Notes under the pieces: generated by a model
The model's database searches: none
What the model was told of the DNA's origin: nothing
What the model saw: only the letters and a program-made list of their open reading frames with translations
Translations under genes and position numbers: made by a program
Assembly: GCA_021202775.1 (NCBI GenBank)
Contig: JAJQCJ010000109.1
Location: 1 to 64,000, forward strand
Source of the DNA: Clostridiales bacterium
Lineage (GTDB): Bacteria > Bacillota > Clostridia > Oscillospirales > Oscillospiraceae
DNA length: 64,000 bases
Direction: 5' to 3'
Shown here: positions 1 to 64,000 of the stretch, piece after piece
How positions within the stretch are numbered: position 1 is the stretch's first letter
Layout of the letters: each line of letters starts with the position of its first letter

Positions 1-1448
1 CTATAACACACAACATCCGTCATCTCGTTGCCGTCATATGTGTAAACATTTCCCTCAATATAAGATGTTGCACTGGCAGAAACAACAAATGCGTAGCAGC
101 TATAGCTAATCTGCGACCCGGTTAAAGTGTCAGTATACACCAGGACGAACATATTTTTAGTATCATACACACTTGTTGTTGTGTCATAGGTGCCGAGATA
201 CCCCGCATTTTCATTTTCCATATCTTGATTTAATATCTGATCTGTAATGGAACTTGAACTTATACCATAGGTATAGTAGATAAACTCATCAAAGGTATAC
301 ACATCAGTCTTGATATAAGGATGTTTATCTGCTTCCGAGGTAATTCCGAGATAGTACTCTGTGTTTTCCTCGTGTTCATTAACTGTCCATATAGTTACCT
401 CAACAGTCATGTTAAGCTGAGTGTTGGTAGTCGTTTGTACCTGGTCTGGCACTATCTCTATGCGGTTTCCATCTTCGTCTTGCATGTACAACTCATATGC
501 AACGCTTTCGGTAATCGAACTCAGAACATAAACCGTTACATGATAACGAATGTTGTTAGAATCCAACTGATTTCCGCTGCCGATAATCAATTCCATTGTA
601 TAAGAGGAAATATCCTCACCGGTAGACATATCAATCGTCTCGTTGTTGCCAATAGTATACTTTTCGTAGACTTCGATTCCGTCTGTATCGTCCTTTATAT
701 ACTTCCAGACGGTAGTCGCAGAGTCAGAAATAGGAACTGAATTGCCATCAGAGTCCAAAAACGAAGTGACAACTGTATCCACGGGCATGACTGCTAATTC
801 ATCTTCAGAATAGTCGCTGAGTACCAGATAGACGTCTGTTTCCTCCAGCGGCAACAGAGACTGAAGGGAAATCCCGTCATTCAGATCCTCATCATCAGAT
901 GACCCGTTCCCCTCATAGCCTTCCTCATCGTCTCCGAACTCGATGACAAAATCGTCAGCGTCATCTTCTTCAGGGGTATCCTCATCGTCCCCAAACTCGA
1001 TGACGAAATCGTCAGCGTCATCTTCTTCGGGATTATCCTCATCGTCCCCAAATACAATGACAAAATCGTCAGAGGAGTCCTCACCATCCTCGCCATCCTC
1101 TTCAGGGGTATCCTCGTCGCCCCCAAACACAATGATGAAATCGTCAGAGGCACCCTCATCATCTTCGTCCTCTTCTGCGGGGGCATTTTCCTCTCCCGCA
1201 TCCTCACCGGTTGCCTCGGACTCCTCTGCATCAGAGACGATTCCCTCATCAGAATCCTCTGATTCCTCTTCTTCAGTGGGGTCCTCTTCGGATTCTTCCT
1301 CATCGGATTCCTCCTCCAATGAAACGGTTCCTGCAGACACTGATTCTTCTAGCGCGGCGGCAGACACGATCAAGGCGGGGCCGCCGGACACTGACAAGGC
1401 CAGTGAGACCGCCAGCAACAGGGCAAGCAGTTTTTTACACTTAATCAT
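1..1448 (-). CDS. Secreted acidic repeat protein, C-terminus truncated by window edge
   Basis: Reverse-strand reading from the ATG at 1448 is open to position 1. N-terminus MIKCKKLLALLLAVSLALSVSGGPALIVSAA is signal-peptide-like, followed by Glu/Asp/Ser-rich sequence with four imperfect DDFVIEFGDDEDTPEEDDA-type repeats. Absent from the ORF track, probably because it runs off the window. Confidence 0.8.
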   Translation of the reverse strand, partial: MIKCKKLLALLLAVSLALSVSGGPALIVSAAALEESVSAGTVSLEEESDEEESEEDPTEEEESEDSDEGIVSDAEESEATGEDAGEENAPAEEDEDDEGASDDFIIVFGGDEDTPEEDGEDGEDSSDDFVIVFGDDEDNPEEDDADDFVIEFGDDEDTPEEDDADDFVIEFGDDEEGYEGNGSSDDEDLNDGISLQSLLPLEETDVYLVLSDYSEDELAVMPVDTVVTSFLDSDGNSVPISDSATTVWKYIKDDTDGIEVYEKYTIGNNETIDMSTGEDISSYTMELIIGSGNQLDSNNIRYHVTVYVLSSITESVAYELYMQDEDGNRIEIVPDQVQTTTNTQLNMTVEVTIWTVNEHEENTEYYLGITSEADKHPYIKTDVYTFDEFIYYTYGISSSSITDQILNQDMENENAGYLGTYDTTTSVYDTKNMFVLVYTDTLTGSQISYSCYAFVVSASATSYIEGNVYTYDGNEMTDVVCY

Positions 1449-4443
1449 TGTTCAGTTCTCCTTTCAGTTCTTGTGCATATTGGGTCAGTTGCTCTATATT
1501 ATAAATGCGTGAGGAACGCACATTGCCGCTGGGATAGTCAAAATAGAGAGTTTCTCCCTGCACATCGCTGAGATAAGGCAGATCCGCCAGCACCTCACAC
1601 TGCTTGTTGAGAAGTTGCCCGTAGAAATCTCCATCGGTAGTGATGTATTGAACCACAAGGAAGTCCTCCACTTGGGTAACATAAGTTAGATAGGCGTCTT
1701 CCTCCAACTGATAGAGGAGGTTCCCTGTTTTCAGACTGTATACCTGAGCCGCTCCGTGTAACGGGGATTCAATACGGTACAGCTCCGTTTCAAAAATTTC
1801 CACCAGTGATTCGTCCGGCGCATCGCCCTGATCCTCCCAGAGCAGGGTGCCATCCTCCGCGCTATAAGCTGCCACAGTTCCATCGTAGTAGGTTACTTCC
1901 AGGCGGTCTCCATCCTCATCACGGATATACTGCTGGTCGTAAACCTGTTCTGCGTCTGGCAAATCAACCTCAATGATCAGAGTACCATCCTGGCTATAGA
2001 GCCGAAACTGATCGTAGGAAAATAACATCAAGGTGCTGCCATCGGCGCTAACACGGGCCTCACTGTGTTCGTAGGATGAATCATAGGAAAACAGCTCTGC
2101 TTCCGTATGGCTTTCGTACTTTAGCACCCGGATTACGGAGGAATTCTGGCTCCCCACCAAGGCAGTGTCTCCGGTCAATAGAAGGAAATCAGCGCTGATA
2201 TCACTCTCAAAGCTGGATATCTGTGCAGCGTTCCCGTCAAAGAAAGAAAATCCGGAAGCTGTTGCGATTATTGTATGGCTCCCATCAGAGTCAAAGGCAA
2301 GGATATCCTCCTTGGTGGTGACGAGGGCGGTCTGATCGCCCGTGGCCGGATCGATTTTCACCAAAATGTTGTCCTGCTGAACATAGATACCGTTCTTGTC
2401 TGTCTGAACGCTGTACGCACTGTCAAGGGACTGGAATCCACCTGTCTGCTCCATTGTGTCGGTGTCAACGATTGCAAAAACCGATGATGTGGAGGACGAT
2501 GCGGAAAATGCGAGGTATTGCTGACTGAATCCTCCCTCAAAGTGGGTATAGCCAGAGCCTACATCCAAAAGGGTCGTTATGGTTCCCTCATCTGTCAGGG
2601 CAAATATTTGCAGAGAGCCGTCTTCAAAACTGACTGCCAACAGCGTACCGTCTTGATTCAATGCGAATAGATTGTCGTTAGGGTTGAGGAAAATGTCGTT
2701 TGTTGTTACCTGTTGGCAGGCTCCCTGAAAGTCAACGGTGCATTGCACGCTGCCGTCTGCAGCGCTGTACACCGTAGCAAAGGTTTCATCCCTGTATACT
2801 GCGGCCACGCAACTTCCATCTGCGGAAATGGCAATGCCCGTTGCCAGGCCTCCCGTCCACAAGGTTTTCCCTGCTGCAATGCTGTAGGCGGTCAACCCAT
2901 CCTCTCCGGCGTAGAGAAGGGTATCTTCATCTAAGTACACAATCTCAGCCAGGGCGGAATCCACAGTTGGCAGTGTTGCCAAGGTTTCACATGTCTCAGT
3001 ATCGATAATGACCAGATTCTGCGTATAGAGGCAGGCGGCGGTGCCGCCCTCCGGTGAGAGAGCCAGATTCAAAGGCTCTGAGGACAGTTCGATGATTTCA
3101 TAGGATTTGTAACCGTCTGAGAGGTCATATACACCGGTTGCACTGGCCAGTGCCCGCTGTGCCTCCGCCGTTTTTTCTGGTTGCAACAGGTTGGTTCCTG
3201 TGGGCAGCGCCTGGAGTGCATAGTCCAGAGCAGCAGCCGTGTCCCCGTTTGCCAGAGCATTTTGGGAGTATTCGGCGAGCTTGAGCCATTGCTCGGTGGT
3301 TTGCATACGTTTTAGCCCCACAAAAGCAGACGCAACCCCCAGCGCAAAACAAATGGTCAACAACGTACAAACCACAGCGTTTTGTCGCTTTTGCCGCCTG
3401 ACGCGGATATCGTTTTCCCAAAGATGTGTAAGCGCCGACAGCATCTCATCCGCCGTCTGGTAGCGAAGGTCTGGGTTGGGGTTCATCGCCTTTGTAATGA
3501 TGGCAACGATTTGCGGGCTGAACTCCTGGGGCGATAGAGGGATAACCGATTTGGCGTCTTTAGCGGGCCTGTGGCCACTGAGCAGATGATAGAAGGTGGC
3601 GCCGACCATATAAATGTCCGAACGGACATCCGGGGCGATGCGCTTTTTGGAAATGACACTGCTGGACTGCTGACTGTGGGATGCCTGCGGCGTAAAACTA
3701 TTTTCTGTGCCCCAATTCTGACGGCCATTCGGCAGGCTCCCAGTAATTGTGTTCTCGTTCTGTGGCAATGCGACTGTGGAGTCATCCACATCTGCGTTTC
3801 CTTCTGCTGAGTGTACGCCGGACGGTATCGTTTCGGTTTCCCCATTTAACTCCGCCGTGGCGGTGTCCGCATTTTGCGTTCCGCTGCCGAAGGAGTAATC
3901 AAGCCCGTAGTGTTCAGGAGACGCATAGCCTTCGCTTCGTCCGATGGCGACATCTTCGCCCAGCGCAAGGGCAATATTAAAGTCGATCAGACAAATATCC
4001 CCATTTGGCCGCAGCATCAGGTTTGCCGGTTTGATGTCGCTGTGGACAAACCCCTTGGGCGGTGAACCGTGTGTCGGACTGTGAAGATAGCTCAGCGCTT
4101 CCAGCAACTGTCTGACCCAATAAATCACCTGGGGCTGGGAAAATCGCTCTCCTCTTTTCAGCGGCTTGTCTAAGCTTTCTCCTTCGATGAAATCAATGAC
4201 AGTGTAAACAGTCATTCCTTCCCGAAAGAAGTCATATACCTGGGGGATGTAGGGATGATTTAATTCCTTTAGCACATCCACTTCCCGGCGCAGAATGTTC
4301 AAAGGTGTGGACAATTCCCGCTTATCTGCTTTCAGGACGACTTTTTTCCCCAGTCGCAAGTGATCTGCCAGGTAGACATTGCCACCGCCACCATATCCTA
4401 TCTTTTTTATGATTCTGTATGTGGATGCAATTATTTCAGCCAT
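1441..4443 (-). CDS. Transmembrane Ser/Thr protein kinase with beta-propeller-like C-terminal region
   Basis: Kinase motifs IGYGGGGNVYLAD, VVLKADKRE, VHSDIKPANLML, LIDFNIAL, SDIYMVGATFYHLLSG; TM AVVCTLLTICFALGVASAFVGL; repeated WD40/PQQ-like blades. Start taken at MAEIIASTY behind GAGAGG (ORF extends to 4482). Confidence 0.9.
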   Translation of the reverse strand: MAEIIASTYRIIKKIGYGGGGNVYLADHLRLGKKVVLKADKRELSTPLNILRREVDVLKELNHPYIPQVYDFFREGMTVYTVIDFIEGESLDKPLKRGERFSQPQVIYWVRQLLEALSYLHSPTHGSPPKGFVHSDIKPANLMLRPNGDICLIDFNIALALGEDVAIGRSEGYASPEHYGLDYSFGSGTQNADTATAELNGETETIPSGVHSAEGNADVDDSTVALPQNENTITGSLPNGRQNWGTENSFTPQASHSQQSSSVISKKRIAPDVRSDIYMVGATFYHLLSGHRPAKDAKSVIPLSPQEFSPQIVAIITKAMNPNPDLRYQTADEMLSALTHLWENDIRVRRQKRQNAVVCTLLTICFALGVASAFVGLKRMQTTEQWLKLAEYSQNALANGDTAAALDYALQALPTGTNLLQPEKTAEAQRALASATGVYDLSDGYKSYEIIELSSEPLNLALSPEGGTAACLYTQNLVIIDTETCETLATLPTVDSALAEIVYLDEDTLLYAGEDGLTAYSIAAGKTLWTGGLATGIAISADGSCVAAVYRDETFATVYSAADGSVQCTVDFQGACQQVTTNDIFLNPNDNLFALNQDGTLLAVSFEDGSLQIFALTDEGTITTLLDVGSGYTHFEGGFSQQYLAFSASSSTSSVFAIVDTDTMEQTGGFQSLDSAYSVQTDKNGIYVQQDNILVKIDPATGDQTALVTTKEDILAFDSDGSHTIIATASGFSFFDGNAAQISSFESDISADFLLLTGDTALVGSQNSSVIRVLKYESHTEAELFSYDSSYEHSEARVSADGSTLMLFSYDQFRLYSQDGTLIIEVDLPDAEQVYDQQYIRDEDGDRLEVTYYDGTVAAYSAEDGTLLWEDQGDAPDESLVEIFETELYRIESPLHGAAQVYSLKTGNLLYQLEEDAYLTYVTQVEDFLVVQYITTDGDFYGQLLNKQCEVLADLPYLSDVQGETLYFDYPSGNVRSSRIYNIEQLTQYAQELKGELNND

Positions 4444-4482
4444 AACGCAATTCCTCTCTCCGTTAGCCACTTTCGGTTGCAA

Positions 4483-4644
4483 TTATTGCTCGGAGACCGG
4501 AGGGCCATATTCCTTCTCTAACTGTGCGTTCAATCGTGCCGATTTATGGCGGGAAATGCACAAATAAAGAAGAAGTAAAAGAAGAGAAGCAGCTGCAGCC
4601 GCGATACCGCCATAAAACATGAGTTCTCTTACGGGCAAATTCAT
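4483..4644 (-). CDS. Small single-pass membrane protein (53 aa)
   Basis: Hand-translated: MNLPVRELMFYGGIAAAAASLLLLLLYLCISRHKSARLNAQLEKEYGPPVSEQ. Sits between the FHA and kinase genes on the same strand; below the ORF-track size cutoff. Confidence 0.55.
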   Translation of the reverse strand: MNLPVRELMFYGGIAAAAASLLLLLLYLCISRHKSARLNAQLEKEYGPPVSEQ

Positions 4645-4679
4645 ATTGAAAAGCTCCCTTCTATTCGAACCCGCACGTT

Positions 4680-5837
4680 TTACCGGCTGAGTAAGAATAC
4701 AAATTCTTCGTTGGCAAGACGAATGCTGGTAGCGTCAGTCAACAGGACTTCATGATTGCTGTCGATGAGATTTCTGTTAACATAGGTGTGATTTTTGGAG
4801 TTTGTATCCACAATGAAGAAATCATCACCGCGTCGAATGATTTTAGCGTGATACCGGCTCACTGCTGGATTACCGTCAATACGGTAATCGACATCGTGGT
4901 AGCTTTTCCCAATCCTAAATTCCATTCTTGTGATTTCAATTTTTTCGGATGTGGATTGTCGCCGCAGGAAGCCGCGAACGGTCGGCTTGTTACGGGGAAG
5001 AGGCGTTGTAAGTTCCTCCTCTGCCTGAATCGCATCCATCTGGCCAAGAAGGCCGTCCTTTTGAAGCAGCACGGTTCCGCTGTCAGGAACAGGTTCGCTG
5101 TTTCGCCGGAGGATAATCTGGCCTGGTACAGAGCGATTCTGTTCCCCGGAAAATACCGTATGATCCAGTTGTGCCGGAGTTGTTCTATCGTTGTGTCGCA
5201 GGACGTCAGGGCCGGATGATGCGCGGTTCTGTGTACTGCGTTCCAGAACAACCGGTGCAGCGTTGCTTTTACTTCTTTCTACGGCGGAGCGAACAAGGGC
5301 TTTCTTGATTTCCTCGGAGAAATCCCTCGGGGCAAATACAGTTCCAGCCAGATAATCTATTAACGCCTGATACTGGGCCGCAGGTGGGCGGCAGTCTGCC
5401 GAAAGGAATGAAACGACACTGGAACAGTATTCTCGGAACGAAACAGCCCCGTCCTTTTGGCCCCCGCAAGGTACACAGATCAGAAAAACCCGTTTTTCCT
5501 GATCTACATAGATATACCTGTCATCAAAGACAAGTTGACCTTCCTCAATCATATATTCTTGCAGAGTGTCGACAATGGATGCAATCTGTCCCAACAACTC
5601 CAACGGATTCCCCCCATTGCCCGGCTCCGACAGGTATTGAACAAACGGCTGTTTTCCTGTAATATCAAACTGAAACCTGGGGATACCATCTACCTGCTGC
5701 ATTATCATAGGCAGCAAGCCAGAGATGCGGTTATTCGCCATCATACCTAATGAAACAGTATCTACTGTCTCATCCGGCTGCAATCCGCAAATCAGGAACT
5801 GAGATCTACCAATCGTCTTTTCCTCGAAAGTTCTCAA
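4680..5837 (-). CDS. FHA domain protein with N-terminal DUF6382-like domain
   Basis: C-terminal FHA pattern FRIGKSYHDVDYRIDGNPAVSRYHAKIIRRGDDFFIVDTNSKNHTYVNR. Confidence 0.85.
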   Translation of the reverse strand: MRTFEEKTIGRSQFLICGLQPDETVDTVSLGMMANNRISGLLPMIMQQVDGIPRFQFDITGKQPFVQYLSEPGNGGNPLELLGQIASIVDTLQEYMIEEGQLVFDDRYIYVDQEKRVFLICVPCGGQKDGAVSFREYCSSVVSFLSADCRPPAAQYQALIDYLAGTVFAPRDFSEEIKKALVRSAVERSKSNAAPVVLERSTQNRASSGPDVLRHNDRTTPAQLDHTVFSGEQNRSVPGQIILRRNSEPVPDSGTVLLQKDGLLGQMDAIQAEEELTTPLPRNKPTVRGFLRRQSTSEKIEITRMEFRIGKSYHDVDYRIDGNPAVSRYHAKIIRRGDDFFIVDTNSKNHTYVNRNLIDSNHEVLLTDATSIRLANEEFVFLLSR

Positions 5838-5875
5838 AACATTCCCTCCTGTCTATGCTCACCACGTTTCAGGCG

Positions 5876-6553
5876 CTACTGCTTCGCGCAGTGGAAAACA
5901 AATTGCTCTACGCCAAGTGTGATGGCAGTGTTATCTTTTAGCAGGGCTTTTTCATTCCGCTGAATTGGTCTGTCATTCAGGTACACACCGTTTGTCGAAT
6001 GGATGTCTTTGATATAGAATGCGCCGTTCTCAAAGGTGATTTCTGCGTGCAGACCAGATACCGTAGGGGCGTCAACCAATTTCAAATCTGCTTGGGGCGA
6101 GTCGCGTCCGATACGAAAGACTGGCTTATTGATTTCTACCTGACGGCCATAGCTGATGCAGTCCAACGTCGCTCGCGGAATAAAGACATCATCATGGTTG
6201 ACGAACACCGTTCCTCCAAAGTTGCCTTCCAAATCAGGCTGATCCTTTTGCAGAGGCTGTAGCTGTGGTTGAGGTTGCGGTTGCGGCTGTGGTTGAGGAG
6301 AGGACTGAGTAAAAGAGGAAACGCTTTTGGTCTGTTTCCTTGCCTCTTTCTGGGCCTTGTATGCTGCGGCATTCTCCTTGCTGTAGTGTTGCAGCAGCCA
6401 GAACAGGGTAATCGGCTTATCGCCCAACAGCCGCTTATAAGACCCTTCCGAATCGTCTGCAGGTGTATTCGAATAGCTGCCGGAGTTGTTCTGATGCCCG
6501 GTTTGTCCTGGGATATTGAAACCGTACCCGTTTTGGTTTTCGCTTTTTGCCAT
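5876..6553 (-). CDS. FHA domain protein with QP-repeat linker
   Basis: FHA pattern FRIGRDSPQADLKLVDAPTVSGLHAEITFENGAFYIKDIHSTNGVYLNDRPI; linker QPQPQPQPQPQLQP. Confidence 0.87.
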   Translation of the reverse strand: MAKSENQNGYGFNIPGQTGHQNNSGSYSNTPADDSEGSYKRLLGDKPITLFWLLQHYSKENAAAYKAQKEARKQTKSVSSFTQSSPQPQPQPQPQPQLQPLQKDQPDLEGNFGGTVFVNHDDVFIPRATLDCISYGRQVEINKPVFRIGRDSPQADLKLVDAPTVSGLHAEITFENGAFYIKDIHSTNGVYLNDRPIQRNEKALLKDNTAITLGVEQFVFHCAKQ

Positions 6554-6565
6554 AATAAACCCACC

Positions 6566-7108
6566 TTATGCCCATTTTTTTGCCGTTATGGATTGGTTCA
6601 TTGATATTTTACCCAGCCCTAAAACATCGATTGGGTACTGGATTTTGTACGAAATTGTCACAGTTATGTTTCCATCGCTTTCAGTTACCTGGAAGGAGAT
6701 GCCGTCCAAACCATCTACAATACTGAGCGATTTTAACTTCTTAGCGGCAGCATCTTCATCGCCTCCGGTCAGATAACCAATGAAGCGTTTTTTCACTGTG
6801 CTGCTTGTTGCCGCAGTCGTAGAGGAAAAATATTCGCTGTTGTCCATCCGAGCAATGTCCAGCACCATATCGGTCAGACTGTTCCAGAACGTTGTGATAT
6901 CAGACGTATCATAGGACGACACGTTTTCTGTTAGATAAGCATCCATCGCCAGACTGTCAGTGGCCTGAATCAAGGCGTGCGTGATCGTGTTTTGTGCGTT
7001 TACAATTACAAAGATGCTATAGATAAATACGATCACCAAGATAAAAAACGGCAAAACAATGCTGGTTTCCAAGAGGATACTCCCGCGTTCTTCTCGCTTC
7101 ACATTCAT
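6566..7108 (-). CDS. TadE/TadG-like pseudopilin
   Basis: N-terminal MNVKREERGSILLETSIVLPFFILVIVFIYSIFVIVNAQ; genomic context. Confidence 0.75.
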   Translation of the reverse strand: MNVKREERGSILLETSIVLPFFILVIVFIYSIFVIVNAQNTITHALIQATDSLAMDAYLTENVSSYDTSDITTFWNSLTDMVLDIARMDNSEYFSSTTAATSSTVKKRFIGYLTGGDEDAAAKKLKSLSIVDGLDGISFQVTESDGNITVTISYKIQYPIDVLGLGKISMNQSITAKKWA

Positions 7109-7124
7109 GCTCTGTCCCCTTTTG

Positions 7125-9656
7125 TCAATAGCCGAAGTAGCCAGTCTGATGGAATCGGAAAAGTCCATTTGCTGTCAATGTATCCAAGTTCAACATGGGA
7201 TTTAACGTAAAGGTCACGTCGGCGTAAACGGTGGTGTATGCCTGAGTTAGTGCAAACCCTATTCCACTATAATAGGCAGCAGATTCCATTTGCACGATGT
7301 TTTGCAATCGTTTCAACAAAGTATCCTTGTCCACTGTCAACATCAGAAGTAGCATGGCGTGTTCTTCATATTTCATTTTCATAATGCCATCAAAACTCAT
7401 ATCTTTATAGTCAAGTAGTTTAGAATTCGCAGCTTTGTTAATGTTGTCCCTGAGCTGAGTCTCCTGTTGGGTAGTAATATCAGCGCAGCTGAGGAGATCC
7501 TGTAACATCTGGTACATTCCGGTGGGCGTCATATAAACGAAGTTTTTGATCAGATAAATGTTGCCACCATTGACCAACAGAAGCGTATCGACCAACGGCT
7601 CTGCAATCATCAGAACAACATAGACAACCCAAGATGCCGGACCCGCTAAAGACGCTTGCAGCTGCACATCCCCATCTGAAAAGACTGTGCCGATGTTGAG
7701 AATAAAACGCTCGATATAAAGAGCCATGAAAACAGCGGTCTGGTTGCCTATTTCGCTATTTGTTCCCCCCAGCAGGTACTCCAGCTCTGCACCGTAGAAT
7801 GTCGATTTACTGACAGATTGCGATTCTCCAGAGGCGTAGGAGAGCAGAGACCCTGCTATGGTAGCACTGGGAATGCCGTCTCCATTCAACTGGGCAACTT
7901 TTTTGTAACTGTAACCAGACAGGGAACTCCCACTGGTCGCGTTGGTTCGGTTCGGCAGATTGTAAGTAGAGTAGGCAGCCAGCAGGTAATAACGCCCCAG
8001 GTCACCGGACGCCAACATTTCAACTAAAGCCACCAGTTGTACAATCATATCTGCCAGGAATGTGATGATCCCAGCAATCAGTTCCACCAATCCTTTGATC
8101 AGGTTGTAAAGGGCGGTCACAACACTTTTAATGGCTTCTATAATTTGCTTAAATCCGCTTACAGTTGCCAGACTCTCTGCTGCATCAATCAGATTCTGCC
8201 CTGCATCCAAAATGCTGTTAATGCTTGCGGTGGCAAGCGAGGCATATAGTTCCGCACCGGAGTTGTAATTGCTGCTAACCTCTGCATTCAAGCTGCTGTC
8301 ATAGACACCGCTCAGTCCGCACAGATTCTTTGCTAAGCTGATATAGCTGCTTAGACTAAGGCTCGTCGTAGAATCCAACGTTGTTTTTGCTGCAAGCGTG
8401 GATGCCAGTTCTCCTAAGCGTTCAACAACACCACTACTTGAGGAAGTAAAGGATGTGTCAATGGGCCAATATCCCGCTTCCTTTAGCCAGGAAGTGAGTT
8501 CTGTGTCACTCCAGGAAGAATCCACCCAGGTCGCAACAAAGCTGTTTGACAGTAAATTGATCTGCGTATTCAGCGCACTGTCGATTTCAGCTGCCTTCGA
8601 TTCGTAATCGGAGCCAAACAAAGTTTCAAATACGCTTACAATATCATCAACTGTTTCGGAAATCCAGTCAACGGTAGACGAACTGACTGTGGCAGATGTT
8701 CCCGAAACACCGGTAGAATTCACTTTTGAAACACTGTTGGAAGCAGATTGAATTTTTGTCCATGATGTGGTGATCGCGGAGGAATAACTGCTAAAGTCAG
8801 ACTTCAACGTGCTGGCTGCGCTTTTATAGGATTTTTGTGCGCTGTTGACTGCTTCCAACGCCTCTTTCACCTCTGCGGTATCGTAGACCTCTGCCGTATC
8901 AGATGTTGTTTCGGCGTCTCCTTCTTCTGCAGAGGTTGCAACCTTCTCCTCTGCTGTTTTGATTGCTTCGACAAGCGCTTGAATCTTTTCCTGAAAAGTG
9001 CTATATTTTGATTGGTAGTCAGCCAGTGAATCTTGATACGTTTCCGCCTTATCTTTTAGCGTTACAACAGCATCCAGCATATCTGTAACAGCCTCAGTTG
9101 CTGAAGCGGTCCCACTTGCCATAGCTTCAATATTTCTGAGCTGCTTCGCTGTATCTTCGCCCAGAATTTTATTTTGCAATTCCGTCAGTGCTTCGCTGAT
9201 GTTCAAATTTTCAGTCAGGCTTTTCACCGGTGCGCTGACCTCAGCATATTCCAAAATCTGCTGTTCGAAAATATCTACATCTGAAAGGGCGTAAGCGCCG
9301 TTGGCACTGACGGAATCCACGGTGGCAGAGCTGCCCAGGGCGTTGGTGTTCAGGTTGATATATTCTGACATCGTCGCAGTAATATCGGTGTCCTGTGCCA
9401 CAGCCAATAATCCGAAACGTTCTTCCAAATAGGAGTCATAGTTGGCGATAGTAGATAACCCTGCACTGTCTAATATCTCCTGAAGCAATTCCACCGCATT
9501 TTGATAACGGACGGACTCCACTAACAGCGCGGAGATTGAGAGCAACGGGATCATGCAGATCGCCAAAAAAATGGAAACTGCGCCTTTTGTACCGTTGACA
9601 TAGCGGTGACTCCACTGGTTCCAACACCGAAAGGCTTCTTGCAGCTTCTCTTTCAT
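7125..9656 (-). CDS. Large DUF5702-type Tad-associated protein
   Basis: KGAVSIFLAICMIPLLSISALLVESVRYQNA N-terminus, long coiled-coil-like middle, Tad context. Confidence 0.7.
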   Translation of the reverse strand: MKEKLQEAFRCWNQWSHRYVNGTKGAVSIFLAICMIPLLSISALLVESVRYQNAVELLQEILDSAGLSTIANYDSYLEERFGLLAVAQDTDITATMSEYINLNTNALGSSATVDSVSANGAYALSDVDIFEQQILEYAEVSAPVKSLTENLNISEALTELQNKILGEDTAKQLRNIEAMASGTASATEAVTDMLDAVVTLKDKAETYQDSLADYQSKYSTFQEKIQALVEAIKTAEEKVATSAEEGDAETTSDTAEVYDTAEVKEALEAVNSAQKSYKSAASTLKSDFSSYSSAITTSWTKIQSASNSVSKVNSTGVSGTSATVSSSTVDWISETVDDIVSVFETLFGSDYESKAAEIDSALNTQINLLSNSFVATWVDSSWSDTELTSWLKEAGYWPIDTSFTSSSSGVVERLGELASTLAAKTTLDSTTSLSLSSYISLAKNLCGLSGVYDSSLNAEVSSNYNSGAELYASLATASINSILDAGQNLIDAAESLATVSGFKQIIEAIKSVVTALYNLIKGLVELIAGIITFLADMIVQLVALVEMLASGDLGRYYLLAAYSTYNLPNRTNATSGSSLSGYSYKKVAQLNGDGIPSATIAGSLLSYASGESQSVSKSTFYGAELEYLLGGTNSEIGNQTAVFMALYIERFILNIGTVFSDGDVQLQASLAGPASWVVYVVLMIAEPLVDTLLLVNGGNIYLIKNFVYMTPTGMYQMLQDLLSCADITTQQETQLRDNINKAANSKLLDYKDMSFDGIMKMKYEEHAMLLLMLTVDKDTLLKRLQNIVQMESAAYYSGIGFALTQAYTTVYADVTFTLNPMLNLDTLTANGLFRFHQTGYFGY

Positions 9657-9701
9657 TCTTGCTCTCCCTCTTTATGACGTAAAGACTCGCAGTCGCGTTC
9701 C

Positions 9702-10382
9702 CTAATTAAAATTGGTGATGTCTTTGATCAATTTGATTGCGCTGCTAAGCATACCAAGGACGCTGTTGATTACCCCTGCCTCACCACTGAGGCCAGTCAC
9801 CGTTTGTGTGACAGATTTCCAAGTTTTTATGCTGTTTATATAATACGAAACATCTACACCTTGTGCATATGCGGTAGCGGACATCTGCTGCGTCCCATTC
9901 AGTCCGATCATATTCAAAATATCGCCCAGTAAAAAGGTGTAGGTCTGGGTTACCGTAACCTCGTAATGCATTCGACCAATGTCATCTGTGACGGACTCCA
10001 CTGTCACAGTCGCCGAACCGTTAGACTGCGCCAGTGACGTTTTAGACAGGCGGCCATTGGCATAACTCGCACCGGTAGACATGCTGGCCTCCTCCAAATT
10101 GGTACCGTTGGAAAACCAGTACCGATACAACCCAATATTCGCGATGTCATCCGCAGTCAGGTCTGCACTGTCTGCTAGATCTGCATACTTGTAAGTGGTA
10201 GCAATGTTTTCCGCCGTCTCGTTTGCCACAACCTGGATCAATACCACCTGATAGAGATAGAAACCCACACTTAGCAGCAAAAGAAGAACCACCATGCAAA
10301 CTAAAATGCAGAAAGTTGATTCCAGTATAATCGTACCGCTATCCGACTTTAAGTTCTGCTTATCAGATGCTATTTTTTTCAT
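9702..10382 (-). CDS. TadE-like pseudopilin
   Basis: DSGTIILESTFCILVCMVVLLLLLSVGFYLYQVVLIQVVANETAENIA; start MKKIASDKQ. Confidence 0.7.
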   Translation of the reverse strand: MKKIASDKQNLKSDSGTIILESTFCILVCMVVLLLLLSVGFYLYQVVLIQVVANETAENIATTYKYADLADSADLTADDIANIGLYRYWFSNGTNLEEASMSTGASYANGRLSKTSLAQSNGSATVTVESVTDDIGRMHYEVTVTQTYTFLLGDILNMIGLNGTQQMSATAYAQGVDVSYYINSIKTWKSVTQTVTGLSGEAGVINSVLGMLSSAIKLIKDITNFN

Positions 10383-10392
10383 TTGGAGTTCC

Positions 10393-11260
10393 TCATTCCA
10401 CGGAGACAGTATGTCCCATTTCCTCCCAAACGGACTGCTGTTCACTGGCCCAAGAACCGTCTACCACATGTATTGTGGTGGTTGCATCTGTGTTCAGGGA
10501 AGAAGTCGCGTCATACTCCTCCAGTATCATGCCCTCCGGCATGTAGATGTCCGTTAATCCGGCAGTCAGAAACGCACCTGCCCCTAAAATTGTCAGAGAC
10601 TCCGGTAATGTGATTTCTGTCAGTGCGGAACACCGTTCAAACGCCTGTTCACCAATGGTTGTGACGCTGTCCGGCAGGTTGATGCTCTCCAGGCTGATGC
10701 AATAATTGAATGCGCCGTCGCCAACCTCGAGCAAACTCGTCCCCTCAATGATCACCTCACGCAAGGAAGAACAGGATTGAAATGCATTTGCACCAATCAC
10801 TGTGACAGTAGACGGGATGGTGACGCTTTCCACTGAGGACCCATAGAACGCCTGACTTTCAATTTCGGTTAGTCCTTCCGGAAGCACCACGGTTTTCAGG
10901 CTGCTGGAGCTGGCAAAGCCAGCCCCCAAAACGAGGTCGTGGTTTCCCTCAAAAGTAACTGTTTCCACACAGATGTCCTCGCCGGAGAAGGGCGAACCGG
11001 AAAAACCCTCGCAGCGCTCCGGGATTACCAGTGTAGTCTGTTTTGCTCCGGTTTCGGTCAGACCACTGATGTAATTCTCATTGGAACCGTAGATATCCCA
11101 CTCGAAATAATCTTCGTTAGCAACGGAGGCATTGGATGCGTCATCGTCTCCAGTTGTCGCTTCTGAGGCTGTATTGCTGCTCCCTCCGCAGGCACAGAGC
11201 GTCAGTAACCATTGTGGCCAACAGCAACGAGAAAAAACGCTTCATTTTTATAGGCTTCAT
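10393..11260 (-). pseudogene. BspA-type leucine-rich repeat lipoprotein with frameshift near the signal peptide
   Basis: LRR_5 repeats (LTEIESQAFYGSSVESVTIPSTVTVIGANAFQSCSSL). Upstream MKPIKMKRFFSLLLATMV and LTLCACGGSSNTASEATT lie in two frames; one extra base near 11207 separates signal peptide from lipobox. Confidence 0.65.
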
Positions 11261-11279
11261 AATTTTTCATCATATCCTT

Positions 11280-11732
11280 TCATTTTGTAATTAAGCTGTA
11301 AACGATGACTGCCAGCACCCACGGAAGTGCATAGACCCAAAGGTTTCCTTTTCCCATCGCGCTTTCTGGCTTTGCACGAGCAGGAGTTCGTTTCCAATAG
11401 AACACGAGATGTTGAGGTGGGTTATGCCAAAACCAGGTGCTTTTACGGTAGCGACGTCCATTTACCTCAAACTCATAATTTCCACAGTAGCGTCGCTTAT
11501 TGTCTTTTGTCCAGGCAAAGCTGCTGTTGCGCAGTTCAGCAATGGCATATCTTCCTGTTTCTTTCGCACGCCTGCGCGCTTTTTCTTCGCTGTCGATGCT
11601 GATGCCACGCTTCCGCGTGAAAACGAAAATCAGGACATAGGACAAGATCAAAACTACGACAGGAATGCCCGACCGCCAGTTGCGAAGCCCCATGAGAAAG
11701 ATCTCGCTGATCGTATATTCATTCGTGCTCAT
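11280..11732 (-). CDS. Hypothetical membrane protein (150 aa)
   Basis: Two hydrophobic segments; conserved orientation within the Tad locus. Confidence 0.6.
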   Translation of the reverse strand: MSTNEYTISEIFLMGLRNWRSGIPVVVLILSYVLIFVFTRKRGISIDSEEKARRRAKETGRYAIAELRNSSFAWTKDNKRRYCGNYEFEVNGRRYRKSTWFWHNPPQHLVFYWKRTPARAKPESAMGKGNLWVYALPWVLAVIVYSLITK

Positions 11733-11768
11733 TACGAAATAATCCTTTCATCTCATCAGGTTGCAATT

Positions 11769-13112
11769 TTAGTCGGTGATGTTTCGCGTCAGCAACTGAT
11801 AGGTATCGGATGCCGTTGCCACCATGCAAATTCCATCGTCGTCAAAATAGTCCGCGTCCAAAAACGTATAATCAATGACCAAAATATTCTCGGTGTTGAT
11901 AAATCCCCAGTAGATTTCGCCTTGGACTGCAGCCAGACCATTTGAGAAGCTTTTCGCATTTGCATAGGTCGGTTCTATGACCTCATTACCCTCCAAATCA
12001 GCAAATCCCCATAAGCCATCCCGTTCAAATGCAATCATGGAGCCATTGTCTGTCACACAGTCAATATCATCACAGGTGAGAGAGCCGAGTTGCTCACCAT
12101 TTTCGTCATAGAGGTGGTATGCGCCATCCAACTTTGCCAGCATGACACCGTTTTTTAGCCAGGAGCCATCTGCGTTCAACTTAATATCCTCGTAGACAGC
12201 GGAGGATACTTCATTTCCGGCAGTATCAATCAGTATCCAACCGTCTTCGGTTTCTACTGCGGCAGTACCATCCTGAAAAGAGCTGGCGTTCAGGTACTCG
12301 CCAAATTGCAAGTCGCCAAGTTCATCATAATAGGACCAGGTATCCCCATTTTGAATGGCTACCAATCCTTCTGTATAGACTCCTGCATCCGTTGGAACAA
12401 AAGAGAGCTTTCCCTGAACAATGCCATCCAGGTCGCACAGTTTGCCTTGGCCATCTTCAGAGCAAACATATATGCCGTTTTCTCCTATGGAATAACAGCT
12501 TTCCAGCGTATAGGAAACCAGTTTCTTTCCCGCACTGGAGACGATTCCCCAGCCGTTGCCACTGTAAGCAGCATAGTATTCATTGCACAGGAGAAGCCGC
12601 TGCGACCAAGAGGAAGATCCGATGGTATAGCTGTACTTGACCTCCAGGTAGAGTTGCTCCAGTTCCTCATCCGCCACACCAGTGTCCCTGTTCAGCGTCA
12701 GATACTGATAGGCGGAGCTGTAGTCATCGTTCTCCAAGCACAGATTCACCGCAATTTTGCAGAAATCAGTATTTTTTGGATATGCCTTTGTCGCCTTTTT
12801 TGCGGCGGAAAGATAGACGCTGAAAATATCATCGTCCTCCTCGTACCGGCAACGGTATGCTTCCAGCAGTGCGGCCCAGTCCTCCTCATTGTTCTTTAAC
12901 GAGACGGCGGTGGTGTATTCGACAGCGGCCTTTTGATACAATCCCCGCTCCATATAATCCTCCGCCAAGGCGATGCACTGGTTGTAATTCCCCGTGGTAT
13001 TGGCATCGCCCTCCTCAACTGCTCCGGTGCCTATGCCTAATGCACAAGCGGCCCAGCCGAAAGCAATCAGGAGAATCAGCAAGACGGTAACAATTCCTTT
13101 GGATGCTCTCAT
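11769..13112 (-). CDS. WG-repeat protein with signal peptide and TPR-like region
   Basis: Repeated WGFAD/WGFIN modules: GLWGFADLEGNEVIEPTYANAKSFSNGLAAVQGEIYWGFINTENILVIDYTF; start MRASKGIVTVLLI behind a GGAGAGG-like RBS. Confidence 0.8.
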   Translation of the reverse strand: MRASKGIVTVLLILLIAFGWAACALGIGTGAVEEGDANTTGNYNQCIALAEDYMERGLYQKAAVEYTTAVSLKNNEEDWAALLEAYRCRYEEDDDIFSVYLSAAKKATKAYPKNTDFCKIAVNLCLENDDYSSAYQYLTLNRDTGVADEELEQLYLEVKYSYTIGSSSWSQRLLLCNEYYAAYSGNGWGIVSSAGKKLVSYTLESCYSIGENGIYVCSEDGQGKLCDLDGIVQGKLSFVPTDAGVYTEGLVAIQNGDTWSYYDELGDLQFGEYLNASSFQDGTAAVETEDGWILIDTAGNEVSSAVYEDIKLNADGSWLKNGVMLAKLDGAYHLYDENGEQLGSLTCDDIDCVTDNGSMIAFERDGLWGFADLEGNEVIEPTYANAKSFSNGLAAVQGEIYWGFINTENILVIDYTFLDADYFDDDGICMVATASDTYQLLTRNITD

Positions 13113-13128
13113 TTTTCCTCTCCTCGGT

Positions 13129-13851
13129 TTAATACATTGCCAGCAGGACAGTGACCACAAAGCCAAGCAGTACAAAGGGGCCCATCGGCAGCGTGTCTTT
13201 CAAGGTCTTCTTTCGGAACAACAACAGGCTCGCAGATGCCAGCGCGCAGAGAATGCAGGAGAACAGCAATGTATATGCCGCTCCATAAAGTCCACAGAGG
13301 AATCCCAAACCGCCAAACAGCTTGACATCCCCATATCCCAGTCCCCCGTGAGAGATTTTGGATACCAGCATCAAAAACAGCATACAACCCAATCCGCCCA
13401 CAACACTGCTGAGCAGACGAGACAGTGTTCCTTCATATGTAAAAATCAGCTCTGGCACAAGGAAAAGCACGCGTCCAACCAAAAGAGTGAGAACATACGG
13501 ATGGGGGATCCTAAAAAATTTCACATCCGCCAATGCGGCACACGCCAGGACGCAATACGCCAGCAGCAGCTTCAATATACTTATCGGTGAATTCGCGCAC
13601 TGAGCCGCCTGGTACCCGCACAGACAGGCCAGCGGTACGCAGCCGAGGGCTGCAAGGAGCAATCCCCTTTTAGGCTGCGTGGCCGCTGGCTGCGGCAGTA
13701 CTTCGGTAACGGGTTCGGTTGCGGATTCGTCGGTGGGAACGGGTTCGGCATGCTCCTGTTGCCGGAGCAGCTTTGGTAGCTGCCACCTGTACCATGCGGC
13801 CAGTGTCACGAAGGAGACACAGCCCCAGGCCAGACTCCAGAGAACAGACAC
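13129..13851 (-). CDS. Prepilin peptidase, A24 family
   Basis: ADVKFFRIPHPYVL and GYGDVKLFGGLGFLCG motifs with multiple TM segments. Confidence 0.85.
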   Translation of the reverse strand: MSVLWSLAWGCVSFVTLAAWYRWQLPKLLRQQEHAEPVPTDESATEPVTEVLPQPAATQPKRGLLLAALGCVPLACLCGYQAAQCANSPISILKLLLAYCVLACAALADVKFFRIPHPYVLTLLVGRVLFLVPELIFTYEGTLSRLLSSVVGGLGCMLFLMLVSKISHGGLGYGDVKLFGGLGFLCGLYGAAYTLLFSCILCALASASLLLFRKKTLKDTLPMGPFVLLGFVVTVLLAMY

Positions 13852-13892
13852 AAAATCCCCTCCCCTGTGGTGTAAATGTGGGCAACCTTTTC

Positions 13893-14114
13893 TCAGAGAC
13901 CAAGACCGTCGAGGAAATTTGTCACATAGCCGGATACTGTCTCCATGACTGTTTTGCCAAGCGTCAGGAACAATCCGGCCAGCACAACGACGATGGCAAT
14001 GATTAGCAGTATGGAGACAAAGTTCGTGTCGCCACGGTCAGACGATTTGAACTCATTCCACCCATTTGTCACCGCAAGGTACAGGCCAAGCATCATTTGA
14101 TTCAACTGTTTCAT
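13893..14114 (-). CDS. Flp-like pilin (divergent)
   Basis: 73 aa with SSDRGDTNFVSILLIIAIVVVLAGLFLTLG, next to prepilin peptidase and TadC. Confidence 0.65.
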   Translation of the reverse strand: MKQLNQMMLGLYLAVTNGWNEFKSSDRGDTNFVSILLIIAIVVVLAGLFLTLGKTVMETVSGYVTNFLDGLGL

Positions 14115-14138
14115 AATGTGTCCCTCCTTTTTTAAATT

Positions 14139-15005
14139 TCAAAACAGCGCACCCGCGAAGGCCGCAGTAATGACAATAATCAAGATGCCGACAAATACCA
14201 GCATGGTAGGCACCAGCAGTTTGGTGGCCGCCTTTTCGCCGCTTTGGAGCATTTTCTGGCGCTTCATAGCCCAAAGCTCACTGGATTGCCGTTCCATAAA
14301 CAGCGTCAGTTCAGAGCCTCCCTTTTCCAGGCTTTGCAACATGGCGCTGGTGAATTTTTTCACCTCAAGAGAGCCAGAGAGGAGGCCAAACTGATACATC
14401 GCGTCTACTTCCGGGACGCCGTTGTTCATGTCGTCACTGGCTTTGCGCATCAGCTGATAAATGGTACTGTCACCGCTCTCGCTGACCAGGCGCCACACGT
14501 CCCGCAACACCATGCCGGAGTTTAGCAGAACGGCCATGGAAGAAACCACATCCGGCAGTTTCGCATCGCACTCCTCAGTCCGCTTGGACAAGGTGTTCGA
14601 CATATTTGTCAGGCTGTAAACTCCCATAAATACGGCAATAAAAATACCAACGGCCATTATAAAGCCTGCTGTACTGAAAAACAGCCCCGCCAGCAGGAAG
14701 GCCAGCGTCAGTGTCAAATGTACCAATGTAATTGCCTGTACCCAAGCAATATTGGCATAATAATCCGCAAATTGTTCCTTAAAGAGAATTGCAGCCTCTC
14801 GTTTGAGTTTGGCGGCTAACTTTCCGCGAAAGCGGAGGGGACCTCTGGACGACCAGGCAAACCCTGCAACATACAGACTACACAGGGGATACTCCATTCC
14901 ATCAAGAACGCTGACAGCTTCGTCATAGTTTTTGCCTCGTTTTAGTTGAATCAGGAACAAAACAGCCAAAACCGTGCCTACCGTAAGTAAGATTACTCGT
15001 GCCAT
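14139..15005 (-). CDS. tadC: TadC-like T2SS F-domain protein
   Basis: T2SSF-type sequence LPDVVSSMAVLLNSGMVLRDVWRLVSESGDSTIYQLM; position in Tad operon. Confidence 0.85.
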   Translation of the reverse strand: MARVILLTVGTVLAVLFLIQLKRGKNYDEAVSVLDGMEYPLCSLYVAGFAWSSRGPLRFRGKLAAKLKREAAILFKEQFADYYANIAWVQAITLVHLTLTLAFLLAGLFFSTAGFIMAVGIFIAVFMGVYSLTNMSNTLSKRTEECDAKLPDVVSSMAVLLNSGMVLRDVWRLVSESGDSTIYQLMRKASDDMNNGVPEVDAMYQFGLLSGSLEVKKFTSAMLQSLEKGGSELTLFMERQSSELWAMKRQKMLQSGEKAATKLLVPTMLVFVGILIIVITAAFAGALF

Positions 15006-15008
15006 AAC

Positions 15009-15854
15009 TTACCCCTTTATGTCCATGATCGACTGCGCCGTAAAGTAGGCAACAGCAAAAATGACAATCGCCACTGTTATGGCTATTATTCCAGGCACAG
15101 TTGAGAAGCTGGCGGCAAAGGAACTGCTCATATACCGCAGCATCAGCACCAGTACAACCGGAAACACGATCATCACATTAAACTGCGACTTGTTGGAGGA
15201 TATGGTGGTTTCAATTTCCTCGCTGATTTCGATTTTCTCACTGATGATGTTGTTGGTGCGGCGGACAATGTCTTTCAAGTTGCCGCCTGTGCGGTAGCAC
15301 ATGGAAAACACGATGCCAAAGCTCTTAATGTCGTCGATCTCGCTCCGCTCACCAAAGAAGGCGATGGTCTCCTCCAGCGGAACGTTGTTTTTGATGCCAT
15401 TTAACATTTCCTTGACTTCCTGCACGATATAAGCGTCTTCGGAATACTCCAGTGTAAGGTCATTGCAGGCACTTTCCAGTGATTCCTGCATATTCATACC
15501 GCTGGAAAGCGATGCTGCCAGCGCAGACAGCAACTCACGAAACTGATGGGTGATCTGCGTTTTTCGTTTATCCCGGAGCTTCCTGCTCCGCACGGATAGG
15601 AACACACTACCAACAATCACACCAACTACCAGAAAGATGACTATATTTCCGATATATGTTGCAGTGGTTGCCAAACCGTCCTCGTCCTTGAACTGTCCCC
15701 CGTAAAAAATCAGTCCAACGCCGCCGCCGACAACAGCGGCAAGGAGGAAGGTTAAAAGTTTCTCGGCCGCAGACATATAGTATACCCGATAGTTAAGCAT
15801 GGGAGTATTGAGCGCGGATGGGATATACTGCGGTTCTCTTGCTTTTTTTCCCAT
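15009..15854 (-). CDS. tadB: TadB-like T2SS F-domain protein
   Basis: QFRELLSALAASLSSGMNMQESLESACNDL motif; position in Tad operon. Confidence 0.85.
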   Translation of the reverse strand: MGKKAREPQYIPSALNTPMLNYRVYYMSAAEKLLTFLLAAVVGGGVGLIFYGGQFKDEDGLATTATYIGNIVIFLVVGVIVGSVFLSVRSRKLRDKRKTQITHQFRELLSALAASLSSGMNMQESLESACNDLTLEYSEDAYIVQEVKEMLNGIKNNVPLEETIAFFGERSEIDDIKSFGIVFSMCYRTGGNLKDIVRRTNNIISEKIEISEEIETTISSNKSQFNVMIVFPVVLVLMLRYMSSSFAASFSTVPGIIAITVAIVIFAVAYFTAQSIMDIKG

Positions 15855-15864
15855 AGTTTCTCCT

Positions 15865-17106
15865 TCAAATCACAATCTTTTTTCCCGCCAACTGTAGCTT
15901 TTGGATGTTGACCATTGGATTTTCTGTTCGTTCCAACCGGCCAGAAACACGTTCCAGGGTGGAGTTTTCATCCTCTCTGAACTCATAGAGCGGGTTCAAT
16001 TGAATCACCCCCTCTTTCACATCTAACACTTCCGTGATTGCCATCGTTTTACGGGAATGATCCCGCAAACGGGACAAATGGATGATAATGTCCAGGGCGG
16101 AGGCGATCTGCATACGAATTGCAGGCAAAGGCATTCCGGGCGCACCCTGCAGTACCATTGTTTCCAGACGGGAGAGCATATCGCTAGTGGAGTTGGCATG
16201 ACCGGTGGACAGAGAACCGTCATGACCGGTATTCATAGCCTGAAGCATATCCAGCGCCTCTCCGCCGCGCACCTCGCCTACAACAATGCGTTCTGGCCTC
16301 ATTCGCAGCGAAGACTTGATCAGATCACGGATGGTAATCTCACCTGCGCCGGCATTATTGGCATTGCGGCTTTCAAGACTGACCAGGTTGTCAATGTTGG
16401 CCAGTTGAAGTTCTGCGGAATCCTCAATGGTAATGATACGTTCTTCCTTGGGGATGTAATTGGACAAGGCATTCAGGAAGGTAGTCTTTCCGGAGCCTGT
16501 GCCACCGGAGATGAAAATATTGTATTTGGCCTCGACCAGCGTTTTCAGGACGTCAGCAATTTCCTCGGTGATAGATCCATAACGAATCAACTGTTCAATG
16601 GTCATGGGTGTTTTAGAAAACTTTCGGATGGTCACAACCGGTCCCACCAGTGAGATGGGCGGTAGAACGACATTGACACGGGATCCGTCTTCCAGTCTGG
16701 TGTCTACGATGGGGGATGCCTGACTGACCTCTCTGCCCGCTGCACCGACAATGCGCTGGATCACGTCCTCCAGACGCTTTTCACTGTCAAAAGAGGCGTT
16801 CAGCCGTTGAACCTTGCCGGCACGTTCGATGAAAATGTTCTGAGGACCATTGATCATCACCTCGGTAATGGAATCGTCTTTCAGGATTGTGTCCAAAACC
16901 CCAAGGCCACGGATGGAGCTATAAACATTTTGTACAATATTTGCCTTTTGCCGGGATGAACAGTAGGTTCCGTTCAGGCGCTGGGTGACCAGATGTTCCA
17001 GACGGATTTCTAATTCTTTATCCGAAAGGCTGCTCAGAGGCATTGCCTCCTTCGCATACTGCCGCAGTTCTTCAGTAAACTGTTGTTCCGCTTCCCGTGT
17101 CATCAT
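15865..17106 (-). CDS. tadA: TadA/CpaF-family secretion ATPase
   Basis: Walker A FISGGTGSGKTTFLNALSNYIP; MRPERIVVGEVRGGEALDMLQAMNTGHDGSLSTGHANS. Confidence 0.95.
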   Translation of the reverse strand: MMTREAEQQFTEELRQYAKEAMPLSSLSDKELEIRLEHLVTQRLNGTYCSSRQKANIVQNVYSSIRGLGVLDTILKDDSITEVMINGPQNIFIERAGKVQRLNASFDSEKRLEDVIQRIVGAAGREVSQASPIVDTRLEDGSRVNVVLPPISLVGPVVTIRKFSKTPMTIEQLIRYGSITEEIADVLKTLVEAKYNIFISGGTGSGKTTFLNALSNYIPKEERIITIEDSAELQLANIDNLVSLESRNANNAGAGEITIRDLIKSSLRMRPERIVVGEVRGGEALDMLQAMNTGHDGSLSTGHANSTSDMLSRLETMVLQGAPGMPLPAIRMQIASALDIIIHLSRLRDHSRKTMAITEVLDVKEGVIQLNPLYEFREDENSTLERVSGRLERTENPMVNIQKLQLAGKKIVI

Positions 17107-18194
17107 ATCGTGCCCCCGCCGGAAACCGGCTGAAGAATGGCATCAAGCTCACTGTTGTCTGCTAAGAGCTGAAGCAGTTCCTGTGTCGTCGCATTTTCAA
17201 TGCGGTTGACACCTCCGGCCTCTGTATAAGGCAGAGAACGTAACCGTTTTCCCGTTTTACTACTGAACCTGTTATAAAAGAGAACGATCCGATCCATCGG
17301 CAACTCTGTTCCCTGTTCGTTCAGGATGGTCAGTGCATCCAGGCAGCGATTAAGCTTGAGATTAGCCCGTTCGCTACCGTCGGAGACAAAAACAGTTCTG
17401 TAGGAGCGTTCTATCTGCTGGTACATTTGAGAGGAAAAGCAAAACGCAGTATCCACTACGATCCATTCGTAAAGCCTCGCCTTTTCCAACTCCTCAAAAA
17501 GCTGTCGCATCTTCTCCGCATCCAACTCCAACAGATCCAAAGCAGATGCACATTCAGAATAATAGAACACACCGCAGGCATCCTGCTTTGCCGCACTTTC
17601 CAGGCGCATGGAAAGCATTCCATTTGCCATAGCCAGACTGTAGAGGACATCGCTGAAACCGCTGTCTCCTCCGCCGGAAAAATACAAGTCGGCATTTCCA
17701 CAGGGTTCCAGATTTAAGTATAAAACTTTTTGACCCTGTGAGGCTAACCGACGCGCAAAGGCGGCAGCAGCCACCGAGGTACCAGTACCTCCGGCAGCGG
17801 AGCAAAAAGTGATAATCTGACAGACACGATTTAAGTCTCCCTGCAAAATCACAGAGGAGCCCGCGCTTTCTGCATATACATCCAGAAGTTCACGGTAAAT
17901 TTCGGAGATGGTCTGATATTTGCAAATCGCTCTATGCTGATTGATGAGATGAATTCCTTTTTGCGCTACGAAGTATACCAATTCTACGCTTGGGGGTAGT
18001 TTGAAATCAACAGCCCCAAATTCATCCCCCACAAGGAAAATGTTGGGGCGCTGTTCTACAAGAACGGTTTCCGCTACCTGTTTTTGTGTGAAAATGGAAA
18101 GGTCTACCTTATCTGCATATTGTAAAGTGATGGCCGCGAGTAATTTATCTGTATATTGGGTATCACTTGTTAATAGAGCGATTTTAATTTTCAA
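17103..18194 (-). CDS. tadZ: TadZ/CpaE-like ATPase
   Basis: Deviant Walker-like CSAAGGTGTSVAAAAFARRLASQGQKVLYLNLEPCG; 4-nt overlap with tadA. Apparent TTG start. Confidence 0.8.
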   Translation of the reverse strand: MKIKIALLTSDTQYTDKLLAAITLQYADKVDLSIFTQKQVAETVLVEQRPNIFLVGDEFGAVDFKLPPSVELVYFVAQKGIHLINQHRAICKYQTISEIYRELLDVYAESAGSSVILQGDLNRVCQIITFCSAAGGTGTSVAAAAFARRLASQGQKVLYLNLEPCGNADLYFSGGGDSGFSDVLYSLAMANGMLSMRLESAAKQDACGVFYYSECASALDLLELDAEKMRQLFEELEKARLYEWIVVDTAFCFSSQMYQQIERSYRTVFVSDGSERANLKLNRCLDALTILNEQGTELPMDRIVLFYNRFSSKTGKRLRSLPYTEAGGVNRIENATTQELLQLLADNSELDAILQPVSGGGTI

Positions 18195-18352
18195 GTGTGT
18201 CGCCTTCTTCTAAATCAGTGTTACATAATGAGGGGCGCATTGGTTCCATAGGCTGATAAAAGCAGAGAATTTATATAATATGATCATAACGGATGTTTTA
18301 AGTTAACTCCTGCTTCACATTAGGGGGAGGTGGTTGGGTAATTCTATTCTTC

Positions 18353-18381
18353 GTGTCGTAGAGTGTTTTACTCTACGACAC
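18353..18381. repeat. Left copy of recombinase-flanking site
   Basis: GTGTCGTAGAGT-GTTTT-ACTCTACGACAC. Positions 18355-18380 equal the reverse complement of 19810-19835. Confidence 0.95.
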
Positions 18382-18440
18382 TGTAGAGAAAACATTGAAA
18401 TTGCAGGCTATTGTGTCTTAGTGACAAGTATTTTGACTGC

Positions 18441-19559
18441 TTATGGGATTCCGGGCCAATTCACTTTCTCCATATTTTTCTGTTTCAACGCCATCGAGCA
18501 ATGCACATAGCGATTCATTGTAATGGATACATTTGCATGACCCATAATTTCGCTGAGAGACTTCATTTCAAAACCAGCTTCTATACAGCGTGTAGCAAAG
18601 GTATGTCGGCAGGTATGTACTGTAACGTTTTCCAGACCACAGGCTGCGGCATATTTGGCAAATGACCTTTGCACGGTTCGCGGCTCCATATATTGCTCTG
18701 TCCCAGTCAAAACAAAACCAGTGCCGCTTGCAGGACGAAATTGCTTGCAAAGAGCAACCATACCATCCGGAATAGGGATAGTGCGGACTGAAGAGCGGCT
18801 TTTGGGTGGCCCTATTACAATAATTGTCTTATTTTCAGTATTTGCTTCAAGATTACTGATCCGCTGCATACTTGCGTCAATTCGCAACAATTTTTTCTCT
18901 AGAAATATGTGGTCCCATTGCAACGCACACAGTTCACCTAGTCGAATGCCTGTTGTAAGTGCTAATAAAATTCCCAATTTACGCAGGTCAAGTTCCCTCA
19001 ATAGGAAATCTGCTAATGTTTTTTGCTCTTCAATGGATAAAACACGAATTTCTGTCTCTTGATCACAAGGGTATATGACATCAATTTTGCACATCTGCCC
19101 CGCGTGCTGGCTTGCTACATATTGCAGAACAGCATTTAAAACAACCAAAATGTCTTTTACTGTTTTAGGCGCAAGTTTCTTTTCCTTTAGAAGAAGTTCA
19201 CTGAATGACGATACCACCATGGAACTTACTTCAAACGGCAGCAGATTTCCAAAATAAGGGATAATATGGTTACGGAGAAAACCCTGATATTTGATATATG
19301 TCGAAGTTCGCAAGCAAATTTTTTTCTGTTGTATCCAAGTATAGCAACAAACTTCAAAAGATATCTTTTCCTTTTTCACGGAATATGGCTCACCTTGCAG
19401 ACAGCATATCCTTGCAGATTCTGCATTCTTTTTTGCTTCTGCATATGTCTTTCCATAGCAATACCCATATATAATTTTACCTGAGGAATCTCGACCTTTG
19501 CGATAGCGGGCCTCCCAACGGCCATCTTTTCTTTTAAAAATGTTCTCGCCAGTTCTCAT
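18441..19559 (-). CDS. Tyrosine-type site-specific recombinase/integrase
   Basis: TTGIRLGELCALQWDHI, HTCRHTFATRCIEAG, IMGHANVSITMNRYVH motifs (R..HxxR..H/Y). Start MRTGENIFKRKDG behind AAGGGAG. Confidence 0.92.
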   Translation of the reverse strand: MRTGENIFKRKDGRWEARYRKGRDSSGKIIYGYCYGKTYAEAKKNAESARICCLQGEPYSVKKEKISFEVCCYTWIQQKKICLRTSTYIKYQGFLRNHIIPYFGNLLPFEVSSMVVSSFSELLLKEKKLAPKTVKDILVVLNAVLQYVASQHAGQMCKIDVIYPCDQETEIRVLSIEEQKTLADFLLRELDLRKLGILLALTTGIRLGELCALQWDHIFLEKKLLRIDASMQRISNLEANTENKTIIVIGPPKSRSSVRTIPIPDGMVALCKQFRPASGTGFVLTGTEQYMEPRTVQRSFAKYAAACGLENVTVHTCRHTFATRCIEAGFEMKSLSEIMGHANVSITMNRYVHCSMALKQKNMEKVNWPGIP

Positions 19560-19734
19560 ATGATGTAAGTCTCCCTTTCCTAATTTAGCCGTTTCCATTT
19601 TCTGGTTATAATATTTTGACTGCTGATTGACTGCGAATAGCTATAAAATAAGGAATCAACAGCAATTTTTGTCGAATTTTGATAGTTGTTCTTAAATATA
19701 TCGCAAATTTTTATAATTTACATGAAAAAACTTG

Positions 19735-19763
19735 TTGAACAATCCTGAATAGTGTGTTACAAT
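19735..19763 (+). promoter_or_regulatory. Sigma70-type promoter inside the recombinase segment, directed rightward
   Basis: TTGAAC (19735-19740), 17-nt spacer, TGT-TACAAT (19758-19763) with extended -10. Confidence 0.6.
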
Positions 19764-19810
19764 ATTCTTAAATCCTAGGAAATCTCGGGCGAAATTTCCA
19801 TTTGCTTCAT

Positions 19811-19840
19811 GTCGTAGAGTAAAACACTCTACGACTTTTT
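19811..19840. repeat. Right copy of recombinase-flanking site, followed by T5 (terminator-like on + strand)
   Basis: GTCGTAGAGT-AAAAC-ACTCTACGAC-TTTTT; exact reverse complement of the left core. Confidence 0.95.
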
Positions 19841-19864
19841 GCTTACATAGAAAAGGTTAAAAAA

Positions 19865-19892
19865 GAAGCAAAGAGAATCTTCTCTTTGCTTC
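19865..19892. terminator. Strong hairpin, terminator-like on the - strand
   Basis: GAAGCAAAGAGA-ATCT-TCTCTTTGCTTC; followed by TTTTTT on the minus strand. Confidence 0.5.
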
Positions 19893-19895
19893 ATA

Positions 19896-19918
19896 TTATA
19901 CCGCTTATAGCGGTATAA
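19896..19918. repeat. Perfect inverted repeat upstream of XRE gene
   Basis: TTATACCGCT-TAT-AGCGGTATAA. Confidence 0.8.
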
Positions 19919-19995
19919 ATCAGCAAAAACAGATACTTAAATCGTGATAACTATTGCTCTTATTTGTATAAACTTATAAATAGGAGGTGGCTATT

Positions 19996-20319
19996 ATGGA
20001 TACACAGTATATCAGAGATCGAATTACAGCCTTGCGAAATCAAAAAGGTGTCTCAGAATACAAAATGAGCACGGATTTAGGACATAGCAAAAGTTATATT
20101 CAAAGTATTTCATCTGGAAAATCCCTGCCTTCCTTGTCGGAATTTCTATATATATGTGAATATCTGGAGGTAACACCGCTGGAGTTCTTCGACGATTCGA
20201 TTTCCTATCCGTCACTGGTAAATCAAATCTACGAATTGTCCAAACATATGAAAAAGGAGGATTTAGAATTGCTAATTGATGTTGCAACACGGTTGAGCTG
20301 CGATGGCAACGATGACTAA
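19996..20319 (+). CDS. XRE-family helix-turn-helix regulator
   Basis: HTH_3 pattern ITALRNQKGVSEYKMSTDLGHSKSYIQSISSGKSLPSLSEFLYICEYLEVTPLEFF; RBS AGGAGG. Confidence 0.85.
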   Translation: MDTQYIRDRITALRNQKGVSEYKMSTDLGHSKSYIQSISSGKSLPSLSEFLYICEYLEVTPLEFFDDSISYPSLVNQIYELSKHMKKEDLELLIDVATRLSCDGNDD

Positions 20320-20397
20320 AATGTCAAATTCATTTATCGTAGAAGGACTATTTCAGTAATCCGTATCATTGTTATGCAGTTTTGAGGAGAAAGAGCG

Positions 20398-21771
20398 ATG
20401 GAGAAGAAAGAAGAAAAAGAAGTTTTACAAGTATTAAAAAATAGTCAGGTATCGGAGAAACTCTGCTCCCAAGTTGCATTTGGCCTGGATACCAGCGCTG
20501 TGCTGTCCACTATCATGGAGCGAACCACTGGAGATTTTACGATAGAGGAATTGATTTCTCTTACAGCGGGGATTGCCATGGAGTACCACGACGCCGACAG
20601 CGTCATTTTCATCACCATAGACAACGAATTGTCGGCTGCGGAGTGTATCTTTGAGACGCACCGGATCGATTTTTCACCGCTTTGCGGCACCGGCCCCATG
20701 TATATGGATGAATATCCGGCGCTGTTAAAAGTTCTGATGCGGGCGCTGCTGATGGCAGTGGAGGCGAAAGGCTTTATTTCCGCGCAGAATATCCTCCCCA
20801 TGCTGCCAAACGGCTCAAGAGAGTACAAGAGGATGGAGCAAATCGGGCTGGAATCCATCATGAGGGTCAAATACGAAAAAAATGAACACCAGTTCATAGC
20901 AGTCATCAATCCCCGCAAATACGGAAAAGAGGGTGACATCCTTCGTTTGCTGGCCCGTGTGGTAGATTCCGAGATCGACAGATTGGGACAGCCGAATATG
21001 GGAGAAGGATTTTCGTTTGGCGCAGGGAAACTTGCGAAGAATGAAGTCTATGTCAGGTTGCTAAACGCCTTTGAACTGCATACAAGGAAGGGAACGCTTA
21101 CAGAGGAGGATATCCGCAACCAGGAGATCATCTTTCTGACTGTGCTGCTGATGAAGCAGGACGAAGGAATGATTCCTGCAACAACGCTCCTTCATATGCT
21201 TTGGGAGGACCCGGAGGCTCTCTCCGAGCCGGAGCGGACACTGAAAAATTTGAGTTATCGCGTCAACAAGAAATTAAAGCAGCTTTTTCCCAGGGGTGAC
21301 TTCCTGGAAATCAAAAAGAAAAGTTACATGATCAGCCAGAAATATAAAATCACGACGGACCTGGACCGATTTTCCTATATGATTCGAGATGCAGAGGGAG
21401 TTACAAACCCAGAAGCGCGGTTGGAGCGATATTTGAAGGCATTGGATGACTTTTCAGGGATCGTATTGCCACCGCAGGATCACCAGGCAATCAAGCTTGT
21501 TACTGAAAAATATGAAAGCGCCAGAAGGCGGGCGCAAAACGAATGTCTTTCGCTGATGTTCGAGCTGGGCGACTACACCAGGATGGCAGAGTATATCCGA
21601 ACGCTCTCTGTTTCGCGGACAATGGACGGAGAACTGGCGTATTGGAACGCTATGATGTATATCGATATGGGACAGCACCAGCAGGCCAGAGAATTGCTGG
21701 AGGAAAACAGTGATTACTTATCTGAAACGCAAATCAATGCTATAAAGTGCAGAATTTTGGCCAAAACATGA
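20398..21771 (+). CDS. SARP-like transcriptional regulator (winged helix plus BTAD/TPR-like C-terminus, novel N-terminal domain)
   Basis: wHTH-like IIFLTVLLMKQDEGMIPATTLLHMLWEDPEALSEPERTLKNLSYRVNKKLKQLFPRGDFLEIKKKSYMIS, then BTAD-like TTDLDRFSYMIRDAEGVTNPEARLERYLKALDDFSG. Confidence 0.65.
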   Translation: MEKKEEKEVLQVLKNSQVSEKLCSQVAFGLDTSAVLSTIMERTTGDFTIEELISLTAGIAMEYHDADSVIFITIDNELSAAECIFETHRIDFSPLCGTGPMYMDEYPALLKVLMRALLMAVEAKGFISAQNILPMLPNGSREYKRMEQIGLESIMRVKYEKNEHQFIAVINPRKYGKEGDILRLLARVVDSEIDRLGQPNMGEGFSFGAGKLAKNEVYVRLLNAFELHTRKGTLTEEDIRNQEIIFLTVLLMKQDEGMIPATTLLHMLWEDPEALSEPERTLKNLSYRVNKKLKQLFPRGDFLEIKKKSYMISQKYKITTDLDRFSYMIRDAEGVTNPEARLERYLKALDDFSGIVLPPQDHQAIKLVTEKYESARRRAQNECLSLMFELGDYTRMAEYIRTLSVSRTMDGELAYWNAMMYIDMGQHQQARELLEENSDYLSETQINAIKCRILAKT

Positions 21772-21779
21772 GAAAATGG

Positions 21780-21845
21780 GCGAGTATGCAGAAAGTATGC
21801 AAAAAGTATGCTGAAAAGATGTTGAAAGTTTGTGGAAAGTTTGTG
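21780..21845. repeat. Six 11-bp direct repeats (GAAAGTwTGyr)
   Basis: GCGAGTATGCA/GAAAGTATGCA/AAAAGTATGCT/GAAAAGATGTT/GAAAGTTTGTG/GAAAGTTTGTG at exact 11-nt steps. Confidence 0.9.
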
Positions 21846-21866
21846 GATTTTCCAAAACAGCTCCTG

Positions 21867-21872
21867 TATAAT
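21867..21872 (+). promoter_or_regulatory. -10 element TATAAT without a good -35, downstream of 11-bp repeats
   Basis: CTGTATAATAGG; about 73 nt upstream of the next start codon (21945). Confidence 0.45.
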
Positions 21873-21944
21873 AGGTTGTGACATGGGAAAACCGCTGTGC
21901 AGCAAAGGGCAGGCTCCCATAGAAAAAACAGGGAGGTCAGACCA

Positions 21945-22145
21945 ATGCAGGATGAGAAGCCACCAGTTCAGTTGCTTACCTCATGTTGCCCGGTATGCTG
22001 TTCTCGATTGATATGCGGAGAAACCGTGAAACGAGGGCTACATCAATGCACCAAATGTAAAAGATACTGGGTAATTGAGATAAGCGAAGGCGATGTTCAT
22101 GTTAAGGAGGCATCTAGGGATTACCGCAGGATGCTTGCCTTGTAG
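21945..22145 (+). CDS. Small zinc-ribbon-like protein (66 aa)
   Basis: CCPVCCSRLICGETVKRGLHQCTKCKRYWVIEI (paired CxxC); RBS GGGAGG. Confidence 0.6.
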   Translation: MQDEKPPVQLLTSCCPVCCSRLICGETVKRGLHQCTKCKRYWVIEISEGDVHVKEASRDYRRMLAL

Positions 22146-22279
22146 TTATATATCGCAAAACAAAACTGAATATATTGAGACATACTGTGAGCGCCGTCGA
22201 ATTGGGCCGGCACCCTCAAGGACGTAAATCAGGAGTCAAAAGTTTGTTAGATAGAGCTGTACCGGTCAGTGAGCCGGAC

Positions 22280-22342
22280 GAGTTCGGCAGACGGAAATGC
22301 AATTCCACAGGAGAATTGCGCCATCTGCCGGACTCTTTTTTT
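22280..22342 (+). terminator. Intrinsic terminator
   Basis: GAGTTCGGCAGACGG...CCATCTGCCGGACTC followed by TTTTTTT; nested hairpin GCAATTC/GAATTGC. Confidence 0.75.
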
Positions 22343-22427
22343 GTCTCTAAGTCCACTCCGCCAGTATGTTCGCCAATTTACTGCCTCCATTCAGAGTTGC
22401 TTTTCCGCAACATGAATGGAGGTTTTT

Positions 22428-22718
22428 ATGTATTTTGATGCTGTCAAATTTGGCAAGCGGATTCAGGAGGTAAGGCGCGAACGCGGACTCACCCAAGAGG
22501 AGTTGGCAGATCGTTTGAGATTATCCAGCAAGCAATATATCAGCAGGATTGAACGGGGTGAGTGTGCCTGCTCTATTGATCTCCTTGTGGAATTGGTCTG
22601 CGCACTTCATATTAGTGCTGATTATTTGCTGATGGGAAAAGAGTCGGGATGTGAACATATAAAAGATGACCTGCTTTCTGTAGTTGGCCGTCTAGCCGCT
22701 ATAGCAAATGCAATATAA
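22428..22718 (+). CDS. XRE-family helix-turn-helix regulator
   Basis: FGKRIQEVRRERGLTQEELADRLRLSSKQYISRIERGECACSIDLLVELVCALHISADYLL; RBS TGGAGG. Confidence 0.9.
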   Translation: MYFDAVKFGKRIQEVRRERGLTQEELADRLRLSSKQYISRIERGECACSIDLLVELVCALHISADYLLMGKESGCEHIKDDLLSVVGRLAAIANAI

Positions 22719-22726
22719 GCCGAAAA

Positions 22727-22767
22727 GTAACACTACGAGTGTTACCAGGTAACACTACGAGTGCCAC
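22727..22767. promoter_or_regulatory. Two tandem palindromic sites, candidate XRE operator
   Basis: GTAACACT-ACG-AGTGTTAC (22727-22745) and GTAACACT-ACG-AGTGCCAC (22749-22767), 22-bp offset. Confidence 0.5.
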
Positions 22768-22849
22768 TACAAAGCCAATCCATCCTGCTACAATGTACTT
22801 ACAGCCAATAAAAAGGCCCAACCTGTACTTTGAAAACTGAATATACAGT

Positions 22850-23197
22850 ACACAGGTACGTTCCTGTTGTGGTGAGCCATATCAGCGGTACGCCGTGACC
22901 CAGCCTCCAGGCCGGCAGCGATTTCTACCGTCTGTGACAGTCGCTTCGCAACCGATTCGGCCACGACCCATAGCGGGGATAATGATACTTCTGTCCAGCC
23001 ACAGCCCCGGTCAACAGCCGGGAACACGCAATGGGGACAGCTCCGTGAGACCCACGGGGAGGTTAGACGCCTATGGCGCTGTGCGAACAGCCGCCTGTGT
23101 ATTCCCACTAAGCTCTGGGGTGTCGTGGACAAATGAGAGTTTGTCATAAAATTCGGGAGGACTGCGGTATCGGTGACGGCCTGACAGTCCTCTTTTA
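22850..23197 (+). ncRNA. Candidate structured RNA ending in an intrinsic terminator
   Basis: No convincing ORF; stems including GGCG-CTGT-GCGA-ACAG-C-CGCC (GNRA loop) and CCCGG...CCGGG; terminator GAGGACTG...CAGTCCTC-TTTT at 23157-23196. Confidence 0.4.
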
Positions 23198-23239
23198 CAT
23201 CGGGAACGATGAATCATACACAAATTGAAGGTGATAAAA

Positions 23240-24133
23240 ATGTTGAAGATCGACCCAGAATTTGCTGACCAGATCCCGCCCTTGACGGAGGAGGAGTTTC
23301 AGCAACTGGAGGCCAACATTCTGAGCGATGGTGAGGTAATCAATCCCATCATCATCTGGAATGGTGTGATTGTGGACGGGCATAACCGCTTCCGCATTCT
23401 GGAACAGCATCCGGAGATTCCGTACAGAACCTTCGAAAAGAAGTTCTCAGACCGCAGCGAGGTGGTAGCCTGGATTTGCAAAAACCAGCTTGGACGACGT
23501 AACCTGACCCCGGAACAGCGAAAATATCTTATTGGCAAACAGTATGGTGCAGAAAAACAAGGGCCTTTCAGAGGAAATCAATACACTTTATCCTGTGAAA
23601 GTGGTTGTTCCCAAAATGGGAACAACCAAAAAACCTGCGAGAAAGTTGCCAGGGAGAACCATGTGAGTAAGAACTATGTGATTCGTGCCAACCACTATGC
23701 AGATGGTGTTGACGCTGCCGAAGATGTTGTCCCAGGCACCCGCCATGAAATCCTCTCCGGCAAAATCTGCCCTGTTGATTCGGCTGTGCAGGCTGTCGCC
23801 CAGGCTCCGCCTGAAGAACGGGAGGCGTTCGCCAATCATCTCCGTGACCCGGAGGTGCAGCGGCGGGGAAGGAAACGTCCAGAGTCTGATGAGGACAGAA
23901 TCATGAGGAAGATTGCGGATGACATGGACGATCCAGGAGGGCAAGTGTCTGGTTCTTCTATGCTTGCTACCCTCCACGGAGTGACCGCCACAATGATACG
24001 AGGCTGCAACCGATGCTTTGAAATGTTCCCATCCTTGCTTACAGAGAGCGCTTATCGGGAACAGGTCATTGCAATCATGCAGGAGCCCAAAACTTATATT
24101 ATAACTCTGGAAACAGGAGGAGTACCAGAATGA
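23240..24133 (+). CDS. ParB/Srx-like nuclease-domain protein
   Basis: PPLTEEEFQQLEANILSDGEVINPIIIWNGVIVDGHNRFRILEQH. Confidence 0.75.
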   Translation: MLKIDPEFADQIPPLTEEEFQQLEANILSDGEVINPIIIWNGVIVDGHNRFRILEQHPEIPYRTFEKKFSDRSEVVAWICKNQLGRRNLTPEQRKYLIGKQYGAEKQGPFRGNQYTLSCESGCSQNGNNQKTCEKVARENHVSKNYVIRANHYADGVDAAEDVVPGTRHEILSGKICPVDSAVQAVAQAPPEEREAFANHLRDPEVQRRGRKRPESDEDRIMRKIADDMDDPGGQVSGSSMLATLHGVTATMIRGCNRCFEMFPSLLTESAYREQVIAIMQEPKTYIITLETGGVPE

Positions 24134-24924
24134 CAGATAAAGGCTTGTTTTATGAGGAAATGGAGATCAGCACGGCAGACCTCCGGGTTCCCCACGCCAG
24201 CTACCAGAGGAGCCTGAGTGTGGCTCGTGTGAGACGAATCGCCCAGAACTTTGACGAGCGCATCGCCAACAAGCCGAAGGTCAGCTATCGGGACGGCAAG
24301 TTCTATGTCTTTGACGGACAGCACACCATCGCAGCCCGGCGTCTCCGCAACAACGGCGAAGACTTGCCTGTCGCCTGCAAGGTTTATTACGGCCTCACGG
24401 AGCAGGACGAGGCGCTCCTGTTCGCACAGCAGTTTGGATTCTCCGATGTGCTGACTGCCGGTGCCAAAATGCGGGCGCTGATCTACGGCAGAGACCCGGA
24501 AGCCTTGGCCTTTCTGGAGGCAACAGAAAGCGTCGGTCTGCACCTGGATTACACCCAGAACCTCGGTGAGAACCTCGGTGAAAACCGGATTGGCTGCATC
24601 AGCACGGCATTCCGGGCATTCCAGCGGGTCGGCAGAGAGAGCTACACCGAAGCGCTCAGCATTCTCACGGAGGCATGGCATGGGGAACCTCACTCCCTGC
24701 GGGGCGAGACTGTCCGGGCCATGATCGAGTTCGTCGATCTCTATAAGGGCGAGTTCAGCCGTGACCGGCTGGTGGCTAAGCTCCAGATGGTCGATCCCCT
24801 GACGATCTACCGCAAGGGACAGGCGATGGGTGTCAACATGGCCGGGTACAAGAAGTATCTGTATCAGGTCTTTTGCATCTACAACGGCTCCAGCAAGAAG
24901 TCGGCGCTGCCCCTGAAGTTCTAA
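24130..24924 (+). CDS. DUF6551-like (ParB-related) protein
   Basis: VPHASYQRSLSVARVRRIAQNFDERIANKPKVSYRDGKFYVFDGQHTIAARRLR; 4-nt overlap with the preceding gene. Confidence 0.7.
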   Translation: MTDKGLFYEEMEISTADLRVPHASYQRSLSVARVRRIAQNFDERIANKPKVSYRDGKFYVFDGQHTIAARRLRNNGEDLPVACKVYYGLTEQDEALLFAQQFGFSDVLTAGAKMRALIYGRDPEALAFLEATESVGLHLDYTQNLGENLGENRIGCISTAFRAFQRVGRESYTEALSILTEAWHGEPHSLRGETVRAMIEFVDLYKGEFSRDRLVAKLQMVDPLTIYRKGQAMGVNMAGYKKYLYQVFCIYNGSSKKSALPLKF

Positions 24925-24937
24925 TGGGAGGACAGCT

Positions 24938-25366
24938 ATGAGGAAGGATTGGAAATATCGCCGTGGCGACGTGTACCTCGCTGACTGCGGCGAATGGCAT
25001 GGCTCCATACAGGGCGGCATTCGCCCTGTTGTGGTCATGCAGAACGATACAGGGAACCGGCACAGCCCCACGCTCTGCGTGGTGAAGCTGACCTCAAAGG
25101 TGAAGAAGAAGCCCAATCAGCCGACCCACTATATGCTGAAAAATGTGAGGGGTATCCCGTATCCCTCGCAGGTTTTGGCAGAGCAGCCGGACACCATCAA
25201 CAAGTCGGACATTATCCGCTATATGGCGCATCTGTCGGACAAGCATATGGCGGAAATCAACCGATGTCTGGAAGTGGAGCTGGGACTGGATGCGGAACAC
25301 AAACTGACTTCCTGCCAGTGCGTAAGAAGCTGCGCCCATCAGACAGGTGAGCCTGGCAGCGTATAA
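24938..25366 (+). CDS. PemK/MazF-family toxin-like protein
   Basis: RRGDVYLADCGEWHGSIQGGIRPVVVMQNDTGNRHSPTLCVVKLTSKVKK. Confidence 0.85.
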   Translation: MRKDWKYRRGDVYLADCGEWHGSIQGGIRPVVVMQNDTGNRHSPTLCVVKLTSKVKKKPNQPTHYMLKNVRGIPYPSQVLAEQPDTINKSDIIRYMAHLSDKHMAEINRCLEVELGLDAEHKLTSCQCVRSCAHQTGEPGSV

Positions 25367-25421
25367 GCGTTTAGAGAAAAGGAAATACTAAGCCAAAATC
25401 ATCCAGAAGAAAGGACACGCT

Positions 25422-25583
25422 ATGATTATCGCAGAACTGCAGACCGAGGCGGCCACCGTTCGGATTCACGATGAATTTTTTGTTGGCGCTTTCCAGGAAA
25501 ATTTGGAGCACATCAGCCAGATCATCACCAACTCCTACAAGAGAAGGAATACCGAAAAAGAAAAAACTCCCAAGCAGGAGTAA
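25422..25583 (+). CDS. Small protein of recombinase-associated type (53 aa)
   Basis: Hand-translated MIIAELQTEAATVRIHDEFFVGAFQENLEHISQIITNSYKRRNTEKEKTPKQE; resembles small ORFs often found before serine recombinases in Firmicutes elements. Confidence 0.55.
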   Translation: MIIAELQTEAATVRIHDEFFVGAFQENLEHISQIITNSYKRRNTEKEKTPKQE

Positions 25584-25587
25584 AACT

Positions 25588-25613
25588 TATGCCGCAGCAT
25601 CGACTGCGGCATA
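25588..25613. terminator. Hairpin after the small ORF
   Basis: TATGCCGCAG-CATCGA-CTGCGGCATA; no clear T-tract. Confidence 0.4.
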
Positions 25614-25691
25614 TTACATAATTTGGAGCGGTTCGCACCGTTGACGCTGCGCTGAACTGCAACTATAATAATGCCAGAAAGGAGGCCCCCT

Positions 25692-25742
25692 ATGGAGCAG
25701 TACGTCAGGTACCTTCTGCCTTTCTTTCCGTTGCGACAGTGA
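25692..25742 (+). pseudogene. Possible 5' remnant of a serine recombinase gene
   Basis: RBS AAAGGAGG then ATGGAGCAGTACGTCAGG...TGA (MEQYVRYLLPFFPLRQ*), stopping at the island edge. Confidence 0.35.
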
Positions 25743-25779
25743 AAAACCTCTCATCCTCCCCAGAGGGAGAATGAGAGGT
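25742..25779 (-). terminator. Intrinsic terminator of spoIVB
   Basis: ACCTCTCAT.../ATGAGAGGT stem with T-run on the minus strand. Confidence 0.75.
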
Positions 25780-25839
25780 CAAACTCGTTCCGGCGGCGGC
25801 CCGCCGCCCCAGAGGAGCATGGCAGCCCGCCGCCGCAGC

Positions 25840-26904
25840 TTACCCGGCCGCCTCCAGCATGGTCTCGGCCAGTATCCCGTATCCGCAGGTGGGGTCATTG
25901 ACCAGAACGTGTGTCACCGCCCCCACCAGCATCCCGTTTTGCAGGATGGGCGACCCGCTCATCCCCTGCACAATGCCCCTTGTCTCCTCCAGCAGGACCG
26001 GGTCCACCACGCGGATCATCAGGTTCCGGGTGGCGGACAGGCTTTCCGGGTAGACCCGCAGAATCTCCACCGTGTACTCCCGCACCTCATCCCCGCTGAT
26101 GTTGCTGAGAATGGTGGCCCTTCCGGTGGAGACCTCGCCGCGGCTGGCCACCGGCAGCGCCGTACCGTCGAAGACCTCCCCGTCCACCGTGCCAAAGACG
26201 CCGCAGTCCGTGTTGGCGGACAGGCTGCCCAGGGTCTGCTCCAGGTCAAAGCTGCCGTGGAGCTGCCCGGGGGAGCCCTGCGCCCCCTTCACCACGCCGG
26301 TGACGGTGGACGGCATGATGGAGCCGCTGCGCAGGGGCATCAGAACATCCGTGTCCACATCGGTGACGCCGTGGCCCAGGGCGGCGAAGGTCCCGGTTTC
26401 CGGCTCGTAGTAGGTGACGGTGCCGATGCCCGCCATGGAGTCCCGCACCCAAACCCCCAGGCGGTAGGTGCCGTCCGACAGGCAGGGGACGGAGTCCGCC
26501 GTCAGCGACAGCCGCCTGCCGTCCCGGAGGGCGCAGATGGTGACGGCCTCATCCCCGATGGTTTGCAGCGCCTCCGTCACATCCGCGATGCTGTTGACAT
26601 ATTCATCCCCGATTTCGGTTATAATATCGCCAACCTTCAAACCGCAGTCCTCAGCGGGGGAGACGGCGCCGGCCTCCCCTTCCACCGCTGAAAAGCCCAC
26701 CACCAATACGCCATGGGAGAACAGCTTGATGCCCACCGTTCTCCCCACCGGCACCAGGCAGCGCCGCTCAGCCGACACTGCGCAGGCGGCGGCCCTTTGA
26801 TTTGGCCCGGTGATGCCCCATGTCCCCATACCGACCAGCAGCGCCGCCCCGATCAGGGCCGCCGCCAGCGTGTGCCAACGCAATTTTTTCTGTTTTTTTC
26901 TCAT
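25840..26904 (-). CDS. spoIVB: SpoIVB peptidase
   Basis: PDZ-like segment plus S55 motif GIVQGMSGSPILQNGMLVGAVTHVLVNDPTCGYGI; RBS GGAGGAA before ATG at 26904. Confidence 0.93.
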   Translation of the reverse strand: MRKKQKKLRWHTLAAALIGAALLVGMGTWGITGPNQRAAACAVSAERRCLVPVGRTVGIKLFSHGVLVVGFSAVEGEAGAVSPAEDCGLKVGDIITEIGDEYVNSIADVTEALQTIGDEAVTICALRDGRRLSLTADSVPCLSDGTYRLGVWVRDSMAGIGTVTYYEPETGTFAALGHGVTDVDTDVLMPLRSGSIMPSTVTGVVKGAQGSPGQLHGSFDLEQTLGSLSANTDCGVFGTVDGEVFDGTALPVASRGEVSTGRATILSNISGDEVREYTVEILRVYPESLSATRNLMIRVVDPVLLEETRGIVQGMSGSPILQNGMLVGAVTHVLVNDPTCGYGILAETMLEAAG

Positions 26905-27082
26905 ACGATTCCTCCATTCCGCATCGCGTCCGTGTTTAATATGGCTGGAATCCGGGAAAATAAGCGGCGCCGGGGTTGGGAAACTCAGACACCTTTGGCA
27001 TGGCACCCGCTGCCAGCGCTGAGACACGGGACGTATCGCCCCGGGGCGCGGGGAGGAAAACGGCGCCCTCCCATATCCTTCC

Positions 27083-27133
27083 AAAAAAACCGCAGCGCAG
27101 CCCGCTTCTCTGACAGGAGAAGCGGACTGCGCT
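27083..27133 (-). terminator. Intrinsic terminator after the LCP gene
   Basis: 17-bp stem AGCGCAGcCCGCTTCTC/GAGAAGCGGaCTGCGCT with T7 on the minus strand. Confidence 0.8.
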
Positions 27134-27161
27134 GCCGGCAGTCTGTATGGAAATGGAACCG

Positions 27162-28295
27162 CTACTCTGCGGTTACGGCGGAGCTTTCCGCGGTTATGGC
27201 GGAGCTTTCTGCGGGCAGGTCGCCGGAGGAGGCGCTGCCGTCCTCCTCGTCCGTGTCGCCGTAAAGCCAGCCATAGAGGGTGCTGCGCACCTCGTCCCAG
27301 TCGTTCATCACCAGCACGTCCATGCCGCGGATGATGTGGTTGGCATACATCCCGTTCTGGGGCAGGCTGTAGGAGGCCAGACCGGCATCGAAGATGGCAT
27401 AGGCGGAGGCGGCGATGCTGATGATCTGGGTGTTGGTCATGTCGGTGGCCAGGTCATCTGCAATGGCGTCGTACACCTGGAGCAGGGCGAAAATGCTCTC
27501 CCCCTTCAACTCCTCAAAGACGGCGGTGATCAGCTTGCGCTGGCGGGCGGTGCGGCTGAAGTCGCTGTCGATCTTGCGGATACGGGCATAGTCCAGCGCG
27601 GTGACGCCGTCCAGGTGGTTCATCCCCACCACCAGGTCGGTGGAAGGCCCGCCCTGTAGATAGACCTCATACTCGCCGTCCTCCCCGCCGCTGAGGTAAT
27701 TGACCTCCGCCTCGGTCAGCTCAATGTCCACACCCCCCAGGGTGTCAATGACATCGATGAAGCCGTTAAAGTCGATCTGCACATTGTAATCGATCTGAAT
27801 CCCGTAGTTCAGCTCGATGGTGGCGTCCAGCAGCTCCGTGCCGCCGAACCGATAGGCGGCGTTGATGCGGTTGTTCAGGTAATCCGGAATCTGTACATAG
27901 GTGTCCCGCAGGAGGGAGACCATGGAAATCTGCTCCGTAATGGTGTTAATGCTCAGGAGGATTATGCTGTCGGAGCGGCCGGCGTCGTCGTCAGAGCGGG
28001 AGTCCACGCCGATCAGCAGGATATTGCACACGCCGTCCACCTGGGTGACCACGTTGGCCTTGCCCCAGTCCAGGATCTCCTCGCTGATGGTGTCCGATTC
28101 GGTGGCCTCATCCGTTTCGCTCTCCTCGGCCGCCTCTGCCTCCACATATGACTCCGCGTTCAGCTGACCGATTTTGCTCAGCTCATAGTTTACAAAGATC
28201 GCCGCGCCGATCACAAGAACCAGAATCAGCGCCAGCAGGATTAGCAGCACCCGTTTCAGGACGCTCTTTCGCTGTGGGTAGTTTTTCTTTGCCAT
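27162..28295 (-). CDS. LytR-CpsA-Psr (LCP) family protein
   Basis: NILLIGVDSRSDDDAGRSDSIILLSINTITEQISMVSLLRDTYVQIPDYLNNRINAAYRFGG. Confidence 0.93.
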   Translation of the reverse strand: MAKKNYPQRKSVLKRVLLILLALILVLVIGAAIFVNYELSKIGQLNAESYVEAEAAEESETDEATESDTISEEILDWGKANVVTQVDGVCNILLIGVDSRSDDDAGRSDSIILLSINTITEQISMVSLLRDTYVQIPDYLNNRINAAYRFGGTELLDATIELNYGIQIDYNVQIDFNGFIDVIDTLGGVDIELTEAEVNYLSGGEDGEYEVYLQGGPSTDLVVGMNHLDGVTALDYARIRKIDSDFSRTARQRKLITAVFEELKGESIFALLQVYDAIADDLATDMTNTQIISIAASAYAIFDAGLASYSLPQNGMYANHIIRGMDVLVMNDWDEVRSTLYGWLYGDTDEEDGSASSGDLPAESSAITAESSAVTAE

Positions 28296-28415
28296 AGCCC
28301 GGTATCCTTTCTCAAGCGAGACGCCTTTCGCCCACTTTTTACAGATTCCTTACCAGTTTACTACAGTCGTGATGGAAAATCAAGTTAGATTTTCGGCGTT
28401 TCCACACATTTTCTG

Positions 28416-28445
28416 TTGACAAAACAGACCGCCCGGGGTCATAAT
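28416..28445 (+). promoter_or_regulatory. Sigma70-type promoter for the CDP-glycerol transferase genes
   Basis: TTGACA-N18-CATAAT. Confidence 0.5.
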
Positions 28446-28477
28446 AACATCAATCGACATGAAATGAGGAATATGAC

Positions 28478-29611
28478 TTGCGTTTTTTTCTGTTTCTCGC
28501 ACGCTGGGGCCTGCGCCTTCTTTACATACCGCTCCTTCCGCTGAAGCCCCGCAACAAGGTGGTCATGCTTTCCCGGGAGGCGGACACGCCGCCGCTGGAT
28601 TTCCGGCTGATTGAAAAAGAGCTGAACCGTCAGTCGCCGGAGACGGAGGTGGTCTATTTTTGCAAAAAAATGACAAAATCGGTGTCGATTTTTTCCTACT
28701 GTCTGCTGATCCTCCGGTCGCTGTACCACATCGCCACGGCCAGCGTGGCCATCACCGACACCTACTGCATCCAGCTCAGCGTCCTACCCAAAAAGAAGGG
28801 GCTGACGGTGATTCAGATCTGGCACGCCCTGGGGGCGGTGAAGAAATTCAGCTATCAGTGCCTGGACACCCCCTACGGCCACAGCGCCGCCACGGCGAAG
28901 GCCATGTGCATGCACAAAAACTATGATTATATTCTCTGCGCCAGCGAGGCCACCCGGGCCATTTACGCCCAGGGGTTCCACGTCCCCCAGGAGCGGATTC
29001 TGGTGAAGGGGATGCCCAGGGTGGACTATATCCAGCGCCCCCAGCGGGGCCTCCGGGAAAAGCTGGAGGCCCCGCGGCCCGACCTGGCGGGGAAGAAGGT
29101 GCTGCTGTACCTGCCCACCTTCCGGGACGGGCTGGAGGAAGGGGTGGACGCCCTGGTGCGGGCCGCCGCCGGGGACCCGGAGATGGCCCTCCTGGTGAAG
29201 CCCCACCCCCTGTCCAACCTCCGGCTGCCGGAGGAACTGCAAACCCCGGCGGGCTGGGGCACCTACGACCTGATGAAGGTGTGCGACAGCGTCATCACCG
29301 ACTACTCCGCCTCCTCCCTGGAGGCCAGTCTGCTGGACAAGGAGATCTATTTCTACCTCTTTGACCATGACAGCTATCTGGAGAATCAGGGGCTGAACGT
29401 AGACCCCCTCTATGAGCTGTCGGACGCCTGCTCTGTCACGGCGGAGGGGGTTCTGGCCCTGGCTAAGGGGGACAGCTATCCCTGGGAGGCCCTCCGGCGC
29501 TTCCGGGAAAAGTACATCGAGACGGCGGGAGACAACAACACCCGGCAGGTGACGGCCTTCCTGCTGGAGCAGATTCCCGCATCGCTGCGGCAGACGCCGG
29601 CGGGCGTGTAA
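28478..29611 (+). CDS. CDP-glycerol glycerophosphotransferase family protein
   Basis: VIQIWHALGAVKKFSYQ; GMPRVDYI; LLYLPTFRDG; KPHPLSN; DSVITDYSASSLEASLLDKEIYFYLFDHDSY. Confidence 0.85.
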   Translation: MRFFLFLARWGLRLLYIPLLPLKPRNKVVMLSREADTPPLDFRLIEKELNRQSPETEVVYFCKKMTKSVSIFSYCLLILRSLYHIATASVAITDTYCIQLSVLPKKKGLTVIQIWHALGAVKKFSYQCLDTPYGHSAATAKAMCMHKNYDYILCASEATRAIYAQGFHVPQERILVKGMPRVDYIQRPQRGLREKLEAPRPDLAGKKVLLYLPTFRDGLEEGVDALVRAAAGDPEMALLVKPHPLSNLRLPEELQTPAGWGTYDLMKVCDSVITDYSASSLEASLLDKEIYFYLFDHDSYLENQGLNVDPLYELSDACSVTAEGVLALAKGDSYPWEALRRFREKYIETAGDNNTRQVTAFLLEQIPASLRQTPAGV

Positions 29612-29623
29612 GAAAAGCTGTAG

Positions 29624-29642
29624 GGGCGGCCTCTGGCCGCCC
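29624..29642. repeat. GC-rich palindrome, REP-like
   Basis: GGGCGGCC-TCT-GGCCGCCC between two transferase genes. Confidence 0.5.
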
Positions 29643-29688
29643 GAAGCAGCCGACAGGCGTTTGAGAGAAGCAGGAGTGTGATAAAACG

Positions 29689-31017
29689 GTGAAAAAGAGC
29701 GTCAGAGGGGCCTTGCAGCAGGCGTACCGCCAGGTGACGGGCCGGTTCCCGGCCACACGGCGGCTGCTGCGGGCCGCGGTGTTCCAGGGGACGAGGCTGA
29801 CCTATCGCCTGCGGACGGCGGGGGCAAAGACCAACCCGAAGCAGGCGGTGTTCTGCACCTTTTCCGGACAGAGCTATTCGGACAGCCCCAAGGCCATCTA
29901 TGAGCGGATGCGCACCGACCCCCGGTTTCAGGACTGGGAATTTATCTGGGTGTTCAAGGGTGCGGAGCGGTACCGGGGGGAGTACGGCGTGTCCGTGGGC
30001 TTCCCAGTGGAAGACAGGCGCACCAGGGTGGTGGAATACTTCACCCCGGCCTATGAAGCCGCCCTGGGGACGGCGAAATACTGGGTGTTCAACTACCGGG
30101 TGAACGAGTATATCTATCCCCGGGCCGACCAGGTCTACATCGAGTGCTGGCACGGCACGCCCTTGAAGCGGCTGGGCCATGACCTCTCCCTGGGGGGGAA
30201 CGTGTACAACTCTCTGGAGGAGGTCTTTCGGAAGTTCGATTTGGACCGGGAGAAGATGACCTACCTCCTGTCCCCCTCCCCCTTCGCCTCGGAGAAATTC
30301 TCATCCGCCTGGGATTTGCAGAAGCACCACCGGGAGTCCGCCCTGCTGGAGGTGGGCTATCCCAGGAACGACTTCCTGGTGAACGCCACCCCAGAGGACG
30401 TGGCCGCCATCAGGGCCAGGCTGGGGCTGGACAGGCCGGGGGGCAAAAAAGTCATCCTTTACGCCCCCACCTGGCGGGATAACCAGCGCAGCACAGAGGA
30501 GGGCGGCTTCACCTACGAGCTGGGGCTGGACTTTCAGAAGCTGCGCCAGGCATTGGGGGAGGAGTACGTCGTCCTGTTCCGGGCCCACTATCTGGTGGCC
30601 AATCAGTTTGACTTTGCCAGCTTTGCGGGCTTCGTCTACGACGTCTCCGGTTATCCGGACATCAACCATCTGTATCTGACGGCGGATCTGCTGATCACCG
30701 ACTACTCCTCCGTGTTCTTTGACTACGCCATCCTCCACAAGCCCATGCTGTTCTATATGTACGATCTGGCGGCCTACCGGGACGAGATTCGGGGCTTCTA
30801 TATGGGTCTGGAGGAGCTGCCCGGCGCCATTGTGGAGCGGGAGGAGGATTTGGTGCCCGCCATCCGGGAAACCATGGCCTCCGCCGCCTACGATGAGAAA
30901 TACCGCGCCTTCTGTGCCAAATTCGCCCCGCTGGAGGACGGCCACGCCGCCGACCGGGTCATCGACGCCCTGCTGGCGGCAGGGGAACGGAAGGGAAACA
31001 GGGAGGGAAGGCCTTGA
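29689..31017 (+). CDS. CDP-glycerol glycerophosphotransferase family protein
   Basis: ECWHGTPLKRLGHD; LLSPSPFASEKFSSAW; ILYAPTWRDN; LLITDYSSVFFDYAILHKPMLFYMYDL. Confidence 0.92.
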   Translation: MKKSVRGALQQAYRQVTGRFPATRRLLRAAVFQGTRLTYRLRTAGAKTNPKQAVFCTFSGQSYSDSPKAIYERMRTDPRFQDWEFIWVFKGAERYRGEYGVSVGFPVEDRRTRVVEYFTPAYEAALGTAKYWVFNYRVNEYIYPRADQVYIECWHGTPLKRLGHDLSLGGNVYNSLEEVFRKFDLDREKMTYLLSPSPFASEKFSSAWDLQKHHRESALLEVGYPRNDFLVNATPEDVAAIRARLGLDRPGGKKVILYAPTWRDNQRSTEEGGFTYELGLDFQKLRQALGEEYVVLFRAHYLVANQFDFASFAGFVYDVSGYPDINHLYLTADLLITDYSSVFFDYAILHKPMLFYMYDLAAYRDEIRGFYMGLEELPGAIVEREEDLVPAIRETMASAAYDEKYRAFCAKFAPLEDGHAADRVIDALLAAGERKGNREGRP

Positions 31018-32297
31018 GCGGACTGAAAAACACCCTCTACGATTTGGTGGAGCACTGGACGCCGGTGCGCAGGGCCGCCCGGGACGCTGTGACGGCCCTG
31101 CGCCGCCTTCAATTCTGGCAGCAGACCCGGAACTGCGTGATGCAGGAGGATTTGGTGCTGTTCTGCACCTTCGGCGGGAAGGGCTACTCGGACAGCCCCA
31201 GGGCGGTGTATCAGGCCATGCTGGCCGACCACCGGTATGACGGCTACCGCTTTGTCTGGGCCTTTCAGCAGCCGGAGCGGTTCCCCCAGGTGGCGGCCAT
31301 GCCCCGGACGGAGGTGGTGGCCTACGGCAGCCAGGCATACAACCGGAAGATGGCGGAGGCCAAATACTGGGTGCTGAACTTCCGGGTGGCGGACCACATC
31401 TGGCCGAAGGAGGGACAGGTGTACGTCCAGTGTTGGCACGGCACGCCCCTGAAGCGGCTGGGCTACGACATCCGGGAGGAGAGCAACGCCAACAGCATGA
31501 ACAGCCTGGCGGAGATTCGCCAGAAGTACGACCTGGACGCCGCCAAGCTGACCTGGCTCCTGTCCCCGTCCCCCTTCGCCACGGAGGTGTTCACCTCCGC
31601 CTGGAATCTCAAGGCCAGGGGCAGGGAGGGGGCGATTCTGGAGCTGGGCTATCCCCGGAACGACTTTTTGAAGAACTGCACCCCGGCGGAGCTGGACGCC
31701 ATCCGCAGCCGTCTGGGGCTGACGGAGGAGCAGCTCCACGGGCGGAAGGTGCTGCTCTACGCCCCCACCTTCCGGGACAACCAGCATCAGGGGGGCGGCT
31801 ACCGCTACACCCCTCAGGTGGACTTTCAGCGACTGCGGAGAGAACTGGGGGAGGACTATGTGCTGCTCTTCCGGGCCCACTATCTGGTGGCCAGCGCCTT
31901 CGACTTCTCGGCGTATGGCGGCTTCATCCGCAACGTGTCGGACTATCCCGACATCAACGACCTGTATCTGGTGGCGGACGCGCTGATCACTGACTACTCT
32001 TCCGTGTTCTTTGACTACGCCATCCTGGGCCGTCCGGAGATCTTCTATATGTACGACCTGGAGGACTACCGGGACACCATCCGGGGCTTCTACCTGGGTC
32101 TGGAGGAGCTGCCCGGCCCCATCGTGCAGACGGAGGAGGAACTGATTGCTGCCATCCGCAGGGCCTGGACGGACCGCAGCTATGACCAGCGGTATGCCCG
32201 CTTCACCCGCCGATTCAATCCTCTGGAGGACGGGCAGGCGGCGCAGCGGCTGGCCCAGGCGGTGTTTCCCACGGAAACCGGGGGAGAAAACGGCTGA
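31014..32297 (+). CDS. CDP-glycerol glycerophosphotransferase family protein
   Basis: Paralogue of the preceding gene: QCWHGTPLKRLGYD; LLYAPTFRDN; ALITDYSSVFFDYAILGRPEIFYMYDLEDY. Confidence 0.92.
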   Translation: MSGLKNTLYDLVEHWTPVRRAARDAVTALRRLQFWQQTRNCVMQEDLVLFCTFGGKGYSDSPRAVYQAMLADHRYDGYRFVWAFQQPERFPQVAAMPRTEVVAYGSQAYNRKMAEAKYWVLNFRVADHIWPKEGQVYVQCWHGTPLKRLGYDIREESNANSMNSLAEIRQKYDLDAAKLTWLLSPSPFATEVFTSAWNLKARGREGAILELGYPRNDFLKNCTPAELDAIRSRLGLTEEQLHGRKVLLYAPTFRDNQHQGGGYRYTPQVDFQRLRRELGEDYVLLFRAHYLVASAFDFSAYGGFIRNVSDYPDINDLYLVADALITDYSSVFFDYAILGRPEIFYMYDLEDYRDTIRGFYLGLEELPGPIVQTEEELIAAIRRAWTDRSYDQRYARFTRRFNPLEDGQAAQRLAQAVFPTETGGENG

Positions 32298-32383
32298 CGG
32301 CTGGGCAAAACTGCCAAAGCGGGGGTAAAAATCCGTTCTTTTCCCTGAAAAGAGACGAAATTTATACTGCGGAAAGAAATCCC

Positions 32384-32412
32384 TTGCATTACGGCGGGGG
32401 TTGTGTTAGAAT
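32384..32412 (+). promoter_or_regulatory. Sigma70-type promoter of rimP-nusA-infB
   Basis: TTGCAT-N17-TAGAAT. Confidence 0.55.
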
Positions 32413-32439
32413 AGGATTGTTAAGGTAGCGTCAATGATA

Positions 32440-32470
32440 AGAGTGGAGTTTCGGCTCCGCTCTTTCTTTT
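32440..32470 (+). terminator. Leader hairpin/attenuator upstream of rimP
   Basis: AGAGTGGAG-TTTCGG-CTCCGCTCT followed by TTCTTTT, between promoter and rimP start. Confidence 0.55.
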
Positions 32471-32537
32471 GAGATTTTTCCGCAGGCAGTGGGGGTTCTT
32501 TCCGTTGTGGGCCTGCGGCGTCGAAGGGTAGGATAAG

Positions 32538-32996
32538 ATGAAAAAAGTGACGGAACTGACCGCGGAGCTGGCGGCCCCCTTCATTGAGGCGGCAGGCTGT
32601 ACCCTGTGGGACGTGGAATATGTCCGGGAGGGGGGCGCCTGGTACCTGCGGGTGTATATCGACTGCGAGGGCGGCGTGAACATCGACCAGTGCGAGCAGG
32701 TACACCGGCCCCTGGGGGATGCCCTGGATGAGGCGGACCCCATCGAGGGAAGCTATATTCTGGAGGTCTGCTCCGCCGGGTGCGACCGGGCGCTGAAAAA
32801 GCCGGAGCACTTCGCCGCCTGCATGGGGCAGGAGGTGGAGGTGCGCCTCTATCGCCCCCTGAACGGCAGCAAGGAGTACCGGGGCACCCTGACCGGTTAC
32901 GACCAGGGGGATGTGACCATCGAGACCTCTGAGGGCGAGGCGGTGCGCTTTGCCAAAAAGGAGCTGGCGCTGGTGCGCCTCTATGTTGACTTTTAA
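32538..32996 (+). CDS. rimP: Ribosome maturation factor RimP
   Basis: GCTLWDVEYVREGGAWYLRVYIDCEGGVNIDQCEQVHRPLGDALDEADPIEGSYILEVCSAGCDRALKK; upstream of nusA. Confidence 0.93.
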   Translation: MKKVTELTAELAAPFIEAAGCTLWDVEYVREGGAWYLRVYIDCEGGVNIDQCEQVHRPLGDALDEADPIEGSYILEVCSAGCDRALKKPEHFAACMGQEVEVRLYRPLNGSKEYRGTLTGYDQGDVTIETSEGEAVRFAKKELALVRLYVDF

Positions 32997-33029
32997 AGAA
33001 TTGAATTCAGATAGGAGTGTAGCTGTGAC

Positions 33030-34247
33030 ATGGCAAAACGTGCAGTAAAAAAGGGCCCCACGCCGGAAGAGGACGCAAAGGAGTTCTTTGCGGCGCTGGA
33101 TCAGATCGAAGAGGAACGGGGCATCCCCAAGTCCTATATGCTGGAGAAGATCGAGCAGGCCCTGATCACCGCTTATAAGCATGACCACGACAAAATCACG
33201 GATAACGTCTCCGTGATCTTCAACGAGGAAAAGGCGGACATCCGCATGGTGGTGCGCCGGGACGTGGTGGAGGAAGTGGACAATCCGGACACCGAGATCT
33301 CTCTGGAGGAAGCCCGCCAGAGTCTGCCCGACGTCCAGCTGGGGGACGTGGTGAAGAAGAAGATCAAAATCAAGAACTTCGGCCGGGTGGCGGCCCAGAC
33401 CGCCCGCCAGGTCATCGTCCAGGGAATCCGGGAGGCGGAGCGGAATATGGTCTTTGACGCCTTCAACGAAAAGACGAAAGAGATGCTCTCCGGCACCGTG
33501 TCCCGCACCGACCCCCGCACCGGGGCACTGTATGTGAGGCTGACGGCGGGGAAGGAAAAGACCGACGCCCTGCTGTCCGCCAGCGAGCAGGTCAAGGGCG
33601 AGTATTACAGCGAGGGGGACCGCATCCGCGTCTATGTGGTGGAGGTGCGCCGCACCACCCGGGGCACCCAGGTGGTGATCTCCCGCACCCATGCGGGGCT
33701 GGTGAAGCGGCTCTTTGAGCTGGAGGTGCCGGAAATCTTTGACGGCGTGGTGGAGATCAAATCCATCGCCCGGGAGGCCGGCAGCCGCACCAAGATGGCC
33801 GTCTGGTCCAACGACCCGGAGGTGGACCCCATCGGCGCCTGCGTGGGCACCCGGGGCGCCCGTGTCAACGCCATTGTGGAGGAGCTTCACGGCGAAAAGG
33901 TGGATATCATCAAATACAGCGAGGATATGAGCACCTACATCGCCGCAGCCCTGGCCCCTGCGTCGGTGCTCAGCGTGACCATGGTGGAGGAGAAGAGCTA
34001 CCGCGTGGTGGTGCCCGACGACCAGCTGAGCCTGGCCATCGGTAAGGAGGGCCAGAACGCCCGCCTGGCTGCCCGGCTCACCGGCTGCAAGATCGACATC
34101 AAGAGCCTCTCCGCCGCCCAGGAGGAGGACGCCCGGGCCGACGCCCTGCCGGAGGAGGAACCGACGGAGGACGAGGCGGAGGCCCTGCTGGCCGATGAGG
34201 CCGAGGCCGCCGCGGAACAGGACGACGACCTGTTCGTTGAGGAATAA
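33030..34247 (+). CDS. nusA: Transcription termination/antitermination protein NusA
   Basis: S1/KH motifs: [63 protein letters not shown]. Confidence 0.96.
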
Positions 34248-34303
34248 CGCGCAGCCCGCTGCGCCCAACGGGAGGAGGGAAGCCTCATGCCAAAAAAATC
34301 CCC

Positions 34304-34561
34304 ATGCGGCAATGTGTCGGCTGCCGGGAGATGAAGCCCAAGCGGGAACTGATCCGGGTGGTGAAAAGCCCGGAGGGGGAGCTGTCCCTGGATTTCCGGG
34401 GCAAGAAGCCCGGACGGGGCGCTTACGTCTGCCCCAACCCCGCCTGCCTGAAAAAGGCGAAAAAGTCCAACGCACTGGGCCGCGCCTTTGAGGTGGCCAT
34501 CCCCGCGGAGGTCTATGACGCGCTGGAAGCGCAGATGGCCCAGAGGGACGGGGATGGATAG
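34304..34561 (+). CDS. ylxR: YlxR (DUF448) RNA-binding protein
   Basis: [54 protein letters not shown]. Confidence 0.92.
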
Positions 34562-34949
34562 CCGGTTTCTGTCCCTGTTGGGGCTGTGCAAACGGGCGGG
34601 GAAGCTGGCCGCCGGGGAGACGCTGGTGCTGGAGGCCATCGAGGCCCACAAGGCCCGGCTGGTGCTGGTGACGGAGGACTGTTCCCCCCGCTCCCTGCGG
34701 AAGCTGACCAATGCCTGCGGCGACCGGATTCCCCTGATGCAGGTGGCTCTCAGCCGGGCCGCCCTGGGCAGCGCCCTGGGCTGGGAGGCCTGCGCGGCTG
34801 TGGCCGTGGAGGACGGGGGCTTCGCCGCCCGTCTGGCCGCTCTCGTGGCCCAGGCCCAGCCGGAGTACGCGCCCCTGGCGGAGGCGGTAGCCGTCCGGCA
34901 GGAGAAGCTGCTCCGCAGAAAAAAAGAGAAGCCCCGGAAGAAGCGGTAA
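34554..34949 (+). CDS. ylxQ: YlxQ-like L7Ae-family protein
   Basis: [43 protein letters not shown]; start refined to 34554. Confidence 0.85.
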
Positions 34950-35075
34950 CGCCGCACTTCCAGGCGTTCCTGAACGTACCACTCCCTTTGGGAGTTCACG
35001 CAATATCGCAGGCGCTGCCGCCGGACCGGGGGCGGCGTCGGGCGGTATGGATTGTAGGAGGTGGCTGATTTTAGT

Positions 35076-37526
35076 ATGGATAACAAGTATAGGGTTCGCG
35101 AGGTAGCGAAGGATTTCACCCTGAACGGGAAGGCAATCGGCAACAACGCGGTGAAGGATATTTTGACCAAATACGCCTCCGCCCCCAGCAGCACCCAGGC
35201 GGTGCTGAGCGAGAGCGAGCTTGCCATCCTTTTTGACTACCTGACGCTGAACAATCAAATTGACGATTTGGCGGAGGTGTTCGCGGAGGCGGCCCCGGCC
35301 AAGCCTGCCCAGGAGGAGCAGGCTCAGAAGAAGCCGAAGAAGCCCGCCCCCGCCAAGGGCGGCAAGCAGGAGGGAACCAGGAGCGCCCCTGCGGAGCAGC
35401 AGCCCAAGGCGGCGAAGGCGCCTGCCAAAGGCGCTGCCAGGCCCCAGCCCCAGACCCCGGCCAAGCAGCCGGAGGCTCCGAAGCCCCAGGAGGGCAAGGA
35501 GGCCAAGGAGAGCAAAGCCCAGCAGACCGCCAGCCGTGTGCCCCAGAAGAAGGTGGTCAACACCCGCAACAACGTGGATGTGAACCTGGGCCGCTACGAT
35601 GCCCACCTGGATGAGCTGGCCCCGGACCATGCGGACCGGATGGTCAGCGGCAAGCAGAAGATCTCCTCCAAGCGCTCCCAGCAGCAGCGCACGGGCAAGC
35701 AGTCCGCCAAGCGCCGCCAGGAGGAGCAGCAGCAGCGCCTGCGCAGGATGCAGCAGGAGGCCGCCCGGAAGGCCCCCGTGAAGGTGCAGATCCCCGATGA
35801 GATCACCGTGGGTGAGCTGGCCCTCCGGATGAAGAAGTCCGCCGCCGAGGTGGTGAAGAAGCTGATCTCCGAGGGGGTCATGGCCTCCGTCAGCGATACG
35901 ATTGATTTCGACACCGCCGCCATCGTGGCCGAAGAACTGGGCTGCAAGGTGGAGCATGAGGTGGTGGTCACCATTGAGGAGCGGCTCATCGACACCACGG
36001 AGGACGCCGAGGCCGATCTGGTGCCCCGGGCCCCGGTCATCGTGGTCATGGGCCACGTAGACCACGGCAAGACCTCCCTGCTGGACTATATCCGTTCCTC
36101 CAGCGTGGCCTCCGGCGAGGCGGGCGGCATCACCCAGGCCATCGGCGCCTATCAGGTGAAGGTGCAGGATAAGATGGTCACCTTCCTGGACACACCGGGC
36201 CATGAGGCGTTCACCGCCATGCGTGCCCGGGGCGCCATGGTGACGGACATCGCCATCCTGGCGGTGGCCGGCAACGACGGCATCATGCCCCAGACCATCG
36301 AGGCCATCAACCACGCCAAGGCGGCGGAGATTCCCATTGTGGTGGCCGTCAACAAGATGGACCTCCCCGGCGCCGACGCGGAAAAGGTGAAGCAGGAGCT
36401 GACCAAGTACGACCTGCTGGCCGAGGACTGGGGCGGCGACACCATTGTGGTGCCCATCTCCGCCAAGACCGGCCAGGGCATTGACGAGCTGCTGGAGAAC
36501 GTGCTGCTGGTGGCCGAGATGCGGGAGCTGAAGGCCAACCCCAACCGGGCCGCCAAGGGCAGCGTCATCGAGGCCCGGCTGGATAAGGGCCGCGGCCCCA
36601 TCGCCACCCTGCTGGTGCAGAACGGCACTTTGAAGGTGGGCGATGTCATCATCGCCGGGACGGCTGTGGGCCGCGTCCGGGCCATGACCGACTACCGTGG
36701 CCGCCGGCTGAAAACCGCAGGCCCCTCCGTGCCGGTGGAGATCACCGGTATGTCCGAGGTGCCCGGTGCTGGCGACGACTTCTACGCCGTGGCCGATGAG
36801 CGCATGGCCCGTGAGCTGGCCGAGCAGCGCAAGCAGGAGCAGAAGGCTGCCGCCGCTGCCCCTGTGGCTAAGAAGGTCAGCCTGGACGATCTGTTCAGCC
36901 AGATCAGCGCCGGCGATGTGAAGGATTTGAACATCATCGTCAAGGCGGACGTCCAGGGCAGTGTGGAAGCGGTGAAGGAGAATCTGGAGAAGATTTCCAA
37001 CGACGAGGTGCGGGTCCGTGTCATCCACGGCGGCGTGGGCGCCATCAACGAGAGCGACGTCATGCTGGCCTCCACCTCCAACGCTATCATCGTGGGCTTC
37101 AACGTCCGCCCGGAGCCGGTGGCCAAGAGCATGGCCGAGCGGAACAAGGTGGATATGCGGATGTACCGGGTCATCTACGAGTGCATCGAGGAGATCGAGG
37201 CCGCCATGAAGGGCCTGCTGGCCCCCAAGTACAGGGAAGTGGAGCTGGGCCGGGTGGAGGTCCGCCAGGTCTACAAGATCACCAACGTTGGTATGGTGGC
37301 CGGCTCCTATGTGCTGGAAGGCAAGGCCACCCGCTCCGCCAAGGTGCGGCTGGTGCGGGACGGCGTCGTGATCTACGAGGGCGAGATCGCCTCCCTCCAG
37401 CGCTTCAAGGACTCCGTCCGGGAGGTGGCCGCCGGGTACGAGTGCGGCATCACCCTGGAGAAGTTCAGCGACGTCAAGGTGGGCGACATCCTGGAGTGTT
37501 ACGAAATGCAGGAGATCGAGCAGTGA
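35076..37526 (+). CDS. infB: Translation initiation factor IF-2
   Basis: [19 protein letters not shown]-type G1, DTPGHEAF G3, NKMDLP G4. Confidence 0.97.
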
Positions 37527-37551
37527 GCCGGTCTGCCTGCCCGGCAAGGCT

Positions 37552-37592
37552 TGCCTGCATCGGAGCGCATTGCTCCGGTGCAGGCAGTTTTT
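37552..37592 (+). terminator. Intrinsic terminator after infB
   Basis: TGCCTGCATCGGAGC-GCATT-GCTCCGGTGCAGGCA followed by TTTTT. Confidence 0.75.
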
Positions 37593-37707
37593 ATCGGCCA
37601 AGGCCCGGTGATTCGTGACGCCGGTTGCCAAACCCCGCGTTGTAAACCGCCCAAAAGTGTGCTATACTACTGCTGTCTACGATTTTTTGATGTTGGGATG
37701 TGAACCT

Positions 37708-40371
37708 ATGAAACTGATGGCAATCGACGGCAACTCCATTGTGAACCGCGCCTTTTACGGCGTGAAACCGCTCTCCACCCGGGACGGGCGGTATACCAAC
37801 GCCATTTACGGATTCCTGACCATTTTGTTGAAGCTCCTGGACGAGGAGCAGCCGGAGGGGCTGTGCGTCACCTTTGACCGGAAGGCCCCCACCTTCCGGC
37901 ACACGGCCTATGAGGGGTACAAGGCCAACCGACACCCCATGCCGGAGGAGCTGGCCCAGCAGATGCCGGTGCTGAAAGAGGTGCTGGCGGCCATGAACAT
38001 CCCCATGTACGAGCTGGACGGCTGGGAGGCAGACGACCTGCTGGGCACCATCTCCCGGCGGAGCGAGGCGGCGGGGTGGGACTGCGTCATCTCCACCGGC
38101 GACAAGGATTCCCTCCAGCTGGTGACAGACCACACCACGGTGAAGCTGGTCACCTCCCGCATGGGCCAGACCACCACCACCAACATGACCCCGGAGGTGT
38201 TTCGGGCGCAGTACGGCTTCGACCCCATCCACATGATCGACCTGAAAGCCCTGATGGGGGATTCCTCGGACAACTACCCTGGCGTGAAGGGCATTGGGGA
38301 AAAGACCGCCATGGGGCTGGTGCAGCAGTACGGCAGCGTGGAGGAGCTTTATGCCCGCTTTGACGAGATTCCCCTGAAACCCGCCCAGCGCAGGCGGCTG
38401 GACGAGGGCCGGGAGGACGCGAAATTGAGCTACGACCTGGCCACCATCCGCACCGACGCCCCCATCGACTTCGCGCCGGAGCAGACGCTGCGCCGCGGCT
38501 ATGACAACGACAGGCTCTACGCCCTGTTTTTGGATTTGGAGTTCTCCAAGCTGATCGCCCGGTTCGGGCTGACCCCGCCGGAGGCGTCTCCGGTGGAGGC
38601 TCAGGAGGAGCCGGAGGTTCACGCGGAAGTGGTGGAGGTGCTGACGGAGGAGCAGTTCCGGGCCATCCTCCCCAAATGGCAGGGGGCGGACTATGTGGTG
38701 GTGCTGCCCAGAGATGGCCTGGATGAAATAACGGTCAGCTGGGAGGAGAGCACAGCCCGGTCCTGTCTCTGCGACATCCGCTGGAGCCGCTATCAGGGGG
38801 ACTACAACGCCCTGCTCCGGGCGCTGTTCTCCAAAGAGGTACCTAAGGCGGCCCACTGCGTCAAGGAGCTGTGCAACCGGCTGCTGGGGCAGGGGCTGCC
38901 GGCGGAGGGCTTCGTCTTTGACACGGCCCTGGGGGCCTACCTGCTGGAGCCCACGGCGGGGAGCTACGACCTGCACCGCCTGGCTATGACCTATTTCAAG
39001 CGGGATATGGAGTCCGGCGCGCAGAAACAGGCTGACGACGGCTTCCAAACGCTGTCCGGCGACCTGAAAGATCAGACCGCATGGTATGAGGACAATGCTC
39101 TCATCGCCGCCCTCTGTCAGGCGGAGGGGGAGAAGCTGGAGGAGTACCGTTTAACGCCCGTCCTGACTGACATTGAGATGCCCCTCTGCCCGGTGCTGGC
39201 GGAGATGGAGCGGGCCGGTGTGCTGGTGGACCGGCAGGCGCTGGTGTCCTTTGGGGAGATGCTGCAAACCGGCATCGCCGCCGCACAGTCCGCCATCTAC
39301 GGCTATGCGGGGGAGGAGTTTAACATCAACTCCCCGCAGCAGCTGGGGCATATTCTGTTTGATAAGCTCCAGCTGCCTGCCTACAAAAAGACCCGGCGGG
39401 GTTACTCCACCTCCGCCGAGGTGCTGGAGAAATTGCAGGGCCATCACCCCATCATCGGGGAGATTCTGGAATACCGCCAGCTGACCAAACTGAAATCCAC
39501 CTATGTGGACGGTCTGACCAAGGTCATCGAACCGGACGGCCGCATCCGCACCTCCTTCCAGAACACCGTCACCGCCACAGGGCGGCTGTCCTCGGTGGAG
39601 CCGAATTTGCAGAACATCCCCGTCCGCACCCCCCTGGGGGCGGAGATGCGGAAGATGTTCATCGCCGCCCCCGGCAACGTGCTGGTGGATGCGGACTACT
39701 CCCAGATCGAGCTGCGGCTGCTGGCCCACATCGCGGACGACAAGGCCATGCAGGAGGGCTTCAACAGCCTTGGGGTGGACATCCACACCGCCACCGCCGC
39801 CCAGGTATTCGGCGTACCGGTGGAGGAGGTCACCCGGGAGATGCGCTCCGCCGCCAAGGCGGTGAATTTCGGCATTGTCTACGGCATCTCCGCCTACTCC
39901 CTGTCTCAGGACCTCCACGTCACCGTGGCGGAGGCCAAGGACTATATGGAGCGATACTTCGCCACTTATTCCGGCGTCCGGGCCTATCAGAAGGCGGTGG
40001 TGGAGCAGGCGAAGGCGGACGGCTACGTCTCCACCCTGGCGGGGCGGCGGCGCTGGCTGCCGGAGCTGAAGAGCAGCAACTATAACCTCCGCTCCTTCGG
40101 GGAGCGGGTGGCGCTGAATATGCCCATCCAGGGTACGGCGGCGGACATCATCAAGCTGGCCATGATCCGGGTGCAGAACCGGCTGAAGGCGGAGGGCCTG
40201 CGGGGCCGGCTGGTGCTGCAGGTCCACGATGAGCTGATTGTGGAGTGCCCGGAGGCGGAGGGAGCGCAGGTGGCCCGGCTGCTGGAGGAAGAAATGGAAC
40301 AGGTCATCACCCTGAAGGTGCCCCTGGTGGCCGAGGCCAAGGTGGGCCACAGCTGGGCGGACGCCCATTGA
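37708..40371 (+). CDS. polA: DNA polymerase I
   Basis: 5'-3' exonuclease MAIDGNSIVNRAFYG; polymerase motifs DADYSQIELRLLAHIADD, AAKAVNFGIVYGISAYSLSQDL, VHDELIVECP. Start refined to MKLMAIDGN. Confidence 0.96.
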   Translation: MKLMAIDGNSIVNRAFYGVKPLSTRDGRYTNAIYGFLTILLKLLDEEQPEGLCVTFDRKAPTFRHTAYEGYKANRHPMPEELAQQMPVLKEVLAAMNIPMYELDGWEADDLLGTISRRSEAAGWDCVISTGDKDSLQLVTDHTTVKLVTSRMGQTTTTNMTPEVFRAQYGFDPIHMIDLKALMGDSSDNYPGVKGIGEKTAMGLVQQYGSVEELYARFDEIPLKPAQRRRLDEGREDAKLSYDLATIRTDAPIDFAPEQTLRRGYDNDRLYALFLDLEFSKLIARFGLTPPEASPVEAQEEPEVHAEVVEVLTEEQFRAILPKWQGADYVVVLPRDGLDEITVSWEESTARSCLCDIRWSRYQGDYNALLRALFSKEVPKAAHCVKELCNRLLGQGLPAEGFVFDTALGAYLLEPTAGSYDLHRLAMTYFKRDMESGAQKQADDGFQTLSGDLKDQTAWYEDNALIAALCQAEGEKLEEYRLTPVLTDIEMPLCPVLAEMERAGVLVDRQALVSFGEMLQTGIAAAQSAIYGYAGEEFNINSPQQLGHILFDKLQLPAYKKTRRGYSTSAEVLEKLQGHHPIIGEILEYRQLTKLKSTYVDGLTKVIEPDGRIRTSFQNTVTATGRLSSVEPNLQNIPVRTPLGAEMRKMFIAAPGNVLVDADYSQIELRLLAHIADDKAMQEGFNSLGVDIHTATAAQVFGVPVEEVTREMRSAAKAVNFGIVYGISAYSLSQDLHVTVAEAKDYMERYFATYSGVRAYQKAVVEQAKADGYVSTLAGRRRWLPELKSSNYNLRSFGERVALNMPIQGTAADIIKLAMIRVQNRLKAEGLRGRLVLQVHDELIVECPEAEGAQVARLLEEEMEQVITLKVPLVAEAKVGHSWADAH

Positions 40372-40405
40372 TGGGCCTGAAAAGGCAGAATTGTGAGGAA
40401 TCGCC

Positions 40406-40918
40406 ATGAATTTTGTACCATATAATGCCAGCATTGCCAAACGGGAGCCGGTGGGCTACCGCCTGCTCCCCATGGACAGGGACACTGCGGAGCAGGTGGC
40501 CCAAATCGAGGCCCAGAATTTCTCCCACCCCTGGACGCTGGAGATGCTGGAGGAGGAGCTGGAGAACCCCCTGTCCTCCTTCATCGTGGCCTACGGCAGC
40601 AACGGCGTGGTGCTGGGCTATGCCGGGCTGACGGTGGTGGCCGGCGAGGGCTATATCAATAACATCGCCGTCCGGCAGGAGTACCGGAAGCAGGGGGTGG
40701 CCTCGGCGCTGCTGGAGGTGTTTTTGAAGTTTGGCCGGGCGCAGAACCTGTCCTTCCTGACGCTGGAGGTGCGTCCGTCCAATATTGCGGCCAAAAACCT
40801 TTATATGAAGCACGGATTTGCCCAGGTGGGCCGCCGGAAGGACTACTATGACGACCCCAAAGAGGACGCTCTGATCATGACGCTGGACTTCCGGACGGAA
40901 GGGGAGGGAACGGTATGA
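40406..40918 (+). CDS. rimI: RimI-like ribosomal protein acetyltransferase
   Basis: GNAT motif NNIAVRQEYRKQGVASALLE; directly upstream of tsaD. Confidence 0.88.
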   Translation: MNFVPYNASIAKREPVGYRLLPMDRDTAEQVAQIEAQNFSHPWTLEMLEEELENPLSSFIVAYGSNGVVLGYAGLTVVAGEGYINNIAVRQEYRKQGVASALLEVFLKFGRAQNLSFLTLEVRPSNIAAKNLYMKHGFAQVGRRKDYYDDPKEDALIMTLDFRTEGEGTV

Positions 40919-41946
40919 TACTGCTGGCCGTGGAATCCTCCTGCGACGAGACCGCCGTAGCGGTGGTGGAGGACGGGCGCAAAGTGCGGTCCGACGCCAT
41001 CGCCTCTCAGGTGGATATGCACACGATTTACGGCGGCGTGGTGCCGGAGATCGCCTCCCGCAAGCACCTGGAGGCCATCTATCCGCTGGCGGACCAGGCC
41101 CTCCGGGATGCAGGCGTCACCCGGCGGGATATCGACGCCGTGGCCTGCACCTATGCCCCCGGCCTCATCGGGGCGGTGCTGGTGGGGGTGAACTTCGCCA
41201 AAAGCGCGGCCTACGGCCTGGGGGTGCCCCTGGTGCCGGTACACCACGTCCGGGGCCACATCGCCGCCAACTACATCACCCACCCGGACCTGGAGCCCCC
41301 CTTCCTGTGCCTCTGCGTCTCCGGCGGCAACACCCTGCTGGTGGACGTCCAGGACTACACCAAAATGCGCCTCCTGGGGGCCACCCGGGACGATGCGGCG
41401 GGGGAGTGCTTTGACAAGGTGGCCCGGGTGCTGGGCATTGGCTACCCAGGCGGCGGCCCCATGGATCGGCTGAGCCAGGGGGGCGACCCCAACCGGTACC
41501 GCCTGCCCCGGTCAAAGGTGGGCGGCGCGCCTTTGGATATGTCCTTCTCCGGGCTGAAAACGGCGGCGCTGAACCTGATTCACAACGCCCGGCAGAAGGG
41601 GGAAGAGCTGAACCTGCCCGACTTCGCCGCCAGCTTCGCCGCCGCCGTTGCGGACGAGCTGGTGCCCCGGGCCATGCTGGCCTCAGAGGAGCTGGGCTAT
41701 GGCAAGGTGGCCTGCGCCGGCGGGGTGGCCGCCAACTCCACCATTCGCGCCCGGCTGGAGGAGGCCTGCGCCCGGCGGGGGGACCGGCTGTACCTGCCGA
41801 AGCTGTCCCTCTGCGGGGACAACGGGGCCATGATCGGCTGTCAGGGCTACTATGAGTTTTTGGCGGGCAATCTTGGGGACAGCAGCCTGAACGGCTACGC
41901 CAACCGGGAGATCGGCCTGGACTGCCCTGCTCCCTGGAGAAAATAG
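40915..41946 (+). CDS. tsaD: tRNA threonylcarbamoyladenosine biosynthesis protein TsaD
   Basis: LAVESSCDETAVAVVEDG; VHHVRGHIAANY; CVSGGNTLLV; CAGGVAANSTIRARLEE. Confidence 0.97.
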   Translation: MILLAVESSCDETAVAVVEDGRKVRSDAIASQVDMHTIYGGVVPEIASRKHLEAIYPLADQALRDAGVTRRDIDAVACTYAPGLIGAVLVGVNFAKSAAYGLGVPLVPVHHVRGHIAANYITHPDLEPPFLCLCVSGGNTLLVDVQDYTKMRLLGATRDDAAGECFDKVARVLGIGYPGGGPMDRLSQGGDPNRYRLPRSKVGGAPLDMSFSGLKTAALNLIHNARQKGEELNLPDFAASFAAAVADELVPRAMLASEELGYGKVACAGGVAANSTIRARLEEACARRGDRLYLPKLSLCGDNGAMIGCQGYYEFLAGNLGDSSLNGYANREIGLDCPAPWRK

Positions 41947-41985
41947 AACAATATCATGCATGAAACAAGCATGATATTGTTCTAT
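41943..41985. terminator. 17-bp perfect hairpin overlapping the tsaD stop
   Basis: ATAGAACAATATCATGC-ATGAAACAA-GCATGATATTGTTCTAT. Confidence 0.6.
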
Positions 41986-42123
41986 CTGCAACGCGGCCCG
42001 GAGCGGAACGGAAAATTTTTCCCTAGGCGCAACCGTCGGTTGACAAAGTGCAAGGCCGGGATGGTGGCGGCGCAACCGCCCCATCTGCTATCATAACGCC
42101 ATCACTTTAAGGAGGCGTTCATT

Positions 42124-42777
42124 ATGAACCTGGCAGACAGAATTCAGGCGTTACGGAAGGCAAAGGGGATTTCCCAGGAAGAGCTGGCGGAGCAGGCCGG
42201 GGTATCCCGGCAGGCCGTCTCGAAATGGGAGAGCGGCCAGAGCACCCCGGAGCTGGAGAAGCTCATTTTGCTCAGCGACTGCTTCGGCGTCACCACCGAC
42301 TATCTCTTAAAGGGGACGGAGCCCGTCCCCGCCGCACCGGAGCAGCCGGAGCATCGGACAGACGCCCGCATCTTCACCGTCGTCGCCACGGCCTGCAACC
42401 TTGTGGGGCTGGTGATCGCAATCTGCATCTGGGTCGCCTGGCAGACGGTGGCGTCTGTGGCGGTGGGCTTTGTCCTCATGGCCATCGGCTGCGCCGTCTT
42501 TGCCGTGGGGCAGTATGTTGGTGTGCAGAAGCAGGAGGCAAAGGAACTTTTTGCACTGCTGAACGTGTGGTCGCTGACCCTGATGCCGATTTCCTGTGTG
42601 TTCAACATGATAGACGGGGTGCTGGGTGGCTTTTCCTGGCAGCTGATGCCGATTCCGGAGCTGAGCAATTCCCTTCTGAGCTACTGCCTGTGCTGGCTGG
42701 CGTACCTGGCCCTTTGTATTGGGACGGATGTTGTTGTTTTGGACAACCGGAAGGAGCGGCGCTCCTCCGAAAAATAA
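42124..42777 (+). CDS. XRE-family regulator with C-terminal membrane domain
   Basis: [57 protein letters not shown] plus hydrophobic C-terminus. Confidence 0.88.
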
Positions 42778-43022
42778 ATCATTATACTGCTATAATCGGG
42801 CGGTATTTTGAAATTTCTCTGATATTGAGGGCGAAGAACCTCCCTTTTTCGGCTGTGTTCTGCGGCATTTGACCGCTGTGACCGGCCCAACCGGCGGGGG
42901 CAGACGCCGCCGGACTGGACAGCCGGAGAGGGCAGAATGCCTCCGAAAATCAGAACAGCATCATAAATAAAACGGACAGTATCATGAATTTTTAACGTGT
43001 ATTGGGGCGTGATGAGGACACT

Positions 43023-44423
43023 ATGAAAGGTGATTTTACCCAGGGGAAGATGTGGCGGAACATTCTGGCCCAGGCGGTGCCGCTGACGGTGGCCCAGCTG
43101 GTGCAGGTACTCTACAACATTGTGGACCGCATTTATATCGGCCACCTGCCGGGGGAAGGGGAGCTGGCCCTCACCGGCATTGGCATTTCCGCCCCCATCG
43201 TGACCCTCATCAGCGCCTTCACCCTGCTGTTCGGTCAGGGCGGCGCACCTCTCTGCGCCATTGCGGAGGGGGCCGGGAATCAGGACCGGGCACAGCGCAT
43301 CTTCGGCAACACCCTCTCCCTGCTGCTGGGGACTTCGGCGGTGGTGCTGGCGGTCTGCCTGATCTTTGAGCGGCGGATTCTGTTCCTGTTCGGGGCCAGC
43401 GAGGAGACCTACGCCTACGCCCACCAGTATTTTTCCGTCTACATTCTGGGGACGGTTTGCGTCATGTTCAGCACCGGCATGAACGGCTTCATCAATTTGC
43501 AGGGCTATCCCCGCATCGGCATGCTGACCACGGTGCTGGGGGCGGTCATCAACCTGGTGCTGGACCCGATCTTCATCTTCGGGCTGAACCTGGGCATCAC
43601 CGGCGCGGCGACAGCCACGGTGCTGGCTCAGACGGTGTCCGCCCTGTGGGTGCTGCAATTTTTCCTGAGCAAAAAATCCCGGCTCCGCGTCCGCCGGGCC
43701 GACCTGGCGGTGCAGCCCAAGCTGGCCAGAGAAATCACCACCCTGGGCCTCACCGGGTTCATGATGTCCGCCACCAACTCGCTGGTGCAGATCGTCTGCA
43801 ACCAGATGCTGGGCGCCTACGGCGGCGACCTGTACATCAGCGTGATGACCGTTCTGAACTCTGTGCGGGAGCTGTTCACCCTGCCGGTGCAGGGACTGAC
43901 CTCCGGGGCGCAGCCGGTGCTGGGCTACAACTACGGCGCGAAGGACCACGGCCGGGTGCGGCAGGGCATCGCCTTCATGACGGCCCTGGGCTTTGCCTAT
44001 ACCCTGGTGGCCTGGCTGGCGATTCTGCTGCTGCCCCGCACCTTTGTGGGGCTCTTCACCACGGACAGCGCCCTGCTGGACAGCGGGGCAGAGGCCATCC
44101 GGATTTACTTCTTCGCCTTCGTGTTCATGTCGCTGCAATTTTCCGCCCAGTCCACCTTTGTGTCCCTGGGAAGGGCGAAATCCGCCGTGTTCTTCTCCAT
44201 TTTCCGGAAGGTGATCCTGGTGGTGCCGCTGACCCTGCTGCTGCCCCGGTGGATGGGGGTGTATGGGGTGTTTGTGGCGGAGCCCATCTCCAATGTCATT
44301 GGCGGGCTGGCCTCCTTCACCACCATGCTGGTCACCGTCTGGCGGCCTCTGGGCCGGGAGGCAGGGCCGACGGCCCCTTCCCTTGCGGAGAATCAAAAAT
44401 CTCCCTTTGAGAACCGTTCGTGA
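43023..44423 (+). CDS. MATE-family efflux transporter
   Basis: Multi-TM; MWRNILAQAVPLTVAQLVQVLYNIVDRIYIG; GLTSGAQPVLGYNYGAKDHGRVRQG. Confidence 0.92.
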   Translation: MKGDFTQGKMWRNILAQAVPLTVAQLVQVLYNIVDRIYIGHLPGEGELALTGIGISAPIVTLISAFTLLFGQGGAPLCAIAEGAGNQDRAQRIFGNTLSLLLGTSAVVLAVCLIFERRILFLFGASEETYAYAHQYFSVYILGTVCVMFSTGMNGFINLQGYPRIGMLTTVLGAVINLVLDPIFIFGLNLGITGAATATVLAQTVSALWVLQFFLSKKSRLRVRRADLAVQPKLAREITTLGLTGFMMSATNSLVQIVCNQMLGAYGGDLYISVMTVLNSVRELFTLPVQGLTSGAQPVLGYNYGAKDHGRVRQGIAFMTALGFAYTLVAWLAILLLPRTFVGLFTTDSALLDSGAEAIRIYFFAFVFMSLQFSAQSTFVSLGRAKSAVFFSIFRKVILVVPLTLLLPRWMGVYGVFVAEPISNVIGGLASFTTMLVTVWRPLGREAGPTAPSLAENQKSPFENRS

Positions 44424-44501
44424 ATCTTTTCAAAATTCGACTTGCATTTTTATCGGAAAAGAGCAGTTTAAACGAAGTTCTCACCGGGCAAAAATGCAGG
44501 C

Positions 44502-44531
44502 TTGACAGGACAAGCTTGCACGGAGTATACT
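44502..44531 (+). promoter_or_regulatory. Sigma70-type promoter upstream of amt
   Basis: TTGACA-N18-TATACT. Confidence 0.6.
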
Positions 44532-44540
44532 GTCACCATC

Positions 44541-44593
44541 AGAAAGACAAGGACGTCAGAAACCTCTGAATCGTCCTTGTCTTTCTCTTTTTT
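44541..44593 (+). terminator. Leader terminator between promoter and amt
   Basis: AGAAAGACAAGGACG-TCAGA-AACC-TCTGA-AT-CGTCCTTGTCTTTCT then C-TTTTTT. Confidence 0.8.
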
Positions 44594-44686
44594 GCGGGTT
44601 TCCGCAAGGTTTGGCAGCCACATTGTTCCAGATACTGCGGGGCAGTGTGTGCAAAGACTACGCTTTTCATGAAAGGGAGAGTTTTT

Positions 44687-46402
44687 ATGGATGCAGTATT
44701 TAACGTATGGTACCTGATCGGCGCCGCACTGGTGTTCTGGATGCAGGCCGGCTTTGCCATGGTGGAGGCAGGCTTCACCCGGGCCAAGAACTCCGGCAAC
44801 ATCATCATGAAGAACCTGATGGACTTCTGCATTGGTACCGTGGTGTTCATTCTCATCGGGTTCAGCCTGCTGCTGGGGGAGGATGTGGCCGGCCTCATCG
44901 GTAAGCCCGGCTTTGACATCTTCACCGCTTACGAGGGGTTCAACTTCTCGGAGTTCGTGTTCAACCTGGTGTTCTGTGCCACCACCGCCACCATCGTCTC
45001 CGGCGCCATGGCGGAGCGCACCAAGTTCCTGTCCTATTGCATTTACTCCGCGGTGATCTCCGCGCTGATCTACCCCATCGAGGCTCACTGGATTTGGGGC
45101 GGCGGCTGGCTGGCGCAGCTGGGCTTCCATGACTTCGCCGGTTCCTGCGCCATCCACATGGTAGGCGGCATCTCCGCCCTCATCGGCGCAAAGATGCTGG
45201 GTCCCCGTATCGGCAAGTTCACCAAGCAGAAAGACGGCTCCATCCAGGTGGGCAGCTTCCCCGGACATAATCTGCCCCTGGGCGCCCTGGGCGTGTTCAT
45301 CCTGTGGCTGGGCTGGTACGGCTTCAACGGCGCCGCCGCCACCAGCGTGGAGCAGCTGGGCTCCATCTTCCTGACCACCACGGTGGCCCCCGCCGTGGCC
45401 ACCGTCACCTGCATGATCTTCACCTGGCTGAAGTACGGCAAGCCTGACGTCTCCATGTGCCTGAACGCCTCCCTGGCCGGCCTGGTGGGCATCACCGCCC
45501 CCTGCGATGTCACTGATTGTCTGGGCGCTGCCATCATCGGCATTGTGTCCGGCCTGCTGGTCTGCTTCGGCGTGTGGCTGCTGGACTACAAGCTCCGCAT
45601 TGACGACCCCGTAGGCGCTGTGGCCGTCCACTGTCTAAACGGCATGTGGGGTACCATCGCCGTGGGGCTGTTCGCCACCACCTCTGCCCCTGGCAATGAC
45701 ACGCTGGTTGGCCTGTTCTACGGCGGCGGCTTCGGCCTGCTGGGGACCCAGCTGCTGGGCCTGATTTCTGTGGCCGCATGGACCGCCGTCACCATCACGC
45801 TGACCTTCTTCATCATCGAAAAGACTGTGGGCCTCCGCGTCTCCGCCGAGGAGGAAGTCCAGGGCCTGGACCCCACCGAGCACGGCCTGACCAGCGCCTA
45901 TGCGGACTTCGCTCCCATGCCCCACTATTCCGGCAGCGGCCTGCCTGCGGCGGTCACCGGCGCAGTGCCTGTGGAGGCCGCCGTACCCGTGGAGGTCAGG
46001 AGCGCCCCGGCCGCGGCGTCGGAGCCTGTCCCCGCCGGCGAGAAGATCACCAAGCTGGAGATCGTGGTGAAGCAGGAGCGGTTCCCCGCTCTGAAGGACG
46101 CCCTGATGGAGGCCGGTGTCACCGGTATGACCGTCACCAACGTCCTGGGCTGCGGCGTCCAGAAGGGCCGCCCCGAGTACTACCGCGGCGTTGTGCATGA
46201 GGCCACCCTGCTGCCCCGGATGCAGGTGGAAGTGGTGGTCAGCACCATCCCGGTGGAGACCATCATCGACACCGCCAAGAAGGTGCTGTACACCGGTCAC
46301 TACGGCGACGGCAAGATCTTCGTCTACGACGTGGAGAACGTGGTCAAGATTCGTACCGGCGAGGAGGGCATCAGCGCCCTCCAGGACGAGGAGCAGTATT
46401 AA
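44687..46402 (+). CDS. amt: Ammonium transporter with C-terminal fused PII domain
   Basis: Amt motifs (WYLIGAALVFWMQAGFAMVEAGFTRAKN); C-terminal PII: KLEIVVKQERFPALKDAL...VQKGRPEYYRG...TGHYGDGKIFVYDVENVVKIRTGEEG. Confidence 0.93.
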   Translation: MDAVFNVWYLIGAALVFWMQAGFAMVEAGFTRAKNSGNIIMKNLMDFCIGTVVFILIGFSLLLGEDVAGLIGKPGFDIFTAYEGFNFSEFVFNLVFCATTATIVSGAMAERTKFLSYCIYSAVISALIYPIEAHWIWGGGWLAQLGFHDFAGSCAIHMVGGISALIGAKMLGPRIGKFTKQKDGSIQVGSFPGHNLPLGALGVFILWLGWYGFNGAAATSVEQLGSIFLTTTVAPAVATVTCMIFTWLKYGKPDVSMCLNASLAGLVGITAPCDVTDCLGAAIIGIVSGLLVCFGVWLLDYKLRIDDPVGAVAVHCLNGMWGTIAVGLFATTSAPGNDTLVGLFYGGGFGLLGTQLLGLISVAAWTAVTITLTFFIIEKTVGLRVSAEEEVQGLDPTEHGLTSAYADFAPMPHYSGSGLPAAVTGAVPVEAAVPVEVRSAPAAASEPVPAGEKITKLEIVVKQERFPALKDALMEAGVTGMTVTNVLGCGVQKGRPEYYRGVVHEATLLPRMQVEVVVSTIPVETIIDTAKKVLYTGHYGDGKIFVYDVENVVKIRTGEEGISALQDEEQY

Positions 46403-46456
46403 CCCCTTCCCCGCTGCCCCCGGGCAGCACGCAGCGTAACCCCTCAGCAAAAGAAC

Positions 46457-46486
46457 ACCAGACGGACGGGAGACCGTTCGTCTGGT
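46457..46486. terminator. Bidirectional terminator between convergent amt and aldo/keto reductase
   Basis: ACCAGACGGACGG-GAGA-CCGTTCGTCTGGT. Confidence 0.75.
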
Positions 46487-46529
46487 TTCTTTGCGTCTGG
46501 CAGGCAAAAGCCGTGCCGACCTGCTTTTT

Positions 46530-47372
46530 TTACTTTGCGACGGTCATGAACCATTCCACCGTCTGGGGGTCGTAGTGGGAGAAAAACAGGCTCTGGGCCG
46601 TGTCCAGCCCTTCCAGCCGGGCCATGTCCTCCGGGCTCAGCGTGAAGTCAAAGACGTTGAAGTTCTCCACCATGCGCTCCCGGTGGGTGGACTTGGGAAT
46701 CACCACCACGCCGCTCTGGAGCAGGAAGCGGAGGGCCGTCTGGGCCGGGGTCTTGCCATAGCCCGCCGCAACGGCGCACAGCACCGGGTTGCGAAAATAA
46801 TCGTTCCTGCCCTCCGCAAAGGGGCCCCAGGATTCGATCTGCGTCCCGTAGCGCTGCATCACGGCTTTGGCGGTTCTCTGCTGCTGGAACAGGTGGGTCT
46901 CCACCTGATTCACCGCCGGAACCACTTCGCAGAAGTTGGCGATGTCAATGAAGCGGTCTGGGTAGAAGTTGGAGACGCCGATGGCCCGCACCCTGCCTGC
47001 CTGATAGGCCTCCTCCATGGCCCGATAGGTGCCGTAGTAGTCGCCAAAGGGCTGGTGAATCAGCAGCAGGTCAATGTAGTCAGTATTCAGTTTTTTCAGG
47101 GACGATTCGATGGAGCTTTTCGCCTTTTCGTAGCCCGCGTTGCTGATCCACACCTTTGTGGTGAGAAACAGCTCCTCCCGGGGAAGGCCGCACTTTTGGA
47201 TTGCCGCGCCTACGCCCTCCTCGTTGTAGTAGGCCTGGGCCGTGTCAATGGAGCGGTAGCCCACGGAAATGGCGTCCAGCACGCAGCGCTCCGTGTCCTC
47301 CGGCGGGGTCTGGTAGACGCCGTACCCCAGCTGGGGCATTTTTACGCCGTTATTCAGGGTCACATAGTTCAT
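46530..47372 (-). CDS. Aldo/keto reductase
   Basis: MPQLGYGVYQTPPEDTERCVLDAISVGYRSIDTAQAYYNEEGVGAAI; DLLLIHQPFGDYYGTYRAMEE; IGVSNF. Confidence 0.95.
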   Translation of the reverse strand: MNYVTLNNGVKMPQLGYGVYQTPPEDTERCVLDAISVGYRSIDTAQAYYNEEGVGAAIQKCGLPREELFLTTKVWISNAGYEKAKSSIESSLKKLNTDYIDLLLIHQPFGDYYGTYRAMEEAYQAGRVRAIGVSNFYPDRFIDIANFCEVVPAVNQVETHLFQQQRTAKAVMQRYGTQIESWGPFAEGRNDYFRNPVLCAVAAGYGKTPAQTALRFLLQSGVVVIPKSTHRERMVENFNVFDFTLSPEDMARLEGLDTAQSLFFSHYDPQTVEWFMTVAK

Positions 47373-47505
47373 AAGGGTTCCTCCTGTCTGATGGGATGTG
47401 GTTGCTTTACCATTTACAGTTTACAACAAAGGAAATTAGATGTACAATAGTAATATCGGAACCTGCTATTCACCAGACGAATAGCAAAAACAGGAGGCGG
47501 AAACG

Positions 47506-48354
47506 ATGTTGAATCTGTACGAGCTGGAGCAGCTGGCCACATTCGCCCGCTGCGGGACGCTGTCCAGGACGGCGGAGGAGCTGCACATCTCCCAGCCCAC
47601 GCTGACCCGCACCATGCAGCACCTGGAGGAGGCATTCGGCGTCCCCCTGTTCGTGCATGGGAAGAACCGCCTCGCCCTGAACGATACCGGCAGAAAGGCG
47701 GTGGACTGCGCCAACGCCCTCCTGTCGGAGGCGGAGCGGGCCGTTCTGCAGGTGCGCCAGTTTGACGCCCGCCTGCGCACCATTCTGGTGGAATCCTGCG
47801 CCCCGGCCCCCCTCTGGAGCCTGCTCCCCGCCCTTTCGGAGCTGTTTCCCGACAGAACCATCTCCTCCCGGCTGACAGAGCTGCCCCTGATTCTGGGCCG
47901 GGTCAGGGACAGAACCTGTGAAATCGGGATTCTGCCCTATCCCGTTGCGGACGAGGCGGTGGCCTGCCTTCCCTTTGTCCGGGAGGAGCTGTCCGTCTGC
48001 CTGCCCCCGGACCACGCCCTGGCGGGCTGCCCCTCCGTCACGCTGGAACAGCTGAACGGCTATAACTGCCTGCTGAAGTCGGACATCGGTTTTTGGAGCG
48101 ACCTGTGCCGGGAGAAGATGCCCGCCTCCCGCTTTCTGGTGCAGACGGCGGAGTTTGAGTTCCGGGAGCTGGCCCGCACCTCCACGCTGCCCTATTTCGT
48201 CACGAACCTGGCCCTGGAGGAGGACTTTGTGAAGGGACGGACGGTGGTGCCCGTTTCGGACAGGGAGGCCAACGTCACCTTCCACATGATTTTCCGGAAG
48301 GAGGCGGAGGAGTATCGAAAGGTCGCCCGGCGGGTGGCCAGTGACAGAATTTGA
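47506..48354 (+). CDS. LysR-family transcriptional regulator
   Basis: LYELEQLATFARCGTLSRTAEELHISQPTLTRTMQHLEEAFGVPLF; divergent from the aldo/keto reductase. Confidence 0.93.
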   Translation: MLNLYELEQLATFARCGTLSRTAEELHISQPTLTRTMQHLEEAFGVPLFVHGKNRLALNDTGRKAVDCANALLSEAERAVLQVRQFDARLRTILVESCAPAPLWSLLPALSELFPDRTISSRLTELPLILGRVRDRTCEIGILPYPVADEAVACLPFVREELSVCLPPDHALAGCPSVTLEQLNGYNCLLKSDIGFWSDLCREKMPASRFLVQTAEFEFRELARTSTLPYFVTNLALEEDFVKGRTVVPVSDREANVTFHMIFRKEAEEYRKVARRVASDRI

Positions 48355-48395
48355 ATGATGTTCACATAGATTGTCAACCCAGGAGGAGGTATCCT

Positions 48396-49286
48396 ATGGA
48401 GATTCGTGTACTTCGCTATTTTCTTACTGTCGCTCGGGAAGGCGGCATCAGCCGGGCGGCAGAAATCCTGCATCTCACGCAGCCAACGTTAAGCAGGCAG
48501 CTTGCGGCGCTGGAGGAAGAGGTGGGTGTTAAATTGTTTGAGCGAGGTGGCAGAAAAATTGCTCTGACCAGTGAGGGGATGCTGCTCCGCCGCAGAGCGG
48601 AGGAAATCCTCTCCCTTGTGGACAGGACGCAGCAGGAGTTGGTTCGGCAGGATGGACTGATTGAGGGAAGAATCGTCATCGGCTGCGGAGAAATGTCGGC
48701 GGTTGGGCTTCTGCCGGAGATAATTACCTCATTTCATGAGAAATATCCCCTGGTCAGCTACGATATTCTTACAGCAAATGCAGACGTTGTGAAAGACCAG
48801 ATGGAAAAAGGCATTGTCGATATTGGTATCCTGCTGGAGCCAATCGATATGGAGAAGTTTGATTTTCTGCGGCTGGAACACAAAGAACATTGGGTAGTGC
48901 TGATGCGCCCGGACGACCCGCTTGCGGAAAAGGAGGCAGTTTCACCCGGGGATTTAAATGGAAAACCGTTAATCATGCCGATGCGAGCTACGGTCCGCAA
49001 CGAAGTGTTTAACTGGTTTGGAGCCCAGTTTTCAGAAGCGCAAGTGCTGTTTACAAGTAACCTGGCGACCAATGGTGCGCTGATGGTGCAGGCGGGGCTC
49101 GGGTATTCTATTCTCATTGAAGGAGTGATGCCTTTTTGGGATGAGACAAAAATTGTGAAGCGTCCGCTTTCCCCTGAGATTTACTCTGACAGCGTAATTG
49201 CATGGAAGCGGGGCCAGCCAATGTCCCCAGCAATGGAACGATTTGTAGCACAGCTAAAATGCCTTTCAGGTATAACCGGCTCATGA
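48396..49286 (+). CDS. LysR-family transcriptional regulator
   Basis: MEIRVLRYFLTVAREGGISRAAEILHLTQPTLSRQLAALEEEVGVKLFERG. Confidence 0.94.
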   Translation: MEIRVLRYFLTVAREGGISRAAEILHLTQPTLSRQLAALEEEVGVKLFERGGRKIALTSEGMLLRRRAEEILSLVDRTQQELVRQDGLIEGRIVIGCGEMSAVGLLPEIITSFHEKYPLVSYDILTANADVVKDQMEKGIVDIGILLEPIDMEKFDFLRLEHKEHWVVLMRPDDPLAEKEAVSPGDLNGKPLIMPMRATVRNEVFNWFGAQFSEAQVLFTSNLATNGALMVQAGLGYSILIEGVMPFWDETKIVKRPLSPEIYSDSVIAWKRGQPMSPAMERFVAQLKCLSGITGS

Positions 49287-49381
49287 AAATAGGCATTTGA
49301 TATTCAGACGATATGGCGTTATAATAAGGACAGAAGAAAACTGGGAACCGGCCTCTCATCAACTTACGTCTGACAGGAGGG

Positions 49382-49582
49382 ATGTCCATGACCATGCCGG
49401 AGATTGAAGCAATGCTGGCAGCAGGGGAAAAGACCACAGAAGAAAAGCTGCGCCTGCTGCAGAAGGTCCGGGCCACGCTGATGGCGGAGGTTCACGACAG
49501 GCAGCTGATGGTGGATCACGTGGATTACCTGATTTATATGCTGCAACCGCCAACGAAAAAGACAAGGAGGACACGGATATGA
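49382..49582 (+). CDS. Small coiled-coil protein resembling a MerR C-terminus
   Basis: PEIEAMLAAGEKTTEEKLRLLQKVRATLMAEVHDRQLMVDHVDYLIYML; no HTH in the ORF. Confidence 0.45.
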   Translation: MSMTMPEIEAMLAAGEKTTEEKLRLLQKVRATLMAEVHDRQLMVDHVDYLIYMLQPPTKKTRRTRI

Positions 49583-50058
49583 ACCATCAAACGTTAGTGG
49601 CTTATTTTTCGGCCAGCGGCGTCACCGCAGGGGCGGCGAAGCGTCTGGCCCAGGCGGCGGGGGCGGACCTGTACGAGATCAGGCCGGAAACGCCCTACAC
49701 CGATGCCGACCTGGACTGGAGGAATCCTCACTCCCGCAGCTCTGTGGAGATGAACGACCTGTCCAGCCGTCCGGCGCTGGCAGACCGGGACGCCAACATC
49801 GCCGGGTATGACACCGTCTTTCTGGGATTCCCCATCTGGTGGGGCGTGGCCCCCACCGTCGTCAACACCTTCCTGGAGAGCTATGACTTTTCCGGAAAGA
49901 AAATCGTCCTCTTCGCCACCTCCGGCGGCAGCGGCTTTGGCCGGACGGCGGAGGCGCTGAAACCGTCCGTTGCGCCGGATACGGTCATCGTGACCGGCAA
50001 GCTCCTGTCCGGCAGGGAGTCCGAAGGGAGCCTGAAAAAATGGCTCCGGACGGTGTGA
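49579..50058 (+). CDS. Flavodoxin family protein
   Basis: LVAYFSASGVTAGAAKRLAQAAGADLYEIRPETPYTDADLDW; FLGFPIWWGVAP. Confidence 0.92.
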   Translation: MNHQTLVAYFSASGVTAGAAKRLAQAAGADLYEIRPETPYTDADLDWRNPHSRSSVEMNDLSSRPALADRDANIAGYDTVFLGFPIWWGVAPTVVNTFLESYDFSGKKIVLFATSGGSGFGRTAEALKPSVAPDTVIVTGKLLSGRESEGSLKKWLRTV

Positions 50059-50113
50059 GGGGGCGTTTCCCCCAGACGAAACAGACGATCAGACCATAGA
50101 ACGGAGGTTCACA

Positions 50114-50869
50114 ATGGAAAAAATTGTACAGACCGCAGGACGCAATACCCTGGGCGACTTCGCCCCGGACTTCGCCCATTTCAACGACGATGTGTTGTTC
50201 GGTGAGAATTGGAACAACCCGGACATCGACCACAAGACCCGCTGTATCATCACCGTGGTGGCCCTGATGGCCTCCGGCATCACCGATTCCTCCCTGAAAT
50301 ATCACCTGGAGAACGCGAAAAAGGCCGGTGTGACAAAGCAAGAGATTGCGGCCATCATCACCCACGTTGCGTTTTACGTCGGCTGGCCCAAGGGCTGGGC
50401 GGTGTTTTACATGGCGAAAGAGGTCTGGGCGGAGGACGAGGCCCCGGCGGACCCGAAGGCCGCCCACGCCGCCCAGATGGTGTTCCCCATCGGCGCACCC
50501 AACGACGCCTTTGCACAGTACTTCATCGGCCAGAGCTACCTTGCCCCCGTGTCCACGGAGCAGGTGGGTATCTTCAACGTGACCTTTGAGCCGGGCTGCC
50601 GCAATAACTGGCACATCCACCACGCCGACAACGGCGGCGGGCAGATTCTGATCTGCGTGGCCGGCCGGGGCTACTACCAGGAGTGGGGCAAGGAGGCCGT
50701 GGAGATGAAACCCGGCGACTGCATCAACATCCCCGTCGGCGTGAAGCATTGGCACGGAGCCGCCCCGGACAGCTGGTTCTCCCACCTGGCGGTGGAGGTG
50801 CCGGGGGAGAACAGCTTTAATGAGTGGCTGGAGGCTGTGGACGACAGCCAGTACGGCGCCTTGAACTGA
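50114..50869 (+). CDS. Carboxymuconolactone decarboxylase-like/cupin fusion protein
   Basis: N-terminal CMD-like DHKTRCIITVVALMASG; C-terminal cupin GCRNNWHIHHADNGGGQILICVAGRGYYQEWGKEAVEMKPGD. Confidence 0.88.
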   Translation: MEKIVQTAGRNTLGDFAPDFAHFNDDVLFGENWNNPDIDHKTRCIITVVALMASGITDSSLKYHLENAKKAGVTKQEIAAIITHVAFYVGWPKGWAVFYMAKEVWAEDEAPADPKAAHAAQMVFPIGAPNDAFAQYFIGQSYLAPVSTEQVGIFNVTFEPGCRNNWHIHHADNGGGQILICVAGRGYYQEWGKEAVEMKPGDCINIPVGVKHWHGAAPDSWFSHLAVEVPGENSFNEWLEAVDDSQYGALN

Positions 50870-50871
50870 GT

Positions 50872-51867
50872 ATGGAAAGCGAGGCAATCAGCATGGAAGA
50901 AAAACTGAATCTGACGACAGAATGGGATAAGGTGTTCCCCAAAAGCGACAAGGTGAACCACCGCAAAGTCACCTTCCACAACCGTTACGGCATCACCCTG
51001 GCCGCTGACCTCTACGAGCCGAAGGAGGCGGCGGGGCCCCTCCCCGCCATCGCCGTCTGCGGCCCCTTCGGCGCGGTGAAGGAGCAGTCCTCCGGCCTGT
51101 ACGCCCAGACCATGGCGGAGCGGGGCTTCCTGACGGTGGCCTTTGACCCCTCCTACACCGGAGAGAGTGGCGGCACCCCCCGCTACATGGCCTCCCCGGA
51201 CATCAACACTGAGGACTTCATGGCGGCGGTGGACTTCCTCTCGGTTCAGGACAACGTGGACCCGGAGAAGATCGGCATCATCGGCATTTGCGGCTGGGGC
51301 GGCATGGCGTTGAACGCTGCGGCCCTGGACACCCGCATCAAGGTCACCGTCGCCTCCACCATGTACGACATGACCCGCGTCAACGCCAACGGCTACTTTG
51401 ACAGCGAGGACAGCGAGGAGGTCCGGTATGAGAAGCGCAAGGCCCTCTGCGCCCAGCGCATTGCCGACTACAAGAGCGGCAGCTACGCCCTGGGCGGCGG
51501 CGTGGTGGACCCCCTGCCGGAGGATGCGCCCTTCTTCGTGAAGGACTATTACGATTATTACAAGACGAAACGGGGCTATCACCCCCGCAGCCTGAACTCC
51601 AACGGCGGCTGGAACGTGACGGGCTGCCAGTCCTTTATGAATATGCCCATTTTACAGTACAGCCAGGAAATCAGGAACGCCGTCCTCGTCATCCACGGGG
51701 AGAAGGCCCACTCCTGCTATTTCAGCCGGGACGCCTTCCAAAAGCTCACCGGCGACAACAAGGAGCTGCTGATCATCCCCGGCGCGGTGCACACCGACCT
51801 GTATGACCGGATGGACGTGATCCCCTTCGACAAGATCGAAGCCTTCATGAAGGAGTACATGGGGTAA
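50872..51867 (+). CDS. Alpha/beta hydrolase (dienelactone-hydrolase-like)
   Basis: VTFHNRYGITLAADLYEPKEA; IGIIGICGWGGMALNAAALD (GxCxxG nucleophile elbow). Confidence 0.85.
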   Translation: MESEAISMEEKLNLTTEWDKVFPKSDKVNHRKVTFHNRYGITLAADLYEPKEAAGPLPAIAVCGPFGAVKEQSSGLYAQTMAERGFLTVAFDPSYTGESGGTPRYMASPDINTEDFMAAVDFLSVQDNVDPEKIGIIGICGWGGMALNAAALDTRIKVTVASTMYDMTRVNANGYFDSEDSEEVRYEKRKALCAQRIADYKSGSYALGGGVVDPLPEDAPFFVKDYYDYYKTKRGYHPRSLNSNGGWNVTGCQSFMNMPILQYSQEIRNAVLVIHGEKAHSCYFSRDAFQKLTGDNKELLIIPGAVHTDLYDRMDVIPFDKIEAFMKEYMG

Positions 51868-51913
51868 AAAGTTTCTCAGCCTTCCGCAAATTCCGTAGAT
51901 TAACGCAAAAATG

Positions 51914-51955
51914 CCCGCACGTCCGGTGAAAACATCCGGATGTGCGGGATTTTTG
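51914..51955. terminator. Bidirectional terminator between convergent genes
   Basis: CCCGCACGTCCGG...CCGGATGTGCGGG with flanking A/T runs. Confidence 0.7.
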
Positions 51956-51974
51956 CGTCTTGGATAAACCTGAC

Positions 51975-53279
51975 TTAGCTGAGGCCCACGAACATCTTTT
52001 GCAGGCAGTTGTACAGTGCCAGATGCCAGGAACCGATGGAGTGATACCGCATGGGGAGGATGTCAAAGGAGGTGTTGACCCCCTCGGTCAGCCGCGGCTC
52101 CACCTCCAGCAGATCCGCGTAATCCTCGATCTGTCCGGGCAGGGCGAAGTCGAAGTTGCCGCTGGTGACATAGAGGTAATGGATGGAATAGTCCGCAAAT
52201 TCCTCCGACTGCAGCGTCTCCTGGAAGTACTCCGCCGTGGTGCGGCTGCCGCTGAAGGTGCCGAACCAGGAGAAGTAATCCAGACTGCCGCAGAAGGCGG
52301 AGTGATAGGTGGTCACAGCCCCCCGGGACAGACCGGCGAAGGCCCGGTGGTCCCGGCTGGCGGTGAAGCCCTCCTCGTCACAGCTCTCCGCATAGGTGGA
52401 ATAGGTGGATTCAATGGCGGGCATCAGGTCGTTGCGCAGTTCCTCCCGGAAGGAGTAGGTCAGGGCGTCCAGACCGTCGGCGCAGTCGTCCTCCACGTAG
52501 AAGGTGGGGGTCACGATGATCAGCGGCTCGATGTCCCCATTTGCGATCATGTTGTCGATCATAGTCTTGTTATAGGCGTGGGTCACCAGCCAGTAGGCTT
52601 CATCGTCCCCGGTGCCGTGCATCAGGTAGAGGATGTTGTACTGCTGGCTTTCGTCATAGCCGTAGGGCAGGTAGACGTAGGCGGTTTTTTCCACGTCCCG
52701 CTGGTCGGTGGCGTAGGCCTTTGTCTGATAGGTGAACGCCTCCACCGTGCCGGGCTGGTCGCAGTCCACGCTGTCATAGGCGGAAGGCACCGCCCACAGC
52801 TCCGTCTGAGCGGCGCCCTGGGTGTTCTTGTCGATGGCCACGTTCACCATCCAGTAGGCCAGAACGGCCACGACGATGACGGCCAGGGCCACGGCGGGGG
52901 CGAGCCCCCCTTTCCGCAGCCCCTGATGCTGCCGGATGGCGAACACCGTCCCCAGGACGGCCCCCAGCAGGGCGGCGGCGGCCTGAATGGCGAAGCCGAA
53001 GTTGAACAGGGTGGTCTCCAGATAATTGGTCAGGGAAAAGAGGACGATACAGCCCACCACGTCCGCCAGCAGCAGCCAGGGGGCCCGGCTTTTCCAGGCG
53101 ATGCAGGCCACCAGAATCAGCAGCGCCTCTACGATGCACATGGTGACCAGGGGCAGGGCCTTCCCCAAAAGGGCATACCGCACCACCTGGACGCACCCCA
53201 CCAGCGAAATTGCCGCCAGTGCCAGGGCGGTGATGCGGTCACAGAGCAGCGCGGCGCGCCATCTTGCTGTTATCTTCAT
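51975..53279 (-). CDS. Membrane-anchored esterase (feruloyl-esterase/Ig-like esterase-D type)
   Basis: N-terminal TM segments; YLPYGYDESQQYNILYLMHGTGDDEAYW; DHRAFAGLSRGAVTT nucleophile elbow. Confidence 0.8.
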   Translation of the reverse strand: MKITARWRAALLCDRITALALAAISLVGCVQVVRYALLGKALPLVTMCIVEALLILVACIAWKSRAPWLLLADVVGCIVLFSLTNYLETTLFNFGFAIQAAAALLGAVLGTVFAIRQHQGLRKGGLAPAVALAVIVVAVLAYWMVNVAIDKNTQGAAQTELWAVPSAYDSVDCDQPGTVEAFTYQTKAYATDQRDVEKTAYVYLPYGYDESQQYNILYLMHGTGDDEAYWLVTHAYNKTMIDNMIANGDIEPLIIVTPTFYVEDDCADGLDALTYSFREELRNDLMPAIESTYSTYAESCDEEGFTASRDHRAFAGLSRGAVTTYHSAFCGSLDYFSWFGTFSGSRTTAEYFQETLQSEEFADYSIHYLYVTSGNFDFALPGQIEDYADLLEVEPRLTEGVNTSFDILPMRYHSIGSWHLALYNCLQKMFVGLS

Positions 53280-53435
53280 ACGTTGCACCTCTCCTTCTGC
53301 GTTTCTCGGTTTCATTGTACAGACTCGGACGCTCCGGAACGGCGCATGCTCCCCCGACGCCGGCAAAGCGGCGGCCGGGAGAGTGCGCTCGAACGCATGG
53401 GAAGCGTATCAGGTTTTTCAGAAGGACGGAGCAGT

Positions 53436-54881
53436 TTACGCCTGCTTCTTCCGCTCCGCGATGGCGGCCTGCTCGGCGGGCAGGTTCTTCTCCACGGTGA
53501 ACAGGAGTACCAGGAGGGCGTCCGCGGCGAAGGCGATGGTTTCCACCCAGATGTAGCTGATGCTGATGGTGGACTGAACGGCAGCGGTCTGTGCGGCTGC
53601 GGCGGCGTCATAGCCGGAGCCCAGCATGGCCATGAACACGGCGTTCATGATGGGGGTGGAGGCCACCATCAGGGAGCTGTAAATGCTCATGGTCAGGCCG
53701 TCGGTGCGGATGCCGTTCTTGAACTCGATATGGTCGATGACGTCGGCCAGCATGGCCAAAATCAGGTAGCAGGCGGGGGAGGAGCCCAGGCACTTCAGCG
53801 CCACGCCGATGGCCACCGGCACGATGTTGCCGCCGCCCATGCCGGCGATGACGCCGCCTACAACGCCCAGCACCATGCCGGCGAAGCAGAGGTTCCGCTT
53901 GCCAAACTTGTTGGCCAGGGGCACCACAAACAGGGCGGCCACCGCCATGGGAATGGCGCCCATGACGCTGAGCAGGGTCTGGGCTACGCCCCAGTCGCCG
54001 CCCAGGGGGGTGGCGTCGATAACCCACTGGCAGAAGTAGCTCATGGAGCCGTTCTTCATGGCACCGGCCCACTGGAACACCATGTAGAACAGGATGGTGA
54101 CCCACCACCATTTCTCGCTGGTGACGGCCTTCAGCTGCTGGCCCAGCGGGGGCGCGGCGTTCTCCTGGGTGTCCCCGGAGGTCATATTTTCCTCGGTGAC
54201 ACGCTCACGGGTGAACTTATACTGGAGGAAGATGGTCAGGGCGGAGAAGATGGCGATGGCCAGCATCACCAGGAACCACATGGGCTGGCTGTTGCCCATG
54301 ACGTTGGACACCAGGATGGGGAAGATCATGGAGCCAACGCCCATGACGCCCAGACCGGCGATGTTGGTGAAGGAGGCCAGAGAACCGCGCTGCTGGCTGT
54401 TCCGGGTGGAGACAGGCACCAGGGTGGAATTGGCGGTGTTGTAGATGGGATAGGCTACCGCGTAATAGAGGTTGTAGGCGATGGCGATCCACACCATCTT
54501 CGCCGTCTCATTCTGGAAGGGGACGACGAACATCAGCAGGCTGGCCACCGACAGGGTCAGGGCGGACAGCAGCACCCAGGGACGGGCCTTGCCGGCCAGG
54601 CAGCGGGTGCGCTCGATGAGCTGGCCCACGATCAGGTTGGCCGCCACGATGAGGATGGTGGATACCAGCTGCAGGGCGGACAGGAAGCTGGTGTCCAGCA
54701 GCAGCACGTCGGTGAAGTACTTGTTCAGGAAGCTGGTGAAGATACCGGAGGACAGCAGTGCGCCGAAGGGGCCGATCAGATAGCCCATCAGCATTTCCGG
54801 CATTTTTACGTCATCGGTCTTGATGGCAGAGGCGGCCAGAGGGGTGCTCCAGAAACCGCCTTTTTCGGTTTGTTTGCTCAT
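53436..54881 (-). CDS. GPH/MelB-type MFS sugar transporter
   Basis: Multi-TM sequence, MLMGYLIGPFGALLSSGIFTSFLNKYFTDVLLLD; gene context with glycoside hydrolases. Confidence 0.82.
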   Translation of the reverse strand: MSKQTEKGGFWSTPLAASAIKTDDVKMPEMLMGYLIGPFGALLSSGIFTSFLNKYFTDVLLLDTSFLSALQLVSTILIVAANLIVGQLIERTRCLAGKARPWVLLSALTLSVASLLMFVVPFQNETAKMVWIAIAYNLYYAVAYPIYNTANSTLVPVSTRNSQQRGSLASFTNIAGLGVMGVGSMIFPILVSNVMGNSQPMWFLVMLAIAIFSALTIFLQYKFTRERVTEENMTSGDTQENAAPPLGQQLKAVTSEKWWWVTILFYMVFQWAGAMKNGSMSYFCQWVIDATPLGGDWGVAQTLLSVMGAIPMAVAALFVVPLANKFGKRNLCFAGMVLGVVGGVIAGMGGGNIVPVAIGVALKCLGSSPACYLILAMLADVIDHIEFKNGIRTDGLTMSIYSSLMVASTPIMNAVFMAMLGSGYDAAAAAQTAAVQSTISISYIWVETIAFAADALLVLLFTVEKNLPAEQAAIAERKKQA

Positions 54882-54916
54882 GTGACAACAATTCCTTTCC
54901 ATTTCCGTTTGGGGCC

Positions 54917-54983
54917 GGCGCAGGCGGAGGGCGTTCCGCCGCCTGCGCCCAGCTCCTGACGGGGCAGGCAGGGGGCCTGCCCC
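54917..54983. repeat. Two GC-rich intercistronic hairpins
   Basis: GGCGCAGGCGG/CCGCCTGCGCC (54917-54949) and GGGGCAGGC/GCCTGCCCC (54961-54983). Confidence 0.65.
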
Positions 54984-54999
54984 GTTTCTTACGCCGTAC

Positions 55000-57381
55000 T
55001 TATTCGGCGGCTGCCAACGGCAGCTCTGCCGCCGCCTGCCGTACACCGTCGGAGGCCGTCACCGTCACCGGGCCGGTTCCGTCCGCCTGCACCACGGCCA
55101 GCGCCCGGCCGTAGTAGGTGTCGGTGTCCTCTTTCAGGAATCCGTCAGGATTGTAGGGGCAGGCGTGGCCCAGGCCCAGCAGCCTGCCGCCGGTGACCTG
55201 CACCCGGATGCGATGGCGCTCCAGAGGTTTCACGTTGCCCTCGGTGTCGGTGTAGCACAGGTTCAGGAAGGCCAGTCCCTCAGGCCGCACCGTCTCCCGC
55301 TCCGGGGTCAGCCGGAGCTGCGTCTCCGACGAGCCGGTGGTCAGGGCGCTGCGGCCGATCTCCCGGCCCGACCGATTGTAGGCTACGGCGGTCAGGGTGC
55401 CGGGCTGATAGGTGATGCGGAACTGCACGCGGCTGTCGTTTTTCCGGGCCTTCCTGCCCAAGCTTTCCCCGTTCAGCAGCAGCTCCACTGCGGCGGCCCG
55501 GGTGTATACCTCCACGTTGGCCTCCTTGCCTTCACAGCCCTGCCAGTTCCAGGAGGACATGGTGTCGGTCATCTTCCAGGAGGAGGGGGAGTGCTTCTCC
55601 CCAGTGTGGTTTACCGGACGGACGGCAATCACCGGCCCGTCCTCCAGGCCAAAGGCCACCTTGGTATAATCGGCCTCCCCCAGAGGGGTGCCGATCAGGT
55701 CGATGCGTCCGCTGCCTGCGGCCAGCCATTCCACGCCGTGGTCGAAACTGGGGGCATAGTCCTGATACTCCCAGGCGCCGATGCCCACCTCGCCCAGGTA
55801 ATCCATGCCGGCCCAGACGAAGTCGCCGATGAGCCGGGGCTCATCCTTGGCCAGCTCCCAGAACTGATAGGCGTCGGAGCAGAAGGTCTCGCTGCCCAGA
55901 ATCAGCCGGTTGGGATACTTTTTCAGGTCGTGTTTGTAGCGCTTGATGCCGTAGTTGTAGCCCGCCATGTCCATGGCGGCGAAGGCGTCCCGGGTCTTGA
56001 CGTCGCAGCCGTGGAGGGTGGCGCCGGTTTTCATGGTGCCGCTGCCCAGGAGGCCCGCCAGGTCATTGAAGAACTGGCTGCCCACCGCTTTGGGTTTCTC
56101 CACATCGGCCTGCTTCTCGGCCTTGTCGTCGCTGTACACGCCGAAGCCCATGGAGCTGAGGAAGTTGAAGAAAATGTTGATGCCGCAGGTCACCGGACGG
56201 GTGCCGTCCAGATCGTGCAGGAAGTCAGTCATCTGCCGGGTCAGGGCGATGCCCTTCTTTTGGGCGGTCTCGGAGACCTCGTTGCCGGTGGAGTACAGAA
56301 TCACGGAGGGGTGGTTATAGTCCTTCTCCACCATGGCTGTCAGGTCCTGCTGCCACCACTCCTCAAAGTAGGTCACATAGTCGTGCTTCGTCTTGTGGAT
56401 GTACCAGCAGTCCACGAACTCGTCCATCACCAGCATTCCCAGCCGGTCGCAGGCGTCCAGCAGGGCCTTGGAGCAGGGGTTGTGGGCGGAGCGGATGGCG
56501 TTGTACCCGTTCTCCTGGAGGAGGCGAATCTTCCGCTCCTCCGCCTCCGGGTAGGCGCAGGCCCCCAGAACGCCGTTGTCGTGGTGGATGCAGGCCCCCC
56601 GGAGGATGACCCGCTGCCCGTTCAGGGTGAAGCCGTCCTTTGGCCCCCAGGCCAGGGTGCGGATGCCGAAGCTGGTCTCCGCCGTATCCCCGGCGAAGGT
56701 GGCCCGGCAGGTGTAGAGGTTGGGGTTCTCCGGGCTCCACAGCTTGGCCCCCCGCAGGGTGGCGCGGAACACTGCCTTGCCATTGGACGGGCCCTCAAAG
56801 GCAGCCACCTGCCGCCCACCCTCCAGAATCTGCACCGAGACGGTGCCGGTGCCTTTGGTGTTTACGGTGATCTCCACCTGGGCGGGGTCGATGCCCAGGG
56901 TTTTCACCCGGATGGCGTTGGGGGGCAGGTAGTCCGCCCCTTCGGACAGGTAGAGCCACACGGGCCGGTACAGCCCAGAGCCGGAGTACCACCGGCTGTT
57001 GGGCTGGTCGGCGTTCCGGGCCACCACCTCCAGGGTGTTGGCCTGGCCGCAGCGGAGCTTCTCCGTCAGGTCCACGTAGAAGTTGCTGTAGCCGTAGGGG
57101 CGGAAGCCCACCTGCTCCCCGTTCAGGAACACGGTGCCGTTGTGGTAGACCCCTTCCAGCTCCAGCACGGCGGCCTTCCCCCGCCAGTCCTCCGGCACGT
57201 CCAGAGTGCGGGTATAGCGGTAGTCATGACCTTCGAACCAGCCGGTGTTGGTGCCGCCGGGGCTTTGGGCGGTGCGGGGCTCCCCCAGCATGGCGTCGTG
57301 GGGCAGCGTCACCGGTTTGCCCGGCTCCTCTGTGCCCTCATGCTTCACCAGCCAGCCCCGGTTCAAATCAAACTTTTTCAT
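55000..57381 (-). CDS. Glycoside hydrolase family 2 protein
   Basis: NRGWLVKHEGTEEPGKPVTLPHDAML; ACIHHDNGVLGACAYPEAEERKIRLLQENGYNAIRSAHNPCSKALLDACDRLGMLVMDEFVDCW; ILYSTGNEV. Confidence 0.94.
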   Translation of the reverse strand: MKKFDLNRGWLVKHEGTEEPGKPVTLPHDAMLGEPRTAQSPGGTNTGWFEGHDYRYTRTLDVPEDWRGKAAVLELEGVYHNGTVFLNGEQVGFRPYGYSNFYVDLTEKLRCGQANTLEVVARNADQPNSRWYSGSGLYRPVWLYLSEGADYLPPNAIRVKTLGIDPAQVEITVNTKGTGTVSVQILEGGRQVAAFEGPSNGKAVFRATLRGAKLWSPENPNLYTCRATFAGDTAETSFGIRTLAWGPKDGFTLNGQRVILRGACIHHDNGVLGACAYPEAEERKIRLLQENGYNAIRSAHNPCSKALLDACDRLGMLVMDEFVDCWYIHKTKHDYVTYFEEWWQQDLTAMVEKDYNHPSVILYSTGNEVSETAQKKGIALTRQMTDFLHDLDGTRPVTCGINIFFNFLSSMGFGVYSDDKAEKQADVEKPKAVGSQFFNDLAGLLGSGTMKTGATLHGCDVKTRDAFAAMDMAGYNYGIKRYKHDLKKYPNRLILGSETFCSDAYQFWELAKDEPRLIGDFVWAGMDYLGEVGIGAWEYQDYAPSFDHGVEWLAAGSGRIDLIGTPLGEADYTKVAFGLEDGPVIAVRPVNHTGEKHSPSSWKMTDTMSSWNWQGCEGKEANVEVYTRAAAVELLLNGESLGRKARKNDSRVQFRITYQPGTLTAVAYNRSGREIGRSALTTGSSETQLRLTPERETVRPEGLAFLNLCYTDTEGNVKPLERHRIRVQVTGGRLLGLGHACPYNPDGFLKEDTDTYYGRALAVVQADGTGPVTVTASDGVRQAAAELPLAAAE

Positions 57382-57507
57382 GTGGTCTCCCCTTTGTAAG
57401 ATTTTTTCAGCGCTGCCTTGCGGCTCGCCATATGTATAGGCAAGCCCCCAGAAACAGATTGTTTGGGAGCTGCACAATACGGAACGGAAAGATTTACGGT
57501 TTCACAA

Positions 57508-57534
57508 CCCCCGGGCCGACAGGCGGCCCGGGGG
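57508..57534. repeat. GC-rich intercistronic hairpin
   Basis: CCCCCGGGCCG-ACAGG-CGGCCCGGGGG. Confidence 0.7.
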
Positions 57535-57558
57535 CAGTGGTTGGGTTGGTTTAAGGTG

Positions 57559-57942
57559 TTACTTCTCCCACTTGAGGAAGGCTGCAACGATGTTGACCAG
57601 CATGGCGACGATGGCCACAGAGGCGAACACGATGTAGGAGACGATGGTGCTCATCTGGTCCAGACCGGAGATCACATAAGCGATCTGGTTGACCATGACG
57701 GAGGCGCTGGCCATGGCGGCGGCGCCGTTCAGGACGGTGTTGACCACCGGGGCCACCCCGGTCAGGAGGGGGATGTTCAGGAACAGGGGCACAAGCTCCA
57801 GCACCAGAGCCACCACCAGCAGAACGGTGGTCAGCGTGAGGGTGTACATGACGCTGTTGTAGGTAATCAGCGCCACCAGGGTCAGGATGGCGGCCAGGGC
57901 GGTCAGGTAAAAGCCGCCTGACTTGTTTGCAAAGATAGCCAT
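57559..57942 (-). CDS. Multi-pass membrane protein (127 aa)
   Basis: About four hydrophobic segments; between GH2 and GH3 genes. Confidence 0.65.
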   Translation of the reverse strand: MAIFANKSGGFYLTALAAILTLVALITYNSVMYTLTLTTVLLVVALVLELVPLFLNIPLLTGVAPVVNTVLNGAAAMASASVMVNQIAYVISGLDQMSTIVSYIVFASVAIVAMLVNIVAAFLKWEK

Positions 57943-57961
57943 AGTTTCATCCTCCTTTTCT

Positions 57962-60900
57962 TCAGGAATCCTGCTGGCTCTTGGACTTGCGCAGGCTCAG
58001 CACCCACATGACCGCGCAGGCCAGGGTCAGGACGGCAGCGACGGCGATGGCGGCATAGCACGCGATCTGGAACCAGGTCAGCTGGGTGACGATCTCAGTA
58101 TTCTCGGTCAGGCCGTTCATGGCGTTGCTCTCCACGATGTTGTAGAGATAGTACTTGATGATCAGCTTCATCTGCTCCTGGAAGTAGGTATCCTGGGAGA
58201 TAGCGGTCTTGGAGGCGGACATATCGCCGATGTTGGAGGTGGCGTAAGCGGAGGAGGTCAGGCAGGCGCCGCCGCCGGCCGCAACGATGTCTCTCCAGTT
58301 CATGTAGTCCGCGCCGTTGATCATATCGGTGACCAGCCAGCCGGTGTAGCCCCATTCGTTCCGGACGATCTGGGTCATCAGGCCGGAGTGGGCGCTGGAG
58401 TAAACGGTGCCCACACGGTTGAAGGAGGTCATGACGCCGTCGGCCACGTTGGTGGACATGACGCCCTGGAAGGCACGCAGGTTGTTCTCACGGGCGGCCT
58501 GCTCGGTCATGAAGGTGGAGACGCCGGAGCGGTTGGTCTCCTGCTCGTTGAAGGCCAGGTGCTTGGGCTCCATCATCAGGCCCTTGGACTGGCCGCCGGT
58601 GCAGACGGCGATGCCCATCAGGTTGGTCAGCATGGAGTCCTCAGAATAGTACTCATGGTTCCGGGCGTTGTAGGGGGTGCGGTGCAGGTTCAGGCCGGGG
58701 GCGAAGAGGCTGCACTCGTTGGCCCATAGGCCGTCCTCACCGAACAGCTCGCCTTCCCGCTCCACCAGTTCGGTGTTAAAGGTGGCGGCCACCACAGGCT
58801 CGGTGGGCATGGTGTTCATGGACTCGGTGGCGTACTCATCGCTGGTGGAGACGTAGGTGGGATACTCGGAGTCGCTCTCGGTCCAACGGGTGGCGTAGCC
58901 GCCCACCTGGTCATAGGTGAAGCCCAGCGGGCCGTCGTTCGCATAGAGGCGGGGAAGGACGATGGAGTCAATGTTCTCAAAGTCGTCGCCGGCGTTGGCG
59001 ATGAACTGAATGGCCTCGTCCAGGGTGATCTGATCCAGCAGGAGATCCCACTGCTCATCGTCGAAGTCCACAGCGGAGGTGGTGCCGTCGTCGTTGATAA
59101 TCACCATGTCAAACAGCGTCAGGCCGTTATCCGCGCCCCAGGTGACGCCGTCGCCGTTCTCGTTCAGGGTATAGTTGCTGTTGGTCAGGCCAACCAGCAT
59201 CTCGTCGGTGGCGGTCAGGTCGGTGACGGTGCCCCAGCCGGTGCTCCAGTCGGAGCGGGTGAAGTACTCCACCACGTCCTCGTCATAGTAGCTGTTGATG
59301 TCCATATCCTGGAGGGCGTTCTCCACGTTCTCAGAATAGGTCTCGATGTCCTGGGTGTCCAGGGTCCAGAGGATGGCGTTGTCGGCGTTGATGACTTCCT
59401 CATCGGTGATGGTGGTCAGGCCGCTGGTGGTGCCCAGCTTGTTGGCCAGGACGTTGTTCAGGGCCTCATGGGCGCCGTTGCCGATGGCGAAGTAGTAGTC
59501 GCCGGCATCCAGCACCCACGCGCCGGTGGTGCCGTCGGCCTTGACCATATCCTCGTCATAGCTGCACATATACTCGGGGTCGAACTCCACCGTCACGGTG
59601 ACGGATTCGTTGGGCTCCAGAGTGTCGGTCTTGGTGAAGCCGATGAGCTGGATGGAGGACTTCTCCACGCCGCCATCGGTGTAGGGGGTCTGGACGTACA
59701 GCTGAACCACGGACTTGCCGGCCACATCACCGGTGTTGGTCACGGTCACGGTGGCGGTGCCGGTGCCGCCGATCTCCAGCGTCACATCGTCCAGGGTCTG
59801 CTCAAAGGTGGTGTAGGAGAGGCCATAGCCGAAGGGATAGGTCATTTCGTCTTCGTAGCTCCAGGCTTCTCCGGTGCTGGAGCCTTCGGTGGAGGTGGCG
59901 TTGCCCTGGCCAAGCACGCTGTCCTCATACCGGGTCTCATAATACTTGTAGCCAACGTAGATGCCCTCGGTCTCCACGATGTACCAGTCGCCCTTGTTGT
60001 CGCTGGTCAGGTCGCCCTCGCTGGACTGGGAGCTGTTGGTGTAGGTGTACACGCCGAAGTTCTGCATGGCGGGGGAGGAGGCGCTGTTGGTGGCATAGGT
60101 GTCAGACAAGTGGCCGGAGGGGTTCTCGTCACCGCTGAGGACGTCAGCCACGCCCAGGAAGCCGTTGACGCCGGGGAGGCCCACCCAGAGGATGGCGTCG
60201 ATCTCGTCGTCCTGCTTCAGCTCGTCAATTTCCATGGCGCAGTCGGAGTTGATGAGGACGATGACCCGGGTGCTGTGCTCCTTGGCCAGGGCAATCATGT
60301 CCCGCTCGTAGTCGGACAGGGCCAGGGGACGCTCAAAGCTGTCACCCTCGGTGCCGTTGACCATATCCACCTCGTAGTCGGCAGCCTCGGAGCTGTCGCG
60401 GGAGATGACCACCACGGCGACGGTGTCGTCGGCGGAGGCCAGCACATCGTCGGTGTACAGGGAGGCGGGAATCTCGCCTACCTGATAGGAGGAGGGGCTC
60501 TCATAGGTGGCGGTGAAGGAGGGGGTCAGGCCGTGGCCGGTGGCGCCGAAGCCTCTGCGGGCATAGGCCATGGCGGCATCGCTGGAATACAGGGCGATCA
60601 TGTCCTGATTCACGGTGAAGCCCTTGGCGGCCAGCGCTTCCTCGATGCCATAGGCGGTCTGGTCAGAATCCACGTCAGTGGAGGAGCCGATCATGCCGCC
60701 CAGGGTGGGGGTATGGGAGTTCATGCCCCAGAGGGTGACGGTCTCGGTGTCCTTGTCGATGGGCAGGGCGTCGTTGTTGTTCTTCAGAAGGACGCTGCCT
60801 TCCTCGGAGATCTGCTCTGCCAGTTCATTCTTGGCGGCCACCAGGTCGGCCACAGAGGTGAACTCGGATTCGTAATAGATGGCGTCCGCAACGCTGGCGC

Positions 60901-61057
60901 CGGTGGAGTCCACCATCGCAGTGGAAGAGGTTCCGAACTGACCGTTCAGATAGGACAGGTTGGCGTTGACAATGGTGGTCGCAGGGATCAGCAACGCCAG
61001 CAGCGCGGCGGTGATGGCAGTCAGGCCGCGCCACAATCTTGCTTTTTTGTTCTTCAT
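57962..61057 (-). CDS. Membrane-anchored glycoside hydrolase family 3 protein, reversed domain order
   Basis: EGSVLLKNNNDALPI (GH3_C-like), Fn3-like VTVTNTGDVAGKSVVQLYVQTPY, then catalytic half with YANDGPLGFTYDQVGG and GYTGWLVTDMINGADYMNW; TM at both ends. Confidence 0.88.
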   Translation of the reverse strand: MKNKKARLWRGLTAITAALLALLIPATTIVNANLSYLNGQFGTSSTAMVDSTGASVADAIYYESEFTSVADLVAAKNELAEQISEEGSVLLKNNNDALPIDKDTETVTLWGMNSHTPTLGGMIGSSTDVDSDQTAYGIEEALAAKGFTVNQDMIALYSSDAAMAYARRGFGATGHGLTPSFTATYESPSSYQVGEIPASLYTDDVLASADDTVAVVVISRDSSEAADYEVDMVNGTEGDSFERPLALSDYERDMIALAKEHSTRVIVLINSDCAMEIDELKQDDEIDAILWVGLPGVNGFLGVADVLSGDENPSGHLSDTYATNSASSPAMQNFGVYTYTNSSQSSEGDLTSDNKGDWYIVETEGIYVGYKYYETRYEDSVLGQGNATSTEGSSTGEAWSYEDEMTYPFGYGLSYTTFEQTLDDVTLEIGGTGTATVTVTNTGDVAGKSVVQLYVQTPYTDGGVEKSSIQLIGFTKTDTLEPNESVTVTVEFDPEYMCSYDEDMVKADGTTGAWVLDAGDYYFAIGNGAHEALNNVLANKLGTTSGLTTITDEEVINADNAILWTLDTQDIETYSENVENALQDMDINSYYDEDVVEYFTRSDWSTGWGTVTDLTATDEMLVGLTNSNYTLNENGDGVTWGADNGLTLFDMVIINDDGTTSAVDFDDEQWDLLLDQITLDEAIQFIANAGDDFENIDSIVLPRLYANDGPLGFTYDQVGGYATRWTESDSEYPTYVSTSDEYATESMNTMPTEPVVAATFNTELVEREGELFGEDGLWANECSLFAPGLNLHRTPYNARNHEYYSEDSMLTNLMGIAVCTGGQSKGLMMEPKHLAFNEQETNRSGVSTFMTEQAARENNLRAFQGVMSTNVADGVMTSFNRVGTVYSSAHSGLMTQIVRNEWGYTGWLVTDMINGADYMNWRDIVAAGGGACLTSSAYATSNIGDMSASKTAISQDTYFQEQMKLIIKYYLYNIVESNAMNGLTENTEIVTQLTWFQIACYAAIAVAAVLTLACAVMWVLSLRKSKSQQDS

Positions 61058-61190
61058 TAAGTTTCCTCCTTAATATGGGTTGTTTCCGGCCCGGCGCCGT
61101 GGGCGCCAACTCCGCAGCGCGGGCCCGCTGTATTACGACCGTCGGTGCAGCTGACCAGGCTGCCCGCCGTTTGTCGTTATGGTGATGCGC

Positions 61191-62279
61191 TCAGTCAAAG
61201 AGCGCGTCAAGGTACTGGACGATGTTCGCCAGCGATTCGTCGGTATAGTACCGGTCGTCCGCGTGCTTGTATCCGGCAAAGGACTGGTAGGTGACGCCGT
61301 CGCGGTCCTCATTGTCGTCGCTGATGGTGCCGTCCGCCACATAGCTGCCGTTGACAAAGGCCTGATAGAGGCGGATGGACTGCTGCTCCGACACGGTGAT
61401 GTCCGCCGGGCTGTGCCAGATCAGCACGTTCAGGTTCTGCACATCCGCCCAGTTCTCCTCAATGTAGTACCGGGCGGAGTACTGGGCCAGTTCCTCTTGG
61501 GTGCAGTCGGCAAGGGCGGTTCGGAGCCAGTACTCCTCCACGGTGTCATACCCGGTGCCGCTGAGGGAGGCGGAAGCCCACAGGTTCGCCACCCACCGCA
61601 CTATCGAAGGAATCCCCTGGCTCTGGAAGTCGTCTTCCGCAAAGGGGAAGTCGATGATGCCGTAGAAGTCCATCAGGCAGGACACCTGGGCGGACACCGG
61701 CTCAGACAAATCCTCCTCACCAATAAAGGAGACGCCGTTGAACTCGTCGTCATTGGTCACCGCCGCCATGGTGGCCAGGTACCCTCCGGCGGACTCGCCC
61801 CAGATGACGAAGCAGTCCGGGTCGTAGCCGTAGGTCTCCGCGTTGGCCCGGAGGAAGCGGACAGCCGCCTTCACATCCTCCAGCGCCGCGGGGAACCCGT
61901 CCTCCGCAGCCAGGCGGTAGTTCACCGTGGCGCAGGCGTAGCCCTGCTGGCGGAAGTAGCGGTACATGAACTGGGCCTGACGGGATTCCAGGTCATTGGC
62001 CACAAAGCCGCCGCCGTGGACCAGAATGATCAGGGGCATGGGCTCGTCGGAATCAGGGACATAGAGGTGGAGATAATCGCTCTCCGACACGTCGGAATAC
62101 TGCACATTCTCATAGGTGGTGCCCCCTGTCCACTCCGAGGTGTCCATCTCCAGGGTGGGGGCGGTCAGATTCTGCCACATGACCTTTGCCGCGCTCCGGT
62201 GGGTCAGGCAATACACCGCCACCACCAGCACCACCACCAGGAGAACGATGAGGATGACCGTCAAAATCTTTTTTCCCAT
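61191..62279 (-). CDS. Alpha/beta hydrolase (HSL/BD-FAE-like esterase)
   Basis: MPLIILVHGGGFVANDLESRQAQFMYRYFRQQGYACATVNYRL; CFVIWGESAGGYLATMAAV. Confidence 0.9.
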   Translation of the reverse strand: MGKKILTVILIVLLVVVLVVAVYCLTHRSAAKVMWQNLTAPTLEMDTSEWTGGTTYENVQYSDVSESDYLHLYVPDSDEPMPLIILVHGGGFVANDLESRQAQFMYRYFRQQGYACATVNYRLAAEDGFPAALEDVKAAVRFLRANAETYGYDPDCFVIWGESAGGYLATMAAVTNDDEFNGVSFIGEEDLSEPVSAQVSCLMDFYGIIDFPFAEDDFQSQGIPSIVRWVANLWASASLSGTGYDTVEEYWLRTALADCTQEELAQYSARYYIEENWADVQNLNVLIWHSPADITVSEQQSIRLYQAFVNGSYVADGTISDDNEDRDGVTYQSFAGYKHADDRYYTDESLANIVQYLDALFD

Positions 62280-62383
62280 TGCGTTTCAACTCCCTTTCGT
62301 TCCACCGCATCCGGCAAAATGGTTTTTGATTCACGGCCGACGGGGAGACCAACCTGTACCGTCAGATGGGGCTGTCCTCCCCC

Positions 62384-63520
62384 TCAACCAAAGCGGGCAT
62401 TCAGATGCGCCAGGAGGGTGGACAGGGATTCGTCGGTAAAGAGCCGCTCGTCGGCGTGCATATAGCCCTCAAAGGTCTGGAAGGTCACGTTGTCCCGCGC
62501 CTCCCCTTCGCTCCAGCTGCCGTCCGCCTGGTAGGTGCCGGAGAGGAACGCCTGATAGAGCCGCTCCGACTGTGGCTCCGCCACGGTGATGTCCGACAGA
62601 CCGTGCCAGATCACCACGTCCATGTTCTGCACATAATCCCAGTTCTCCGCGATGTAGTAGCGGGCGGAGTACAGGGCATAGTCCTCCTCCGTAAAGTCCG
62701 CCACCACAGCCCGGAGCCAATAATCCTCCCAGCTGTCATACCCGGTGCCGCTGAGGGCGGAAAACGCCCAGCTGTTGGCGATGCCTGTGACGACTGTGGG
62801 GATGCCTTGACTCCGGAAGTCGCTGTCGGCAAAGGGGAAGTCGATGATGCCGTAGAAGTCGATCAGGCAGGAGACCTGGGCGGACACGGGTTCGGCCAGC
62901 TCGTCCTCCCCGATGAAGGAGACGCCGGTGAACTCGTCGTCATTGGTGACAGCCGCCATGGTGGCCAGGTACCCTCCGGCGGACTCGCCCCAGATGATGA
63001 AGCAATCCGGGTCATAGCCATAGGTCTCCGCATTGGCACGAAGGTAGCGGACAGCCGCCTTCACGTCCTCCAGCGCGGCGGGGAACCCGTCCTCCTGGGC
63101 CAGGCGGTAGTTCACCGTGGCGCAGGCGTAGCCCTGCTGGCGGAAATACCGGTAGATGAACTGGGCCTGGCGGGACTCGCAGTCGTTGCAAACAAAGCCG
63201 CCGCCGTGGACTATGATAATCAGGGGCATGGGCTCCTCAGAATCGGGGACATAGAGGTGGAGATAATCGCTCTCCGACACATCGGCGTACTGCACCCCCT
63301 CATAGGAGGCGCCCCCAGTCCACTCTGACGTGTCCAGCTCGATGGTGGGGGCGGTCAGGTTGTCCCAGACGGCCTTCACCGCGTTCAGATGGGTCAGGCA
63401 CAGCACCGCCGCCACCACAATCAAAGTCAGAAGTACAATCGAAAGAACCTTTCCGATTTTCCTAAGCGTCATGATAAGGTCTTGCCCTTTCCGCCTTATG
63501 AAATGACTTCCATCAATCAT
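62384..63520 (-). CDS. Alpha/beta hydrolase, close paralogue of neighbour
   Basis: MPLIIIVHGGGFVCNDCESRQAQFIYRYFRQQGYACATVNYRL; CFIIWGESAGGYLATMAAV. Confidence 0.9.
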   Translation of the reverse strand: MIDGSHFIRRKGQDLIMTLRKIGKVLSIVLLTLIVVAAVLCLTHLNAVKAVWDNLTAPTIELDTSEWTGGASYEGVQYADVSESDYLHLYVPDSEEPMPLIIIVHGGGFVCNDCESRQAQFIYRYFRQQGYACATVNYRLAQEDGFPAALEDVKAAVRYLRANAETYGYDPDCFIIWGESAGGYLATMAAVTNDDEFTGVSFIGEDELAEPVSAQVSCLIDFYGIIDFPFADSDFRSQGIPTVVTGIANSWAFSALSGTGYDSWEDYWLRAVVADFTEEDYALYSARYYIAENWDYVQNMDVVIWHGLSDITVAEPQSERLYQAFLSGTYQADGSWSEGEARDNVTFQTFEGYMHADERLFTDESLSTLLAHLNARFG

Positions 63521-63632
63521 GCGGCTACATTATAACAAATATAAAAATGCTTTTCAAGTCTTTTTGCACAAACAGTCGGTTTCTCTGCACAACCTGCTTT
63601 CAGCGGAGTGCCTTCTATTTGGGGAAAATAGT

Positions 63633-64000
63633 TCAGTTTTCCGAAGGGGCGTCCAGCCGCTGGGGCATCCAGCCATACTTCCAGCACCGGGCCAGGTCCC
63701 AGCTCTCCTTCCAGCTCTCGTCCATCTGGGCGTCCCGGTTGCGCCAGAGCTGGTAGTTCCAATAGATGTATCCCGCACTGACCGACCAGGCGTCCATCTC
63801 CAGGGCGGCCACCTCACGGTAGCGCCGCCGGTTCTCCTCCGCCGAGCCGCCCCGCTGGGCGTACTTGTTGCAGATGCACCACTCGCCCACGATGACGGGG
63901 ACGTGCTTCGCCACGTTGGAGAGCTTCCACTTGTTGAAGCCCACATAGATGCGATACCACCACAGCTGGTGCAGGGGTATGAAGGACTCCATGGCGAAAA
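63633..64000 (-). CDS. C-terminal part of a cellulase-like (GH5-type) glycoside hydrolase, truncated by window end
   Basis: VPVIVGEWCICNKYAQRGGSAEENRRRYREVAALEMDAWSVSAGYIYWNYQLWRNRDAQMDESWKESWDLARC. Confidence 0.65.
   Translation of the reverse strand, partial: FAMESFIPLHQLWWYRIYVGFNKWKLSNVAKHVPVIVGEWCICNKYAQRGGSAEENRRRYREVAALEMDAWSVSAGYIYWNYQLWRNRDAQMDESWKESWDLARCWKYGWMPQRLDAPSEN

Follow-up and report, generated by a model that had tools for sequence, protein, structure and literature searches.

The window, the whole 64,000-nucleotide stretch of DNA analysed here, carries two core (crossover) sites at positions 18355-18380 and 19810-19835, which are exact reverse complements of each other over 26 nt and lie 1429 nt apart. 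Each site is palindromic by itself, with arms of at least 10 nt flanking an asymmetric 5-nt centre, the left one reading GTCGTAGAGT-GTTTT-ACTCTACGAC and the right one GTCGTAGAGT-AAAAC-ACTCTACGAC. A palindrome search allowing up to three mismatches returned only these two sites in the 64-kb window, where 0.01 matches were expected from shuffled sequences, and the same two only in the 2.52-Mb genome of 174 contigs. The segment between them contains a single gene, located on the minus strand (18441-19598) and encoding a tyrosine recombinase of 385 aa with an arm-binding-like N-terminal domain (Phage_integrase, E=1.4e-23; Phage_int_SAM_3, E=2.2e-8). To the left, also on the minus strand, lies tadZ (17103-18194; PF21194 TadZ-like_ARD, E=3.8e-23), the first gene of the predicted target operon, and then the rest of the Tad core (13129-17106), consisting of tadA (15865-17106), two T2SSF genes (15009-15854 and 14139-15005) and a prepilin peptidase gene (13129-13851). 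To the right, on the plus strand, a Cro/C1-type HTH gene (19987-20319; HTH_3, E=4.8e-7) is followed by a gene for a 457-aa protein (20398-21771) with no significant match in Pfam or NCBIfam. The initial annotation had described the sites as exact reverse complements, enclosing essentially one tyrosine recombinase gene and adjoining a Tad operon, all of which was confirmed; its partition of each site into ~9-bp arms and a 7-nt spacer is an equivalent split of the same sequence.

The recombinase looks intact, as its reading frame and catalytic residues are kept. The R-K-H-R-H-Y set of tyrosine recombinases is present as R219, K266, H328, R331, H354 and Y364, which are invariant across a 55-member alignment of relatives, and the protein is therefore not a serine recombinase of the kind found in Hin-type systems. 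An AlphaFold model (mean pLDDT 86) showed an N-terminal domain with strands at residues 20-22, 28-36 and 42-49 and a helix at 52-67; three strands and one helix are the layout of the Tn916-type arm-binding domain (PMC8138268). The best PDB matches of the model were lambda integrase with its arm-binding domain (1z1b, the top match) and then the Tn1549 integrase (6en2/6emy). No promoter of the recombinase's own stood out in a sigma-A-type consensus scan of the cassettes, the window's included.

Scanning of genome contigs identified 80 relatives of the recombinase with 37-54% identity, hosted mostly by gut Oscillospiraceae and Lachnospiraceae and in some cases by Synergistota and Bacilli, and most of their genes have a similar palindrome on either side, in inverted copies. 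The family core-site consensus is TYGCAGAGT-N5-ACTCTGCGA, in which the arms are conserved and the centre is variable. The centre was identical in inverted orientation at 58 of the 61 loci with a detectable pair, a count for which sites were chosen partly by spacer match; when sites were picked on arm score only, the spacers were identical in inverted orientation at 42 of 43 loci and in direct orientation at none. There were 48 distinct centres among the 58 loci, and the between-locus centre match was 0.7%. A centre constant within a locus and variable between loci is the pattern that strand exchange between two sites would maintain, and spacers identical in inverted orientation lead to inversion, not excision. 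The window cassette, with two sites whose identical asymmetric spacers stand in inverted orientation, has the same arrangement. The median family cassette measures 1500 bp, with the 5'-side site preceding the start codon by ~250 bp and the other lying ~105 bp past the gene. In a tree of 133 related recombinases, all rows with flanking inverted repeats fell into one fully supported clade of 115 rows, of which 30 had no repeat detected by that search, partly because contigs end there; the same search found no flanking inverted repeats around the 18 recombinases outside the clade, all from the window's genus.

Both orientations of the cassette were encountered among relatives. In L074 and L077, the same cassette (85%) lies between two conserved flanks and points in opposite directions; the native sequences of the two loci gave three separate alignments with the flanks reversed, and only after one of them had been flipped in silico was a single collinear alignment obtained (2939 bp, 79.6%). 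Opposite orientation with one conserved flank was seen in L049/L063 (95.5% over 5.8 kb) and also in L084/L099, L056/L057, L213/L216 and L040/L055, the last being two loci in one genome. Since only one flank is conserved in most flipped pairs, larger rearrangements are possible for those pairs. Pairs in the same orientation also occur, for example L047/L107 and L034/L058. The alignment of related genomes that had been proposed initially as a check for the flipped orientation thus gave a divided answer: flipped cassettes exist at related loci, and no genome was found with the window's locus in the other orientation. Furthermore, contig ends cluster just outside the sites, with 9 of 40 falling within 120 bp where a uniform model gives a probability of ~1e-7, as mixed-orientation populations would cause, although repeats can break assemblies too.

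Nearly every cassette of the family possesses a sigma-A-type promoter between the recombinase start and the 5'-side site, directed outward and typically reading TTGAAA-17-TATAAT with the −10 element ~28 bp from the site. In the consensus scan, the mean z was +2.9 outward and −0.04 inward, and the mean best score was 12.4 outward compared with 6.8 inward and 6.8 in shuffles. The counterpart in the window, as placed by consensus scan only, is TTGAAC-17-TACAAT with a TG before the −10 (19735-19763, plus strand), an outward promoter conserved in almost all family cassettes; compared with the family consensus, the window's copy is weaker, and its distance from the site is 47-48 bp, not ~28. This predicted promoter reads out across the right site and currently faces the HTH gene; inversion would turn it to tadZ, with a predicted start near 18420 and hence, by coordinate arithmetic, ~225 nt ahead of the tadZ start (18194). 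The tadZ leader itself revealed no promoter above background, with a best score of 6.2 where shuffled sequences gave 5.8 +/- 2.1. In the present orientation, the first element that the rightward promoter meets is the hairpin of the right core site followed by TTTTT (19811-19840, plus strand), which scores as a terminator by consensus match only and would apply to transcripts from the cassette promoter in this orientation. Such terminator-like hairpins were found within 150 bp on the promoter-facing side at 8 of 59 loci (the window, L172 and L212 among them), compared with 0 of 57 for the opposite side (P=0.006). Judged from its sequence, the assembled orientation, with the promoter pointing away from Tad, is predicted to be OFF.

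A k-mer search of both non-coding cassette ends at 58 loci brought out the motif GCAGTCA, which is present at 47 of the 58 upstream and 48 of the 58 downstream ends of family cassettes, with 126 of 127 copies on the recombinase sense strand and the copies often in tandem, 12-13 bp apart. By comparison, 64 kb of recombinase coding sequence contained seven copies. The window cassette has three on the minus strand, which read TGACTGC on the plus strand, one directly after the recombinase gene (18434-18440) and two upstream of it (19617-19623 and 19628-19634) as tandem copies 11 bp apart. Diverged cassettes have other repeats in a similar layout at both ends (ATGGTCA in L171, AAGCCGTCG in L212 and GAATTCGCCGTC in L187). 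As a lambda/Tn916-like N-terminal domain is present too, the GCAGTCA motifs look like integrase arm sites, and we regard them as putative binding sites of that domain.

Taken together, positions 18355-19835 (1.48 kb) very probably represent a self-contained promoter cassette that is invertible by its own recombinase and would thereby switch the Tad pilus operon on and off. The initial annotation had read the locus as an inverton on the grounds that same-spacer sites in inverted orientation give inversion, and that reading is supported by the family, in its inverted-only spacer match (42 of 43 loci, none direct), its flipped members and its conserved outward promoter, as well as by the 18 other integrases of the genus that have no such repeats. 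For the window itself we infer the activity of the enzyme, flipping at the locus, binding of the motifs and the effect on Tad transcription. In the mechanism that we propose, the recombinase would grip the two palindromic core sites via its core-binding and catalytic domains, its N-terminal domain probably binding the internal GCAGTCA motifs as well, and strand exchange inside the identical spacers would invert the segment. The cassette would carry one strong outward promoter near its right end, which in the assembled orientation would fire to the right, through the terminator-like site, toward the HTH and 457-aa genes, and in the inverted orientation would fire to the left into tadZ, turning the Tad pilus operon on.

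In a survey of Tad loci, 22 genomes of the order were TadA-positive and the upstream regions of 15, the window not counted, were examined. In four of them (L169, L171, L172 and L179) a recombinase of the clade, 31-36% identical to the window's, is located directly upstream of tadZ. Three of these loci have inverted sites of other sequence together with a TTGACA-17-TATAAT promoter, the end of its −10 and the site being 23-25 bp apart, and at L179 the recombinase is present and an inverted repeat was not found. Two fecal contigs, L212 and L217, likewise carry a recombinase upstream of tadZ and inverted sites, and in L212 homologues of the HTH and 457-aa genes lie on the far side from Tad, matching the layout of the window. 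The recombinase is thus found upstream of tadZ at seven Tad loci including the window, some of them distant, with inverted sites at six of the seven. At all seven, the recombinase reads toward Tad and the promoter end points away, which has a probability of P=0.016 under a 50:50 switch, and the assembled state may therefore be a preferred OFF state. Flipped Tad cassettes were sought in the genera of G293, G158 and G212 and none was found. The same bias, along with the lack of a sigma-A-like promoter for the recombinase, would also fit an inverton that is locked in the window's genome, the enzyme or its expression being too weak and the promoter being kept in the Tad-OFF orientation; we consider this unlikely, as the window has core sites that are perfect inverted copies and an intact frame with all catalytic residues, and as flipped cassettes occur at other loci of the family. 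At three loci where no recombinase is present upstream of tadZ (L174, L181 and L182), short inverted repeats of 13-17 nt were noticed there, ~90-140 bp apart, which are possibly small invertons of another kind.

Homologues of the HTH and 457-aa genes are also neighbours in G010 and G017, two genomes of the same genus without the cassette. DNA homology with these genomes begins abruptly at position 20362, and the Tad operon and cassette, leftward of this point, are absent there; within the genus, only the window's genome has the Tad and cassette region. That the assembled promoter faces the HTH gene, and that the HTH and 457-aa homologues lie opposite Tad in L212 as well, could be taken to mean that inversion mainly serves this side, or moves the recombinase relative to outside transcription, with Tad having its own promoter. 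This is somewhat less likely still than a locked inverton: distant genera also have a related recombinase placed upstream of tadZ, with diverged core sites; the tadZ leader has no promoter above background; in the window, L172 and L212 the terminator-like hairpins stand on the side that the promoter faces, away from Tad; and cassette-free genomes of the genus have homologues of the two genes. A minimal mobile insertion element, that is, an integrase gene with the palindromes as its terminal inverted repeats, is very improbable, for although Tn916/lambda-type recombinases are used as mobile-element markers (PMC8138268), the relatives occur in many gene contexts and several per genome, and the Tad and cassette region is confined within the genus to the window's genome, the spacers match in inverted orientation only and so predict inversion and not excision, relatives carry the flipped cassette between conserved flanks, the outward promoter is conserved at one end, and no empty site was found, the genus relatives lacking both Tad and cassette with homology from 20362 only. 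An integrative mobile element with attachment sites in direct orientation was likewise rejected, a direct spacer match having been found at none of 43 loci.

The G+C content is 0.35-0.42 in the cassette, 0.45-0.54 in the Tad region and above 0.6 from ~26 kb on (analysed over 18000-32000), and the Tad region is possibly an acquired island. A phage origin was considered and rejected: P0001 had no relative in IMG/VR, and the matches in the phage collection are unannotated fecal contigs, one of which contains a whole Tad operon and is therefore probably bacterial DNA. L212 (MT835594.1) and L217 (MT839697.1) were deposited as 'Bacteriophage sp.' and carry Tad genes and the cassette; both are probably bacterial DNA.

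Known systems share single features with the proposed Tad switch. Hin, a serine recombinase, depends on Fis and an enhancer, and the recombinases of fim and RecV type are simple enzymes without an arm-binding domain, encoded outside the inverted segment. The window enzyme, in contrast, is a tyrosine recombinase, unrelated in fold to Hin and accompanied by arm-like motifs, and, unlike the fim/RecV type, it is encoded inside the segment and has an arm-binding-like domain. The likeness to the Salmonella Hin flagellar switch (named in PMC5903667) lies in the recombinase gene and outward promoter within an invertible segment of 1-1.5 kb, and that to the fim-type and RecV/CwpV-type systems of E. coli and Clostridioides difficile (PMC5903667, PMC2784873) in a tyrosine recombinase inverting a promoter or leader between short inverted repeats. 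In the fimbrial inverton of Providencia stuartii, an inverted segment of 844 bp encloses the recombinase ORF (PMC5903667), as in the window, although its repeats are imperfect and 14 bp long and the ORF is smaller. Both promoter inversion and a recombinase inside the inverted segment are hence already known, from Hin and from P. stuartii (PMC5903667). A 2025 report describes a Clostridia inverton group 139 with invertase group 35, for which flipping was measured (PMC11892184), and which resembles our family as a Firmicutes inverton group of gut Clostridia tied to tyrosine-type integrases; its printed examples are segments of 205-228 bp with the integrase nearby. The integrases of Tn916/Tn1549 and lambda are alike in domain layout and catalytic residues and also have short repeats on one strand, spaced by about one helical turn, close to their recombination sites, yet they integrate and excise mobile elements, whereas the clade of the window is associated with an outward promoter and core sites in inverted orientation. 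A literature search, with most subscription papers outside its coverage, returned no account of an inverton driven by an arm-binding integrase with arm sites inside the segment and no description of Tad pili switched by DNA inversion, and an exact-motif search gave chance matches only.

The first outward genes next to the cassettes encode sugar transferases, epimerases, SLH surface proteins, proteins with an N-terminal methylation motif and DEAD/ResIII helicases, and annotation of the neighbours across the family revealed mixed functions with no single target class, so that the cassette looks like a portable switch. We consider it rather probable that this arm-binding-type integrase clade of gut Bacillota and Synergistota consists of former movers of mobile elements that now serve as resident promoter-inverting switches. 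These would be portable, keep their arm sites within the DNA that they invert, and have come to stand repeatedly before pilus and glycan genes as well as surface-protein and helicase/restriction-like genes. Tyrosine recombinases with an arm-binding domain serve as markers of mobile elements (PMC8138268); the clade suggests that many annotated site-specific integrases of gut Clostridia act instead as phase-variation switches. Paired palindromes, matching inverted spacers, an outward promoter and same-strand arm-like motifs form a signature by which phase-variable operons could be predicted from assemblies alone, and the Tad pili of several gut genera are predicted to be switched by DNA inversion.

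Some family loci depart from the simple two-site layout. Tandem arrays of two to three core sites, ~30-80 bp apart, were observed at one or both ends in L049, L054, L059, L063 and L065, and likewise in L068, L069, L079, L184 and L185. In Thomasclavelia (L105, 1765-1797 and 5794-7198), the site occurs a third time at a distance of ~4 kb from the cassette, and comparison of the flanks with L104 suggests a larger multi-site invertible region. Short segments of ~0.2-0.5 kb without a recombinase also occur between inverted family sites (L186:5886-6395, L189:3746-4018 and L190:6413-6623); the presence of the same sites without the enzyme suggests action in trans, and these segments are probably promoter invertons served in this manner.

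Follow-up and report, generated by a model that had tools for sequence, protein, structure and literature searches.

A candidate invertible promoter cassette with its own tyrosine recombinase upstream of a Tad pilus locus in a Clostridiales bacterium

The window, meaning the whole stretch of 64,000 nucleotides that was analysed, carries a Tad pilus locus on the minus strand. The tadZ gene (17103-18194; TadZ-like, PF21194, 3.8e-23) heads the operon that is the inferred target, and tadA, tadB, tadC, a Flp-like pilin and a prepilin peptidase lie downstream of it at 13129-17106. The small pilin (13893-14114, minus strand) was recognised by eye and by a Pfam match that is below threshold. The genes after the tad genes (10393-13175) include one for a BspA-type leucine-rich repeat protein and one for a WG-repeat protein.

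Upstream of tadZ two inverted sites enclose a segment of about 1.48 kb (18355-19835), with both a recombinase gene and an outward promoter inside it. The left site (18355-18380) is found 167 bp upstream of tadZ, and no promoter-like site (at least 9/12) facing tadZ was found in these 167 bp. The right site (19810-19835) equals the left site exactly when read as an inverted repeat, the arms being 100% complementary over 26 nt. Each copy is also a near-palindrome, with 10-bp arms around a 5-bp centre that is GTTTT in the left copy and AAAAC in the right, and because these centres are asymmetric the two copies are seen to be in inverted orientation. The site motif has two matches in the window compared with 0.01 in shuffles of the window. 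A search of the 2.5-Mb genome to which the window belongs gave no site copies beyond this pair and no close second recombinase.

The sole gene between the sites encodes a tyrosine recombinase (18441-19598, minus strand; PF00589, 1.4e-23). Among solved structures the closest are 6en0, 6emy and 6emz, all of Int (Tn1549 Int), and the catalytic motifs are intact and aligned. Since the alignments with relatives mostly begin at residue 8-15 of the long frame, at around residue 14, and AAGGGAG is found upstream of the ATG at 19559, the gene probably starts at 19559 rather than at 19598. As the segment is now oriented, the stretch from the recombinase stop to tadZ, 18355-18441 included, has no evident terminator, and transcription may read through from the recombinase gene into tadZ.

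The putative outward promoter, TTGAAC-17-TG-TACAAT (19735-19763, plus strand), was identified by hexamer match and by comparison with relatives. It is situated 46-47 bp inside the right site, with the TG ahead of the -10 hexamer, and points out of the segment. A scan for consensus promoters over 4.5 kb gave 7 hits with 9.7 expected, which is not above chance, and the promoter is considered real by comparison and not by its scan score. An outward promoter (at least 9/12) was present 10-50 bp inside the gene-upstream site in 47 of 59 cassettes related to that of the window, where shuffles gave a mean of 5.1 and a maximum of 11. At the stricter threshold of at least 10/12 the count was 32 cassettes against 0.9 in shuffles; inward promoters were then found in 2/59 and outward promoters at the other end in 2/58. 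An alignment with three near relatives shows no change at the key positions of either hexamer. The earlier note had placed this promoter about 50 bp inside the right site, reading rightward, and it is present as stated. The window promoter has TTGAAC as its -35 hexamer, and its distance from the site is 46 bp where relatives mostly have 24-27 bp. A small extra hairpin (19778-19800) that is absent from the near relatives lies between promoter and right site and accounts for the greater distance.

Together with the TTTTT that stays fixed just beyond it, the right site forms a predicted intrinsic terminator (19811-19840, plus strand), with a 10-bp stem containing five G-C pairs, a 5-nt loop and five T. 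The fold has an energy of -23.7 kcal/mol and a z-score of -4.55. The left outside flank, read outward, is ACGAAGAATAG and contains no T-run. Among the relatives, a T-run just outside the site occurred on the promoter side at 13 of 59 loci, against 2 for the opposite side (p 0.004), a bias that is suggestive only, the T-run threshold having been picked within this analysis. When the flip is computed, the promoter comes to lie 233 bp before tadZ with the same hairpin in between, now without a T/U-run, while the 3' end of the recombinase gene precedes the hairpin and TTTTT. A separate, strong terminator-like hairpin on the minus strand (19865-19892) would block transcription into the segment from the right.

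The reading that we favour, with a probability of roughly 0.76, is that 18355-19835 forms an invertible promoter cassette, complete in itself, that flips, and that the tad genes are off or low in the orientation assembled. Sites, recombinase, promoter and terminator, the conserved layout and the inversion of relatives at other loci are shown by sequence; both inversion in the window species and ON/OFF transcription of tad are what we infer from it. Against this reading stand the single orientation of all seven clear Tad cassettes described below, the greater promoter-to-site distance with TTGAAC as the -35, and a promoter scan at chance level. The tyrosine recombinase would act on the two near-palindromic sites (10-bp arms, 5-7 bp overlap) and thereby flip the segment. 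As assembled, the promoter would fire into the right site, where the hairpin and fixed TTTTT would end the transcript, and with no evident promoter of its own at tadZ the Tad operon would be off or low. After a flip the promoter would stand before tadZ, separated from it by a hairpin without a T-run, and the operon transcript would begin with some 227 nt of leader. In the ON state the recombinase transcript would be ended at the hairpin and TTTTT, whereas in the OFF state it could continue into tadZ, and the length of the recombinase mRNA may depend on orientation, as for fimE. The terminator at the right site, the left flank free of T-runs and a flipped promoter reading through the left site toward tadZ had all been claimed in the earlier note, and each agrees with the folds and the computed flip. 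Its wording for the present state, "OFF or low", is also suitable, since the stretch from recombinase to tadZ, in which no terminator was found, could leak, so that the state need not be silent.

Beyond the right end of the segment lies a gene for an HTH regulator (19987-20319, plus strand; HTH_3), a possible alternative target, and the palindrome TATACCGCTTATAGCGGTATA is found upstream of it (19898-20319 region). The cassette might flip and control this gene, or both neighbours alternately, the present state then being HTH on and tad off. The promoter currently faces the HTH gene, and HTH genes recur next to the promoter-side site in four related cassettes (L010, L027, L035 and L062), where they could have a role in switching or be a second target. 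The hairpin and TTTTT however lie between promoter and gene, the gene has an upstream region of its own bearing the palindrome, and it is the tad side that is common to the other Tad cassettes, so that control of the HTH gene is an unlikely explanation.

With the recombinase as bait, 80 relatives were fetched (about 90 in the whole comparison), and all prevalence figures consequently describe this recombinase family and not invertons at large. One genome was used per species, and flank genes were called by a simple open-reading-frame method. In about 60 of the 80, inverted copies of one motif, TTTCGCAGAGTTnnnnACTCTGCGAAA, were found on both sides of the recombinase gene, about 190-345 bp before it and mostly 60-160 bp after it. 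Most of the loci lacking a site pair had none within 1.5 kb, and two had larger segments. The outer arm positions of the site vary freely within a locus, while the 6-bp centre (positions 11-16) was the same in both copies at 58 of 60 loci and between loci in 0.6%. Site pairs were picked for similarity, which somewhat inflates the exact 58/60 but leaves the difference between centre and arms untouched. Such a pattern is what the overlap region must show for a tyrosine recombinase to exchange strands. A private overlap sequence would keep a cassette from recombining with other copies. Where a single neighbour reads away within 450 bp, the promoter faced that neighbour at 12 loci and faced away from it at 14.

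Comparison of related cassettes points to flipping at other loci. The cassettes of L026 and L040 are 97.2% identical over 1.5 kb. They share a 5.8-kb flank, 95.5% identical, which adjoins the 3' side of the recombinase at one locus but its 5' side at the other, and the break coincides with the site. In L053 and L178, whose cassettes are 85% identical, both flanks are swapped, and a similar flank exchange was seen between L063 and L079 and between L017 and L032, the latter being two contigs of one genome. The L026/L040 cassette precedes genes for an SLH-domain protein and a PilB-like type IV pilus ATPase (L026 7679-12681). Both orientations are thus found in relatives at other loci, as opposed to one at tad loci.

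The latter was established by searching samples of the order, class and family for tadZ genes (PF21194) and inspecting the upstream regions of 40, some of which were shortened by contig ends. A recombinase of the same family as in the window was found just upstream of tadZ at 8 of the 40 loci. Seven of these have clear inverted sites (the window, G346, G423, G435, G267, G214 and G485); G119 has a recombinase before tadZ but degenerate sites and was counted as uncertain. The gap between site and tadZ is 43-68 bp in G346, G435, G267 and G214 (about 40-60 bp in G214, depending on the choice of start), and in the same four a good outward promoter is found 23-32 bp inside the far site. A gap of this length is too short for a separate promoter, so the flipped cassette would provide the only local one. 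G423 has a further gene between its site and tadZ. Several genomes have contig breaks just ahead of tadZ, which might have reflected inversion within the sampled population, but this idea was dropped when no site motif was found at the contig ends.

All seven clear Tad cassettes are in the OFF orientation, with the promoter pointing away from tadZ and the recombinase gene co-oriented with tadZ; a cassette in the opposite (ON) orientation was found at none of the 40 tadZ loci. When the DNA of 148 relatives was searched for a reversed version of the window locus, diverged cassettes alone came up, none of them at tad. Under equal frequencies, seven of seven in one orientation has a two-sided p of about 0.016, a value that assumes independence, yet at least five of the cassettes are related. 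The pattern suggests that the switch is likely OFF-biased at tad loci; little or no switching there is the alternative, and one with which the counts are compatible.

In the phylogenetic tree five Tad cassettes form one clade (support 100/99). The window cassette falls outside it and groups with L008 and L176, then with L009 and L011. The flanks of these four share homologous DNA, and in L009 and L011 the neighbouring genes encode capsule-type sugar transferases. As the window cassette lies outside the main Tad clade, the topology indicates at least two recruitments to tadZ, in which cassettes of different lineages came to occupy the same slot in the same orientation. Chance insertion would not readily be expected to yield the same slot and the same orientation twice. 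A wider proposal, made tentatively and at slightly under even odds, is that the cassette is a portable on/off module, each copy of which brings along a recombinase, an outward promoter and a private overlap. In Clostridia and Synergistota it would have been placed repeatedly ahead of operons for unrelated surface structures (capsule, type IV pilus and S-layer genes, Tad), with two or more recruitments before tadZ and an OFF bias there.

The single orientation at tad loci would also fit a locked relic that does not flip here, tad being expressed in some other way, for instance through transcripts continuing from the recombinase gene or from a promoter of non-consensus sequence within the 167 bp before tadZ. 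The lack of an evident terminator between recombinase and tadZ and the displaced window promoter likewise favour such a relic. It is nevertheless improbable, slightly more so than control of the HTH gene, given that the two sites match at all 26 bp, the recombinase has an unbroken frame and aligned catalytic motifs, the promoter hexamers are conserved, and four other Tad cassettes leave almost no gap for a promoter. A further view, that the inverted repeats are not a switch but the ends of a prophage remnant or a small mobile element of the integrase type, is very unlikely: the enzyme does resemble Int proteins of conjugative transposons and cassettes adjoin many different genes, but integrated elements have direct-repeat attachment sites whereas those of the window and of every clear locus are inverted, the segment holds no other mobile genes, the outward promoter is conserved, and the flank comparisons indicate inversion in place.

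An invertible promoter cassette, the favoured reading, is known in kind. The H segment of Salmonella, responsible for flagellar phase variation, likewise carries both the recombinase gene, hin, and an outward promoter inside the flipping segment. It differs in using a serine recombinase and an enhancer, whereas the window has a tyrosine recombinase (PF00589), different sites and a Tad target. The fimS switch of E. coli type 1 pili shares with the window a tyrosine recombinase, an invertible promoter and a pilus operon, but is about 300 bp long with FimB and FimE encoded outside, while here the recombinase is within the segment of about 1.48 kb. Recombinase genes inside invertible segments have been described before, as for Hin and for an 844-bp invertible fimbrial segment of Providencia stuartii (PMC5903667); the latter belongs to another phylum and another fimbrial type. 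Within the Clostridia, the RecV-dependent cwpV and flg switches of Clostridioides difficile also combine a tyrosine recombinase with inverted repeats, and RecV acts on several distant sites (PMC5903667). A terminator has been proposed to form at the repeat of cwpV in the OFF state (PMC2784873), although the cwpV promoter lies outside its 195-bp segment, unlike the window promoter, which is on the segment together with the recombinase. In the hCom2 gut community, a Clostridia inverton group (139) is tied to nearby tyrosine recombinases (invertase group 35) and changes in orientation were seen; the examples described in the text have about 206-228 bp between repeats (PMC11892184), compared with about 1.48 kb here. 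Control of Tad pili by inversion was not found described in the papers searched, which lay mostly outside the subscription literature, and Tad as a target is what appears new.

If the favoured reading is true, the Tad pili of some little-studied Clostridia are phase-variable. The combination of recombinase and site motif would flag dozens of switches in genomes and point to their target genes, and a locus-specific overlap would explain how several cassettes coexist in one genome without scrambling. One cluster of flank genes taken for pilins among the relatives was rejected, the proteins being helicase-associated (HA) proteins. In L021, L026, L031, L036, L040, L043, L046 and L058 one end of the cassette is accompanied by additional tandem site copies that share its centre, and in L057 and L076 the inverted sites are 2.4 kb and 4.5 kb apart and enclose other DNA besides the recombinase gene.
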